A stretch of DNA of 64,000 nucleotides from Zygnema cylindricum (lineage: Eukaryota; Streptophyta; Zygnematophyceae; Zygnematales; Zygnemataceae). The stretch covers positions 32,342 to 96,341 of the forward strand of contig JBBHKE010002665.1 of assembly GCA_037447655.1 (NCBI GenBank), read 5' to 3'. Shown here piece by piece: positions 1-64,000 of this stretch. A program made the translations under genes and the position numbers. How positions within the stretch are numbered: the first letter of the stretch is position 1; each line of letters opens with the position of its first letter. The notes below the pieces were generated by a model. The model was given only the letters and a program-made list of their open reading frames with translations, was not told the DNA's origin and made no database searches.

Positions 1-420
1 GTTTGACTTCTGCTGTCTTCATGTTCCTCGCCTTTCCCTGTTAGAGAGTATCCTTGACATGGCCATCGTGCTGTTACCAGATCTACTCGCTCCAGCCTAG
101 CTAGATGAGGTTTCAAGATATTGTCTATAATTGGTGGAAGGATTCGGTGAGATCTGGAGATGGCGGATACTGGAAGTTGCTGGGGATACAATTGGTGGAG
201 CTGTTGTAGTCGGTGTTCACTGACGACCTTAGCCTCAGGTAAGATTTCCACGGCCACATAAGACTCAACTTTATATCTCGCTTTTAATACAGCCTCTAGT
301 TCCGAGCTAATTCCAAAAATCAAGGATAAAAATTGAAGACCCGAATCCGGAATTGATAATGACACCACTTGTCGATGGAATATTGGATGTTTTAGTGGCC
401 CCTCTAAAGATTCTGCCTAG
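1..420 (-). pseudogene. G1 cytosine-5 DNA methyltransferase, N-terminal catalytic part (degenerate)
   Basis: The minus strand from about 420 down to 1 aligns with the methyltransferase of G2. It shows the degenerate motif I region (G2 reads ILSLFSGVSS), then YVAVEILPEA (motif II region), then WPCQGYSL containing the catalytic Pro-Cys-Gln of motif IV at about positions 41-55. Stops and frameshifts break the frame and the window edge removes the rest. It lies directly downstream of the protease in element orientation, as in G2. The copies differ at many positions but keep PCQGYS, so the domain belongs to the family and not to a chance neighbour. Confidence 0.72.
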
Positions 421-714
421 AAAGATTCTGCGCGAGGCTTTTTCTCCCTGGCAATCACAGCTGCAAAGGACAAGTCCACTTCCCGCCGAAGTGTTCTTAT
501 CTGTCTTAATCTGGTTTGGTATCCCTTTTCTCACCGATTGGAAATAGGGAATTGCTATATTACGTCTGGGATATTGGTGGCGCTGGCGAGCAGTTCTGTG
601 GGAGTGTGGGTTGCATAGACAGGAAAACATCCGGCTACGAAGCATTGTTTTTCCTCCGATTTTATAGATCTACGAGGACCACCACCTTGACCCCTTCCTG
701 ATCCTCAAGATCCC

Positions 715-1452
715 ATATGGTAAACTGTTCCTTCCACATATTCAACCTTGTCCAGGTGGCTACTCCCAGAGAATTTCAAACTGCTTACCTTCCACCACCA
801 AGAAGGGACGCTGAATTCAAACCTTTTGACCCGCGTCATCGGAGAACTCGATTATCATAGCTTTGATTATTCCATGGACATGCAGGCTCCCACTGCTAAC
901 AGTGCTTAGGTAGATGTTACTGGGTCAGATTTTTGGTCGGAGTTCTTCAAGCATTTGTTGCAGAGCCGATGTGGTAATTAGATTTGGGAGTGCTTCGGTA
1001 TCGACAACCGCATCTTGATATCCGCTGTATCCGTGGAGTTTGAAATTTCTCGTCCGATTGAGTATGAGCGCCACAGATGACGTTTTATAATCCGTATTAG
1101 TTATAGGTGTCTTTGGGTCTGCTAAACAAAAGATGTATCTGGCCTGATTGGCCCGATCTCTGTTCTCCCCCCCTGAGTGAATCTCCTCTCCGAGGGCTTG
1201 GATGAGATTTTCTTCCATCAAGTTATGGGAAGATGCTAGTATTTTCATGTGAGTGAGGGCGTAGGGCATTAGATGCCTTACAAACATCATTGCTGGTTTG
1301 AAGGAAGATGGTTGAGTTTTTGACGACGTAATGGGGGAATCAGCTAGTTCCTTCAATTTTTCTTGCTCCCCACCTCTCGTTTCCTCACTTTCTTGGTTGG
1401 ATTCCTGTTCCGGTGGCGTTTCGGGTGTGGTATCTTCCTGACGTTTCGCCAA
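715..1452 (-). pseudogene. G1 retropepsin-like aspartic protease region
   Basis: The open part (925-1452) encodes an acidic Gln/Glu-rich linker and then a protease-like fold. The putative active-site strand reads AVVDTEALPNLI (Asp-Thr-Glu at 994-1002), where a retropepsin normally has Asp-Thr/Ser-Gly. A later block at 715-830 matches the flap/ILLG region of G2 in another frame. The protein would process the gag-pol polyprotein. G2 has the same Glu, so the change is old or functional. No start codon is assigned: this is an internal piece of a polyprotein. Confidence 0.6.
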
Positions 1453-1470
1453 ATATTTTTCGCACCACTC

Positions 1471-1923
1471 TTAGATGTTTTGTTTTTCTTCCTCGTTTGC
1501 TTGTTTCTCCATCTCCGAGGTGTTAGTCGTTTTGTATTTCTCGAATCCAGGAGGCAATTTGTTTGCGGCCGGAGGTGGCGGGTTTGTGGGTTTGATTCCG
1601 AGACCTATTTTGTCGTTCAGAATGCCGCTTGTGGGGGTGAAGTTCAAAGGTCCAGTAGTGTTCTTGTTGTGGTCTCCTTGAGCTAGTCTTTGCTTGTCTC
1701 TTCTCTGCGCCGAGGACGAGTTACGAAGCTGCCTGTGACTATCTCCCACACCGACATTCCAGGCTCCAAAAAGGAAGGTTTGTGCGTGATGTGCTTTAGG
1801 AGGTTCCATGTCCCACCCCATAAAATCGTCACCGTTTTCGCGCGCCCCAGTTTCTTGTTCGAGCTCCGCCAGCTTGTGTAACAATTCTTGTTTTTTCCGG
1901 TGGAGTTTTTGAGCGGCCGTCAA
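1471..1923 (-). pseudogene. G1 gag-protease linker
   Basis: A charged, low-complexity stretch beginning with a Lys/Glu-rich helix and ending in a Glu/Gln-rich run that leads into the protease. The segment LPPGFEKYKTT corresponds to LPSGFENYQNE in G2 (about 27655-27690), which fixes it as the linker between nucleocapsid and protease. No catalytic motif is visible. An open frame is kept, but frame changes on both sides show that it is a remnant. Confidence 0.5.
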
Positions 1924-2067
1924 AGGAGGAGTTTGAGAGGGGGATCATAATCGCAGGGCTGCCAATTATGCGGCCATGGCGGCCATCTGCTGGCTCTGCT
2001 GTTGGATGATAAACTCTGGGTTGAGTCTTGCTTTACTTGTTGGCTGTCGTTCTAGTTCTTTCGTGGT

Positions 2068-2563
2068 ATGGCGTCCCTAAGGGTAAAGAAGCTGCAGAGG
2101 GAGAGGATTCATGGCAGTTTCACCTCCGTGGGTAAACAGTGCATATTTGATCATCTCCTTTGGGACCCCCTTCTTTCGGAAACACTTTCCCTCTTTGGAC
2201 CCAGGAAGCTGCAAGCCTCACACTTGGAGCCCTTAGTGGAATATTTGCCCCTCAATTCGTTGGAGATTTGCACATCATCGAATTTTGGAAGTTTGATCTG
2301 TCGCATTTGGGCTTGTGAAATTTTTGCAGTTCGGATCGAGGGGTAGGACGGTATTTGTCTTTGTTAACCAGAGTTTTGTCTTCCGATCCTCCTCCTTGTT
2401 TCCTTTCTTGCTGCCTCTTGGTCCTTTCAGCTCTCTCCTTTTCCCATTCCTTTTGCTTGAGAGCTAATTCTGGTTTGAGCTTCCGGGGGCATCGCTTCCA
2501 TCCAAGACTTGTTTGTTGACAGTTCAAAAAGTTGTACAAGAAGACCCGGTCATCTACCCCCAT
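2068..2563 (-). pseudogene. G1 gag nucleocapsid with two zinc-knuckle remnants
   Basis: Minus-strand 2563-2252 begins MGVDDRVFLYNFLNC and continues with a Lys/Glu-rich helix. The G2 equivalent reads YNCMNC...PGHRRKHC, a CX2CX4HX4C knuckle, so G1 has lost ligands. A second knuckle-like block at about 2240-2150 reads KCEACSFLGPK, with the His replaced by Pro and a frameshift behind it; G2 keeps its His but lost two Cys. Together the copies suggest an ancestral gag with two RNA-binding knuckles about 70 residues apart. Confidence 0.55.
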
Positions 2564-2569
2564 AGCGAG

Positions 2570-3430
2570 TTAAGATCCGCCATCCACCAACTGTTTCCCC
2601 TTTTGCTTCCGCAAAGCTAAGAGTTCCGCTGACTCCTCATGGTCATGAGGTATCTTTTCGGCGAATCCTGGAAAGTTACCCCTGGTCTTGCCGAATACTG
2701 CCTTCTCTTGGGCCTCTCTATGAACAAAGTGGTCGTAAAGCTTCATTGCGGCCAACAAGATTTCTTTAGCGGATGGATTGACATCCTGACTGGCCTGTCT
2801 GGCAATCCAGTTATCGAAGGGCGAGTACCCCGTGGGTCCAAATGAGTTTCGAAGCGCGATAAAGTATTTGGTTGCAATAGCGGGGAGTTCAATGGTTGAT
2901 AGTTTTGTCTATTGATAAAGGCTTAACAATTTGTTGAAAAGAGTTTGGGGAGTTTCATTTTTTTGGCAACGGAACTCTGTAAATTCCTTGATAGCTGATT
3001 CATTCCTTTCGGTGTAAAAGAGCCTCTAGGTGTTCAAAATAGTGGTACAGGGTGTAGGATCTGCAACCATCCGAGTGGATGCCCTGGCGGCGTGGATTGC
3101 CTGAAGCTGATTGACATAGGCGCGACCTTGTTTCTGCAATTTCATGTCATCTGTGAAGGTGGCTTTGACAAGAGTAGCAGCAGCGGCCGCCAAGTATGCT
3201 TCTGCTTGCAAGACCGCCTCATCAAGGATAGGGTCTGAAATTTTGATGTTGGGAGCAATCAAGAGAGGTTGTCGCTCTTTGTAATCCGCTAAAGCGCATC
3301 CCGCGTTATAATTTACCATCATAGGAAAGAGGGTAGTTTCGAAGTCATCTGGAATTGCTCCCCCCGTATATTTGTTTATCTCGGATTGTGTGAAAGATTT
3401 CCACAACAATTCGAAATCTGAGAAAGCCAT
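2570..3430 (-). pseudogene. G1 gag central/capsid-like domain
   Basis: The clearest block (3430-3026) starts MAFSDFELLWKSFTQ and is predicted helical with an Ala-rich segment (AYLAAAAATLVK). G2 at 25606-25860 carries the same domain (MAFSDFELLWKSLTQ, ADYKERQPLL). The block at 2758-2570 (KLYDHFVHREAQEKA) is the following part before the knuckles. The likely role is particle assembly. There is no similarity I can name beyond the two copies in this window. Frames are interrupted between 3026 and 2760. Confidence 0.55.
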
Positions 3431-3469
3431 CTCCGATTGTCCTTGTAAAAATCCTTACTTCACCCATTT

Positions 3470-3896
3470 TCTCCTCCTCCGCGAGGTTGGTAAACTGGGG
3501 CGAAGAAGGCAGGGTGGGACTGACAAATTAAACTGGTGAAAGAACCCTTAGATCCGCGTCTTTGGGATCCGGACCGCCTTCTCCTCCGCTAAGATGGGCG
3601 TTTGAAACTTTTGTTATCATTACCCCCTTCTGACGATGGTCTGGGTGATAAAAGAGGAGTTAGATTCATGGCTCCTCTAAATCCAGAAGCATATTGTTCC
3701 TCTCTCAAAATTGTCTCCAATGATAGGATATGGAGACGAGGTTTGTCCGAAGCTTGTGGAATTGACGGTGGCGGAGATGGTGACGAAGACTTGGGGCCCT
3801 GTAGAAAAAAGGGTCTATCTCCTATTTCGCCTCCTAGAATTTTTTGAAGGTAGAATTCCTGGGCTGGAAGAAGGAGAACGTTGATGAGGCAAGGAG
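3470..3896 (-). pseudogene. G1 gag proline/serine-rich segment
   Basis: Reverse-complement text here corresponds to G2 25200-25560 (a Pro/Ser-rich stretch before the MAFSDFELL block). No intact frame is left. It ends at the target site of the solo LTR at 3897 and resumes at 4640 and 5531 after the two solo LTRs. Confidence 0.4.
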
Positions 3897-4634
3897 TGTT
3901 GTTTTTAGAAAGCTTTAGTCCTCTTTATGCCTCAGCTGTGAGAGAGAGCTGTTCAGGACTTAAGCTATTTTTGGTTGAGTTCGGTTCAGTACTTACCGAA
4001 ATTAGTGTGACAGTGAAGTTGGGAGTTCACGGTTCATTCACACTTGGGACACGTGTCGTCACTTGGGAGAATGCGTGAGTATGTCCTCCGTGGACGTACG
4101 GAAATTCGGCAAGACCACTGGACTTCGTAAAGTCAATTCTACGGTGCCAAATACTCTAATCGGACCGCTGATAGCCGCCGCCAACAAATAGTGACGAGGA
4201 GTGACTAGATCATTATCACTTTACGTTGTCTTAACTTCGGTGTAAATATTTGTGATAGAATGTTAGATGTACGGCTGGAATGCCTCCGTGCAGCTTAGTG
4301 TAGTTTCAGTGTATAAAAGTAGGACTTAGTGAATTTGATTTTTAGGAACAAATGATATGAAAACTGTACACTCAGTTTTATGTAATTTCATTTCTACATA
4401 TCTCACAGATTTGTGAGCGGAATTGATTGAAATTTTGTGTGTGTGTTCTTTTTTATGTTAGCTACATTGTGGCAAATTTTCAGGACGTTTAGAGAGAAAT
4501 TCTGAAAGGTATAGTCTGTCAAAGTATCTGTTCAGCCATCGGTATTTGTGGAAGCTTCCTCTCTTGATTTGTTCTACGATGACTACTGCTGCATCTTCTT
4601 CATCTTCAGTGCCAGTAATTGTGTCAGAACAACA
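3897..4634 (+). repeat. Solo LTR, family C2 (copia), TSD AGGAG
   Basis: Starts TGTTGTTTTTAGAAAGC, close to the LTR start of element C at 59417, and ends ...GAACAACA. The 5-bp duplication AGGAG is present on both sides (3892-3896 and 4635-4639). No internal element remains, so this is a recombination-derived solo LTR. Near its end it carries an ATG followed by a Ser-rich coding start (MTTAASSSSSVPV, from 4579), matching the gag start that element C also has inside its LTR. Confidence 0.85.
4312..4319 (+). promoter_or_regulatory. TATA box in C2 LTR
   Basis: TATAAAAG, followed by the block AGGACTTAGT that recurs in the D LTRs (about 43077 and 48245) and in the C2-like LTR at 55067. This conservation across LTRs supports a Pol II core promoter reading on the plus strand, with transcription starting about 30 bp downstream. 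Confidence 0.55.
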
Positions 4635-4643
4635 AGGAGTAGG

Positions 4644-5530
4644 TGAAATTCTGTGGTCTCCATTTACCCACAAAATGAGCAGCCTATGTAAAGCCTCTAG
4701 GATAATATTTGCCCCTTCCACTTTCACACTGAATAAGTGCCACCTAGGCACACAAATATACTGACCACCCACACCCATGTGAGGACAAGACTCCCTTAAG
4801 TCAAACGCAAAAAGAATCATTGAATTTGCTCTCGTGAGCAGTAAATTGTTGCTGGTCAAAGATGAACTTTATACTTACAAGCTCTCTTAGAAAGAGGTAC
4901 CAAAATATCACAAAGTTTTGGTCTACCTACTCACGGCTACCTACTACTAAACCCTAGTTCAATTGGAACGCTATATAGTACAAGAAGGTACAATAGGAGA
5001 TGTACTTATTGTACGGCCATAGTACGATATGGTCTTTAATGTGACACTTGTCAAATCAGGAGCCATGGTTCCTCTCCCATCTTCTCCGCTATCAATTAAT
5101 ATGGTGCCACGTGGCACCGCATGACGTTATCTCCAAATGATGCCAAAATCTCACTTCGCGTGGCAGCTACAATGTCGGCCGTTCGATCAAAACATAATTT
5201 ACACGGTTCAGATTTGCTTATATGCATGAATTGCTCCTTTTTGTTTGTCAGCTTTTAATTAGCTCTCGCGTTAAGATTTATATATCTTTGAAACCCGTCA
5301 CGTGTAACGTTTCGATAACGCCCTAGTGGATAAGGCTAATGTCTACATACTAGTTCACAAACCCAGGTTCAAATCTAGATTTAGGCAACATTTTAGTAAA
5401 ATATCCTCTACTTCAAAATCTGCCACTTTCTAAATTTGGCGGCAGCCATGGCTTGCCTTTGATCCTCACTCTCTTTCTTTAAAGTAAAACTAAAATAGAG
5501 AAGTGAACTATTAATTACCTCTTTTCAACA
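4644..5530 (-). repeat. Solo LTR, family A (copia), TSD GTAGG
   Basis: Bounded TG (TGAAATTCTG) ... CA (CTTTTCAACA) on the plus strand, 887 bp, like the 889-bp LTRs of element A1. The duplication GTAGG flanks it exactly (4639-4643 and 5531-5535). It inserted four bases past the end of the C2 solo LTR, in the same remnant of G1 gag. In element orientation it reads on the minus strand. It carries a G-box (CACGTG at 5108-5113), a GTAC cluster (about 4978-5035) and the tRNA-like cassette. Confidence 0.88.
5314..5394 (+). other. tRNA-like Pol III cassette in LTR A
   Basis: A-box-like TGGATAAGGCT, B box GGTTCAAATCT at 5366-5376 and TTTT terminator at 5391-5394, on the strand opposite to the element. 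The same three elements recur in the other LTRs of families A, B and E. It is a degenerate tRNA-like sequence, not a functional tRNA gene: no clean acceptor stem or anticodon arm can be drawn. Confidence 0.5.
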
Positions 5531-6513
5531 GTAGGTGGGTACGTCCTACTTGTACGGTATAACTAGCAGATCCAAGGACCCACAGACGGCAGCTGCTGGA
5601 GAAACGGGTGGAGAAGAACTGTTCCTGGGCTCTGTGGTGGGACCCGCGGAGTAAGAGGAGCGAGGAGGAGGAAAAGGTGGAAAATCTGAGGGAATTTCGA
5701 AAGATGGAGAAGGGGGGGTTGACGCCCTCAAGGAATGTGAATCCTCTCGTCTGGTCGTAACTCCACCCAAGCCTCCATGCCGGAAGCAACCTCCACTGAT
5801 ACAAAGGTAGGCTCTCCCCGGGGCAGTGAATCAGACTGAGGGGGTTAATCTGCACCCAAACCTTTTATGTTAGGTAATATGGTATCCTCCCCTTCCCGCT
5901 GAAGGGAAGATTCCATTCTAGATCCCGGTGAAGTCCTTGGAGACTGAGTTGCATGCAGAGTTGGTTGACCCCGGGGTGGTCTTCCCGTAGAGGGACCTGG
6001 CCTTTGAGGAGGAGCTACATATCCCCTAAGAACTCCTCATGCCCTCCGTTGAGCCTCTCAAATGAGAAGGAGTTCCCGTTCAAGTGCCTCCTTCCTTTCA
6101 CTTTCAAGAGCCTCCGAGTCTATGGTGAGGGGTCCGGTCCCCGCCGTAGCCTCACTCTGCGATCGCAAAATGTCAACAAGTTTTTGGGTGTTGCTCACTA
6201 CCCCGGTACTCGTAGAGATAGAGAGGTTAGAGAGATTGAGGTTGAGGGAAAGAACGACTTCTCTATAGGTCGGGGAGCGAACCTGCCCTTGTGGTCCTGA
6301 TAATCAAACAGATGCACTCTCTTTGGCTCTAGTAACTTGTGATGACTTATCCCTCATTCGACTCGGGTCCGAGATGTTGCCTTGCCTTTGAACGGTCTAC
6401 TGGTTGCACTGTCAAGAGATGGGGTGGGTTGTTGGCGTGAAATTGAGGGCATCCCTTGTTGCTCTCGGACTGAGGTAGAAGAGTCGCTCTCAGATAAACT
6501 ACTCAGTATCTTA
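5531..6513 (-). pseudogene. G1 gag segment, duplication unit 1
   Basis: Reverse-strand remnants of gag: a Pro/Ser-rich block at 5855-5540 (equivalent to G2 24856-25170), a Glu-rich helical block near 6060-6200 (equivalent to G2 24481-24687) and the start of the basic/Ser-rich block up to 6513 (equivalent to G2 23946-24300). Several frameshifts; no intact frame. It is the partner of 13002-13671 plus 20134-20515. Confidence 0.55.
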
Positions 6514-6549
6514 ACGAGATAACGTCCTAGTGGATAAGGCTAACGTCTA

Positions 6550-7451
6550 TGCAATTCTGTGGTCTCCATTGACCTAGAGAATGAGCAGCCTATGTAAAGC
6601 ATCTAGGATAATATTTGTCCCTTCTATTTCCCGCTGAATAAATGCCGCCTTGGCACACAAATATTCTAACCACTCTTACTTTTGTGAGGAGAAGACTCCC
6701 TTGAGTCAAACGCAAAAAAAATCACTGAATTTGCTCCCCTGAGCAGTAAGTTATGGCTGGTCAAAGATGACCTTTATAGTTACAAGCTCTCTTAGAGAGA
6801 GGTACCTAAATTTCACTAAGTCCTGGTTTGCCTACCTTGGACTGCCTACTACTAAACCCTAGTCCAATAGAAACACTATATAGTACAAGAAGGTACACTA
6901 GGCGATGTACTTATTGTACGGCCATTCTAAAACATGGCTTTCAAAGTGACGCTTGACAAAACGGGAACCATGGTTCATCCTCCCATCTTCTCCGGTATCC
7001 AATAGTATGGTGCCACGTGGCGTCACGTGACGCTATCCCCAAAGGGCGCCGAAAATTTATTGCGAGTGGCGGCTGCAATTGTGGCAGTCCGATCATTTGA
7101 ATGTATGCGACTTCGATTCGTTTCCATGCATGAATTGATTAATGCGTGTTTTCGTTAGTCAGTTGCAAATTAGTCTATTTAACAAACAGATGAATCTGTG
7201 TGAAACGTAATACGTATATCGTTTCGCTAGTGCCTTAATGGATTAGGCATAGGTCTAAATAGTAGTCTGTAGACCCTGGTTCAAGTTCGGCCAAAGGCAG
7301 TATTTTGCTACAAATAGTAAAATTCTTTCTATTTCATTCTACCTCCTTCTAAATGACGCTTCAACCATGGCGTGCCTTTGGTTCTCTCTTTCTCTCTCTT
7401 TACATTCTTACTAAAATTTAGAAGTGAACTATTAATTTCCTCTTTTCAACA
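6550..7451 (-). repeat. A2 3' LTR
   Basis: 902 bp, TGCAATTCTG ... TTTTCAACA on the plus strand. Same length as its partner. It contains CTATATAG (TATA candidate), a GTAC cluster near 6880-6920, two CACGTG boxes near 7014-7030 and the tRNA-like cassette. The polypurine tract lies just outside, at 7452-7460. Confidence 0.88.
7226..7306 (+). other. tRNA-like Pol III cassette in A2 3' LTR
   Basis: A-box-like TGGATTAGGC, B-box variant GGTTCAAGTTC at 7278-7288 and TTTT at 7303-7306, antisense to the element. Confidence 0.42.
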
Positions 7452-7499
7452 CTCCCGTTAATTCTTAGTCACTTTTAAATTTTTATCCACAGTTTTCTC

Positions 7500-7997
7500 T
7501 GCAATAAATCAACTTACGGGAAGGTATTGGTTTTGTCATCATGTCTGCAATCGTTTCTTTTTTAGTTTTATGAACCAGTTTAATGATTTTATTTTCATTC
7601 TTCTCTTTGACAATGCTTAGTCTAATATCCATATGCTTAGCTTGAAGTGATGTTTTGGATTAGCTGCAATATAGATAGCAACTTGATTATCACAAAAAAC
7701 ATTTTGAGTTCTTGTCTTCATGAACCCAAGTTATTCAAGAAGAGATTTCACCCACATTAAATCTTTGGTGGTAGCACAAGAAGCCATGTATTCAGCCTTC
7801 ATAGTGGAATGAGCAACTACTTTCTGTTGCTTGCTACTCCAACAGCATGCACCAGATCTAATTTGCAACACATATCCAGTCGTACACTGCCTTAAAGGCA
7901 CATCTCCATTACTGGCCTCACTATAGGTTGTGATGTCAGTGTGCTCCCCTCCCAAATGCAGCCACAATTCCCTAGTCCCCACCAGATACCTCATCAC
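7500..7997 (-). pseudogene. A2 RNase H
   Basis: Minus-strand reading gives LWLHLGGEHTDITTYSEASNGD, then ACCWSSKQQKVVAHSTM and EAEYMASCATTKDLMWVKSL, the copia RNase H signature (compare WSDASYGD in element B). It would remove the RNA template strand during reverse transcription. The frame breaks after KSLLE at 7731. The rest continues frameshifted to about 7500. Confidence 0.8.
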
Positions 7998-8054
7998 CGT
8001 TTTGGTAGCCTCCCAGTCTCTCTTTCTTAGTTCATTTAGACTCTTGTTGAGGAC

Positions 8055-8890
8055 TCATACGGCTGTAGCTATATTCGGCCGGGTACTATTCATAAAATAT
8101 ATTAAATTGCCTACAATCTGCCGATAAGGGATATTTTCCATAAATCTTCTTTCTATCTCATCTATCTCATCATTAATGATCAATATTCCTCCCTCTTCAC
8201 ACCCCCCACACACTTTTTTCAAATCCATAGGAGTAGTACATCCGTTTGCTTTCTCCATTTGAAATTTTTCTAGCATATTACTAATTGCTTCTTTCTGAGT
8301 TAGTCTTATAATCCTATTCCCTCTATCTCTCTCCATTTGAATTCCCAAAATGTACTTTGCTTCGCCGAGATCTTTCATGTCAAAGCGGGTTCTAAGATCT
8401 TGTTTTAGTTTGTTAATTTTATCTAAGGACTTGCTTAAGACCAACAAATCATCCACATAAATAGCAATAAATATCACTCTATCCTCATCCTCAAATATTT
8501 ATATGGAGTGATCTGAACTAATTCTGATATACCCCAAACTGGTCAAAAATTCGTCGAGCTTTATATTCCATAGTCGCGGGGCTTGCTTCAGCCCATAGAG
8601 TGATTTTATCAGTTTGCAAACTCTGTTTTCTTCCCCACTTTCCACGAATCCTTCCGGTTGCCTCATGTAAATTTCTTCTTCCAACTCTGCGTGCAAAAAG
8701 ACCGTTTTAATATCCATCTGGTGGATTTCCATATCCTCTACTGTGGCTATACTTGAAAGGATTCTAACAGAAGGAAATCTCACTACAGGTGCAAAGGTTT
8801 CTTCGTAGTCTATTCCCTCTTTCTGAGTATAACGTTTTGCAACTTACCTAGCTTTGTACCTCCAATGGTATTATCTGGGTTTAATTTAAG
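8055..8890 (-). pseudogene. A2 reverse transcriptase
   Basis: Recognised by [40 protein letters not shown] and the catalytic YVDD (IAIYVDDLLVLS, just inside 8477). A TAA at 8499-8501 interrupts SDHSI-stop-IFEDED where element B has Tyr; the same TAA is in A1. The frame is otherwise continuous across the stop. Confidence 0.85.
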
Positions 8891-8903
8891 TTTCAAAACC
8901 CAC

Positions 8904-9870
8904 TTACATCTGATCGGTTTTTCGGTCTGGTGGACAATCTACCAACTCCCATGTATTGGCTTCCAAGATAGAGGCCATTTCTTCATTTATAGCTGTGATC
9001 CACCAGCTACTTTCTGGAGTGTTTATGGCCTCTAAGTATATGTGAGGTTCATCTAGGTGAGACATCTTTGTGAGTTGGTTATTTAATTGTCTTTCTTGAA
9101 GTCGTTTATTACTTCTTCTCCCCCCTTCAAAATCGGACACCGGTATAGAAGGCATCCTTGAGTTTCGTTTAGGGAGATTTTCAGCTCCCCTATCTTCCAA
9201 TTCCGGTGTCTCATCAAGTTCCTCATTGGTTTCCACTTCGTATTGTGGCGTTGCCTCGGATGTTGTCCTTTCCTCCTTTTCTTTTAGTAGATATGCAGAT
9301 TTTTCTTTTTCTCACTCTTCCTTCTCTTCATTTTCAAAGTCAAATTTAGTAAACTGACCCGTTTCAACTCTGATTTTGACTTCCTTATTATATTTGAATG
9401 GATCAATGGACTTCTCTTCATTCATCACCACTATGTGTTTTACCAAAATTATATCTTTCTTTTTCAAGTCATACACTCGGTATCCTTTTGTGCTCTCATC
9501 ATATTCTACAAGATATCCTAGGTTCCCTCTCCCCTCTAACTTCCATTTAGTCTTATAAGAATCCAAACTGTAGACTTGACTTTTGAACACTCTCAAACTA
9601 GACAAATTAGGCTTTCTTCCTGTCCACCTCTCATACGGAGTTTCCTCCTTATTTGCTGAAGTTAAGACTTTATTTTTGATGAAATTAGCATAGTTCATAG
9701 TCTCCGCTCAAAACTTCAACCCTATCCTCTAATCAGTTAACATACTTCTGGACATATCTCCTATAGTTCTATTCACTCTTTCTGCTACTCCATTTTGTTC
9801 CATATTATAGAGAACAATTTTCTAATGATGAATTCATTTTTCTTTAAGATATTCTTCGAATTCCCTTGAG
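8904..9870 (-). pseudogene. A2 integrase C-terminus and RT linker
   Basis: 9698-9312 gives TPYERWTGRKPNLSSLRVF and YDLKKKDIILVKH, the C-terminal part of copia integrase. 9236-8904 gives the variable linker ending WITAINEEMASILEANTWEL. Two nonsense codons, TGA at 9708-9710 (Trp in B) and TGA at 9834-9836 (Gly in B), are also present in A1. Confidence 0.8.
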
Positions 9871-10045
9871 GTGTATTATTTTCCATTATCACTTCTGATC
9901 TCTTTTATTGAGGTTTTCTATAGATTTTCACTCCATACTTTATTCTTTTTGAAACATTTGAATACCTCTGACTTATGTCTGAGAAAGTATACCTTATATC
10001 TGAGAAAGTATACCTTAGTGTATCTAGACCAATCATTTGTGATAG

Positions 10046-10948
10046 TTAACATCCACCTCTTCCCCCATGTGAAGCATATCTAGCAGGTCCCCAAACATCA
10101 ATGTGAATTAGATCCAATACTTTCTCTCTCTTAAATGTGGCTGCCTTTGGAAATGGAAGTCTATGAATCTTCCCTTGGGTACATCCATTGCAATCATCAA
10201 AGGTCTCATCATCTTCAAAAGTAATACCCTTCACTATTCCTTTTTTCTTCATTTTCTTTAATCTATCTAGATGCACATGCCCCAACCTTTTATGGCAAAG
10301 CATCATCTCACTTGCACGCGAGTAGAGAACACTCTTTTCATTGCAAAGAACAATTTTGAACATTCCTTGATTGCCTTTCTCAACTATGAAATAAACCTCA
10401 TTATCAAAGCTTGCTGTGAAGATTCCTTTCCTAGTTCTTGTTTCATACTCATTTTCATCTAAGAAAACTGTTGAGACCAAGTTTTTACTAAACTGTAGAA
10501 TGTAAAGAACGTCTGAAAGTGTTACAATTGAGGCCTTTCCTTCAACTAGAACCTTCAAGTCAACAGTTCCAACAAGACTTGTGGTTTCTACTCTACCATC
10601 TTCGTACTTTATCTCAACTCTTGGAATCTTTCTCAGTTTAGTGAACCACCTTTTATCTTTGCACATATGCATTGAGGCCCCTGAGTCTATGATCCACCAA
10701 TCTTTAAGTGGTTCCCTCTTACCTTTGAAAGCACAATTTTGTCTCCGTGGAATGTCAACATGCTTTTTAGTGTTTTTCGGATTAAGAACAAGCTCCTCAA
10801 GCTCCTCAAGCTCCTCTTCCTCTTCGGTTTCTTCGTTCTCTTGCTCATCATGAACTAGAGTTAGGATAGCCTTTTTCTTTCCTTCATTTCTTGAGGTCTC
10901 TTGCCCATCTTTTTGTCGAAGATCTGCATGTTTGCCACAATCTGCCAT
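10046..10948 (-). pseudogene. A2 protease and integrase N-terminus
   Basis: One open frame from the end of the zinc knuckle (MADCGKHADLR) through a Glu-rich spacer, the protease active site WWIIDSGASMHMC, the GAG-pre-integrase block (CHKRLGHVHLDRLKKM, CNGCTQGKIH) to the integrase start (HIDVWGPARY). The stretch from about 10250 to 10800 looks identical to A1 (33382-33930), although the flanks differ. Confidence 0.85.
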
Positions 10949-11926
10949 ATAGTTTCCCGGTTTCTTTCAGAATTGACATAATCCTCCTCGAGAAGTTCCT
11001 CTCCCTTGTCTATCAAATCAGCCACCTGCTTGTCCTCTTCCTCTAAAGTTTTGATAGGGATCTTTCTCTCTCTCGTCATCACGCTTCCGCAAATCAGCTC
11101 CTGCAGACAATGTTTGAACACTTGGACTCCCTCTCCTAAGCTCTATGGTGAATTCTTTCACTAAGATCACTCCCACTGTGTCATCCCAATTCCAATTGCT
11201 ATCTCCTATGTCCTGCAATCGGTTAATGATATTCTCATACTCTTCAAGTAGTTTCATCATTAATGTGCTCATTCTTTGTCTCTCAGACCATGAGTTACCT
11301 GCACTCTCTAACTCTCCAAATAATGCTCCTAAATCATTGCAATAATTATTTATACTTCCTCCTTTATAAGAATAAGCTGCAATCTTATATTCTGCCAACT
11401 GTTGTTGCTGCAATGATCCACTCTCAAATTTGTTAACTAGTGATATCCAAATATGAGATGAATATTTGACATGTATAAGGGAAATGGCAATGACATTTGC
11501 TACACTTTTAAGATTTAAGAGCTTAGCAACCTTGTCTTTGTTGTTCCACTTTTCATACTCTGATCTTTCGATCTAAACCCTTGTCGCTGTTGCTGGTGGT
11601 GCTGTTGCTGATATCGCCTTTGACAATGGTGTCACTTGAGATGTAACTCCTATTTCTCATTTCATGACAATCTCCTCTCCTTCCTCGTCTTCATCCTCAG
11701 TGACGGTGGCAGCTGTTCTACCTACTATAGAGGCGGAGGTCCCAAAAAAACGCGTACCTCCAAACCTAGGTGGAGGTGGGCATCGAACTTGTCTAGACAC
11801 TATGCCCCATAGGTGTTTCTCAAACAGTTCTCCCTCTATCATCATTTCCCAATAAAGAAAGGCTGATCCAGCAAATATGGGCACCCTAGAGGGTGGGCCC
11901 ATAACTTGCAATTCTGTGGTCTCCAT
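10861..11926 (-). pseudogene. A2 gag
   Basis: The N-terminus METTELQVMGPPSRVPIF (from 11926) starts inside the 5' LTR and runs through the primer site, then breaks near 11657. 11413-11018 holds the UBN2-like copia gag core (QQQQLAEYKIAAYSYKGGS, WSERQRMSTLMMKLLEEYENIINRLQD). Frames shift at about 11450-11650 and near 11018-11121. It encodes the particle protein. Confidence 0.78.
11892..11906 (-). other. A2 primer binding site (half initiator tRNA-Met)
   Basis: Plus-strand GGTGGGCCCATAACT matches 14 of 15 bases of the anticodon arm of eukaryotic initiator tRNA-Met and abuts the LTR directly. Confidence 0.75.
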
Positions 11927-12808
11927 TGACCCAGAGAATGAGCAGCCTATGTAAAGCCTCTAGGATAATATTTATCCCTTCTACTTTCCCGCTGAATAAG
12001 CGCCGCCCAGGCACAAAAATATTCTGACCACTCTCATCCTTGTGAAGGGAAGACTCCCTTGAGTTAAACGCAAAAAGAATCACTGAATTAGCTCCCCTGA
12101 GCAGTAAGTTATGGCTGGTCAAAGATGACCTTTATGGTTACAAGCTCTCTTAGAGAGAGGTACCTTAATTTCACTCAGTTCTGGTTTGCCTACCTACAAC
12201 TGCCTACTACTAAACCGTAGTCGAATAGAAACATTATATAGTACAAAAAGGTACACTAGACGATGTACTTATTGTACGGCCATTGTAAAACATGGCTTTC
12301 AAAGTTAAGCTTGTCAAAACAGGGGCCATGATTCATCCTCCCATCTCCTCCGGTATCCAATAGTATGGTGCCATGTGGCGTACCGTGACGCTATCCCCAA
12401 ACGGCGCCAAAAATTTATTGCGGGTGGCGGCTGCAATTGTGGCCGTCCGATCATTTGTATTTATGGGGCTTCGATTCGTTTCCATAAATGAATTGATTAA
12501 TGCGTGTTTTCGATAGTGTGTTGCAAATTAGTCTTTTCACAAATACATAAATTTGCGTGAAACGTAATACGTATATCGTTTCGGTAGTGCCTTAATGGAT
12601 AAGGCTTAGTTCTAAATAGTAGTGTGTAGATCGTGGTTCAAATTCGGCCAAAGGGAGTATTTTGCTAGAAATAGTAAAATGCCTTCTATTTAATTCTACC
12701 TCTTTCTAAATGAAGCAGCACCCATGGCGTGCCTTTGGTTCTCTCTTTCTCTCTCTTTACATTCTAACTAAAACATAGAAGTGAACTATGAATTACCTCA
12801 TTTAAACA
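11907..12808 (-). repeat. A2 5' LTR
   Basis: 902 bp, TGCAATTCTG ... TTTAAACA on the plus strand. In element orientation its last 20 bp encode METTELQ of gag. Confidence 0.88.
12582..12663 (+). other. tRNA-like Pol III cassette in A2 5' LTR
   Basis: A-box-like TGGATAAGGCT, B box GGTTCAAATTC at 12635-12645 and TTTT at 12660-12663, antisense to A2. Confidence 0.45.
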
Positions 12809-13001
12809 CTCTACATGCTAGTTGACAGACCCAGGTTCAAATCTAGATTTATGTAACATTTTAGTAAAATATCCTCTACTTCAAAATCTGCCACTTTCTA
12901 AATTTTACGGCAGCCATGGCGTGCTTTTGATCCTCACTCTCTTTCTATAAAGTAAAACTAAAATAGAGAAGTGAACTATTTAATTACCTCTTTTCAACAG
13001 T
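12809..13001 (-). repeat. Remainder of an older LTR A, split by A2
   Basis: Continues the LTR text broken at 6549: B box GGTTCAAATCT at 12834-12844, TTTT at 12859-12862 and the LTR edge CTTTTCAACA at about 13001. With 6514-6549 it is the second copy of the 5314-5530 segment. Confidence 0.75.
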
Positions 13002-13671
13002 AAGCGGGTACTTTGTACTTGTACGGAATAAATGGCGGATCCGGGGACCCACGGACGGCGATTGCTGGAGAAACGAGTGGAGAAGGAATGTTTTTGGGCT
13101 TCGTGATGGGACCCGCGGAGTGAGAGGAATGAGGAGGAGGCGAAGGTGGAAAATCTGAGCGTATTCCGAAGATGGAGAATGGGGGGTTGACGCCCTTAAG
13201 GGAATGTGAATAGTCTTGTCTGGTTGTAACTCCACCAAAGCCTCCATGGTGGAAGCAACCTCCACTGATACAAAGGTAGGCTCTACCCGGGGCAGTGAAA
13301 CGGACTGAGGGGGTTAATATGCACCCAAACCTTTCATGTTAGGCCCTCTGGTTTCCTCCCCTTCTTGGTGAAGGGGAGATTCCAGTCTAGATCCTGGTGA
13401 TGTCCTTGGAGACTGAGTTGCATGAGGAGTTGCTTGACCCCAAGGTGGTCTTCTCGTAGAGGGACTTGGCCTATGAGGAGGAGCTACCTGTCCCCTAAGA
13501 ATTCCTCATGCCCTCAGTTGAGCCTCTCGAATAAGAAGGAGTTCCCATTCAAGTGCCTCCTTCATTTCACTTTCAAGAGCATCCCAATCTATGGTGACGG
13601 GTTCGGTCCGCGCCGTAGCCTCACTCTGCGATCCCAAAATGTCAACTAGTTTTTGGGTGCTGCCCACTATC
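13002..13671 (-). pseudogene. G1 gag segment, duplication unit 2
   Basis: Counterpart of 5531-6200. It includes the Glu-rich helix ALESEMKEALEWELLLIREA (minus strand, about 13510-13575), which matches the G2 helix at 24530-24610. It is interrupted at 13672 by the target duplication CTTGA of element B and resumes at 20134. Confidence 0.55.
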
Positions 13672-13983
13672 CTTGATGAAACTCTGAGACCTCCATAAGT
13701 CATCAGAGTGGACAGCTTCCAAGAAGCCTCTAGGATAATCTTGACCCCTTTGTGTTTTAGCAAAAATAACTGCCGCCCTGGCAAACAAAAACCCTGACTA
13801 CCTTCAGCCCTTTGAAGGCAAGACTCCCTTGAGTTGATAGCAAAAAGAATTTCTGAATTTGCTCCCCTGAGCAGTAAGTTATGGAGGGTCAAAGTTGACC
13901 TTTTGTACAGAAGCTCTCTGGGAGAGAGGGTCCTATCTTCTAATTTTTCTAAGTCCTATCTCTCTCACAGACTCTATCTACTG

Positions 13984-14075
13984 ATGTACGGAACCAATCA
14001 GATTTCAGTTCCGTACGTAAAAGTACAACTGCCGGTGTACTTTATGTACGGATATTGTACGATATGGCCTAAATG
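13984..14075. promoter_or_regulatory. GTAC cluster in LTR B
   Basis: Six GTAC tetramers in about 90 bp, beginning beside a CCAAT box (ACCAATCAG). Similar clusters lie at the same place in LTR A (about 4978-5035, five copies), E1 (about 36915-36965, five) and E2 (49296-49372, six). GTAC is the core bound by plant SBP/SPL proteins and the copper-response core; function here is inferred only. Confidence 0.4.
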
Positions 14076-14430
14076 TCCACACGTGGAGTATCCGGATTCG
14101 CTCCTTAAATCCTCGAAGATGCCGCGCTCCAATGTTACATCGCCACGTGTCATCCGATGTGGCGCTGCCCACAAACCGCCGAATTCTCCTTCCGCGATCT
14201 CGGCGCAATTTCCGGCCGTCCGATTTAAACTCGTTTTTGATCGTAGCCGTAATAAATACATGCGCGGTATTTGTTTCGCTTCCGAAATCAATGCGCGGTA
14301 TTGATTTCATATCCGTACCGCAATTCGTACTTTTACAATTCCATATCTATGTGTCCCGTAAATAGTTATAGTTAAATGAATTATCCTACGTGTATCTGTA
14401 TAAATAATTATCATACTATATACTACGCAT

Positions 14431-14527
14431 TAGTACCTCTAGACTTAACGGCTAAGGCTACCGGCTATCTCCTAGCTGTCGGCCGGCAGGTACCAGGATC
14501 AAATCCTGCAGCCGGCATATACCTTTT
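14431..14527 (+). other. tRNA-like Pol III cassette in B 3' LTR
   Basis: Box-A-like region TTAACGGCTAAGGCT, T-arm-like CAGGATCAAATCCTG (core at 14495-14507) and TTTT at 14524-14527, antisense to the element. Confidence 0.45.
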
Positions 14528-14726
14528 AGTAATTAATCCGTAGACTAATATAAATTTCCCGTAAACCTGAGGATAGCTTAGGTAGCCATGGCTCTAGCTT
14601 CCTCTCCAATTTCTCAGTGACTACGACAAGTTTGAGAGTTGGAGAGAGAAGTTAGAGGTAGACTGCCTCGGCTTCTTTGTTTCTATTTAGACCTAGAAAA
14701 TACTTAAAAAACCATTAATTTCTACA

Positions 14727-14735
14727 CTCCCCTTA
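14727..14735 (-). other. B polypurine tract
   Basis: On the minus strand AAGGGGAG directly precedes the LTR start TGTAGA. It is the plus-strand primer site; equivalents precede the 3' LTRs of A1 (30606-30614), A2 (7452-7460), C (59405-59416) and D (47591-47602). Confidence 0.75.
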
Positions 14736-14739
14736 TTTT

Positions 14740-16062
14740 CTAGTCAATCTTTAATTTCAGACCACACTTCTCCCTACAGAAAATTAGCTTAGGGGAAGGC
14801 ACAGGTTTGGTCATCATATCTGCTACCATCTCACTATCTGGCCTGTACTCTAAACTGATTATTTTGTTTTCTACTTTTTCTCTAACAAAGCTGAGTCTGA
14901 TGTCCATGTGTTTGGCTTTAAAATGATGTTTAGGATTGGCAGAAATAGCGATTGCTGCCTGATTATCACAAAATATTTTCTGCACACCACTCTTAAGGTG
15001 ACCAAGCTCACCAAGCAAAGACTTGACCCACATCAATTCTTTTACAGCAGAGCAAGAGGCCATATACTCAGCCTCCATGGTAGACTGAGCAATAACCTTT
15101 TGCTGTTTGCTACTCCAACAGCAAGCCCCATCACCCACATATAATACATATCCAGAAGTGCATCTCCTCATCGGAGCATCACCATAACTGGCATCACTCC
15201 AAGTGGTGATGTCAGTATTCTCCCCACCCAAATGCAACCATAGATCTCTAGTTCCTATCACGTATCTAAGGACTCTCTTAGCTGCCTCCCAATCCTTCTT
15301 ATTGGGAGCATTTAAACTTCTACTCAGCACTCCTACAGCTGCAGCTAAATCCGGCCGGGTACAATTCATAAAATAGATTAGACTTCCCACTACTTGCCTG
15401 TAAGGAATAGTCTGCATGAACTTCTGTTCATCAGGAGATAATACCTCGTCTAAGACTATGACTCCTTCTTCCTCACTCCCCTCACTTCCCTTCTTTAACT
15501 CCATTGGAGTTGTACAACTATTAGCTTTATCCATTTGAAATTTTTCAAGCATGTTCCCTATTGCTTCCTTTTGAGTCAATCTTATAATTTTCCTTTTCCT
15601 GTCTCTCTCTACTTGAATTCCCAAAATATATCTTGCTTCTCCCATATCCTTCATTTCAAATCTCCCCTTAAGATCGGTTTTCAGTTTGTTAATTTTTTCC
15701 ATTGATTTACTTAAAACAAGCAAATCATCAACATAAATTGCAATAAATATAAGACCTTCCTCATCTTCGAAAACATAGATTGAGTGATCTGAGCTGATCC
15801 GAATATATCCCAGACCGGTAAGAAACTCATCAAGCTTCTTATTCCATTGTCGAGGTGCCTGTTTCAAACCATAAAGAGATTTAATCATCCGGCATACCTT
15901 ACTCTCCTCTCCTTCCTCCACAAAACCTTCGGGTTGTCGCATGAAGATCTCCTCTTCCAATTCTCCATGCAAAAAGGCTGTCTTGATGTCCATCTGATGC
16001 ACTTCCATGTCTTCCGCCGCTGCTAAACTGAGAAGTATGCGGACGGAGGGAAATCTGACCAC
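14740..16062 (-). CDS. B reverse transcriptase and RNase H
   Basis: 440 residues, the C-terminal third of the copia polyprotein. RT motifs in order: [47 protein letters not shown] and the catalytic YVDD in IAIYVDDLLVLS. RNase H follows: WSDASYGDAP, CCWSSKQQKVIAQSTMEAEY, FCDNQAAIAI and HHFKAKHMDIR. It ends in TAG 13 bp before the 3' LTR. The Met at 16062 is only the first Met after an internal TAG (16078-16080); natural translation enters from the upstream frame. All catalytic residues look intact. Confidence 0.92.
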   Translation of the reverse strand: MVRFPSVRILLSLAAAEDMEVHQMDIKTAFLHGELEEEIFMRQPEGFVEEGEESKVCRMIKSLYGLKQAPRQWNKKLDEFLTGLGYIRISSDHSIYVFEDEEGLIFIAIYVDDLLVLSKSMEKINKLKTDLKGRFEMKDMGEARYILGIQVERDRKRKIIRLTQKEAIGNMLEKFQMDKANSCTTPMELKKGSEGSEEEGVIVLDEVLSPDEQKFMQTIPYRQVVGSLIYFMNCTRPDLAAAVGVLSRSLNAPNKKDWEAAKRVLRYVIGTRDLWLHLGGENTDITTWSDASYGDAPMRRCTSGYVLYVGDGACCWSSKQQKVIAQSTMEAEYMASCSAVKELMWVKSLLGELGHLKSGVQKIFCDNQAAIAISANPKHHFKAKHMDIRLSFVREKVENKIISLEYRPDSEMVADMMTKPVPSPKLIFCREKCGLKLKID

Positions 16063-16077
16063 CGGGGCAAAGGTTTC

Positions 16078-18171
16078 CTAGTAGTCAATTCCTTCCTTTT
16101 GTGTAAATCCCTTTGCCACTAATCTAGCCTTGTAGCGCTCGATTGTGTTATCTGGGTTCAGTTTTAGTTTGAAAACCCACTTACAACCGATTGGTTTTCG
16201 GTTAGGTGGACAGTCCACCAGCTCCCAAGTATCGGCTGCCAGGATTGAAGCCATCTCCTCATTGATGGCTGTCTTCCATCGGTTTCTTTCTGGACAAGTC
16301 ATCGCCTCTCCATAAGTTTGAGGTTCATCTTGATGAGATAGTTTAGTTACCTTGTTAATAACCTGTTTTTCTTGCAGTCTTTTGCTACTTCTCCTCCCCC
16401 CCTCAAAATCTGAGGCCGGAATAGATGGTTCTCGTGGATTCTTTCGAACAAACTCGACTTCTCCCCTATCCCTTGATTCCGAATCAATTTCCACCACGTC
16501 TTCCGCTTCGAGTAGAGTTGTCACTGGAGTTTCCACAGCCGGGTCCTTTTCTGTCTGATTTGTACCTGCAAGAATGTCATCTTCTCTAAAACCTGGGTAG
16601 TTAGGAAGCTCAAAGTCATCGGAATTTTCTGACTCAAATCTGATTTTTACTGACTTCGTATATTTGAAGGGATCCACAGACTTTCCTTCATCCATAACTA
16701 CTAGATGCTTTACTAAGATTATATCTTCCCTTTTTAGATCATAAACTCTATATCCTTTAACATCTTCATCATATCCTAATAAGTATCCCGGTTTTCCTTT
16801 AGGATCTAGCTTCCAATTGGACCGATCAGTATCTAGACTGAACACTTGACTGCCGAAAACCTTTAAGTGAGATATGTCTGGTTTCCGGCCTGTCCATCTC
16901 TCATAAGGTGTTTGATCTTTTATAGCTGAAGTACGAACTCTATTCTTGAGGTAATTAGCACAGTTCATTGCTTCTGCCCAAAACCTTTTTCCTATCTTTT
17001 TATCTGACAACATACTTCTAGCACTATCACTTAGTGTTCTATTTAACCTTTCAGCTACCCCATTCTGTTCCGGATTTTCTGGAACTGTCTTTTGGTGTTG
17101 AACCCCATCTTCCCTCAGAAAATCCTCAAACTGGTTAGAAGTATACTCTCCACCATTGTCACTCCTTACTCTCTTGATTGGAGTTTCATGGAGTTTTTCG
17201 CTCCATGCTTTATATTGTCTGAAGCAATCCTCAGCTTCGGACTTGTTTTTCAAAAAATATACCCGGGAATACCGAGACCAATCATCAGTTATAGTCATCA
17301 TAAATCTCTTCCCCCCCGGTGAGGGCACTCTAGCCGGTCCCCAAATATCTGTGTGTACTAGATCTAGAATTTTTTCTCCCTTATAGGTGGCTGATTTAGG
17401 AAAGGGTAATCTGTGTGCTTTACCTTGAGCACATCCACTACAATCACTTATATCATCACTCTCACTGAACTGAATCCCTTCCACCACTCCCATCTTTTTC
17501 ATCTCTCTTAACTTATCTAGATTCACATGCCCAAGCCTCTTATGCCACATCATAATATCATGAACACCAGCGTAATAAAGTTTTTTCTTTTCATTACTTA
17601 AGATCAGCCTAAACATCCCATGGCTACCTTTCTCAGCAATGAAATAGACATCATCCTCAAAACTAGCAGTAAAGACTCCTTCCCTAGTGCTAGTAAAAAA
17701 ACCCTTATCATCCAATACTGATGTGGAGATAAGATTTTTGTTCAGCTCCGGAATAAACAATACATCAGAGAATGTTAATATGGATGCCTTTCCTTCTACT
17801 AACACTTTCAGATCTACCGATCCTACAAGAGTAGTGGTGACTATCCTCCCATCCCCGTACTCTATCTCTACGGTGGGAATCTTTCTTATCTTAGTGAACA
17901 GGTGCCTATCCTTACACATGTGCATGGAGGCACCTGAATCTATGATCCAGCCTGCTTCACCTTTCAATCCACCGTAAGCACATTTCTGCCTTCGTGGAAT
18001 TTCGACCTCATTTTTCGCCTCCAACTCCTCATCCAAAAAGAGCTCATCGTCCTCGTCCTCGGATTCCGCCTCAAGTACCTGTGTGACAAGGGCCTTTTTC
18101 TTTCCTCTCGGGGTACCACCAGTCTGCCCCTCCTTTAACCAAAGCTCGGTTAGCTTAGTGCACTCTGCCAT
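16078..18171 (-). CDS. B protease and integrase (and start of RT)
   Basis: 697 residues in the same frame as gag and RT. Order: end of a CCHC knuckle (CHFCKKPGHYMAEC begins upstream at about 18213), acidic spacer, protease GWIIDSGASMHMC, GAG-pre-integrase (WHKRLGHVNLDKL, CSGCAQGKAH), integrase with Asp in HTDIWGPA, Asp in RSDNGGEYTS and Glu in EQNGVAERLNR, integrase C-terminus (TPYERWTGRKPDISHLKVF), linker, and RT start (CKWVFKLKLNP, ARLVAKGFTQKEG). TAG at 16078-16080 replaces the Glu of the usual YEETFAPV, so one substitution separates it from RT. Confidence 0.93.
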   Translation of the reverse strand: MAECTKLTELWLKEGQTGGTPRGKKKALVTQVLEAESEDEDDELFLDEELEAKNEVEIPRRQKCAYGGLKGEAGWIIDSGASMHMCKDRHLFTKIRKIPTVEIEYGDGRIVTTTLVGSVDLKVLVEGKASILTFSDVLFIPELNKNLISTSVLDDKGFFTSTREGVFTASFEDDVYFIAEKGSHGMFRLILSNEKKKLYYAGVHDIMMWHKRLGHVNLDKLREMKKMGVVEGIQFSESDDISDCSGCAQGKAHRLPFPKSATYKGEKILDLVHTDIWGPARVPSPGGKRFMMTITDDWSRYSRVYFLKNKSEAEDCFRQYKAWSEKLHETPIKRVRSDNGGEYTSNQFEDFLREDGVQHQKTVPENPEQNGVAERLNRTLSDSARSMLSDKKIGKRFWAEAMNCANYLKNRVRTSAIKDQTPYERWTGRKPDISHLKVFGSQVFSLDTDRSNWKLDPKGKPGYLLGYDEDVKGYRVYDLKREDIILVKHLVVMDEGKSVDPFKYTKSVKIRFESENSDDFELPNYPGFREDDILAGTNQTEKDPAVETPVTTLLEAEDVVEIDSESRDRGEVEFVRKNPREPSIPASDFEGGRRSSKRLQEKQVINKVTKLSHQDEPQTYGEAMTCPERNRWKTAINEEMASILAADTWELVDCPPNRKPIGCKWVFKLKLNPDNTIERYKARLVAKGFTQKEGIDY

Positions 18172-18237
18172 ATAGTGCCCCGGTTTCTTACAAAAATGAC
18201 ATAAACCTTTGGGAGCCCTTGGTTCGAATTCGTCGGC

Positions 18238-19098
18238 CTATTTTTTCTGCTCCCTACCCCCATAGTTTCCGACCGGTTTTCGGGAATCCCTGTTCCTCCA
18301 ATCAGTGGCTGTTGCCAAGGCTTGGCCACTCTTTCCTCCCCTTCGGATCTCGATTGTATTCTCTTGAACTAGAATCATCCCTACCACTGAGTTCCATATC
18401 CACCTTGAGTCAGGCAAGTCCTGCACACGGTAAACTATGTTCACGAACTCATCAGGTAACTTCATCAGTAAACAGTTAACCTTTTCTTTTTCACTAAAAT
18501 CTTTTCCCGCACTGTGTAGCTCCATGAAGAGAGTAGCAAGCTCATTGCAAAAATCCAACATATTTCCTCCTTTATATACATACTCCTTAACTTTCTGATC
18601 AGCCAACTGTTGTTGCTGAATCGTACCACTTCGGTACATCTCTATGAGAGCCATCCAAAGATCGGATGCCCTTTCTACCTGCAAATGAGGACATGCAAGT
18701 CCTTGAGTGAGATGGCGTAGGATGAAGTGCTTTGCCGCCATATTGTTAAAGTCCCAGGTTTCAGTATCATTCTCCTCGTTCCTCGGAATAGGTGACATGA
18801 ACGTCGAACCAGTTGCTATTGGTGTGGTCGTCTCCTTCTCCTTTCCTTTGTCCACCACCTCTCCTTCTTTTGTTTCCTCCGTTGAAGGTGGATCCTCTTT
18901 CCTGGTGAATCTGGTTCCTCCCAACCCTGGAGGAATTCCAAGACTTGATGGACGCCCCAACCGTCCACTCACTATCCCCCAAAATCTTTTTTCGCATAGA
19001 GCTCCTATCATCATACTTTCCCAGTATATGAAGCCAGTTCCATTAAAGATTGGTACCCTAGAGGGTGGGCCCATAACCTGAAACTCTGAGACCTCCAT
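18238..19098 (-). CDS. B gag
   Basis: 286 residues. The frame opens at ATG 19096-19098 inside the 5' LTR (MEVSEFQV) and passes through the primer site as MGPPSRVPIF; the second ATG lies in the primer site, so the true start is open. The core has the copia gag (UBN2-like) pattern: LTQGLACPHLQVERASDLW, QQQQLADQKVKEYVYKGGN and a capsid-like helical C-terminus. A TAG at 18238-18240 stops it 24 bp before the zinc knuckle, in frame with pol. It is either a point mutation or a readthrough stop. It forms the particle that packages the RNA. Confidence 0.88.
   Translation of the reverse strand: MEVSEFQVMGPPSRVPIFNGTGFIYWESMMIGALCEKRFWGIVSGRLGRPSSLGIPPGLGGTRFTRKEDPPSTEETKEGEVVDKGKEKETTTPIATGSTFMSPIPRNEENDTETWDFNNMAAKHFILRHLTQGLACPHLQVERASDLWMALIEMYRSGTIQQQQLADQKVKEYVYKGGNMLDFCNELATLFMELHSAGKDFSEKEKVNCLLMKLPDEFVNIVYRVQDLPDSRWIWNSVVGMILVQENTIEIRRGGKSGQALATATDWRNRDSRKPVGNYGGREQKK
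19064..19078 (-). other. B primer binding site (half initiator tRNA-Met)
   Basis: Plus-strand GGTGGGCCCATAACC reproduces 15 bases of the initiator tRNA-Met anticodon arm, abutting the LTR at 19079. The minus strand is therefore complementary to an internal tRNA segment, not to the CCA end, as in Drosophila copia. Confidence 0.85.
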
Positions 19099-20128
19099 AA
19101 GTCCTCAGAGTGGACAGCTTCCAAGAAGCCTCTAGGATAATCTTGACCCCTTTGTGTTTTAGCAAAAATAACTGCCGCCCTGGCAAACAAAAACCCTGAC
19201 TACCTTCACCCCTGTGAAGGGAAGACTCCCCTGAGTTGATAGCAAAAAGAATTTCTGAATTTGCTCCCATGAGCAGTAAGTTATGGAGGGTCAAAGTTGA
19301 CCTTTTGTACAGAAGCTCTCTGGGAGAGAGGGTCCTATCTTCTAATTTTTCTAAGTCCTATCTCTCTCACAGACTCTATCTACTGATGTACGGAACCAAT
19401 CAGATTTCAGTTCCGTACGTAAAAGTACAACTGCCGGTGTACTTTATGTACGGATATTGTACGATATGGCCTAAATGTCCACACGTGGAGTATCCGGATT
19501 CGCTCCTTAAATCCTCGGAGATGCCGCGCTCCAATGTTACATCGCCACGTGTCATCCGATGTGGCGCTGCCCACAAACCGCCGAATTCTCCTTCCGCGAT
19601 CTCGGTGCAATTTCCGGCCGTCCGATTTAAACTCGTTTTTGATCGTAGCCGTAATAAATACATGCGCGGTATTTGTTTCGCTTCCGAAATCAATGCGCGG
19701 TATTGATTTCATATCCGTACCGCAATTCGTACTTTTACAATTCCATATCTATGTGTCCCGTAAATAGTTATAGTTAAATGAATTATCCTACGTGTATCTG
19801 TATAAATAATTATCGTACTATATACTACGCATTAGTACCTCTAGACTTAACGGCTAAGGCTACCGGCTATCTCCTAGCTGTCGGCCGGCAGGTACCAGGA
19901 TCAAATCCTGCCGCCGGCATATACCTTTTAGTAATTAATCCGTAGACTAATATAAATTTCCCGTAAACCTGAGGATAGCTTAGGTAGCCATGGCTCTAGC
20001 TTCCTCTCCAATTTCTCAGTGACTGCGACAAGTTTGAGAGTTGGAGAGAGAAGTTAGAGGTAGACTGCCTCGGCTTCTTTGTTTCTATTTAGACCTAGAA
20101 AATACTTAAAAAACCATTAATTTCTACA
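19079..20128 (-). repeat. B 5' LTR
   Basis: 1050 bp, TG...CA, pair of 13677-14726. Its downstream edge encodes the first residues of gag. Confidence 0.95.
19833..19929 (+). other. tRNA-like Pol III cassette in B 5' LTR
   Basis: Same as 14431-14527, with one T-arm-side change (CTGCCG for CTGCAG); core 19897-19909, TTTT 19926-19929. Confidence 0.45.
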
Positions 20129-20161
20129 CTTGAGAGATCCGAAATCCATAAACCTGGTACC

Positions 20162-21022
20162 TCAGGGTCGGTGGGTCTTGAACGCCACAACCTTTCGAAG
20201 GTTAAACAACCGGTGATGGTGGAGATAGGGAGGTCGGAGATATTGAGGCTGACGGAAAGAAAGACTCCTCTTTAGGTGCGGGAGCGAACGTGCCCTTGTG
20301 GTCCCGATGATCAAATTGATGCACTCTCTTTGGCTCTGGTAACCCGTGTTGATTAATCCCTCCTCTGACTCGGGTCCGAGATGTTGCTCGCCCTTGGACG
20401 GTCTGCTGGTTGTAGTGTCTAGAGACGGGGTTGGCTGCTGGCGTGAAATTGATGGCATCCCTTGTTGCTCTCGGACTGAGGTTGAAGAGTCGCTCTCAGA
20501 TGAACTACATAGTATCTCAACAACACTTCCCACTGGGCGTACAATCTTGGCTCTATCGATTTTGGCTACCCGCTGGACGAACTCCTTCTTAACCTTGAAC
20601 TCATGGAGATTGTGAAGGGCTAAGATTTCTTTCCGACCTGGCCGGGTAAGGTTTGCCAATTTCTCTGGATCCATGAACATTTCAGCTGTTGAGGCCTTAG
20701 ATGTGGTATAGCGACCAATTTCGAAGAGGTGACTAGGGACCGCCTCCTTGTGGGCTAACCTCTTTCTACGTGATTTAAGAGATAATAGAGGTCTCTCCGC
20801 CTTCTCCGCGGCCCTTGCTCTGGCAGCTTCGAACAAAGTTGGGAAATTATCGGGGGAAAAGACGGGTGGAGGTGGAGGAGAGGATCTCTCCTCTGGCTGT
20901 TTCAGAGAAGTCTCAGTTGTGATAGCCGGATGCACCATTCCTTTAAGAAACTTCTCAATGTGCGACGGTGAGCCAAACGGGGCTGGTTCCTCGGGCAATT
21001 GTGACTTTTCTTCTTGGGCCAC
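20162..21022 (-). pseudogene. G1 gag N-terminal region
   Basis: Longest open piece of G1 gag (286 residues, MAQEEKSQLPEEPAPF...). It is basic, Ser/Pro-rich and without a named domain. The blocks DNFPTLFEAARARAAEKAE, LHNLHEFKVKKEFVQRVAK and IVRPVGSVVEILCSSSES are matched in G2 (ENYPSLAEAARVYVEE, LHELKVKKEVV, VVRPVGGVVKILSS), so they are conserved within the family. A longer in-frame lead-in (MGGGEVQDKDL, about 21092) is broken by stops. The last residues before 20162 are frameshifted. Confidence 0.6.
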
Positions 21023-22396
21023 TGCTTCTTACCTCTCCTACTCTTTTGATTTGACGCCCGAAAGATCCTTATCCTGAACTTCTCCTCCTCCCATAGCTGA
21101 CTAGGAAAAGAAGAGCTAAATCGTGTTATAAAAGTACTTCGCCTTGAGCCCCTATCCTCTTTAATCTAAAGAGATAGGTGGCTGTTTCAGTATTGTGACA
21201 GATTGATGAAAGTCTAACAAAGATTCTCTCAAAATCCACCATTTTAGTACAAAAGATTTTGGTAATCCACCCCGGAAGAAAACTGACTGAAGCCCCAAAA
21301 AGGACTACCAAAGAGAGAACCAAGACACTTTCTCTCAAAATAATGAAAAGACAAAATATAGATTTGGTGTTTCAGAATTAACAATATCACCTTGCCTTAG
21401 AAAAATAGAGAATAAAGGTAGAATGTGGATTGATAGCAAGCGAGCTCAACCTACCCCCAAAACGTAACGCTGACAACAAGAGGAGACGAAATCTCTCCTG
21501 AAGACACAAGAACATGTAAGGCCTCCTTTACTCCTCGGTTTTCGCAAACGTGAATCGGCAAGACCCTTCTCCGTTTCCAACAAACACCAGTCCCAAATCG
21601 CCCAAACAGGAAAGACAGTGCCAACCACCAAACCGGACTACGATTTCCACAAAAGACGGATGCAAAACCAAGATGCAAAAAGGGTCACAATCACATATAA
21701 AACAAAAGTCCCCCACAAGAAAGTGTGCTGGAATTTCTAGAGTTTTTCTCAGGAGACAGTAGTGAAACAACAACCTGTCTCTTTCGGCCCGAAGTGCCTT
21801 ATACAAGCAAAGTTTGTCCTACTGATAGTACCAAAGTCAAAGCAATACCAGGAGCCAATCAGCGGCAAGGAATTGGTATCGTACGGACATAAGACAAACC
21901 AGGTTGTACTACACTCAGGGCAAAAAGTTATGCGACTAGCTCCGGCTAGATTTGAAGCCAAATGTCATTATATGTTACACTTTTAAGAACAAAGTTCTGA
22001 AGGTACGTGAAACTCCTAACTTTGAATTAAGATAATACATGCTAAACCTGTCTAGTGGACCAAAACTAACCTCCTACAGATATCCAACAGCAAAATCTAC
22101 AAGATTATCCTAAAAGTTACGCAATGTTCCACAATGTAGCCCCCAAAGTGACAAGTGGAGACTGGTTCCATGTAACAGAAATGGTAATCTTAAAACGTAA
22201 TAACTCTGTCTTCCGACCTCTGTTAGGCGCGAAATAAAGTGCGTTCCGCTCACTTTGGAAAATAGAAGGATTTTGTGTGGCTGGGAACACTCTTTCCTCA
22301 CTACTCCGATGACCGTACAGGGGAGAAAGGGACCGGAAATCCATGGTAATATAAAGAAGTGCCGGTAAAGCCAACGAGCTTGACAAGTTTCTACCA
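21023..22396 (-). repeat. G1 5' leader and partial LTR
   Basis: The reverse complement aligns with the LTRs of G2 (22397-23340 and 40496-41946): for example TTTATATTACCATGGATTTCC and CTACATTGTGGAAC near 22120-22370, and the G2-like LTR end ACAATACTGAAA near 21210. The first 270 bp or so of the LTR are missing at 22396, where G2 begins in the opposite direction. Confidence 0.65.
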
Positions 22397-23340
22397 GCAT
22401 CTTTGGGGGGGTACATTGTAGATAGCCACGTAATTTTTGGGGTTTGCATCTAGATTAAGCTGTTAGACGTCAGTTGGAATTTAGTTTAGGCACTGTTGAC
22501 CTTTGGTCCATTAACTACATTAGGTCAAAGTATGGCAAGTTAGTGTCCTTTTCAAGACTTTGTCTTGTAATAGTGGACCAAATAATTACTTCCGACCGCG
22601 GATCTAGCCGCAGTCTGGAGCAGAACCTTTTGCCACGAGTTTAGTATACATTATTTTGTCTTGTGTCGGTTCCCTTACACTTGCATGCCGCTCAATAATT
22701 TATAGCGTAGCTTTGACTTTTGGACTTGCAATTTTACAAACTTTGATGTTTAAGGCGCTTGGGGTCGAACAAGACAAGTTGCTTTTCTGTACTCTCACCT
22801 GTGAAAACTCTTAGAAATTCCAACAAACCTTCTTTTGGAGAATCTTTGATTTGTTTGACTCTATTGCCATCTTGGTTTTGGATATGTCTTTTGTGGGAAT
22901 CACAATCCCGGTGGGTAGTTGGCACTATTTTATTTTTCGGTGATTTTTGGACTTTTTGCTGTTTGAAACCGAGAAGAGTTTAGCCGGTGCCGAGACGTGG
23001 ACACCGGAGGTTGAAGGAGCACCATATCTATTTACAATGCTATTGGGAGAGGGATCGCCTTTCTCTCGTTGTCATCGTTTATTGTTGGGGTATGTTAAGC
23101 TTTCTTCGCTATATTTCACATTCTCTTTCTTTTATTCTCTTTTCTAGGACAAGGTGATATTGTTAAATCTAGAATGCTAATCCTGTTACCTAAATAGTTC
23201 TACGTGGTAGTGCATTTGTGTCTTCATGTGGAGTTCTCTTTGCTTTGGAGTGAACCTCTCGGAGTAGACTAAAACCCCTTGGATCAAGATAGTGGGTTTA
23301 CAGAGAACATGTGCGATCGACTTCTCGTAAAGGAAACACA
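22397..23340 (+). repeat. G2 5' LTR (5'-truncated)
   Basis: Matches 41010-41946 of the 3' LTR (GTGGACCAAATAATTACTTCC, TCTAGCCGCAGTC and GACAAGGTGATATTGTTAAA in both). The first 0.5 kb of the LTR is absent at the head-to-head junction. The 3' edge is near AGGAAACACA at 23340; I could not identify a convincing primer site after it. Confidence 0.65.
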
Positions 23341-23516
23341 ATACTGAAATGCCACCTGTCCACTCGAATTGGAGGGGATAAGAGCTTTGACTTTGTACGC
23401 TCTCTTTTTGGAAGTGAGCTCTAGTTACATTCATTAAATTTTTGCTCATTACCTGTGACATCATGGGGGAATGAGAGACTCCGGATAATGGATCCGATAA
23501 GTAGGGTCAAGAGGAG

Positions 23517-24464
23517 ATGCCCGTACAAGAGGAGAAGTCTCAGGGGACCAAGGAGTATGAACCCATGGAGTTTGTCTTAGATTCTCTTACCAAGGAACCG
23601 GCTGTTGCTTCTTCCCCTCCTCTTCCTCCAAGGTTAACTCCCGAAAATTATCCTTCCTTGGCGGAGGCTGCTAGGGTTTATGTCGAGGAAAGGAAAGAAG
23701 CCCGAGCTCAGGCCCAAGAAAGGAACCGAGTGTCTCGCGGTGCTCGGCCAAAGCGGTAGGCGCAGAGGGAGCCCCATTTGGGTCTTCTTGTGGATGTCGG
23801 GCTTCACACCAAATCCAAGATTCCCTGAGCTGAGATCCAAATAGACAGCGCGATTTTGAAGAATCCTCGTCGTCCAGATCGTAAGGAGTTCCTTGCACTT
23901 CATGACCTCCATGAGCTGAAGGTGAAGAAGGAGGTTGTGTAGAGAGTGGCTTGGACTAATCGAGTTAGGGTGGTTAGACCCGTGGGAGGGGTGGTGAAGA
24001 TTTTGAGCAGTTATTTGGAGAGCAGCTCTTCACAGTCGGTGCCGGACCGGTCACAAAGAGTTCCCTATTCTCGCCCTCCTCCCTCTTACTCTCAGGAAAC
24101 CACAGCCAGTAAACCGTCCCAAGGGCGGACCTCCTCGAGGCCTCGTAGAGGAGAAGGGGTTAGCAAGAGGGAAGCTCGAGATACCTTGAAGGGAAAGAGG
24201 TTTGACCACAGGGACAGCAAGGGGAGATTCACACCTCTTCCCAAGGAGGAGAAGTCCCCAACTCTTGTGTCCGCCTCCACAGAGAGATCTTTTCCTACAA
24301 CAACTTATGTCCGCCCTACCGAAGGGCTATGGCTATCCAAACCAACTAATCCAGAGGTTCCGGGTACGGGCCCAGAGGATTTGTTCGAGGGAGGGTGGCG
24401 GACCAGACGTGATGATCCCGAAATTCTAGGGATGGAGATAGCGGATCTTACCAAAAATTGTTGA
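23517..24464 (+). pseudogene. G2 gag N-terminal region
   Basis: Two open pieces (23517-23759 and 23946-24464) joined by a frameshifted stretch. Blocks match G1: EEKSQ, ENYPSLAEAARVYVEE and VVRPVGGVVKILSS, then a Ser/Pro/Arg-rich region with many basic residues. No known domain. It precedes the helical block at 24481. Confidence 0.55.
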
Positions 24465-24480
24465 AAAGGCCAAGGAAATA

Positions 24481-24687
24481 GTGGAAGTTCTTAAATCTCA
24501 AGGCAAGGCTACAGCGGGGGCTGGACCCTTCACGGTGGATCGGGAAGCCTTAGAGGTAGAAAGGCGGAAGCTATGGGAACAGGAGTTGGATCTTATTCGG
24601 GAAGCTAGGCGTATATCTAGTGGGATTCTCTGCGGGCAGATTGCTCCTACATTAAGTACCGAGCCGCATCCTGACGCCCTAGCTTAG
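24481..24687 (+). pseudogene. G2 gag helical segment
   Basis: 68 residues, a Glu/Arg-rich amphipathic helix (VDREALEVERRKLWEQELDL), probably a coiled coil for gag multimerisation. G1 has the equivalent twice because of its duplication. Confidence 0.45.
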
Positions 24688-24855
24688 GGGAATTCTCCTC
24701 TTCGCGAAGCACCCGTCCAAGGTTCCTTCCTCTTATACCAGCCAAAGCCTCCTCTTCAAGGGAAGGGAAGAAACATTGACCTAACATGAAGATTTGGGTG
24801 GAGATTTACCTCTGATCTGTTTCTCTTCCACTGAAGAACTATCTTTGTATCAGAA

Positions 24856-25557
24856 GTGGAGGTTGCTTTCCGTGGTGGCTTTGGTGGAGTTCACGACAGC
24901 GAGAGGATTCACATTCCTTTGAGCCCGTCAACACCACTTTCACCAACTCCCGGAAGATCTTCTCCTCCTCTATCATCTCACATTCCCGGTCTTATAACCG
25001 AGTTGGGGGAGGTTCTCGCCCCCTCTCCCTCTTCATCCTTTTCTCTCGCTGCGGCTGTTCGAAGGTCACTAGATCCGTCTGTCTTACCCTACAAACACCA
25101 CGTTTACTCACCACCTCAACAGTGTTCCCCATTCTCCAGCTCAAGAACTCCCCCTCTCGAGTCCTCCTAAAGGCGATGAAGGAGACAGACACCATTCAGG
25201 AGATAGACATCTTCTCCTCAAAACCCCCAGTCGTCCTCTTCTCCACCACCACAGATTCCCCAAGGACCTTCTTTGAACGAACCTCGCCTCCTTATCCCAT
25301 TGGTGGAGCAAGTTCTTAGGGAAGAACAATACTCTTCTGGATATAGAGGAGTAGTGGGGAACATCATTCCTCGAACTATATATTCAAGTGTAGATACTTC
25401 CTCTTTGGGAGGGGGATCCTCACCTTTAAGGGTAGCACCTCCTACCAGAGGAGGAGACAGTTTCGTACCTGAGGAAAAGGACGCCAAAGTAATCTCGCTT
25501 GTGCAGTTTGTCAGTCCTACGGTGCCTTTATCTTCCTATTTCTCCAATCCTGCTTAA
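24856..25557 (+). pseudogene. G2 gag Pro/Ser-rich region
   Basis: Open pieces 24856-25170 and 25273-25557 in different frames, rich in Pro and Ser (IHIPLSPSTPLSPTPG). Corresponds to G1 3470-3896 and 5531-5855. Low complexity; no function can be read. Confidence 0.42.
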
Positions 25558-25569
25558 GAAGAAAAAGAG

Positions 25570-25875
25570 ATGGGGGACATCTGGATCTTTAAGGGAGATA
25601 GCTCGGGGATGGCATTCTCCGATTTCGAATTGTTGTGGAAATCATTAACCCAATGTGATATCAATAAATACAAGGGAAGAGTCATTTTGGAGGACTTTGA
25701 AACAACCCTCTTCACCATGATGGTCAAGTACCTTTCTGGAAAGGTGTTGGCGGATTACAAAGAGCGTCAACCTCTTTTGATGGCCCCTAGCATCAAAATC
25801 TCGGATCAATTGCTTTTTGGCGTAGCTGCCGAGGAGGCTAACTTGACGCCTGTCCCTTGTGATGGCTACATCTAG
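25570..25875 (+). pseudogene. G2 gag capsid-like block
   Basis: MAFSDFELLWKSLTQCDIN ... LADYKERQPLLMAPSIKISD, strongly matching G1 3430-3026. It stops at TAG 25873-25875; the rest of the domain seen in G1 is missing here. Confidence 0.55.
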
Positions 25876-26163
25876 AGACATGTAACCATGAAACTCTGAG
25901 AAACAAGGTCCACAATTGATCTTACGAGGGGCTACCGTACTATGGCCCGGATTTGTCGTTTATTCGCGTAGACCTTTGATAATTGGACGGCGGAAAAGGA
26001 GAGCGAAATTAACCCTCCTAGGACATTTCGTTGGTGGCAATAAAATTGTAAAATCACTTTGTCCATAGTGAGACGCGAGTGGTACAAAGTAGAAATTTTC
26101 TTGAGTTGCCGGGGAGACTTCATTGATTGAGGAGGAATAAGCTGACTTGAAGCTTGAAGCTTA
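25876..26163. other. Unassigned insert in G2 gag
   Basis: G1 has continuous gag at the equivalent place (about 3100-2600), but here the sequence is unrelated until 26600. No frame, LTR edge or target duplication could be assigned to this part. Confidence 0.3.
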
Positions 26164-26598
26164 TGTTAGATTTCCTGAAATGGATTCACATGTCCACACT
26201 TCAAAATTGAGCCGGCGGGGTTGAACACAGGACCTTTCGCCCACCGCGAACTACCATCGCCACCATTTCGATGTTGGCCCGGCGGCATCTTATTTATTAG
26301 TGCTCGGTATGGATATTTCCATATCTACCCGTGGGACCCGCTTCCGTGGCCAATCCCCCCCCTCCGCGGAAGCCCGTCAAACCATCCGATCCCGCTCGTA
26401 CCATGTTAGATTTCAGAAATCCGGATTCTGCATGTCCCACACTAAAATTAGTACCGGATTGAACACGGGACCTTTTCCCTCTCATAACGCATGCATTGAT
26501 GTGAAATTTGGCCCGGTCGTCACCCATTTATTACGGCTACCGAGTATGGATATTTCCAGCCCTACCCCGTACGACGCCACGTGCAATCCAACAGCTTA
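26164..26598. repeat. Two-unit direct repeat, period about 240 bp
   Basis: Both units begin TGTTAGATTTC (26164 and 26404) and share blocks such as TTGAACAC(A/G)GGACCTTT and GTATGGATATTTCCA. The TG start suggests two degenerate small LTRs or a tandem duplicate of one. It displaced part of G2 gag. Confidence 0.5.
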
Positions 26599-26599
26599 A

Positions 26600-27110
26600 G
26601 GGGAAGCAAGTAGCAAAGAGCGGGTCAAAACTAGCAATGGGAGCAGATGAGCGAGTGTTCTTTTACAATTGTATGAATTGTCACTAACCAGGCCATAGGC
26701 GGAAGCACTGCAGCCGAAAATTGAAACCGGAGCTAGCACTAAAGCAGAAGGAATGGGAAAAAGAACGTGCAGAGAGGACCCGAAAGTAGCAAGAACGGCT
26801 CAAATGAGAGGGGGGGTGGGAGAAAACACCGGTAACCAAGGATACTTACCGCCCAAAGCCCCGGAGCGAAACCTCTAAGATATCCCAATCTTAGTTGCGA
26901 CAAATCAAACTTCCAAAGTTTGATGAGGCTCAAATCTCCAACGAGATCCTGATTAAATATACCACCAAGGGCGTTAAGTATGAAGCTTATGGTTTTCTTG
27001 GCCACAAGGAATGGCAATGTTTCCGGAAGAACGAAGTTCCTAAGGAAATGATGAAATTTGCTTTGTTTACTGGAGAGGGGGAAATGGCTATTAACCCCCT
27101 CCCACTTTAA
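26600..27110 (+). pseudogene. G2 gag nucleocapsid, two zinc knuckles
   Basis: From about 26645 the frame gives ADERVFFYNCMNCH-stop-PGHRRKHC, a CX2CX4HX4C knuckle with all four ligands but one nonsense codon. It is followed by a Lys/Glu helix and then KYEAYGFLGHKEWQC, a second knuckle that kept His and the last Cys while two Cys became Tyr. The open piece 26895-27110 carries the second knuckle and a C-terminal tail. Binds the RNA genome in retroelements generally. Confidence 0.6.
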
Positions 27111-27560
27111 CTTCTTTACCCTTGGGGGCACCAAGTTCCGTCCCCGCCGGAGAGACGTTAGCGGGCATCGGTTGCTCCGACAAGGCTTTTGCCGGAAATC
27201 ATCATACAGCAATAGAGTCAGCAAACTAGCCGCAATGGCTGTAGAGTTAGCTGCCTCCGCTTGAAGTCTTATTCTCAAGATGCTCTCTTAGTGCAAAGCA
27301 TAATGACTCCAAAAGCAAAAACATGAGTTGATACAGTCAGCGTAACTTGAGCTTCAAGCACAGTGAATGCCAACGATGACGACTTATTGGGTTAGGATTT
27401 GGAACCCCCAAATGCCCACCATGCCCAAACTTTCCTGTCCGGAGCTTGGAATGTTAGGGTGGGAGAGAGTCGCTGCCAACTCCGCAATTTCACCTCGATG
27501 CAAAGACAAGACAGGCAGAAAATGGGTTAGAGGGATCACAACCGAAAAACTACAGGGCGT

Positions 27561-28610
27561 TTGTCATTTACTCTCAAGGCAGTAATACTGTACATCAACA
27601 TTGGCCAAGGAATCAAATCCAATCACCCACCATCTCTTCCTTCCAAACCTAAATTGCCTTCCGGTTTTGAAAATTACCAGAATGAGAAACAACAGCAAGA
27701 GAAGGAGTCACTGGAAGAAGAAAAGAAAGATAATCACGACTGGTTTGAAAAATATATGGCAAAATGCTCGGAGAATGACACTCCCCAAACACTTCTAGTC
27801 GCAGAATCCGGCTCCGAGAGTGAGAAAGAAGAACAAAATCAAGATCCGCAGCAACCGAACTCATCCCCATCTTCACCGAAAGCAACCATTCTTTCCTCTA
27901 AACCGGTTGATATGCTAGTCCGGCACCTCATGCCATTTGCCCTCACAGACGTGAAGACTCTAGCATCCTCCCACAACCTGTCTGAAGAAATCCTCATTGA
28001 GGCATTGGGAGAAGAAATCCACTCTAGAAAAGGGAGGGTTGACAGGGTATCCTCGCCAATGGCAGGCTTTTTGTCCACAAACCCGGAAACACTTTTAGTG
28101 GATAGGGACTACAATGCCTTATGGGCTTTTATACTGAACCGAATAGGAAACTTCAAGCTCAGCGCGTACAGGGGATACCATGACGCTGTGGTCGACACCG
28201 AAGAGCTCCCTAATCTCATCACCACCTCTGCTTTTAAAAAAATGCCCGAGGAAATCCGGCCTGAAATCTGCCCAAGCAATATCTACTTAAGCACTGTAAG
28301 CAGCGGCAATCAACTAGTCCATGGAATAATCAAGGCCATGGAAATCAAGTTTTCTGATGACACACGCCAACGGGTGAAAATTGAGCTTCTCTTCTGTGTG
28401 GTGGATGGGACCCAATTCGAAATTCTGTTGGGAATGGCCACTTGGACCCGGCTCAATATGAGTTTGAGCATATGGAAGGAACAATGTACCGTTCGAGACC
28501 CCGGAAATCCGGAACGAACCACAGTGGTGGTTCCTTTAGATTTAAGGAACCGAATAAGACAAATGTCCCAGTGTTTGGTTGCTACCCAGTGTACACTACA
28601 TCATCTTTGA
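27561..28610 (+). pseudogene. G2 linker and retropepsin-like protease
   Basis: 350 residues open. Residues 1-130 are an acidic Glu/Gln/Ser-rich linker. Residues 115-175 include VDMLVRHLMPFALTDVKTLA, conserved with G1. The protease-like part has AVVDTEELPNLI with Asp-Thr-Glu at 28194-28202, then FCVVDGTQFEILLGM, the flap/ILG strand of retropepsins. The usual third residue of the active-site triad is Gly. The frame is lost near 28610, just before the methyltransferase; there may have been one polyprotein. Confidence 0.68.
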
Positions 28611-28702
28611 CGGAACTATTTGGTAGTTCTACCGATCTCGCCAGAGAAATCTAAGAAATCCCAATTTCCAAGCGGTGGGAAAAAGAATATAAGAATAGAT
28701 TA

Positions 28703-29716
28703 TTGCAGGTAGCAAAACTCTGGCGGGGAGTGGATAAGGCGATTTCAGCCTTATCATTAAAAGAAGTCGTTTCTACACCATTTTCTAATGCTTCCAAACA
28801 CAAGTTTGATAACGAGGAGTTCAATCGACAAGTGGTGTCATTGGCAGTCTCCGATTCCGGACTGCGTATTTTATCTTTATTTTCAGGAGTTAGTTCCGAT
28901 TTGGAAGCGGTTTTGAAAACATGATACTAGGTGGAGTCATACGCAACCATGGAAATATTACCCGAGCCTTCAGCTGTCAGCAAACACCGCCTCCACCAAT
29001 TTCATCACCTATATCCTCAACAGCTACTGGTGACCTCCTTTTCCAAAGCTCACAGGAGCCTTCCCCAAATGTAGAAAACATCATGGCGACCGATCTAACC
29101 AATTTTGGAAAAGTGGATTTGGTGTCGGCAGGCTGGCCTTGTCAAGGATACTCCCTCGCGGGACAAAGGAAAGGGCATCAAGAGCGCAGAAGTGGAACAT
29201 TTTACCGGATGATTAAATTAATCAAGTGGCTTCAACAGCTACAAGACACACCGATGCGGTTCTTTTTGGAAAATGTCCACCCAGGTGATGATAGAAGAAA
29301 ACAAGTTGCAGACAGCTGGAATCATGTAACCCGGATTTTAGGAGCTCCCTTGGTTTTTGACGCCCCACAGATTGGATCCCATGCACACAGAGTAAGGGCA
29401 TATTGGAAAAATATGATCGCGCTTCTAGTACTCCAACGACTGCTGGACACACAAATTCCCGACCCCCTGAATTCGGTGAAGCAAATACTTAGGGAAGGCA
29501 AAATGGCCACCTTGTGACGCGACCAAACTACTCTCCTTTCTTTTGGTGTAATAAACCGGGATTACTACGAAAAATACTCCTGATTTTGGCTTCTTTCCCT
29601 AACAGACACGCTTATCAGAAAGTAGTAGCGGGAATGATTTTTGACAGTAAGGCGGGGATTTGGGCAGCACCAACAATTGCAAAACGAGAAGAAGCAATGG
29701 GATTTCATAAAGGCAC
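28703..29716 (+). pseudogene. G2 cytosine-5 DNA methyltransferase, motifs I-VIII
   Basis: Motif I, ILSLFSGVSSDLEAV, at about 28866-28911 (S-adenosylmethionine binding). Motif II region, MEILPEP. Motif IV, GWPCQGYSLAG, with catalytic Pro-Cys-Gln at 29137-29145. Motif VI, RFFLENV (29257-29277). Motif VIII, QIGSHAHRVRAYW (29368-29406). The segment after 29518 continues in another frame toward motif IX (EEAMGFHKGT). Stops at 28922-28924 and just after, plus two frame changes, make it a pseudogene. The PCQ tripeptide separates it from plant DRM/DNMT3 enzymes, which have PCN. It would methylate cytosine in DNA. Copia A1 inserted at 29717 cuts it. Confidence 0.88.
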
Positions 29717-30605
29717 TGAAATTCTGTGGTCTCGATTGACCCACTGAATGAGCAGCCTATGTAAAGCCTCTAGGATAATATTTGCCCCTTCTACTTTACC
29801 GCTGAATAAGCGCTTCCCATGCACCCAAATATTCTGAATACTCTCACCCCTCTGAGGACAAGACTACCCATAGTCAAACGCAAAAAGAATCACTGAATTT
29901 GCTCCCTTGAGCTGTAAGTTATGGCTGGTCAAAGATGACCTTTATAGTTACAAGCTCTCTTAGAGAGAGAGGTACCTAAATATTACTAAGTCTTGGTCTG
30001 CCTACTCACGACTACCTACTACTAAACACTAGTCCAATAGGAACACTATATAGTACAAGAAGGTACAATGGGCGATGTACTTATTGTACAACCATTATAC
30101 GACAAGGTTTACAAGGTGACACCTGTCTAATCGGAAGCCATGGTTCCTCCTCCCATCTTCTCCGGTATCAAATAATGTGGTGCCACTTGGCACCGCGTGA
30201 CGCTATATTCGTATGCTGCCAAAAGCTCACTTCGCGTGGCGGCTATAATGCCGGTCGTCCAATCAAAACATATTTTACATGGTTCAGATTCGCGTACATG
30301 CAGGAATTGCTCCTTTTGGTTAGTCTGCTGTTAATAAATTGTTGCGTTAATGTATATGTATTTATGAAACCCTTCACGTATGTCGTTTCGTAACGCCTTA
30401 ATGGTTAAGGCGTTAGACTATAGAGAATCTAGAGGTCGCAGGTTCAAATCTAGACTTAGGCATCATTTTAGCAAAATACCCTTTACTTCAAAAACTGCCA
30501 CTTTCTAAATATTGCGGCAGCCATGGCGCGCCTTTCATCCTCACTCTCTTTCTTTAAAGAAAAACTAAAATAGGGAAGTGAACTATTAATTACCTCTTTT
30601 CAACA
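29717..30605 (-). repeat. A1 3' LTR
   Basis: 889 bp, TGAAATTCTG ... TTTCAACA. Contains CTATATAG (30046-30053) as a TATA candidate, a GTAC cluster around 30053-30095, and the tRNA-like cassette. Confidence 0.9.
30388..30469 (+). other. tRNA-like Pol III cassette in A1 3' LTR (best A box)
   Basis: TGGTTAAGGCG at 30402-30412 fits the A-box consensus TRGYNNARNNG at every position. B box GGTTCAAATCT is at 30441-30451 and TTTT at 30466-30469. The 39-bp box spacing is in the tRNA range. Antisense to the element. Confidence 0.6.
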
Positions 30606-30618
30606 CTCCCCTTAATTC

Positions 30619-32900
30619 CTAGTCACTTTTCAATTTTAATCCACAGTTTTCTCTGCAATAAATCAACTTAGGGGAAGGCACTGATTTTGTCATCATGTTT
30701 GCAATCATTTCTCTATCAGTTTTATGAACCAATTTAATAATTTTATTTTCTACCTTCTCTTTGACAAAGCTTGGTCTAATATCCATATGCTTAGCTTTGA
30801 AGTGATGTTTCGGATTAGCTGCAATAGAGATAGCAGCTTGATTATCACAAAAAACATTTTGAGTTCCAAACTTCATGAACCCATGTTCTTTAAGAAGAGA
30901 TTTCACCCACATTAATTCTTTGGTGGTAGCACAGGAAGCCATGTATTCAGCCTCCATAATGGATTGAGCAACTAATTTTTGTTGCTTGCTACTCCAACAA
31001 CATGCACCAGATCTAATTTGCAACACATATCTAGTCTTACACCTCCTTAAGGCACATCTCCATAACTGGCATCACTCCAAGTGGTGATGTGAGTGTGCTC
31101 CCCTCCCAAATGCAACCATAATTCCCTTGTCCCCACCAAATACCTCATCACCCTTTTTAGTAGCCTACCAGTCTCTCTTTCTTGGTTCATTTAGATTTCT
31201 ACTAAGGACACCTACAGCTGCAGCTATATGCGGACGGGTACAGTTTATAAAATAAATTAAGCTCCATATAATCTGTCGATAAGGGATATTTTCCATAAAT
31301 CTTCTTTCTATCTCATCCATCTCATCATTAATGATCAATATTCCTCCCTCTTCACACCCCCCACACACTTTTTTCAAATCCATAGGAGTAGTACATCCGT
31401 TTGCTTTCTCCATTTGAAATTTTTCTAGCATATTACTAATATTTTCTTTTTGAGTTAGTCTTATAATCCTATTCCCTCTATCTCTCTACATTTGAATTCC
31501 CATAATGTACTTTGCTTCGCTGAGATCTTTCATGTCAAAGCGGGTTCTAAGATCTTGTTTTAGTTTGTTAATTTTATCTAAGGACTTGCTTAAGACCAAC
31601 AAATCATCCACATAAATAGCAATAAATATCACTCCATCCTCATCCTCAAATATTTATATGGAGTGATCTGAACTAATTCTGATATACCCCAAACTGGTCA
31701 GAAATTTGTCAAGCTTTATATTCCACTGTCGCGGGGCTTGCTTAAGCCCATAGAGTGATTTTATCAGTTTGCAAACTTTATTTTCTTCCCCACCTTCCAC
31801 GAAACCTTCCGGTTGCCTCCTGTAAATTTCTTCTTCTAACTCTTCGTGCAAAAAGGCCGTTTTAATATTCATCTGGTGGATTTCCATATCCTCCGCTGCG
31901 GCTATACTTAAAAGGATTCTAACCGAAGGAAATTTCACTAGAGGTGCAAAGGTTTCTTCGTAGTCTATCCCCTCTTTTTGAGTATATCCTTTTGCAACTA
32001 ACCTAGCTTTGTTCCTCTCAATGGTATTTTCCGGATTTACTGTAAGTTTAAAAACCCACTTACATCCAATCGATTATCGGTTCGGTGGACAATCTACCAA
32101 CTCCCATGTATAGGCTTCCATAATAGAGGCCATTTCTTCATTTATAGCTGTGATCCACCGGCTACTTTTTGGAGTGTTTATGGCCTCTAAGTATATGTGA
32201 GGTTCATCTGGGTGAGACATCTTTGTGAGTTGGTTTTTTACTTGTCTTTCTTGAAGTCGTTTATTACTTCTTCTCCCCCCTTCAAAATCGGACGCCGGTA
32301 TAGAAGGAATCCTTGAGTTTCGTTTAGGGAGATTTTCAGCTCCCCTATCTTCCAATTCCGGTGTCTCATCAAGTTCCTCATCGATTTCCACTTTGTATTG
32401 TGGCGTTGCCTCGGATGTTGTCCTTTCCTCCTTCTCCTTTGGTAGATCTGCAGATTTTTCTTTTTCTCCCTCTTCTTTCTCTTCATTTTCAAAATCAAAG
32501 GTAGAAAACTGATCCGTTTCAAATCTTATTTTGACTTCCTTATTATATTTGAATGGATCAATGGACCTCTCTTCATTTATCTTTACTATGTGTTTCACTT
32601 AAATTATATCTTTCTTTTTCAAGTCATACACTCAGTATCTTTTTGTGCTCTCATCATATCCTACAAGATATCCTAGGTTCCCTCTTCCCTCTAACTTCCA
32701 TTTAGTCTTATCGGAATCCAAACTGTAGACTTGAACTTTGAACACTCTCAAACTAGACAAATTAGGTTTTCTTCCTGTCCACCTCTCATACGGAGTTTCC
32801 TCCTTATTTGCTGAAGTTAGGACTTTATTTTTGATGAAATGAGCATAGTTCAAAGACTCCGCTCAAAACTACAACCCTATCCTCTAATCAGTTAACATAC
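30619..32900 (-). pseudogene. A1 integrase C-terminus, RT and RNase H
   Basis: Pieces in order: TPYERWTGRKPNLSSLRVF (32853-32632), linker with WITAINEEMASIMEAYTWEL (32598-32074), RT with [20 protein letters not shown] and [11 protein letters not shown] (31938-31654), further RT (31431-31165) and RNase H with CCWSSKQQKLVAQSIM and FCDNQAAISI (31026-30619). Nonsense codons shared with A2: TAA at 31654-31656 and TGA at 32863-32865. Private ones include TAG near 31487. Inactive. Confidence 0.85.
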
Positions 32901-33202
32901 TTCTGGACATATCTCCTAAAGTTTTATTCACTCTTTCTGCTACTCCATTTTGTTCAAGATTATAGGGAACAGTTTTCTCATGATGAATTCATTTTTCCTT
33001 AAGATATTCTTCGAATTCCCTTGAGGTGTATTTTTTCCCATTATCACTTCTTATCTCTCTTATTGAGGTTTTAGAAGTTTTTCACTCCATACTTTATACT
33101 CTTTGAAACAGCTTAATAACTCGGACTTATGTCTGAGAAAGTATACCTTCGGTATCTAGACCAATCATCTGTGATGGTTAACATCCATCTCTTCCCCCCA
33201 TG

Positions 33203-34600
33203 TTAAGCATACCTAGCAGGTCCCCAAAAATCAGTGTGAACTAGATCTAATATTTTCTCTCTCCTAAATGTGGTTGCCTTTGGAAATGGAAGTCTATGAA
33301 TCTTCCATTGGGCACATCCACTATAATCATCAATGGTCTCATCATCCTCAAAAGTAATACCCTTCACTATTCCTTTTTTCTTCATTTTCTTTAATCTATC
33401 TAGATGCACATGCCCCAACCTTTTATGGCAAAGCATCATCTCACTTGCACGCGAGTAGAGAACACTCTTTTCATTGCAAAGAACAATTTTGAACATTCCT
33501 TGATTGCCTTTCTCAACTATGAAATAAACCTCATTATCAAAGCTTGCTGTGAAGATTCCTTTCCTAGTTCTTGTTTCATACTCATTTTCATCTAAGAAAA
33601 CTGTTGAGACCAAGTTTTTACTAAACTGTAGAATGTAAAGAACGTCTGAAAGTGTTACAATTGAGGCCTTTCCTTCAACTAGAACCTTCAAGTCAACAGT
33701 TCCAACAAGACTTGTGGTTTCTACTCTACCATCTTCGTACTTTATCTCAACTCTTGGAATCTTTCTCAGTTTAGTGAACCACCTTTTATCTTTGCACATA
33801 TGCATTGAGGCCCCTGAGTCTATGATCCACCAATCTTTAAGTGGTTCCCTCTTACCTTTGAAAGCACAATTTTGTCTCCGTGGAATGTCAACATGCTTTT
33901 TAGTGTTTTTCGGATTAAGAACAAGCTCCTCAAGCTCCTCATCTAGTTCAGTTTTTCCTTCCACTTCCTCATCATGAACTTGAGTCACGAAAGCCTTTTT
34001 CTTTCCTACATCAATTGAGGTTCCCTGACCATCTTTCAGTCGAAGATCTGCAAGTTTGGCACAATCTGCCATATAGTGTCCCGGTTTCTTGCAAAAGTGA
34101 CATAATCCTCCTCGAGAAGTTCCTCTCCCCTGTCTATCAAATCTGCCACCTCCTTGTCCTCTTCCACCAAATTTTTGATAGGGATCTTTCTCTCTCTCCT
34201 CATCACGCTTCCGCCAATCAGCGCGTGCAGACAATGCTTGAACACTTGGACTCCCTCTCTTAAGCTCTATGGTGATTTCTTTCCCTAAAATCATTCCCAA
34301 TGTGTCATCCCAATTCCAATTGCTATCTCCCATGTCCTGCAATTGGTTAATGATATTCTCATACTCTTCAAGTATTTTCATCATTAATGTGTTCACTCTT
34401 TGTCTCTCGGACCATGAGTTACCTGCACTCTCTAACTCTCCAAATAATGCTCCTAAATCATTGCAATAATTATTCATACTTCCTCCTTTATACGTATAAG
34501 CTGCAATCTTATTTTCGGCCAACTGTTGTTGCTGCAATGATCCTCTCTTATATTTATAAACTAGTGATATCCAAATCTGAGATGGAGATTTGACATGCAT
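33203..34600 (-). CDS. A1 gag core, zinc knuckle, protease, integrase N-terminus
   Basis: 465-residue open frame, the longest survivor of A1. In order: gag core (QQQQLAENKIAAYTYKGGSM, WSERQRVNTLMMKILEEYE), an intact CCHC knuckle CHFCKKPGHYMADC, Glu-rich spacer, protease WWIIDSGASMHMC, GAG-pre-integrase CHKRLGHVHLDRL and integrase start HTDFWGPARYA. It stops at TAA (33203), where B reads on. The start Met is arbitrary: upstream gag is frameshifted. Confidence 0.8.
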   Translation of the reverse strand: MHVKSPSQIWISLVYKYKRGSLQQQQLAENKIAAYTYKGGSMNNYCNDLGALFGELESAGNSWSERQRVNTLMMKILEEYENIINQLQDMGDSNWNWDDTLGMILGKEITIELKRGSPSVQALSARADWRKRDEEREKDPYQKFGGRGQGGGRFDRQGRGTSRGGLCHFCKKPGHYMADCAKLADLRLKDGQGTSIDVGKKKAFVTQVHDEEVEGKTELDEELEELVLNPKNTKKHVDIPRRQNCAFKGKREPLKDWWIIDSGASMHMCKDKRWFTKLRKIPRVEIKYEDGRVETTSLVGTVDLKVLVEGKASIVTLSDVLYILQFSKNLVSTVFLDENEYETRTRKGIFTASFDNEVYFIVEKGNQGMFKIVLCNEKSVLYSRASEMMLCHKRLGHVHLDRLKKMKKKGIVKGITFEDDETIDDYSGCAQWKIHRLPFPKATTFRREKILDLVHTDFWGPARYA

Positions 34601-35054
34601 AAGAGAAATGGCAATGCCCTTTGCTACACTTTTAAGAATTAAGATCTTAGCAACCTTGTCTTTGTGGTTCCACTTTTCATACTCTAAACTTTCTGTCTAA
34701 ACCCTTGTCGCCGTTTTTGGTGGTGCTGCTGCCGATATCGCCTTTGGCAATGGTGTCACTTGAGTTGGAACTCCTCCCTTTTCTCATTCCATGACAATGT
34801 CCTCTCTTTCCTCATCTTCATCCTCGGTGATGGTGGCAACAGTTCTACCAACTGTAGAGGCGGAGGTGCCATAAAAATGTGTCCCTCCAATCCCAAGTGG
34901 AGGTGGGAATCGAATTTGTCTAGACACTATGCCCTATAGATGCTTCTAAAATTTTTCTCCCTACATCATTCTTTCCCAATAAATAAAGTCTGATCCATCA
35001 AATATGGGCACCCTAAAGGGTGGGCCGATAACCTGAAATTCTGTGGTCTCCGTT
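34601..35054 (-). pseudogene. A1 gag N-terminus (frameshifted)
   Basis: Reverse strand retains the equivalent of MGPPSRVPIF (next to the primer site) and the following residues, but in broken frames. Corresponds to A2 11657-11926. Confidence 0.6.
35019..35033 (-). other. A1 primer binding site (half initiator tRNA-Met)
   Basis: GGTGGGCCGATAACC on the plus strand, one mismatch to the tRNA interior seen intact in B; abuts the LTR. Confidence 0.72.
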
Positions 35055-35922
35055 GACCCACAGAATGAGCAGCCTATGTAAAGCCTCTAAGATTATATTT
35101 GCCGCTTCTACTTTCCAACTGAATAAACACCGCCCAGGCACACAAATATTCTGACCACTCTCACCCCTGTGAGGAAAAGACTCTTTTGAGTCAAACGCAA
35201 AAAGAATCACTGAATTTGACCCCACTGAGCATTAAGTTATGGCAGGTCAAAGATGACCTTTATAGTTACAAGCTCTCTTAGAGAGAGAGGTACCTAAATA
35301 TTACTAAGTCTTGGTCTGCTTACTCATGACTACCTACTACTAAACCCTAGTCCAATATGAACACTATTTAGTACTAGAAGGTACAATAGGCGATGTACTT
35401 ATTGTACAACCATTGTAAGACAAGGTCTCCAAGGTGACACCTGTCGAATCGGAAGCCATAGTTCCTCCTCCCATCTTCTCCGTTATCAAATAATGTGGCG
35501 CCACGTGGCACCGCGTGACGCTATCTCCGTATGCCGCCAAATGCTCACTTCGCGTGGCGGCTAAAATGTCGGCCGTCCCATCATAACATATTTTATACGG
35601 TTCAGATTCGCGTACATGCAGGAATGGCTCCTTTTGGTTAGTCTGCTGTTAATTAGCAGTTGCGTTAATGTATATATATTTATGAAACCCGTCACGTGTA
35701 TCGTTTTGTAACGCCTTAATGGTTAAGGCGTTAGGCTATAGAGAATCTAGAGGCTGCAGGTTCAAACCTAGACTTAGGCATCATTTTAGCAAAATACCCT
35801 TTACTTAAAAAATGCCACTTTCTAAACATGGCGGCAGCCATGGCGCGCCTTTGATCCTCACTCTCTTTCTTTAAAGCAAAACTAAAATAGTGAAGTGAAC
35901 TATTAATTACCACTCTTGAACA
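35034..35922 (-). repeat. A1 5' LTR
   Basis: 889 bp, TGAAATTCTG ... CTTGAACA. Same length as its partner but with clearly more differences than the B pair. Confidence 0.9.
35706..35787 (+). other. tRNA-like Pol III cassette in A1 5' LTR
   Basis: A box TGGTTAAGGCG at 35720-35730, B box GGTTCAAACCT at 35759-35769, TTTT at 35784-35787. Confidence 0.55.
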
Positions 35923-35927
35923 GGCAC

Positions 35928-36066
35928 CACGGCAGCACGAAGTAATTCAGACCTTTAAAGGTGCATCTTAATTGGGCACAGTATGGATCTTAATTTAATC
36001 ACATGGGTACTCAAGCATGCACTCGCCTTATCCAGTCTCAAGTCCCAGAAATCCTGGGCTATTTTC
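35928..36066 (+). pseudogene. G2 cytosine methyltransferase, C-terminal end
   Basis: Directly past the GGCAC duplication the text continues the methyltransferase. It includes MDLNLITWVL (35983-36012), which resembles the motif X end of DNMTs that packs against motif I, and closes at TAA 36066 or nearby. One internal TAA. Together with 28703-29716 it gives a domain of roughly 400 residues. Confidence 0.6.
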
Positions 36067-36360
36067 CTTCAAGCTCCTTAATTTTTAGCGATGCAGGCAA
36101 CTTTGCAGCTTGAGGGGGGGAGAGAAAACAGAAGAAAAATTCACATTTCACTACCGCAAGTTTTCCCAGTGGGGGGGGGCGGCGGCTCAGATGGCGACAG
36201 CTTAGCGAAAGTTGTCAGCAGTAGCGTCCTAGCCGGAGGAGTAGAGGCAGATGCATTTGTAGGATTGGAATTCGACATTAGCCTCTGGGGTAAACCGCTA
36301 AAAGCTTGGGCTCCTTAGAGCTTGGGAAAATGGATTGGACACTAAGGGAGCAGTTTCATA
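36067..36360 (+). pseudogene. G2 spacer between DNMT and RT
   Basis: Holds one short open frame (36091-36318) with a poly-Gly run and no recognisable domain. It could be a pol linker, or out of frame altogether. Confidence 0.3.
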
Positions 36361-36586
36361 CTTAACAAAAGGCTCGGCTCTCCGAGCTATAAGCCGAAAA
36401 TAAACAAGTGTTCTCATGGTCAGAAACAGGTGTCAATATTTACAAAAGAACACCTTTCCAAATCGATTTGATCAACGAGACGGCTACTATTTGGCAGAAG
36501 CACTATCCTCTCAATTTCAAGGAAAAATAATTCATCACGGCTAAATTACAGACTTTGGTGGAAGCTAGATTGGTTCAAGAAAGTAC
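36361..36586 (+). pseudogene. G2 RT, N-terminal part
   Basis: The frame gives TPFQIDLINETATIWQKHYP and LVEARLVQESTG, matching the start of gypsy RTs (the usual text has PI.Q..YR and an LL..G.I..S blocks). It is interrupted by solo LTR E1 at 36592. Confidence 0.65.
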
Positions 36587-37299
36587 AGGACTGCAATTCT
36601 GTGTCCTCCATTGGATCACAGTATATAAGAAGCCTCTAGATAGTATTTAACTAACCCACTTTAAGCCACAACCACTGCTGTCTAGGAAGGCAAAATGTCA
36701 ATTTGACTGCACCCCTGTGGAGCGTGGACTCCCTTGAGTCCGTAGAAAAAAAAATTAATGAAATTGGCCAACCAACCGATAAGTTATGAGGCAGTAAAAA
36801 ATGCCAATTTGTACAAACTCTTTAAGGGAGGGTTGACTGCCTATCAAAATTTTCTAAGTCCTGATTCCCTCAAATAACTTCTACCTACTAAAGTATGGAC
36901 CAATCAAATTACTGTACTGTACCAAAAAGTACTACAGCCGGTGTACCTTTTGTACGCCCTATGCACGACAAAGCTATTAAGCGGACGCATGTCTACTTTT
37001 CACTCGTTCGTACATTCCTTGGAATTCCCATGACCGAATGTCATCTCTCCAGGTGGCTCTAGGTCATTCTACGTCACAAAACACCAAAGTGACCACTCCG
37101 GAATTTCGGCGATGATGTGCGCCGTTGAATTTGCAGCGATACGCAATCTTAGCCGTTATAAATACTTGCGCGATATTTGTTTCGCTGTCTAACAAAATGC
37201 GTGGTATCCGTTTTTGAAATTGAATCATACTTCGTACTTTCATAAAACTTTATCTATGTGTGTCGTATACAATTTTAGTTAAATGGATTTGTTCCTCCC

Positions 37300-37305
<6 letters not shown>

Positions 37306-37357
<52 letters not shown>
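37306..37357. repeat. (AT)n microsatellite inside E1
   Basis: About 25 AT dinucleotides; absent from E2, so it expanded after E1 inserted. Confidence 0.9.
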
Positions 37358-37358
<1 letters not shown>

Positions 37359-37374
37359 ATCACATACTATAGCA

Positions 37375-37478
37375 TTTAGCATTGGTCCTAGTCTTATAGG
37401 ATAAAGCTGACCGCTATCGGCCAACTTGACGAACCGAAGGTACCGGGATCAAATCCTGGGTCCGTCAGGTATATTTTT
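37375..37478 (+). other. tRNA-like Pol III cassette in E1
   Basis: A-box-like AGGATAAAGCTGA, B-box variant GGGATCAAATCC at 37445-37456 and TTTTT at 37474-37478. Confidence 0.42.
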
Positions 37479-37665
37479 AGTAACCTACTAATAATAACTG
37501 CTTGTTGAACTAAGGCAGTCATGGATCAACCACCCTCTCTATCCTTCAGTGACTACAACAAGTATGGGGGCTAGAGAGAGGAGGTGGAGGCAGGTTGCCC
37601 GTCCTTTTCACTTACATATTTAAACCTAGAAAATACTCTAGAAATCTACTAATTTAAGCAAGGAC

Positions 37666-38340
37666 TTCATGGGTCCGCTTCCTCGACAGTTCTCCCTCCC
37701 AAGAAGGATTCTTCCCGGAAGGTTGTAGATTTTTGGATGTGTGGAGATTATCGCATGCTGAATACGACCACCATCTTTGATCGATATCCGATGCCGACCC
37801 CGAAAGAGATATTTGACTCCTTTGCTAGCGCCACTATCTACTCCACTCTGGACATGAAGAATGGTTTTTGCCAGATTAGCGTGGAACTGAAGCACAGGGA
37901 GAAAACCGCATTTTCGGCCGGTTTTAGACTTTATGATTGATTTATATGCCATTCTGGCTTAAGAATGCAACGGCCAAATTCCAACGGGCAATGGACCAAG
38001 CGCTCTGAGGAATTGATTGTGCGCGGTGCTATATTGATGATGCTATTATATTCTCAAAGACTTTTGAGGAACACCTGGAGCATGTCCAGATCGTTCTCCG
38101 GGCACTCAAAGTAGCCAGCTTGAAATGTCACCTAGGCAAAGGTATTTTTGGGGTACAGAAGATCATCTACCTTGAACATGAGGTGACTCTGGGACTGTGG
38201 GTCACCACATGGTCAAAGTGGCAGCCTTTGACGTTCTCCCCCCACCGCAGGACATCTCGGCCATTCGCACCTTCTGGGTCTGGCCAAATACATCGCCGGT
38301 TTATTCCCGAGTTCAGTAGTCACACTCAGCCCCTTAACTA
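37666..38340 (+). pseudogene. G2 reverse transcriptase (palm)
   Basis: Gypsy RT motifs: VLPPKKDSSRKVVDF (37690s), CGDYRMLNTTT (37740s), STLDMKNGFCQISV, then the catalytic YIDD at 38030-38041 followed by IIFSKTFEEHLEHV. Frames change several times between 37937 and 38341. The order RT before integrase places G in Ty3/gypsy. Confidence 0.88.
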
Positions 38341-38850
38341 GCTATTGCGAAAGGACCAAGAGTGGCAGTGGGCCGAAGAACAACAGATATCCTTCCAGTT
38401 CTTGAAGGATGCTCTGAAGCAACACTCGTGCTCCGGATGCCTAATCACCAAAGGACTTTCCTCCTTTATACCGATTAGAGCAGGTTTGGATTAGGAGCAA
38501 TTTTGCCTCAAATGGATGATGCTAGAGATGAATATGTAGTGGCCAACGCCAACCAGAGCAACAACACAGCAGAGGGGAATTTTATCAGTTACCACGGAGA
38601 GTTACTTGTAGCAGTTTAGGCCATTCAGCATTTCCGACCTTATTTGTACCGAGTCCATTTCACCTTGGTTACCGATCACCAACCCCTAAAATGGATCATG
38701 AAAAATAGTAAGTTAACCAACAAACTTGCCAGATGGGTTCTTACCCTACAGGAATATGATTTCGACATTTTTCATTGGGCAAGGGAAATCAATGGGAATG
38801 TTGACGGACTTAGCCGGAACCTTGATCCCTCCACAATAGATTCTACCGGA
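38341..38850 (+). pseudogene. G2 RNase H
   Basis: Connection domain (QEWQWAEEQQISFQFLKD), then RNase H with the characteristic HFTLVTDHQPLKWIM (38656-38700) and NGNVDGLSRN near 38790-38820. Typical of gypsy pol. A stop at 38340 and shifts near 38490 break it. Confidence 0.82.
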
Positions 38851-39000
38851 GCTCGGCATGATGAGGACCCTGAGATGAGTCTGGGGTTCATTCGAGCATC
38901 CTGTGCTTTCATCTGGCTTCCCCAATCTGGGGGTGAACTATCAACTTTTTCGACCAACGTGGAGGGGCAGGCGCCAATAGGGGCCGGATGGAAAGACATC

Positions 39001-40270
39001 TAGAACGATCCCGATGCTCTCCAATCTATCTAGCGAAGGTCGCCTCTTCCCCAAATAACTGGAATTGAATTATCCCGATAACAGACCAAGGTGGCTGCTA
39101 TGATTGGGACGAAGATGTTCTTCTTTGGAAATGGTCAGACGGCACAAAGAAAGTGGTTCCTCCCCCTCTGACCGAGAAACTTTTATTTCCAATCTCCATC
39201 GGCAATGTGGACACTTTAGGCAAAAGCGGACCACCTCCCTAGTTACAGGCTCTTAATGGTGGCATGGGTTGTCGACCCTAGTCAACTGAATTGTGCAAAC
39301 TTGCTCCTCATGCGATCGAGTCAAGGCGGTTTTTAACAAAAAGGGCCGGACTGAGCTTCATTCGCTTCCTATCAAGTGGATGATTTATCGATGGTCGTTG
39401 GATATTTTGGGACCTCTTCTGACCAGCAAGCGTGGGAACTGCTTTGTGCTGGTCATGATAGAACATTTTCGAAGTGGATCGAGTTGGTGGTTTTACCTAG
39501 GAAGGAGTCCAAGGAAATTGCAAATCCCTTTTTGCAGATGGTTTTAGCCAAATTCGGGGCGCCTGCCGAAGTTCTAACCGACCAAGGCTTCGAATTTGCC
39601 AGAGAATTTTCCAACCTCTTGGAAAAATGCGTGGTCGACCATCGGCTTACCAGGCGTGACCACCCTTAAGTCGACGGTTTGGCCAAAAGGTCCGTGTAGA
39701 CAGTGAAACGGTCACTACGAAAACATGCAGTTGAAGAAGATTTGGGGGAGTGGGACAGAAAAGTGCCTTGGATCACTATGGGTTACACATTCAGCAGGCA
39801 GGCTTCTCTCCACTCCTATATCCTTTTTTTCATTCTCTTTGGACGGCATCCCTTCTTGCCCGGGACTGCATCGGCCCAATTGGTGGTCCTCCGGAGATGG
39901 ATGCCAAGGGGACTGTTGAAAAATTGATCGCCAATAGAGCCAAGATATTCCACCGAGAGACACCTCTCGCCATGGGAAATTTGCAAGCGGCTCAACACCG
40001 AGATCAGTTATGGTATTCTCAACGCCGGAACATGAATTATGTTCCCTGGCAGCGACGATTTATACTGGGGGACTTTGCCTATCGGATGCAACAAAAGAAG
40101 GACACGCTGGATATTTCTGCCGCGAGAGTAATTTTGAAAGTGGTTGAAGTCTCCAACAAAGGGGTTTTTACATTGGAGGGAAAGGATGGTCGACGAATTA
40201 AAGAGAATCAGATCAATGTTGCCCCTTGCAATCTCCGGGGATTGGAAGACGAACCCACTTTCCACTTAAC
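39001..40270 (+). pseudogene. G2 integrase
   Basis: Zinc domain HHCC remnant (WWHGLSTLV ... QTCSSCDRVKA, about 39260-39315), catalytic core with Asp in WSLDILGPL (about 39400) and Asp in LTDQGFEFA (about 39580). The expected catalytic Glu is Lys in DGLAKRSV (about 39675-39695), followed by a stop. The C-terminal GPY/F-like region (DFAYRMQQKKDTLDI, FTLEGKDGR) runs to about 40215 and leads into the PHD finger in the same frame (39750-40421). Confidence 0.85.
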
Positions 40271-40275
40271 TTACT

Positions 40276-40446
40276 TTGCCAATCCTCCTTCTTGTTCATC
40301 AGTTTGCACTCAGTCCTCCTATCAACACGACATATTTGTCTGCAATCAGTGTGGTCAGTGTTGGCATTCAGCATGTCTCCCCTCCTCTTGGGAGACACAC
40401 CCTCTACCCTCCAGCACCTAGTTTTGTGGGAACTGCGAATGGAAGG
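40276..40446 (+). pseudogene. PHD-type zinc finger at the integrase C-terminus
   Basis: Ligand codons: Cys 40293, Cys 40305, Cys 40341, Cys 40350, His 40365, Cys 40374, Cys 40425, Cys 40434, a C4HC3 series with spacing X3, X11, X2, X4, X2, X16, X2. The core CNQCGQCWHSACL matches the PHD signature of a Trp just before the His. One TAG (40419-40421) falls between the sixth and seventh ligand. The domain ends in CGNCEWKG and TAA, about 35 bp before the polypurine tract, so it is the true end of pol. PHD fingers commonly read histone H3 tails; here that would guide integration. A RING or other treble-clef fold is less likely, given the ligand order. Confidence 0.78.
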
Positions 40447-40480
40447 GGTAATTGTTTTTATATCTTAGTCATTGCTAACT

Positions 40481-40494
40481 AAGAGGGGGAGAAA
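40481..40494 (+). other. G2 polypurine tract
   Basis: AAGAGGGGGAGAAA immediately before the LTR start TGGGATATC at 40496. Confidence 0.75.
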
Positions 40495-40495
40495 T

Positions 40496-41946
40496 TGGGA
40501 TATCAGCCTGATAACCGAGACCCAAATCCCTTTCACCGACCAAGGGGGGGGGAAAGGAAGGGGGAGAGGATAACTTTCGCCTTTCCTGCGCTCAAGCCTA
40601 TTCCCTTTCCAAGCATCTCCCATATTTCGCATGCATATCTATGGGAGGGGTGTGGGTAGCAGTAGGCATGATCATCATTCTGGGAAGCATTCACATTTGA
40701 GGGTTATTTGCAGGACTCCGATGCCAAAAACTTTGGGCTGTGGGCCTTTCCTTCGCGTTGATCAGGCACGCTCAACGGCTCTCAAGCTATGTGCTTTTTA
40801 GGCATACCTTTATATCACCAAGGATTTCCAAGCCCTTTTAACCCTGTACAGTCTTCAGAGTACAGAGGGGGGAGTCACCAAGCCAAACGAGATCCTTCTA
40901 TTTCCTAAATTGAGCGGAACGGACTTTATTTGGCAACTAACGGATACCATGCAACAAAGTTCTACCGGCTCAAAGATTAAAATTTCCTTACATTGGACCA
41001 GTTTCAAACAGCCCTCGTGGGGGGCACATTGTGGATTGCCACGTAGCTTTCCGGATTTGCATTTAGATTATACTGGTAGCCATTAGTAGGAAATTAGTTC
41101 AGTCTTAGCTGACTTTTGATCTATTAATTACGTTAGGTCAAAGTTTGGCAAGTTAGTGTCATTTTCAGGACTTTGTTTTATAATAGTGGACCAAATAATT
41201 ACTTCCGGCCGAGGATCTAGCCGCAGTCCAGAGCAAACCTTTTTGCCTTGAGTATATTACGTATTATTTTGTCTCATGTCAGGGCCATTACACCTGCTCG
41301 CCGCTCATTGGTTAATAGCGTAGCTTTGACTTTTGGACCCGCAATTTGACAAACTTTGATGTATAGGGCGCTTGGGGTAGAAGGAGATAGTTGTTGTTCG
41401 GTACTGTCTCCTGTGAAAACTCTCAAAAAATCAAAGAAACCTTCTTTTGGAGAATCTTTGTTTTGCATGACTTTATTGCCATCTTGATTTTGGATCTGTC
41501 TTTTGTGGGAATCACAGTCTGGGTGGGTAGTTAGCACTATTTGCTTTTAAGGTGATTTTTGAAATTTTTGCTGTTTGAAACCGAGAAGAGTCTAGCCGGT
41601 TCCAAGCTGCAAACACAGGAGGTTCAAGGAGTACCATACTTATTTACGATACTGTCGCGAGAGGGATTGCCTTTCTTTTGCCGTCATCGTTTATTGCAAG
41701 GTATGTTAAGCTTGCTTCGTTATTTTTCACATTCTCTTTCTTTTATTCTCTTTTCTGGGACAAGGTGATATTGTTAAATCTAGAAAGCCAATCCTATTAC
41801 CTAAATATCTACGTGGTAGTGCATTTGTGTCTTCATCTGGAGTTCTCTTTGCTTTGGAGTGACCCTCCTGGAGTAAACTAAATCCCCCTGGATCAAGACA
41901 GTGGGGATTGAGGGAACAAGTGCGATTGACTTCTTCAGAGGAAGCA
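40496..41946 (+). repeat. G2 3' LTR
   Basis: About 1.45 kb beginning TGGGATATCAGCCTGAT. Its second half matches 22397-23340. The 3' edge is set near GAAGCA (41941-41946) by comparison with the 5' LTR end; it could be a few bases off. Confidence 0.72.
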
Positions 41947-41953
41947 CTAAAAC

Positions 41954-42436
41954 TGGGATATCAGCCTGATTACCGAGACCTAAATACCTTTCCCCGGCTA
42001 AGGGGGGGGAAAGGAATGGGAGAGGATAACTTTCGCCTTTCCCCTTCGCTCAACCCTAATCCTTATCCAAGCATCTATTTTGAATGCATATCTATAGGAG
42101 GGATGTGGGCAGCAATGGGCGTGATCATCATTCTACGAAACGTTGGCATTTGGGGGTTATTTGCAAGACTCTGATGCTGACGACTTCGCGGTATGGGCCC
42201 TTCTTTCACGTTACTGAGGCACGCTCGACAATCCGCCTAGATGCCCTATCTCATCTATGCAATTAGAATCTATTTTTTGAAAGACAATTGCGTGCTAGGC
42301 ATGTTTTGGAGGCCTTCGGGAGGGTTGGTGAACAACTCATGTCGTAGTTCACTAACCAACAAATCCACAGTATCCTCTTTGTGGCAAAAAAATTGATTGA
42401 ACCGCTCGTCATTGTAACGTTGCAACTTCTCATCTG
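41954..42436 (+). repeat. Start of a further G-family LTR
   Basis: Repeats the LTR start TGGGATATCAGCCTGAT 7 bp past the end of the G2 3' LTR and follows it closely to about 42235; the last 200 bp are diverged or unrelated. It is cut by element D at 42437. Confidence 0.65.
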
Positions 42437-43383
42437 TGTTATTTTTGGAAAGCTTTAAAACTCAGCAAATTTAGAGAATGGCACAAAAAATAAAAATATA
42501 GGGACACGCGTCGTCAATTGAAACACAATGCAAGTTTTTGAATGGTACCAACAACGCAGCTGCGACGCAGATGGAACAAACGCAGCTGCGGTTATTTTTG
42601 ATATGGTCTGTACGGACAAACGGAGCCATCGACGCAACGCGACAAACACAACTATAGATATTTTGGTATAAGACAACGCAGCTGCTACGTAACAAGATAA
42701 ACGCAGTTGCGGCGGTTTTTGGTTTGGACAACGTAGCTTCTACAAAGCTGCAGATATTTGAATGTGGTCAGGAATCAGACTGCGCTGCTACGGTTGATAT
42801 GAATCAAGTCAACGGACGAGATTCATAAGAGAATAATTGCGTGACTCAATAGCCGGATGGATGTACCCAGACAATTGTCTCTAAGCCAAGCGACAAGTAT
42901 TTGAACAAATCACCTGTATTGGATTCTCAGTAATATTGATTCTACAGCGATAGATTAGTTTTAGTGTGATTAGGAAAAGTTTGACCTTAGTGGCAGTTTA
43001 CTTCTTTTGGACGTATCTTTTAGGAACACTTGTATCAGCAGTACAAAACTATGTAGTAGGAAAACTGAGTGAAGAGTATAAGACTTAGGACATAGAACAT
43101 TTTATGTATCCAGGCTTCTAGACTGTGTAATCTGCAAACTGTTTTTGGGAAACTTTTGAGTTGTATATCTTAGTGTATGTTGGATCATTTGAGCTAAAAC
43201 TTTGGGAGTTGTCAGTCTTTGTGATATTCTACACTGTAGTATTGTTTGAAGTTGTATCAGATTTGGTAAGCTGTAGAAAATAGCTATTTGATAGGATTAT
43301 TGATAAGCTTCTGTGAGTGAGATTATGTCTACTTCCCCTACTATTGCAAATGCTCCACGTGCTCTACTAGTCCTAGAACTTCA
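42437..43383 (+). repeat. D 5' LTR
   Basis: 947 bp, TGTTATTTTTGG ... GAACTTCA. Contains an array of CAGCTG-centred repeats and a TATAAGA box (about 43077) followed by CTTAGGAC as in C2. An ATG (43326) opens gag inside the LTR (MSTSPTIANAP). Confidence 0.85.
42546..42765. repeat. Short tandem repeats in D 5' LTR
   Basis: About four imperfect units of roughly 55-65 bp, each with an ACGCAGCTGC-like core and a TATTTTTGG(T/A)ATGG-like tail. The 3' LTR has the same array at about 47712-47935. GCAGCTGC is a self-complementary E-box-type site. Confidence 0.6.
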
Positions 43384-43401
43384 GGTTATGGACCTGTCAT
43401 C
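43384..43401 (+). other. D primer binding site (half initiator tRNA-Met, decayed)
   Basis: GGTTATGGACCTGTCATC abuts the LTR. Same position and first eight bases as the intact site of B. Confidence 0.6.
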
Positions 43402-43447
43402 AAAAAATCTTATTTTCTTAAGAGAAATATACACGTATTGAGCAGAT

Positions 43448-44167
43448 ATGGTGGAAACACACTTCGAAAATGTTAATCTTTTGGATATTTTGGATGGTTC
43501 ACTGGCGGAATCGGATCCGTCTTGGTTAAATAAAAATTCGCAAGCTCGATCAATTTTAAATTTCCGTATTTTAGATGAATTGACTATGTCACGGATAAAA
43601 ATGAAAAAGGCGATCAATATTTGGAAATCTCTCAATGATGATTTTGAAAAGGCTAATGTTGAAGAAGAACTATTTTTGGCTTGACGGATTTGGGATTACA
43701 AATACACGAGTGGCACAATGGCAGAATATTGTAACAAATTTTGAACACTAATAGATTCTAATGCTGATGAAGGTGGATCTATTCCTCAATTTCAGCAAGC
43801 TGCTTTGCTAATTAGAGGTCTTCCTAATATTATGAGAGCAGCGTCTAGCATGATGAAATAGAAAGATAAAGCTAGCTGGACACTACAGTTAGCTATCAAT
43901 TTGATTTTAGAAGAGGAGGCAGATTCTAAGATTCTTAATTGTGAAAAACAAGTAGAGGCATTTAGCACAAAATTTGACAAAAAAGTTCAGATTAATCAGC
44001 AAATAAATCAGTTTACTCAAAACCAGAATCGATTTAGACAGTATAATCAAAGAGAAAATAGACAATCTTTCAATGCTTTTTTTTATTGTAATGAAAAAGG
44101 TCATGGATATAAATTCTGTCCTAAGCTTAAAAAAGCTAATGAAATAGGTCTCTATAGGCCTGGATGA
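43448..44167 (+). pseudogene. D gag
   Basis: Pieces 43448-43684 and 43901-44167 with stops between. The second piece is Gln/Asn-rich and ends in a zinc knuckle FFYCNEKGHGYKFC, in which the first Cys has become Phe. Particle protein of the copia type. Confidence 0.65.
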
Positions 44168-45240
44168 CAGCAAATCAATTTCATCAGGGCTTCACGGGAT
44201 CTTCACAACGAGGAAATGCGCTTTTCTCGGCGTCTTCATCTCATCAGGATGAATCTCTTTCACTCTTTGACAAGGAGGACGGTGATCTATTTGCTATGGC
44301 GGTAGCGATAGAGGGTGCGAAAGAAAATGGATGGATAATGGGCACGGGAGCGTCGACCCACATGTGTTAGAATAAGGCAGTTTTCAAATATCTGAAATCA
44401 GCACAAGAGAAAAATATATACTATGCATGTGGAATGAGTGTGCAAACGCGGGCTGTAGGTGATGTCTCCTTGCTAGTTGATGTAGAGGGCAAGGCAGTTG
44501 AGAGAACTTTTCATAATGTTCTCTATAATTCAGATTTTAAGAAAATTTGTTTTCAACTTCTTTTGTAGAAAGTAAAGGGTTTGAGGTCAATCTGAAACAT
44601 GGCATGCATGTCGTTAGCAAAAATGGAAAAATTGCAATTATAGGAACAAGAGATGCCAACAAAATGTATCGAATGGATATGCTCGATTATAAAGAAAATG
44701 ATGTTTTGTAATCCGGTGCATTATCCTCAGATGAGTTGTGGTATAAAATATTAGGCCATGTGAATTATGATAGTAACGCTAATAAAATAGAAGGAGTCAC
44801 TTTGTCAAACCTGTCACCTAAAACGTGTGATGGATGTGCACTAGGAAAAATACACAAATTATCGTTTACTTAGGAGTCTGCACATAAATCTACTAAACTG
44901 TTCCAACTTATTCTTTTTGATGATTTCGGCCTTGCAAAGGTATCATCTGCCGAGGGGATGAAATATATGGTTACGTTTACAGATGATTTTTCGAGGTTTA
45001 CTAAAGTCTTCTTTATGAAGGAAAAAAGTGAAGTCTTCACTCATTTTCAACATTACAATGTGTGGGTGGAGAAACCTCACGGTCATCGAGTTCTGGAGCT
45101 CAGATCGGGGAATAGCGGAATATATACGTCCAAAGAGTTTGAAAACTTCTTACTCAAGGAAGGTACTAGTCACAAACTAACTCTTCCATACTCTTCAGAG
45201 CAGAATGGTGTCTCATAAAGACTAAATACAACCGTCTAGA
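44164..45240 (+). pseudogene. D protease and integrase
   Basis: Protease site WIMGTGASTHMC (44332-44367) has Gly for the catalytic Asp. GAG-pre-integrase LWYKILGHVNYD near 44740. Integrase core MVTFTDDFSRFTKVFFMKE (44967 onward), with LRSGNSGIYTS in place of SDNGGEY and SEQNGVS-stop in place of the Glu motif. Dead in all three catalytic sites. Confidence 0.78.
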
Positions 45241-45650
45241 CTCATGAGGAGTGGTTTCTATCGATAATGCTTCAGGCCAGAATTTCGGATATACGTCCTT
45301 ATCTGCAAGCATGGACCTATAGCTTTCCATGATGGGTAGAAAATTGGATGTCAATCATTTCAAAGTCTTTGGAAGTATATGCTTTATTTTGGATACGTCA
45401 AATGATAGATGAAAAATAGAACCTAAGGGAATGTCGGGCATTTTGTTAGGATACGATGATCACTCTAAAGGTATAGAGTATTTTTTTTTGAGAGACAAAA
45501 AATCATTGTAGCAAAAAAATCGTTATCAAAGATGAACAAGACTTGATAGACTTATTTAAAATGACAGAGCAGCAAAAGAAGCAAAAAGTAGAGGACTATG
45601 TCATTTTAGATAGCATCCATAAAATTATCTAACAGATGCAAAATTCATAA

Positions 45651-46700
45651 GTGGTAACACCGGAATCAGAACATAATCAGGTTCCACAACAAGCTCGTTT
45701 TGAAGCGGACCAAGAGCAGACACTACCTACGGATTGCAACCAGTGTATCAAGCGCAATGCACGGGATCCAACAATTTCAGCCTCAAAATTTCTAGCGGGA
45801 AAAAGATCTAGTAGCTGCCTCCAAACAAGTTCTCACTTCGCCTACTCGGAAGCCTCAGGTGAGCCTTTGACCATCCGAGAAGCCTTCTCATCACTAGAGC
45901 GGAATCACTGGATTGAGACGGCAAACGATGAAATGAAGTCGATCATGGAGGCTCAAACATGGGAGTTTGTAGACATTCCTACGGATTGAAAAGCGATCGG
46001 CACCAAATGGGTATTCAAGGTGAAGATAAATCCAGATAATACCATTGAACGATACAAGGCTAGACTTGTGGCAAAGAGATAAAATAAAAAGGAAGGAATT
46101 GACGTTAAAGAAATATTTTCTCCTGTTGTAAGATTTTTCGACAATTAGGATTTTGCTATCTCTAGCTGCTATAAAAAAATTGGAGATACTTCAGATGGAT
46201 GTAAAGACGGCCTTTTTGCATGGAGAACTAGAGGATACCATTTACATGCAGCAGCCTCAAATGTATGTAGAACCAGGAAAAGAGCACTTAGTATGCAAGT
46301 TGCTAAAATCTTTGTACGGCCTAAAACAGGACGGAGGCAATAGAATCTAAAACTTGATGAATTCTTAACAAGCCTAGGATTTAAAAAGATAAGTTCTGAT
46401 CACTCTATCTATGATTTAAAGGGTGAGGATGGAATAGTGTATATAGCGGTATACGTAGATGATTTACTATTAGTTTGCAAATCAATGGCTGAAATTAACC
46501 AAATTAAAAATGCTTTAAAATCACAGTTCGAGATGAAAGACCTTGGTGAGACAAAATATATTTTGGGTATTCAGGTAGAGAGGGACAGGAAAAACAGATT
46601 TATTAAATTGACTCAAAAGAAGGCTATTGGAAATATGTTAGATGAATATGGAATGCGGGGAGCAAAACGATGTGTAACACCAATGGAGTTTTAGCATAAG
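45651..46700 (+). pseudogene. D linker and reverse transcriptase
   Basis: NHWIETANDEMKSIMEAQTW leads into RT ([50 protein letters not shown]) with YVDD in IAVYVDDLLLV near 46440-46470. Stops and shifts at 45990, 46080 and 46350. Confidence 0.82.
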
Positions 46701-46839
46701 TTAATGGGGGAAGAAACAGAACAGGGTGTTATTGTCGGTGCAATTTTTGAGTTAGGGGAGGATGATCTTATGCCACTGATACCTTACAGACCGATAGTGG
46801 GAAGTTTAATATTAATTTCATAAACTGTACCCGTCCGGA

Positions 46840-47440
46840 TATTGCTGCAGCAGTTGGGGTACTGAGCAGAAGCCTAGAGATTCCGAGGAAATCTGACCGT
46901 GATGCAGCAAGAAGAGTTTTAAGATACCTCGCAAGAACCAAAGACCTCAAACTCACACTAGGCGGAGGAGAAGTGAAGCTGCAAACATGGAGTGATGCAA
47001 GCTATGGCGACATGCCAAGTCAAAAATCCACCACGGGATTCGTTTTGCAAATTGGGAACGGGACTTGCTGTTGGATCAGTAAACTTCAAAAGGTCACGGC
47101 ACAATCAACGATGGAGTCAGAATATATGGCAGCGAGCTCGACACTCAAAGAACTCCTATGGGTGAAATCCATGTTACAAGAATTGGGATACATGCAGGTT
47201 GGTCCACTGGTGATCGGGTGTGATAACCAGGCTGCCATTGCCATTGCCTCTAACCCAAGTCACCACTTCAAAAGCAAGCACATGGATGTAAAGTTGCACT
47301 TTGTAAGGGAAAAAGTGTTCTCTACAGTGATTAAATTATGATATTTGCCAGATGCAAAAATGGTTGCTGATATGTTGACTAAAGCTATTCCTGCTCCTAA
47401 GTTGAAGTACTGTAGGGACGCAGTGGGATTAAGTGAATAG
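46840..47440 (+). pseudogene. D RNase H
   Basis: Open piece 46973-47341: WSDASYGDMPSQKSTTGFVL, CCWISKLQKVTAQSTM, GCDNQAAIAIASNPSHHF. It ends in the usual MVADMLTKAIPAPKL block after a stop at 47339. Confidence 0.85.
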
Positions 47441-47602
47441 TTGAGTTGCTGCACTGCTATACTGTCATATTGCGCTAATCCAATAACGGGAATGTAGTGG
47501 GACTAGGTGACCTGCTAAAATTGCTACGTTGTTATGCTGCGATGCTACGCTAGTTCGACATCGAAGCTGCGTTGGCATACTGAGTGTAAAGCTTTAGGGG
47601 AG

Positions 47603-48560
47603 TGTTGTTTTTGGAAAGCTTTAAGTCTCAGCAGTTTTATAGGACGGCGGAAAAATAGATCTATAGGGACACGCGTCGTCACTTGAAGCATTGTGCAGGT
47701 TTTTGAATGGTACCGACAACGCAGCTGCAACGCAGATAGAACAAGCGCAACTGCGGTTATTTTTGACATGGTCTGTAAAGACGAACGTACCCTGCGACGC
47801 AACGGGAAAAACGCAACTACGGATATTTTGGTATAAGACAACGCAGCTGCTACGCAACAAGACAAACGCAACTGCAGCAATTTTTGGTATGGGAAACCGC
47901 AGCTGCTACGAAGTTGCAGATATTTTAAAGTGATTAGGAATCAGACTGCGCTGCTACGGTTGATATGAATCAAGACAACGGACGAGATTCACAAGAGAAT
48001 AATTAAGTGACTCAACAGCCGGATGGACATACCTAGACAATTGTCACTAATCCAGGCGACAAGTAATTGAACAAATCACCTGTATAGGATTCTCAGTAAT
48101 ATTGATTGTACAATGATAGATTAGTTTTAGTGTTATTAGGAGCAATTAGACCTTAGTGGCAGTTTAGTTCTTTTGGACGTATCTTTTAGGAACACTTGTA
48201 TCGGCGGTATAACACTATGTAGTAGGACAACTGAGTAAAGAGTAAAAGACTTAGGACGTAGAACATTTTATGTATCCAGGCTTCTAGACTGTGTAATCTG
48301 CAAACTATTTTTGGGAAACTTCTGAGTTGCATATCTTAGTGTATGTTGGATCAATTCAGCTAAAGCTTTGGGAGTTGTCAGTCTTTGTGATATTCTATAT
48401 TGTAGTATTGTTTGAAGTAGTTTGGTTCATTGTATCAGATTTGGTAAGTTGTAGAAAACAGCTATTTGATAGGATTGTTGATAAGCTTTTATGAGTGAGA
48501 TTATGTCTACTTCCACTACTAATGCTGATGCTCCACCTCTTCAGTGGTCGTAGAACAACA
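47603..48560 (+). repeat. D 3' LTR
   Basis: 958 bp, TGTTGTTTTTGG ... GAACAACA, preceded by the polypurine tract TTTAGGGGAG. Confidence 0.85.
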
Positions 48561-48985
48561 ACCTGCCCAATGTGTCGACCTGGGTTTGATGTAATATAAA
48601 CTAATTGAATGAGGTTGGAAACTTGTTGGTTGATGAAGTGACCTTGTTTTAATGTGAACCACCAATTTTGATATAGCCGTTTCGGTTATATGTGGTATTC
48701 GTCGGTCTTCAAATATGGATGCCAAAAACGTTTTTATGACAATTTGGATGGTCGTCATCAAGACAATTGTCATTTTTTGAATTATCATCACCAACAATCG
48801 CTTCTTCTGTTCTTGATATGGCGTGAAATATATTGGCCACTTTTAATGTTAAAATCCATGCATTGTTTTTAATATTGAGTAGGCCAATTTAAATGTTATA
48901 TTCCAATTCCACCTTTCTAATTAGTACATGATAATTTCACCTGCATTTTATATAGATGCTGAGGTGATTTTCATGTATTAATCTT
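48561..48985. other. Unassigned spacer
   Basis: AT-rich, no supported gene or repeat edge apart from the target duplications of D and E2. I see nothing further in it. Confidence 0.5.
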
Positions 48986-50026
48986 TGCAATTCTATGTCC
49001 TCCATTGGACTACAGAATACAGGAAGCCTCTAGATAGTGGTTAACTAACCCACTTTAAGCCACGACTACTTCTGCCCAAGAAGGCAAACTGACAATTTGA
49101 CTGCACCCCTGTACAGCCTGGACTCCCTTGAGTCCGTAGCAAAAAGAATCACTGAAAACGGCCAACCAGCCGATAAGTTATAGGGTGGCAAAGATGCCAA
49201 TTTATACAAACTCTCAGAGAGAGGACTATCTACCTAAATTTTCCTAAGTCCTAGTTTTTCCTACTTCCCTCTCACAGCTCCTATCTACTGCCTGTACGAA
49301 CCAATCACAAAACTGTATAGTACAAGAAAGTACTACTGCCGATGTACTTTCTGTACGGCCTCTGTACGACACGGCCATTAAGTGGACGCGTGTCCACTTT
49401 CCACTCGTCCGTACGTTCCTCGGAATTCCCGCGACCGAATGATGTCTTCCCACGTGGCGCCAGGTCATGCCACGTCACTAAATGCCAAAATGACCATTCC
49501 GGGATTTCGGCGATGATGTGCGCCGTTAGATTTGACGTGAAATTCAATCTCGGCCGTAATAAATACTTGCGCGATATTTGTTTCGCTTTCGAAACAAAAT
49601 GCGCGATATCCATTTCAAACAAGTACAGTACTTCGTATTTCGTAGAACTGTATCTATGTGTGGCGTTAAGGGTTTCAGTTAAATGAATCTAGTACATTAC
49701 AATAGTTTAAATAGTAATGAAACCCTATATCTCCTAACGGACTTCTACGACAGACTGGTTAGAGCTAACGGCTACGCCGCGCTCTGCCGGTCGGGGGTTC
49801 GAGTCCTGCCGGACTCAACCTTTTGTTGAGAGTGGCTTAAGCCACTCTTTAGTCCTTCTTATGGAGTTGAGGCAGCCATGGCTCCATTGCTCTCTCTCTC
49901 TCTCCTTCAGTGACTACAACAAGTATGGGGGCGAGAGAGAGAGAAGAGGTAGAGGCAGGCTGCCTACATTTTCTTTTCTAATAAATTTAGACATAGAAAA
50001 TATATTAAAAACTACTTATTTCAACA
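48986..50026 (-). repeat. Solo LTR E2 (copia family E), TSD ATCTT
   Basis: 1041 bp, TGCAATTCTA ... TTTCAACA, exact target duplication ATCTT (48981-48985 and 50027-50031). It includes the GTAC cluster at 49296-49372 (six in about 75 bp) and the cleanest B box of the window. Confidence 0.9.
49737..49824 (+). other. tRNA-like Pol III cassette in E2 (best B box)
   Basis: TGGTTAGAGCT at 49756-49766 (A box with the last G missing), GGTTCGAGTCC at 49796-49806 (perfect B-box consensus GGTTCGANTCC) and TTTT at 49821-49824. Box spacing 40 bp. Antisense to the LTR. Confidence 0.62.
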
Positions 50027-50031
50027 ATCTT

Positions 50032-51400
50032 GTCGTTTTCGTAAATACCACAAATTTCACTTTCGTATACAAATGCACCCAAAATGAATCCAACAACTTG
50101 TCGATTTCAATATAATTTTTTTTTAACAACAGTTATAGTCAATTTGATTTAAATGCTAAACCCAAATCGCAGACTATAATGTTTAACTTCCCTTTTATTT
50201 TTATTGTTTTCATTACTCAACAACATTTGCCAATGTCACATGTAAGTTTGAACGTACATAGTTGTAAGAAGTTTGCAAATAAATGTTTGTCCGCCTCCTG
50301 TGTAAAATAGTAAATGTTGTTGATTATTTTTGTACTTTTTGGATCTTGCAAATAATTGTTTATTTGACAAAGTGGAGAAAAGGGAATGGTCAGTTTTCCA
50401 AATAAGAGGCTCTCGGGGTAATATTTTTCCAAGGGTGTAACGAAGGAGAGAGATAACGAGCATAAGAGGATTTTAATATGGTCTTGTTTTTTTTTTTTTT
50501 TGAGAAGAACTGAGTTTATTCTTTTTTTTTTGGCAGAAATGATATTTCTTTACACTTTGTTGATAAGTTTTGTACCCGTGTGTGCAAAAATGGAGAAAAT
50601 GGATGATGGAAAGTACAAATAGACGACATGGTACAGAAGAGAAGGGCGGTCTGTGCAAGAGCTGAGCAGCTATGGCATTGTGGTGAAAGCCTCCACGTTG
50701 ACAATGAGGCGTAAAGGAATTACGACGTCACAAAAATGTACAACGTGCGGGTGGACGTAAAATATTGAAGTTGTGTGGAAGTTTGGCAACATTTTATTTA
50801 CCGCTTTATGTGTCACGTGTTTTACACACGTTTAAGTAAGTCACTTTTTAAAGTAACACGTTTTTTGTGTTTACATTAGAATGCTTTGAAAGTAGTACGG
50901 AGAATCTTCGTTAAAAATAAATTAACAAGATTAAAGTTTTGGTTACATGGGAAAGTGCCCTAAAGGTGTGTCCCTATTCATAAAATTAAAGGCGTACAAA
51001 GAGAATGAAATATAAAAAAATACAATTTGTGTAAGCTTCACACTTAGAATGTACATGTTGTAGTCATGTGTTTCTAGTCCCACGGCCACGCCATGCCACT
51101 TCATTTTTAAAATTTGCCCTTAAAACATTATTGGAAATGTGTTTAACATTAAAGTATCACGTCTCCACAAATAGTAAAACAGCTTCGCATGTTTCAGAAG
51201 ATGTCAAATGTTTTTGACGAGAAGAAAAAATCGTTTTTTTTCTGTTTTTGTCCATTTGTATCTACTAGGTTTTTTTTTTTTGCAGGGGTCTCAATAATTC
51301 AATGTCATTTCACAACAATCGAACAGTGGAAACAAAGGCAATGCATCTTTTTTAACCATTAATACAAGGTTGGAAGGTTATACGTCTACTGATGAAATTT
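50032..51400. other. AT-rich region without recognised gene
   Basis: Contains T-runs at about 50487-50501 and 50521-50531. The stretch 50885-50950 loosely resembles 60705-60765 (both with a GAGAAT..TCG(C/T)TAAAA core), perhaps a dispersed repeat. No frame has support. Confidence 0.4.
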
Positions 51401-52470
51401 CTGTATTTTCTAGGTCTGTATTGGAAAAATAAGTAGAGTAAGTCAGCAAAGGCAACCTGCTTCTCCCACAACTCTCTCCGGTCCCCATACTTGTTGCATT
51501 CACTGAAGACCAGAGAGAGAGCTAGATCCATGGTTGTCTAAAGAGGATAGGCTAATTCGTAGTTTGTACCAAAAAAGGACTGTCAATATTAGGATTTGAT
51601 CCTGATACATACCATCCTCAATAGCCGTTAGCTCTAGCCTATAGCTTAGAGTCAACGATGAAATACGTAGGGTACAATTGGTTTTTATAAGTCCACAAGT
51701 AGAAAATTCTAACAATCTAACAAATAACTAAAAGCTTCAAGTTGCTCTAGACCAGATTTGAACCAGGGTATATGGAAGCATTTGTAGTGGTATGCTTTAT
51801 CCAATAAGGCATTAACGAAACGATACACGTAACGGGTTTCAAAGGTATATAAACCTTGACGCAGCGGCTAATTAACACAAGACAAACGAAAGGGAACAAT
51901 TCATGCATGTACGCGAAAATGAAACGTGTAAAATATGTTTTGATCTGACGGTCAACATTGTAGCCCCCACGCGAATTGAGCTTTTGGCGGCAATCGGAGA
52001 TAGTGTCACGCGGTGCCATGTGGCGCCACGTTATTTGATACCAAAGAAGATGGGAGGAGGAACAATGGCTCCCGATTTGAACAGGTTTCACCTTGTAAAC
52101 CATGTCGTACAATATCCATATAATAAGTACATCGCCCATTGTACCTTCTTGTATTATAGAGTGTTCCTATTGGACTAGGGTTTAGTAGTAGGTAGTCATG
52201 AGTAGGTAGACCAAGACTTAGTGATATTTAGGTACCTCTCTCTAAGAGAGCTTGTAAATATAAAGGTCATCTTTGACCAGCCATAACTTAATGCTCAGGT
52301 GAGCAAATTCAGTGATTCTTTTGGTTGCGGACTTAAGGGAGTCCAAGCTACATAGGGGTGTAGTTGGAAAGGGTCTTTACGTGCCATGGTGGCAAATATT
52401 AAGTGGGAAAGTCAAAGTGGGGAATATTGTTCAAAACATATATTCAAGCATTGCATTCTTTGGTGGAACT
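51400..52470 (+). repeat. Reversed, chimeric LTR fragments (E/B-like then A-like)
   Basis: Read on the minus strand, 51400-51740 resembles family B/E LTRs (TTCAGTGA, tRNA-like core AGGATCAAATCCT at 51591-51603) and 51740-52470 resembles family A (B box GGTTCAAATCT at 51754-51764, CTCTAAGAGAGCTTG at about 52238). These are the only plus-oriented LTRs of this group, so their tRNA-like boxes lie on the minus strand. Edges and target duplications not found. Confidence 0.6.
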
Positions 52471-52599
52471 GAGCACACAGAAGGTCTTCTCTTCACAGGG
52501 GTGAAGGTGTATTGGTGTTGTGAATGTCAAGGGATAATTCATTTAGGTTTATATCAACTTGGAGTGGCACTATCTAGATTAACTTCTTTTAGATGTGCG

Positions 52600-53191
52600 A
52601 ATTATGTGGGCAATAGAGCCCATTGGATTTCATCTACAATACGATGCAAAGACATATGACATCACAAGAAGCTTCCTCGCCATCCCTTTTAGGGAGGTCT
52701 GCGTGCGTTTGCAGCAAACCCATTGATGTTGAGGGAATCCATTTACTTCGTTGCTCGAATGGGAGGGAAAGACATGTCGTACATGATTTGGTACGTCATG
52801 CCATTACACCACTAGCGCCGAGGTGGTCTACATCGCTAAACGTGAGGTTTCCAATATACTTCCACCTCGGCGCCAATCTAAGGGTTCTCGCAACCTTCAA
52901 GTTGACTTGGTTTTTTTTCATGTTGTTCTGAGGATGCTTGGTAATGTGGTCCTCACGAATCTGACTCGGACACAAATTCATCTCTCGCGGCTTCGGAGAC
53001 AGGTGTGGCGGCTCGGGACACAACGACTACAAAGGAAAAAGACTACGCTCACCGAGATCTATCGAGCCAGTTTGTCCCATTTGCAATGGGGATATTTAGA
53101 TCTTTGGACAAGTCCTTTGATAACTTCTTTTGCCAATGTGCGCGCCAAACGTTTAAATCTTGGGGTCCAAGGAATCCTCCACAGAGTCATT
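52600..53191 (+). pseudogene. RT-associated C-terminal ORF (non-LTR type), 5' part
   Basis: 52623-52931 gives CVCSKPIDVEGIHLLRCSNG followed by a His (VVHDLVRHAITPLA), the Cys/His block found after the RT domain of LINE-like elements. In other frames RDLSSQFVPFAMGIFRSLD and FFCQCARQTFKSW continue the same protein type. Frameshifts every 100-200 bp. Element C inserted at 53192, and the text goes on at 60237. Family assignment is from memory of such ORFs in green-lineage genomes. Confidence 0.5.
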
Positions 53192-54011
53192 TGTTCTTTT
53201 TGGAAACCTGTAGTCCTCTCTTTATCTTGTGTGTGAGAAAGATTTTCCAAACTTAATCATTTTTGTGCACAAGATGAATTATCCTATGCAGGATTTAATG
53301 TTGTATGAAACTCCGAAGGTAGTACACAAGTTCAGTACACTCTAGGCACACTTGTCGGTCCGTGAAGAAGTCAAGGTTGTTTGTTGTGACGACGAAGTAG
53401 AGTTCATTTGGGGACCTGATTTACACGTGGGGGTTCATCTTTGGTGATGAAAGAATGTACTGACGGCGGATGGCAGACAGAGTCCGCCGTCATTTTTTGG
53501 AAGAGAAATGCTGAGTGCGCCGTCATTTCAGCAGACGAACTTTGACCGCTTAGTATTTCATTTTTGCAACTGTCAGTTTTTAGGTTGATGTAAATATTTG
53601 TGTAGGGTTAACGGCGAGGTTTTGTTTTGATAAATTTTAGTGTACCGGTCGACAACAATAATTGTGGTACGGTGCGATAAGCTGTAGGTTCATTTATATA
53701 TGTAGGAATTCGAATATTTTTGGAGTTAGGAATTCCTTGTATGAAAAACTGCAAAGCAGTTTTTAGGAGATTTTTTATTACAAGATCATTGTGATCTTTG
53801 GGGAAAACCTTTTGAAATTTTGCATGTGGTATTTTTGTTGTATAATGTAAATTGTGGCAAATTTGCAGACTTATGTTTGGTTTGCATGAGGCTTCATTGT
53901 GAAGCTGGTTTTTCATGGGTTTTCGTGAGAGTTTCCTCTTTGTGTATTAAATATCATGGCAACTGGTGTTTTTTCTTCTTTTTATGGGGCACCAATTGTC
54001 TCAAGTGAACA
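53192..54011 (+). repeat. C 5' LTR
   Basis: 820 bp, TGTTCTTTTTGG ... AAGTGAACA. The gag ATG at 53955 (MATGVFSSFYGAP) lies inside the LTR. Confidence 0.88.
53464..53500. other. GC-rich hairpin followed by T-run in C LTR
   Basis: TGACGGCGGA and TCCGCCGTCA form a perfect 10-bp stem with a loop of about 13 nt, followed by TTTTTT. The 3' LTR equivalent (about 59685-59725) is decayed. Confidence 0.55.
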
Positions 54012-54026
54012 GGTCACGGGCCCACC
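54012..54026 (+). other. C primer binding site (half initiator tRNA-Met)
   Basis: GGTCACGGGCCCACC directly after the LTR; two changes from the B site GGTTATGGGCCCACC. Inside gag it encodes VTGPP, where B has VMGPP. Confidence 0.72.
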
Positions 54027-54359
54027 CTCACGCATATTGGTATTTAATGGGCAAAAGTTTCTATATTGGCCGGATTTGACTAAGTCTTACTTTGAAACAA
54101 GAAAAGTTATATGATATGGTTTTCGGGATTCTTCCGGATACGGATCCGGATTTTGAAAAGAATAATGATGATGCATTCCATGTTGTGAAATTACTCTTGT
54201 CAAAATATCTGAACATGACATATATCAATATCTCTACGCCTTTGAAATATGGAAGGCTTTGAAGGAATCTTATGTCCTAGCTAGTGAGAAAAATGAGGTT
54301 ATAACTAAAGCAAAATATGGGACTATAAGCATACCGGGGGTGATATGAATGTTGTTTTG
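54012..54359 (+). pseudogene. C gag, N-terminal part
   Basis: The frame from the LTR continues GPPSRILVFNGQKFLYWPDL, the same start as B gag (GPPSRVPIFNGTGFIYWESM). It runs with shifts to GGDMNVVLK at about 54355, where an LTR-like insertion begins. Confidence 0.68.
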
Positions 54360-55550
54360 AAAAGTTAGTTTTGTGCATACACGACATTTTGTGAGCACGC
54401 AACGTTTTGTATGTAACGTCTTGGATTTAATGTGGAGGTTCAAATAAATTCACGGATTGGGGGAGCAAACATACGAATAAAACTAAAGTGACTAATTGAG
54501 TGGCGTGAACAAGCATTGAGAAATGGACGGCGGATCGCTTCGCGATCCGATGTATTTTATTTGAAGTGCCTCTAAGTGTACGTCGCACGTACGGAATTGA
54601 TTACGGTTGTACGATTTTATTTCTACAAGAAAACAAGAATTTGCTTCGCGACAATCGTGGGATATTGGAGTACTCGCGCAGATTTTATTTGTATTTTTGT
54701 GACCACGTGGCATGACATCAAGGGTGCCAAAAAAGAGTGTCAAACTGCGGCCGCCGATATAGGCCGCCGTTAGTAGCTGGGACACAAAATCCGGTTTACC
54801 ACACGATATTGAATTTTGGACGTGCTAGATTCTTTGACGAGATTCGTGGAGTCTTGTTGACTTAATCATAATGACTCAGCATATGATTCTGTGAGATTAT
54901 GTGTAAATATTTGCAACATTCGTTTGTCTTATGTGTATTTGTTATTAGTGTCGATTTGCTCATTTTGACATACCTCGAAGTATTCGAGTATACTAACACT
55001 AATAAAGGTAGCTGGTAGATTGCATACGGCTGGTATGCCTATGTACATTCAGTAGTGAGCTCTAGTGTATAAGTATAGGACTTAGTCATTTTTTGGACTT
55101 AGGAACTTACTTTACCAAACATGTTTTTGGTCATATTTGGTATTTTCATCTGAGGATTGCTCCCAGATTTGTTGGCAAATTTATCTGAAATTTTGCATAT
55201 ATGATCCTCTTTGTTTTGTTAACATTTTAGCAGATTTTCAGGCCTAGTGTGTGCCTGATTTGTGTTTTACTTCATTGTGAAGTTGGTTTGATCAATCAAA
55301 GTTCTGAGAGACTGATTTTTTGCATCTTTGTCTAGATGGTGTGATAGTTCTGTTAGGTTTTTTTTTATGAAAATTTGTGGAAATACTTAAGTACCTAGAA
55401 ATAATCTATTTGTTTGGTTTCAGCTTATTTTGTTCATTTTGTAGAATTCTGAGTGGATTCAAAGTAGGCTATTTTTGGGGTAGTATGTGGTGCTTCAGAG
55501 GGTAAATCCATGGCTAGAAATGGCTATGGAAAACAATGAATACATAATGT
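54360..55550 (+). repeat. C2-like LTR segment inserted in C gag
   Basis: 55010-55330 aligns with the solo C2 LTR (GTGTATAAGTATAGGACTTAGT near 55067, then a GAAATTTTGCATAT block and the ...TTTTCAGG... end region). The outer edges do not match well and no target duplication was found. At 54531-54549 lies the palindrome CGGATCGC-TTC-GCGATCCG. Gag resumes at about 55557. Confidence 0.5.
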
Positions 55551-55556
55551 AATGGC

Positions 55557-56020
55557 TTGAAACTTCTATTGTCGGAAAATACATGTTTCTGGGGGAGTTT
55601 TCCTCCCTATGATCAAGCTATGATTCTAATGAGAGGGCTTCCGGCTGAATATAAAGAAGCTGTCGAACAGTTAAAGAGGTTAGAGAAAAGCAAATGGAAT
55701 ATAGTTGTAACTAAAGCTTATATCTTAGAGGAAGTGGCCACTTAAATAAGCTTAAATGGTGGACAGCCAGCGGTAGCTTACAATGCTCAGACATATAAGC
55801 CGGTTGGATTCTCCGGAAATAGGAACTTTACCCCTATTCCGAATTATAAGCATTATGATAGGTGTGTCTATTTCTTTGGTCAAGGTCATGTTTTCCGGCT
55901 GTGTCCTACATTTATAAAAGCGTGTGAAAAAGGAATTTATTGTGCGGGATAGAAGGTGCGGTCAGAGGATTCACCATCAAAAGTGTAGCCATCAAAACTG
56001 CCTGTAAAAACGCGACATTC
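55557..56020 (+). pseudogene. C gag, C-terminal part
   Basis: FPPYDQAMILMRGLPAEYKE and SKWNIVVTKAYILEE fit the copia gag core. The zinc knuckle near 55860-55905 reads CVYFFGQGHVFRLC, with Phe for the second Cys. Confidence 0.68.
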
Positions 56021-56021
56021 T

Positions 56022-57480
56022 TTGCAATCGATGAGACGTCACAAGACGAACCGACGGCGAAAAAAAAACGATGTGGTCAGATTTTTGCAATCGGATGATG
56101 ATGAGTTCTTTGCTCTTTCAAATGATCTCATGGAGGGACCTCAAGAGAACGAGTGGATTATGGACTCCGGATGCTCTTCCCTCATGTGCGACAACTGGGC
56201 TTACTTCAAAACCCTTACTCCAATTCCCACTAGCTGGATTTAATATGCGGATGACACAGGTGTGGAGGCTATGGCAAAGGGAAGTGTGGAGTTAGCTTGT
56301 GACATTAATGGTCAAGTTGTGAAAAAGACCTTATATGATGCTCTCTATATTCCAAAGTTTAAGAAAAGCCACTTCGGTTGCCGAAATGAAAGGATTTGAA
56401 ATTTTTCAAAAAAAATGGTAAAAAGGTAACAAGCAAAGATGGGAGAGTAGCTTTGGTAGGAACTAGAGGCCCAAAATTGTTGTACTTGATGGATTTGGCT
56501 AGCGAAATTGACTTTGCATACTCTAGTGTCTTTTCGGAAAATGTTTTGTGGCATAAGAGGCTCGGTCATGTTCATCCTGAGAGGCTTGATAAAATGGTAA
56601 AACAAAATATGATAGATGGTGTTAACTTAGGACAAAAAGACTCTTATGTATGTGATGGGTGTGCTGTGGGAAAGCTTCATAAGTTGCCTCTATTTCAGAC
56701 TGCGGATAACCGAGCCACGGATTTACTTCAAATTATTCACTTGGATGTGTCCGGATCGTCAAAATTCCCTTCCTTCAGTGGCAGCCGGTTTTTGGTCACT
56801 TTTACCAATGATTTGTCAAGATATAACAAAGTTTACTTCAAGAAGGATAAGAGTGATGTGCTCACTCACTTCAAGCATTTTCAGGTTTGGGCAGAAAAGC
56901 TTCATTGGAAACCGATCCTCTCCCTTTGGTTCGACAACGGAGGGGAATGTATTTCTCATGCATTTTTGGACAATTTAAAATAAAAGGGTATTTTTCGGCA
57001 ATTTACAGTTCCTTATACTCTGGAGCAAAATGGAGGTTCGGAGAGACTCAACCGAACTCTGACAGAAATTGCAAAATCTATGTTGCTAGATTAAGAGATA
57101 GATTTCAAAGTTTGGGGTAAGGCTTTCTCTTGTGCTTCATATATTAGAAATAGAAAAGAAACTCGAGCTGTAGAAGGGAAAAGACCGTATGAAGTGTGGA
57201 CTGGAAGAAAGCCTAATGTTAGTCATTTTTGAGTTTTTGGTAGTAAATATAGTATTTTGGATAATCTTCCTATATCCAAGCTTAGTCCGAAATTGGTTCT
57301 CGAAATTTTTATGGGATATCATGATGAGTCCGTGGGCTATAGACTATGCAATACGAATAAGAAAAATCTTCAAGTTGTTAAGAATATTCAGGTTAAGAAA
57401 GAGATTCAATCGGTTGATGTTTTTTGGCATGACAGACCTTGTGAAAAATGCCAAAATCCAAAAATATGTAGTTTTTGAAA
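56022..57480 (+). pseudogene. C protease and integrase
   Basis: Protease WIMDSGCSSLMC (56154-56190). Piece 56396-56983: GAG-pre-integrase LWHKRLGHVHPERLDKM, CDGCAVGKLHKLP, integrase Asp in HLDVSGSS and Asp in FDNGGECIS. The Glu motif EQNGGSERLNRTL follows in another frame at about 57025-57065. The C-terminal integrase (PYEVWTGRKPNVSHF) is near 57190. Several frameshifts. Confidence 0.82.
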
Positions 57481-57667
57481 GCATTCCTTTTACCTATTCC
57501 ACCACCTCTTTCTCATCTGTCGGTAACCCAACAACTCTTATTCCTACTCCAGACACTCCGGTTGGTCCACTTGTCCATGATACTCGACCTCCACCTCCTC
57601 CTCCTCCTCGCCGGCTACGTACGGATACAATAGTTCCAGCCTCAGATTTTCCGGGGGAAGAAGGCAA

Positions 57668-57859
57668 AGAAATAGGCTGCGAGGTGAACCGGTCAAGCAT
57701 GCTCTATTTTCTAACAGCACGATTGAACATGTCATAATACAAGAGGCTTTTTCAGCTCCGAAAAAAAATAGGCTGCGAGGTGAACCGGTCAAGCATGCTC
57801 TATTTTCTAACAGCACGATTGAACATGTCATAATACAAGAGGCTTTTTCAGCTCCGAAA
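57668..57859 (+). repeat. 96-bp tandem duplication in C
   Basis: Two near-identical 96-bp units (GGCTGCGAGG at 57675 and 57771), 32 codons each, in the linker before RT. Period is a multiple of three. Confidence 0.88.
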
Positions 57860-57889
57860 AAATATCAATGGATCTCCGCGGTGAATGAT

Positions 57890-58650
57890 GAAATGTGATT
57901 GACAATGGAGCCTCAAACTTGGGAGCTTGTGGAGCTTCCGCCGGATCGAAAGGCCATCGGTTGTAATTCGATCTTTATAGTTAACTTGAATCCGGATAAT
58001 TCTATTGAAAAATATAAATCTAGGCTTGTTGCAAAAGGCTATAGTCAAAAGGAGGGAATTGAATATGAAGAGACTATTTTCCGGTTGTCCGGTTTCGAAT
58101 AGTAAGAATTTTATTCTTTAGCGGCCATTGAGGATATGGAATTTCATCAAATGGATGTTAGCACTTCTTTCTTGTATGGCGATTTAGAGCAAGTGATTTA
58201 CATGAACCAGCTTGAAATGTATGAAGAGACCGGAAAAGAAAATCTGGTTTGTCAGCACTTGAAATCCTTGTACTGTCTTAAACAGGCTCCCTCTTAGTGG
58301 AATCTGAAACTAGATGAGTTTCTAAACGGTCTTCGATTTGTGAAGATTAGCTTAGAGCACTCAGTCTATACTATAGAACATGAAGATAGGATTATTCACA
58401 TTGCGGTGTATGTAGATGACTTGCTGATACTGAGTAAGTCATTAAATGAGATTAGCAAAATAAACGCAGCCTTTAACTCAAGATTTGAGTTGAAAGATAT
58501 AGGGGAGGCAAAGTATATTTTTGGAATTCAAGTAGAAAGGGATAGAGATAGTAGATATCTATCTAACGCAGTGGAAAGCAATAGGGAATGTGTTGGAAAA
58601 GTTTGGCATGGCAGAGGCAAAGGGAAGTGCCACTCCCATGGAATTTAAGT
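57890..58650 (+). pseudogene. C reverse transcriptase
   Basis: EPQTWELVELPPDRKAIGC, NPDNSIEKYKSRLVAKGYSQ, then (shifted) HQMDVSTSFLYGDLE and LKSLYCLKQAPS-stop. The YVDD motif is in IAVYVDDLLIL near 58405-58435, then GIQVERDRDSRYL. Stops at 58100 and 58297. Confidence 0.83.
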
Positions 58651-58739
58651 AAAAAATGAAAGGCATGGAGACCAATAGAGAAATCATTTTCGATGACACT
58701 TTGGAATCAAGGGATGCAGATTTTATAGCCACCATTCGA

Positions 58740-59395
58740 TACCGGCAGATTGTCGGCAACCTAATCTACTTGAGTAACTAAGGAAGGCAGGACATTGCGG
58801 CAGCAGTTGGTGTTTTGAGCCGGAGTTTACAGAATTTGAGGAAATCGGATTGGGAGGCAGCAAAGAGGGTTCTTCGGTACCTTGCAGGGACACGGAATCT
58901 TCGACTTACTCTCGGTGGAGATGAAGTCAAAATTCAGACTTGGACTGATGCTAGCCACGGAGACATGCCAAGCCGCCGTTTCACTACCAGGTTCATTTTG
59001 AAGATTGGAAGTGGAACATGCAGCTGGAGCAACAAGCTATAAAAGGTAACACCTTAGTCTACATTGGAGGTTGAATATATGGCGACAAGTTCAGTTGTCA
59101 ACGAGTTTCTGTGGGTAAATTCTCTCTTTCAAGAACTTCATTTTATGCAATCTATACCTTAAATAATAAGGCGTGACAACCAGACAGCTATTGCGATTGC
59201 ATCTAACCTGAGCCATCATTTCAAAAACAAGCACATTGATATCCAGTTGCATTTTGTGAGAGAGAAGTTGATGAAAAGAATTTTGAAACTCAGTTCTCTG
59301 TTGGATGAGAAGACGATAGCACTAATGATAATTAAGCCTTTACAGACACCTAAATTGAAGTTTTGTAGAGAGGAATGTGGACTTAGTGGCAGAGA
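58740..59395 (+). pseudogene. C RNase H
   Basis: SRSLQNLRKSDWEAAKRVLRYL, WTDASHGDMPSRRFTTRFIL and CSWSNKL, then (after stops) the DNQTAIAIASNLSHHF block near 59180-59225 and the terminal LQTPKLKFCREECGL near 59341-59385. The polypurine tract TTTAGGGGAG precedes the LTR. Confidence 0.83.
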
Positions 59396-59416
59396 GAGTC
59401 TAAAGGTTTAGGGGAG

Positions 59417-60236
59417 TGTTGTTTTTGGAAACCTTTAGTCCTCTCTATATCTCGTGTGTGAGAAAGAGATTCTGAACTTAGTCATTTTAGTGTACTGGAT
59501 GAATTGTCGTAGACAAGACTTAGTGTTGTATGTAACTCCGAAAGGAGTACACAGATTTTGTACACTCTAGGCACACGTGTCTGTCCGTGAGGAAGTCAAG
59601 AATGTTTGTTCCGGACGACGAAATATAGTTCATTTGGGGAACGGATTTAAACGTGGAGGTTTATCTTTGGTGATAAAAAAATGTGCGGACGGCAGACAGA
59701 ATCCACCGTCATTTTTTGGAAGAGAAATATTGATTGCGTCGTCATTTCAGCGGACAAACTTTGACTGCTTACTATTTCATTTAACCGGGTGTCAGTTTTT
59801 AGGTTGATGTAAACATTTGTGTATGGTTGACGGCGGGGTTTTGTTCTGATAAAGTTTAGTGTACCAGTCAAACACAGTAATTCTGGTACGGTTTGATCAG
59901 CTGTAGGCTCACTTGAATATGTATGACTTCAAATATTTTTGGAGTTAGGAATTCCTTGTATTAAAAACTGCAAAGTAATTTTTGGAGGATTTTTGATTTT
60001 TAAGATCATTGTGATCTTTGGGAAAAACCTTGTGGAATTTTGCATGTGATATCTTTGTTTTATAATCTATATTGAGCCAAATTTTTAGACCTAGGGTGTC
60101 TCTGGTTTGCTTAGAAATTCGTTGTGAAGTTGGTCTTTTGTGGGTTTTCGTGAGAGTTTCCTCTTTGTGTATTAAATATCATGGCAACTGGTGCTTCTTC
60201 TTATTTTTCTATGGCACCGGTTGTCTCAATTCAACA
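59417..60236 (+). repeat. C 3' LTR
   Basis: 820 bp, TGTTGTTTTTGG ... AATTCAACA. Clearly more diverged from its partner than the B pair, so C is older. Confidence 0.88.
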
Positions 60237-60390
60237 TCGTTTGGTTGCGTTCTAGCGTCAACGTTTCTCAATTGCACTTCATCGGGCGTAAGTTGCGCCT
60301 CTTCTCCCGCGTAGCAAACTAGCCGATGACAAACGAGGCCTTCTTGATATTCCACCGTCACATCCATGATTTCCGTGGTGGTGGACCTTA
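60237..60390 (+). pseudogene. RT-associated ORF, continuation after element C
   Basis: Past the duplication the text reads RQRFSIALHRA in one frame, the usual continuation of the ORF at 52600-53191 (a short basic C-terminal helix). Degenerate. Confidence 0.4.
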
Positions 60391-61489
60391 ACATATCTAT
60401 GGGTAGAATAGTCTAGGTTTTTCATTTTGCAGGCTGTCTAACTGTGGTATTGTTTTGTTTTGGATTTTGCTTTTGTTGGTATTGTTTTGTTTCTTTTCAA
60501 TTTTTTCTTTCTTGTGACTCATGTAGTCTCTAAATGTTTCTTTTTCAGTTTTACCCTTTTTGTACACAGATGGTTTTGCCATCGCAATTTTTGCAATAAA
60601 GACTTTTCCATATATTGTAGAACTTTACAACAAAACATCATCATTGACAACGTATAAAATTGTAACAAACTTCAGTAACCATTTCATTTTTGGCATTGTA
60701 GACACTTGAAAAGCGTGTACCGAGAATTCTCGCTAAAATAATGTAGGTTGGTTAAGTTAGGATTACATGGTTCACACCATAATGTTGTGCATCTCATCGA
60801 TTTTTTACGACAAAGCACAATTTTTATAAGATTATATTGCACTATAGTATAGCGCAAAGTGCACTCTTTGATACGATGTCGTTGGACAAATTAAGCCCAC
60901 CTATGGTTAAATTCGGGTGTCACCCCGTGTAATCATAATTTAGCGAACTAATCTTGTCTTATAACAAAGATTTTCCGTACACGGTTTTCAAGTGTCCCAA
61001 TGCACAAAAACGAAACCGTTACTTATATTTGTGGCGATTGTATATATCGACATTGCCCATGGCGGTTGTAAATGTCTATAGTCTATGTTGTTACACCATA
61101 TTTTTTGAAACTGCTGTTGACATTGCATGTCTTTGCGTGACATTGTAGATGTAAAACCTTTTAACCTTGTGTTGCTTATAGTTGGTGAAAATGCCTTTGC
61201 CTTTTGCATCTCCAGTCGAGTCACAGCGAAATGACATTGAATTCTGAAGACTCTTGAAAATAAAATACGAGCTAGATGCTAACAGAAAAAAAAGCAAGTC
61301 GTTTCTCCCCACCTAAAAATGTTGAAAACAACTAGATCATGCAAAGTTGATTACTTTTTTGTGGTCCGTTAATACTTTACTTAAAAAACATCTCCGATAC
61401 ATTTTAAGGTAAAGTGTGCAAATGAAGTTGCATGATGTGGCCATTGGTAGAGAAACATAAGACGTTAAATATAATACATTTTAAGCTTG
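60391..61489. other. AT-rich region without recognised gene
   Basis: No frame, RNA gene or repeat edge could be supported. Confidence 0.45.
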
Positions 61490-62155
61490 TAGCAGACCCA
61501 CTTCTTTCCCTTTTCTCGCCATCTTTCTCTCCCTCTACCTCACCCTCTATTTCTCCCTCTCTCCCTCCCTCTCCCCTCTCTCACTCTCTTCCCCTCCCTC
61601 CATATCTCCCATTTTCTCCCACACACCTCTTTATCTCATTTTTGCTCTTTTTTTTCCCATTCCTTTTCACTCTACCTCTCCTTCTCCATCTCCTTCTCTC
61701 CCACCCTCACCCTCGCTCTCACCCTTGCCTTCTCCACTTTGTCACCGTCTCCCTCTTCCTTTTTCTCACCTCTCCCTTTTTATTTTGCTCTCCCTATCAC
61801 TCTCCCTCTCCTTTTTCATCTCCCTTTTACTTTCCTTGTACCTTTCCCTTACCCTTCACCTACCTTTACCTCCTTGTCTCTCTCCCTCTCTCTTCCCCCC
61901 TCTCAATCTCCGTCTCTTCTCCTCACATATGCCTCGGCCTCTTCCTCTCTTTCTCCTTCTCCCTCTCCCTCTTCCCCCCCTCTCCCACTCCATCTCCCTA
62001 TCTATCTCCCGCTCCCTCTCCCTCTCGCTCTAACTCTCCCACTCCCTATCTTTATCCCTATGTGTTTCCCTCTCTCCCTCTTTCTACGATTTAGTATTCT
62101 TCTCCCACTCTCTCTCCATCTCTCTCTCCTTTGCTCTTACTCTAGCCCCTTTGCC
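61490..62155 (+). repeat. Pyrimidine-rich (CCCTCT/CTTT) low-complexity tract
   Basis: About 660 bp almost entirely C and T on the plus strand. Long open frames here (Ser/Pro/Leu) are by-products of the composition. It abuts the satellite. Confidence 0.9.
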
Positions 62156-62159
62156 TCGT

Positions 62160-63877
62160 GTTATAAACATGGTTCGGAGTTTATTTTACCTCTTTTAGTG
62201 ACTGCGAACAATAATTGTTGTTTGTTAATATATCTATGTTAGCGCAAACTCAGTTTTGTTTAAAAAACATGGTTTAGGGTTTTTTTTTAATATTTTTGTG
62301 AGTGTAAACAATATAACTTGTTTGTTACCACTATTGTTGTTATCGCAAACACAAACTTGTGTTATAAACATGGTTTGGAGTTTATTTTACCTCTTTTTAT
62401 GACCGCGAACAATAGACGTTGTCTGTTTCAATTATCTTTGTTAGGGCAAAATCTAATTTGTGTAAGAAACATGGTTAAGGGTTTTGTTTAAATATTTTTG
62501 TGAGTGTTAACAATATAAAGTGTTTGTTACCATTATTGTTGTTATCGCAAACACAAACATGTGTTATAAAAATGGTTCAAAGTTTATTCTACCTCTTTTT
62601 GTGACCGTGAACAATAAACTTTATTTGTTACAAATATCTTTGTTAACACAAACTCAAATTTGAGTTACAAACATTATTTAGGGTTTTTTTTAATAATTTT
62701 TGTAAGCGTTAACAATATAAAGTGTTTGTTACCACTATTGCTGTTAGCGCAAACATAAAATTGTGTTAAAAATATGGTACGGATATTTTTTTACCTCTCT
62801 TTGTCACTGTAAACAATAAACGTTGTTTGATACAAATATATTTGTTAAGACAAACTCAAATTTGTGTTAAAATCATGGTTTAGGGTTTTGTTTAAATATA
62901 TATGTGAGCGTTAACAATATAAAGTGTTTGTTACCACTATTGGTGTTAGGGCAAACATAAACTTGTGATAAAAATATGGTTCGGATATTTTTTTACCTCT
63001 TTTTGTGACCGCAAACAAAAAGCATTGTTTGTGACAAAGAACTTTGTTAGGGCAAACTCAAATTTGTGTTAGAAACATGGCTTACGGTTTTAATAAAATA
63101 CTTTTGTGAGTGTTAACAACATAAAGGGTTTGTTACCACTATTCTTGTTAGCGCAAACACAAATTTGTGTTATAAACATGGTTCGGAGTTTATTTTACCT
63201 CTTTTTGTGACCGCGAACGATAAATGTTGTTTCTTACAAATATCTTTGTTAGCGCAAACTCAATTTTGTGTTAGAAACATGGTATAGGGTTTTTTTTAAC
63301 TATTTTTGTGAGCGTTAACAACATAAAGTGATTGTTTTAAATATTGTTGTTATTGCAAACACAAACTTGTGTTAAAAACATGGTTCAAATTTTTTTTTAC
63401 CTCTTTTTCTGACCGCATACAATAAACCTTGTTTGTTACAAATATCTTTGTTAAAGCAAACTCATATTTGTGTAAGAAACATGGTTGAGGGTTTTTTTAA
63501 AATATTTTGTGAGCATTAACAATATAAAGTGTTTGTTAGAACTATTGTTGTTAGCGTAAACTCAAATTTGTGTTATAAACATGGTTCTGATTTATTTTAC
63601 ATCTTTTTGTGACAGCGAAAAGTAAAAGTTTTTTGTTAGAAAGATCTTTGTTAACAAAAACTCAACTTTGTGTTAGAAACATGGTTTAGGGTTTTTTTTA
63701 ACTATTTTTGTGAGCGTTAACAATATAAATAGTTTGTTACCACTATTGTTGTTAGCGCAAACACAAACTTGTGTTATAAACATGGTTCAAAGTTTACTTT
63801 GTGAAAGCGAACAATAAACGTTGTTTGTTACAAATATCTTTATTAGCGCAAACTCAAAAATGTGTTAGAAACATGGT
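62160..63877. repeat. Satellite, about 202-bp period, dimer of about 101-bp monomers
   Basis: The anchor GTTATAAACATGG (or variants) recurs at 62160, 62361, 62563, 62765, 62967, 63169, 63371, 63572 and 63773, giving spacings of 201 or 202. Between anchors a related half-unit starts GTTAGAAACATGG, so the repeat is a two-monomer higher-order unit, about 8.5 copies. GTTTGTTAC and GCAAAC(A/T)C blocks recur in each half. Confidence 0.93.
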
Positions 63878-64000
63878 GTAACAGGATCTCCTACCTCTCA
63901 GAAAATCCCATTACTACAAACAATTCCAACCACACATTCCACACATTGGAAAACACACATCCACATTTGACAACACTCACATAAGGATAAACTTTAAATT
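63878..64000. other. Satellite edge and unassigned end
   Basis: The satellite stops abruptly at GGTGTAACAGGATCTCC. The remaining bases are A/C-rich and carry no recognised feature. Confidence 0.4.

What the first reader, a model, noticed from the sequence alone, without database searches (positions are those of the whole stretch)
28703..36066. Cytosine-5 DNA methyltransferase carried inside a Ty3/gypsy element
The sequence shows motif I (ILSLFSG), motif IV (WPCQGYS), motif VI (LENV), motif VIII (QIGSHAHRVR) and a motif X-like end, lying between a protease and a gypsy RT on one strand. Capture of DNMTs by retrotransposons has been reported in dinoflagellates and charophyte algae; whether this lineage is the same event is unknown. 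The PCQ motif argues against derivation from plant DRM/DNMT3 (PCN). A self-encoded methyltransferase could methylate new cDNA or host DNA.
Basis: partly seen in the sequence, partly recalled or inferred. Interest (0 to 1): 0.9.

Follow-up and report, generated by a model that had tools for sequence, protein, structure and literature searches.

The report
Jumping gene carrying DNA-methylating enzyme
A green-algal genome holds many jumping genes that carry their own DNA-methylating enzyme together with a finger that probably reads histones, a combination known so far only in part and apparently older and more widespread than the one case described in detail.

Summary
A C5 cytosine methyltransferase (DNMT) domain lies on the + strand at 28655-29717 and resumes at 35923-36123, split by a nested 6.2-kb Copia element. 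It sits between protease and reverse transcriptase of a decayed Ty3/gypsy element (LTRs 22382-23346, 40996-41955) whose Pol ends in a PHD-like finger; a second copy runs off the left edge. The genome (352.8 Mb; a streptophyte, probably Zygnema cf. cylindricum) holds at least 190 such places in three or more lineages. One copy is a single open 2,395-codon frame, Gag-PR-DNMT-RT-RNaseH-IN-PHD, with identical 931-bp LTRs. Two lineages keep an in-frame TAG-CAA between protease and DNMT, suggesting stop-codon readthrough. Relatives from Closterium, Mesostigma, Haematococcus and unnamed sources include a second gene order (RT-RNaseH-DNMT-IN-PHD); DNMT and RT trees agree on that split. A DNMT in gypsy Pol was known from Klebsormidium; I found no report of the PHD partner, the second order or the conserved TAG in the papers searched. 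Function (marking new copies, steering integration) is inferred.

The parts
22382..23346 (+). 5' LTR of the DNMT-bearing Ty3/gypsy copy
   Evidence: 83.2% identical to 40996-41955 over 966 columns
23386..27041 (+). Gag remains, with zinc-knuckle-like stretches near the end
   Evidence: tblastn with Gag frames of copies C2026 and C1374; translations
27840..28651 (+). retropepsin-type protease (PR); ORF 27531-28610
   Evidence: tblastn with the PR frame of C1374, 66% identity over 240 aa; that frame matches Asp_protease_2 below the Pfam cut-off, E=2.1e-4
28652..28654 (+). stop codon at the PR/DNMT junction; TAA here, TAG in most relatives
28655..29717 (+). DNMT domain, part 1 (motif I to start of motif X), spread over three frames
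29717..35922 (-). nested Copia element interrupting the DNMT; LTRs about 29717-30605 and 35033-35922, 90.7% identical; flanking repeat GGCAC at 29712-29716 and 35923-35927
35923..36123 (+). DNMT domain, part 2 (end of motif X)
   Evidence: tblastn, 69% identity
36285..36596 (+). RT, first part
37662..38190 (+). RT, second part, with YIDD at 38030-38041; about 1 kb of unrelated DNA lies before it
38191..39924 (+). end of RT, RNase H, zinc-binding and core integrase
40302..40436 (+). PHD-like finger at the C-end of Pol (one internal stop here); coordinates computed
   Evidence: PF00628 E=0.0015, 19.0 bits, below the cut-off of 24; also below it in C1374 (17.1 bits), above it in C1344 (40.4 bits)
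40996..41955 (+). 3' LTR
558..1380 (-). second copy: protease
   Evidence: tblastn, 48-70% identity
555..557 (-). second copy: TAG stop at the PR/DNMT junction, followed by CAATTC
6..554 (-). second copy: DNMT, continuing left of the window; integrase and PHD-like end follow in the flank (L047), RT and RNase H do not
2193..3602 (-). second copy: Gag remains (more minus-strand Gag pieces at 5531-6440, 13000-13670 and 20265-21133)

Best explanation
This is a decayed copy of a Ty3/gypsy LTR retrotransposon that encodes a DNMT3-type cytosine methyltransferase between protease and reverse transcriptase and a PHD finger at the end of integrase. SHOWN: the architecture, the many copies, a sister lineage with an open frame and identical LTRs, purifying selection on the DNMT, agreement of DNMT and RT trees on the main split, and a conserved TAG-CAA junction in two lineages. 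INFERRED: ribosomes sometimes read through the TAG, so that DNMT enters the particle as part of Pol at low dose; after reverse transcription it methylates the new double-stranded cDNA; the PHD finger binds histone H3 tails and steers integrase to chosen chromatin. The new copy thus arrives already marked, which would hide it from defence or keep it tolerably quiet while it persists.
Against: No activity was measured. In de Mendoza 2018 the Klebsormidium Gypsy-Dnmt3 domain gave no methylation in yeast, which the authors call inconclusive (section read). Subfamily B has ECQ next to the catalytic cysteine and no TAG, so neither the usual motif nor readthrough is universal. The PHD of the window's own lineage scores below the Pfam cut-off (window 19.0, C1374 17.1 bits against 24); only lineage B is clearly above. 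20 of 49 long relatives list no PHD; some are cut short, but P0126 and P0135 span integrase and lack it. RNA folding after the TAG is uneven: z -3.75 in one A2 copy, -1.13 and -1.39 in two A copies. 62 of 78 dN/dS pairs were saturated, and one near-identical pair gave 1.4 on very few changes. The two copies whose ends were read show no clear target-site duplication. In the RT tree the family-A row is a long branch.
Confidence: 0.55

Rival explanations
1. The DNMT acts on host chromatin rather than on its own cDNA: it methylates rival elements or the neighbourhood of the insertion site, with the PHD choosing the place.
For: A writer and a probable histone reader in one polyprotein; many copies. 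DNMT3 of animals pairs a methylase with an H3-reading ADD module (recalled).
Against: DNMT sits before RT or between RNase H and IN, not beside the PHD; made as part of Pol it would first meet the cDNA (inference).
Confidence: 0.2
2. The domain methylates RNA (element RNA or its tRNA primer), or works only as a nucleic-acid-binding part of the RT complex.
For: ECQ in subfamily B departs from the usual PC motif; DNMT2 acts on tRNA (recalled).
Against: Nearest by profile and fold are the DNA enzymes DNMT3A/3B; DNMT2 is much weaker (E=2.2e-6). The catalytic cysteine is invariant in the 41-row alignment.
Confidence: 0.12
3. Passenger: a captured host fragment without function.
For: The window copy is broken, and many scored copies carry stops within the match.
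Against: Low dN/dS against the adjoining linker, catalytic motifs kept between lineages 41-59% identical, and agreement of DNMT and RT trees.
Confidence: 0.03
4. A host DNMT gene that happens to lie among transposons, or an assembly artefact.
For: Only that the window is a patchwork of nested elements.
Against: Two collinear copies in one window, many elsewhere, a single-frame polyprotein, relatives of the same make-up in other sources.
Confidence: 0.01

Closest known systems
KnitGypsy-Dnmt3 of Klebsormidium nitens (de Mendoza 2018, PMC5890265; outline, sections 9-11 and passages seen, figures and supplements not)
   Same: Ty3/gypsy element of a streptophyte alga with an intronless, unrearranged Dnmt3-type DNMT inside Pol; DNMT under purifying selection
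   Different: The words PHD, chromodomain and readthrough do not occur in its main text; it reports fewer copies than in Symbiodinium and calls its repeat structure DIRS-like, while ordinary direct LTRs are seen here.
SymbioDIRS-Dnmt3 and SymbioLINE-Dnmt of dinoflagellates (same paper)
   Same: Retrotransposon-borne DNMT; SymbioDIRS-Dnmt3 domains methylate CG in yeast
   Different: DIRS and LINE elements; here an rve-type integrase and LTRs
Chromoviruses (chromodomain Ty3/gypsy; recalled, titles and abstract starts seen)
   Same: A chromatin-reading domain at the C-end of integrase
   Different: PHD instead of chromodomain, plus a DNMT; no chromodomain match in the Pfam scan
DNMT3A/3B
   Same: Closest solved sequences and folds
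   Different: GWPCQ or GWECQ instead of PCN (PCN read in the printed DNMT3 sequence); no ADD or PWWP match in the pieces scanned
Orchid Ty3/gypsy with an m6A demethylase domain (PMC9289625; listing only)
   Same: Captured nucleic-acid-modifying domain in gypsy
   Different: RNA demethylase, flowering plants

Membership tests
Ty3/gypsy LTR retrotransposon | PR, RT, RNase H, integrase in that order | tested here: met
   RVT_1, RT_RNaseH, Integrase_H2C2 and rve above cut-off in C1344; protease below its cut-off
Ty3/gypsy LTR retrotransposon | long terminal direct repeats | tested here: met
   83.2% in the window, 97.8% and 100% in two other copies
Ty3/gypsy LTR retrotransposon | target-site duplication | tested here: inconclusive
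   none evident in the two copies whose ends were read
C5 cytosine methyltransferase | motifs I, IV, VI, VIII, X in order with catalytic Cys | tested here: met
   alignment; Cys invariant in 41 rows; Pfam match in 10 of 10 members
DNMT3 family | closest by sequence profile and fold | tested here: met
DNMT3 family | PCN in motif IV | tested here: not met
   PCQ or ECQ
DNMT3 family | clade membership in a tree with reference DNMTs | not tested
   no reference set at hand
DRM (plant) | rearranged motif order | tested here: not met
   motif I precedes IV to X
Same lineage as KnitGypsy-Dnmt3 | DNMT inside gypsy Pol | tested here: met
   paper text
Same lineage as KnitGypsy-Dnmt3 | sequence relatedness | not testable with these tools
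   no Klebsormidium name in the lists; its sequence was not at hand
Chromovirus | chromodomain after integrase | tested here: not met
   PHD there, no chromodomain match at E<=0.1 in the pieces of C1344 and C1374
DIRS element | tyrosine recombinase instead of DDE integrase | tested here: not met
   rve integrase present, no recombinase match in the pieces scanned

The most novel reading that the evidence does not exclude
A lineage of Ty3/gypsy elements, old and spread across green algae of both main branches, carries its own DNA-methylation writer (DNMT3-type) and histone reader (PHD) in one Pol, doses the writer by stop-codon readthrough in some lineages, and uses the pair to place and pre-mark its new copies; the writer was captured once and later shifted from before RT to after RNase H, or the reverse.
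Probability: 0.4. Interest if true: 0.85.

Novelty: new variant of a known kind. Interest (0 to 1): 0.68.

Why it matters
DNA methylation is a main host weapon against transposons, so an element that carries the enzyme turns the usual story round. The 2018 report treated the Klebsormidium case as an independent acquisition in that lineage. The present data suggest a wider and older green-algal family with a frequent partner (PHD), two gene orders and a possible built-in dosage signal, which makes the open question (what do elements gain from methylating DNA?) testable with single domains, reporters and long-read methylation maps. It may also explain a published oddity: PHD proteins at least nine times more numerous in Zygnema cf. 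cylindricum SAG 698-1a than in its sister strains (PMC9915684, passage).

Tried and rejected
Rejected: host gene, artefact and passenger (see rivals). Rejected: a changed genetic code as the reason for the TAG; C1344 reads 2,395 codons without a stop in the standard code. Bacterial or viral source: with the narrow peptide patterns chosen by the tool, 0 confirmed loci in genome contigs (12 stretches matched) and 1 weak one (29% identity) in viral contigs (19 stretches matched); weak evidence of absence only. First protein search (P0001, degenerate letters) gave 0 of 1,458 candidates at E<=0.001. PDB search of the window's IN/PHD piece: no match at E<=0.1. CpG observed/expected: 0.89 in the young copy C1344 against 0.66-0.68 in three others, 0.67 for the whole window; not conclusive. 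Host naming by 18S (RF01960) and LEAFY (PF01698) did not complete.

On what is in print: eight searches of open-licence papers and parts of five papers: PMC5890265 (outline, sections 9-11, passages), PMC12344493, PMC6338049, PMC9915684 and PMC11096116 (passages). [quoted passage not shown] PMC12344493 says DNMT3 members are embedded in retrotransposons as reported for streptophytes and dinoflagellates. Subscription papers, figures and supplements were not seen, so the PHD, the second order and the TAG are 'not found reported', no more.

Full report
What is there. Translation puts motif I at 28868, motif IV (WPCQGYS) at 29134, motif VI at 29266 and motif VIII at 29368, all on the + strand. The frame-0 ORF 28894-29517 matches Pfam DNA_methylase at E=8.2e-13. 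With pieces of open copies from the same genome as queries, the whole gypsy element falls into line: Gag 23386-27041, protease 27840-28651, DNMT 28655-29717 and 35923-36123, RT 36285-36596 and from 37662, RNase H and integrase to 39924, the C-end with a PHD-like finger to 40448. LTRs are 22382-23346 and 40996-41955, 83.2% identical. A Copia element on the other strand, 29717-35922, with LTRs 90.7% identical and GGCAC on both sides, splits the DNMT within motif X. This copy is old and dead. A second copy runs leftwards from the window's first kilobases into the flank, where integrase and the PHD-like end follow; the end of its DNMT, its RT and its RNase H are missing.

How common. The genome is 352.8 Mb in 2,689 contigs. 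The window's DNMT piece gave 1,367 first-look candidates; 150 were scored and 150 matched at E<=1.3e-54. The Pfam family gave 782 candidates, 123 scored, 123 above the cut-off; by hand, at least 44 of these are places not in the list (the host gene L023 left out), so at least about 190 places are seen in all. At least one match, L023, is a host gene: its exon best matches 9mvy, 7ubu and 4fsx at 3.4e-29 to 3.7e-29 (4fsx is maize chromomethylase, recalled), well before the next chains, also named DNMT1, at about 1e-12. The PHD family gave 984 candidates, 150 scored, 150 matching; by hand count, 18 of those 150 lie 3.5-5.3 kb (start to start) downstream of a scored DNMT match on the same strand, and two more at 2.0 and 6.8 kb.

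Lineages in this genome. Ten copies, chosen for open frames, align over 326 columns. Three lineages emerge: A (the window's), A2 (57-59% identical to A) and B (41-42%). A and A2 mostly have GWPCQGYS, B mostly GWECQGMS. Copy C1344 (B) is one open frame of 2,395 codons with a zinc knuckle at the Pfam cut-off, a protease below it, and DNMT, RT, RNase H, integrase and a PHD finger (E=3.1e-10) above it; its LTRs are 931 bp and identical, which points to a recent insertion. Copy C1374 (A) has DNMT to PHD in 1,520 codons, LTRs of 1,186 columns at 97.8%; its PHD scores 17.1 bits, below the cut-off of 24.

A conserved stop. In A and A2 the protease frame ends in TAG and the DNMT frame goes on in the same phase with CAA TTC (or TTT, once TTG). 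A pattern search that leaves the stop position free, over the loci then held, found 26 distinct junction sequences; 24 have TAG (one of them followed by TAA), one TAA (the window copy) and one TAT (single rows). The second window copy, which the pattern missed, also reads TAG CAA TTC. The loci were chosen by DNMT similarity and the pattern needs a kept FPIS-like motif, so decayed junctions are under-counted. TAG-CAR is close to the TMV-type readthrough context (recalled). Folding of 100 nt gave z -3.75 for an A2 copy and -1.13 and -1.39 for two A copies. Lineage B (C1344) has no stop there.

Is it used? Of 78 pairs of 13 DNMT sequences, 16 were not saturated: ten close family-A pairs give dN/dS 0.11-0.39, two A2 pairs 0.13 and 0.14, one B pair 0.21, C161 against two others 0.07 (dS about 2.4, near saturation), and one near-identical A2 pair 1.4 on very few changes. 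Across one polyprotein, for the three copies open that far (of six tried), DNMT gives 0.13 and 0.06, the linker next to it 0.67, 0.31 and 0.27, and RT 0.07 and 0.02; the third DNMT and RT values could not be computed, and dS is high in the C161 pairs. The DNMT is thus constrained more than the linker and less than RT.

Relatives elsewhere. The profile found 271 proteins at E<=1, 120 listed; the species names given are Closterium sp. NIES-53 and NIES-54, and one of these (P0081) also has RT. In 78 of the 120 listed a motif-IV pattern was found: 63 PCQG, 6 PCQD, 6 ECQG, 3 ECQD (its counter also holds P0001). A second search for long proteins found 49 at E<=0.1, with names from Mesostigma (P0157, read from 'Mesvir1') and Haematococcus lacustris (P0168); most others are unnamed. 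By hand count 44 of 49 list a retroelement domain and 29 of 49 a PHD finger. Of the 49, 38 hold both DNMT and RT: 3 in the order DNMT-RT (type 1, as in the window) and 35 in the order RT-DNMT (type 2; where integrase is held, DNMT lies between RNase H and integrase, apart from stray weak integrase matches in P0160 and P0162); 11 lack RT in the piece held. In trees of the 31 rows long enough for both domains (5 type 1, 26 type 2), the types part at 100/99 for DNMT and 100/100 for RT, and several smaller groups recur in both. A wider DNMT tree of 106 rows keeps the split (9 type 1, 34 type 2, 63 unlabelled), puts lineages A and A2 with P0002 (100/98) and lineage B with P0122, P0123 and P0003 (100/99); its deepest branch is weak, 72/4, and several rows are long. 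A and B are thus parted by other organisms' elements, so their split is probably older than this host. The trees are unrooted: one capture with a later shift and two captures are both open.

Host. Light-harvesting genes (88 matches of 150 scored; best single-domain PDB match 8htu_U), GRAS genes (27 matches of 28 scored) and the chromomethylase-like exon point to a streptophyte; [quoted passage not shown] Zygnema cf. cylindricum SAG 698-1a_XF has 359.8 Mb in 3,587 scaffolds, 29.8% Copia and 5.9% Gypsy (passages of PMC11096116), which fits a held copy without short scaffolds. This naming is inference. The preprint notes that PHD proteins are at least nine-fold more numerous in that strain (passages); the element's PHD could be the cause, untested.

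Mechanism and limits. In print (PMC5890265, sections 9-11 read) SymbioDIRS-Dnmt3 domains methylate CG in yeast; the Klebsormidium Gypsy domain did not, which the authors call inconclusive, and they propose methylation of cDNA for the DIRS case. I take that as most likely here, add the PHD as a targeting part, and add readthrough as the dosage control in A and A2. The lineage-B and type-2 PHD sequences resemble readers of unmodified H3K4 more than K4me3 readers, a resemblance recalled, not tested. No activity, binding or readthrough has been measured.

Noticed in passing
window 62179-63880: Tandem array with a 101-bp unit, two alternating unit types; satellite-like.
   Followed up: no
window 4644-19752 and 42716-60000: More nested Copia-like material; at 14740-19104 three adjoining open stretches of 288, 719 and 445 codons hold gag, integrase and RT domains of a Copia element.
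   Followed up: partly
window 21552-22356: A stretch 69% identical, inverted, to the gypsy LTR lies next to the 5' LTR: perhaps the LTR of the minus-strand copy, so that the two elements start head to head.
   Followed up: partly
window 36597-37661: About 1 kb of unrelated DNA with a TA run sits inside the RT.
   Followed up: no
L009, L010, L049, L051: The 3' LTRs of C1374 and C1344 both follow GACAGC and begin TGTC, making GACAGCTGTC; no polypurine tract or clear target-site duplication was seen.
   Followed up: partly
PMC9915684 passage and genome G000: Published at-least-nine-fold excess of PHD proteins in Zygnema SAG 698-1a may be this element annotated as genes.
   Followed up: partly
P0132, P0133, P0160: Three relatives also list PF01585 (G-patch, name recalled), another possible added domain.
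   Followed up: no
L048 (C514:120001-130000): Host chromomethylase-like gene; one exon identified through L023.
   Followed up: partly
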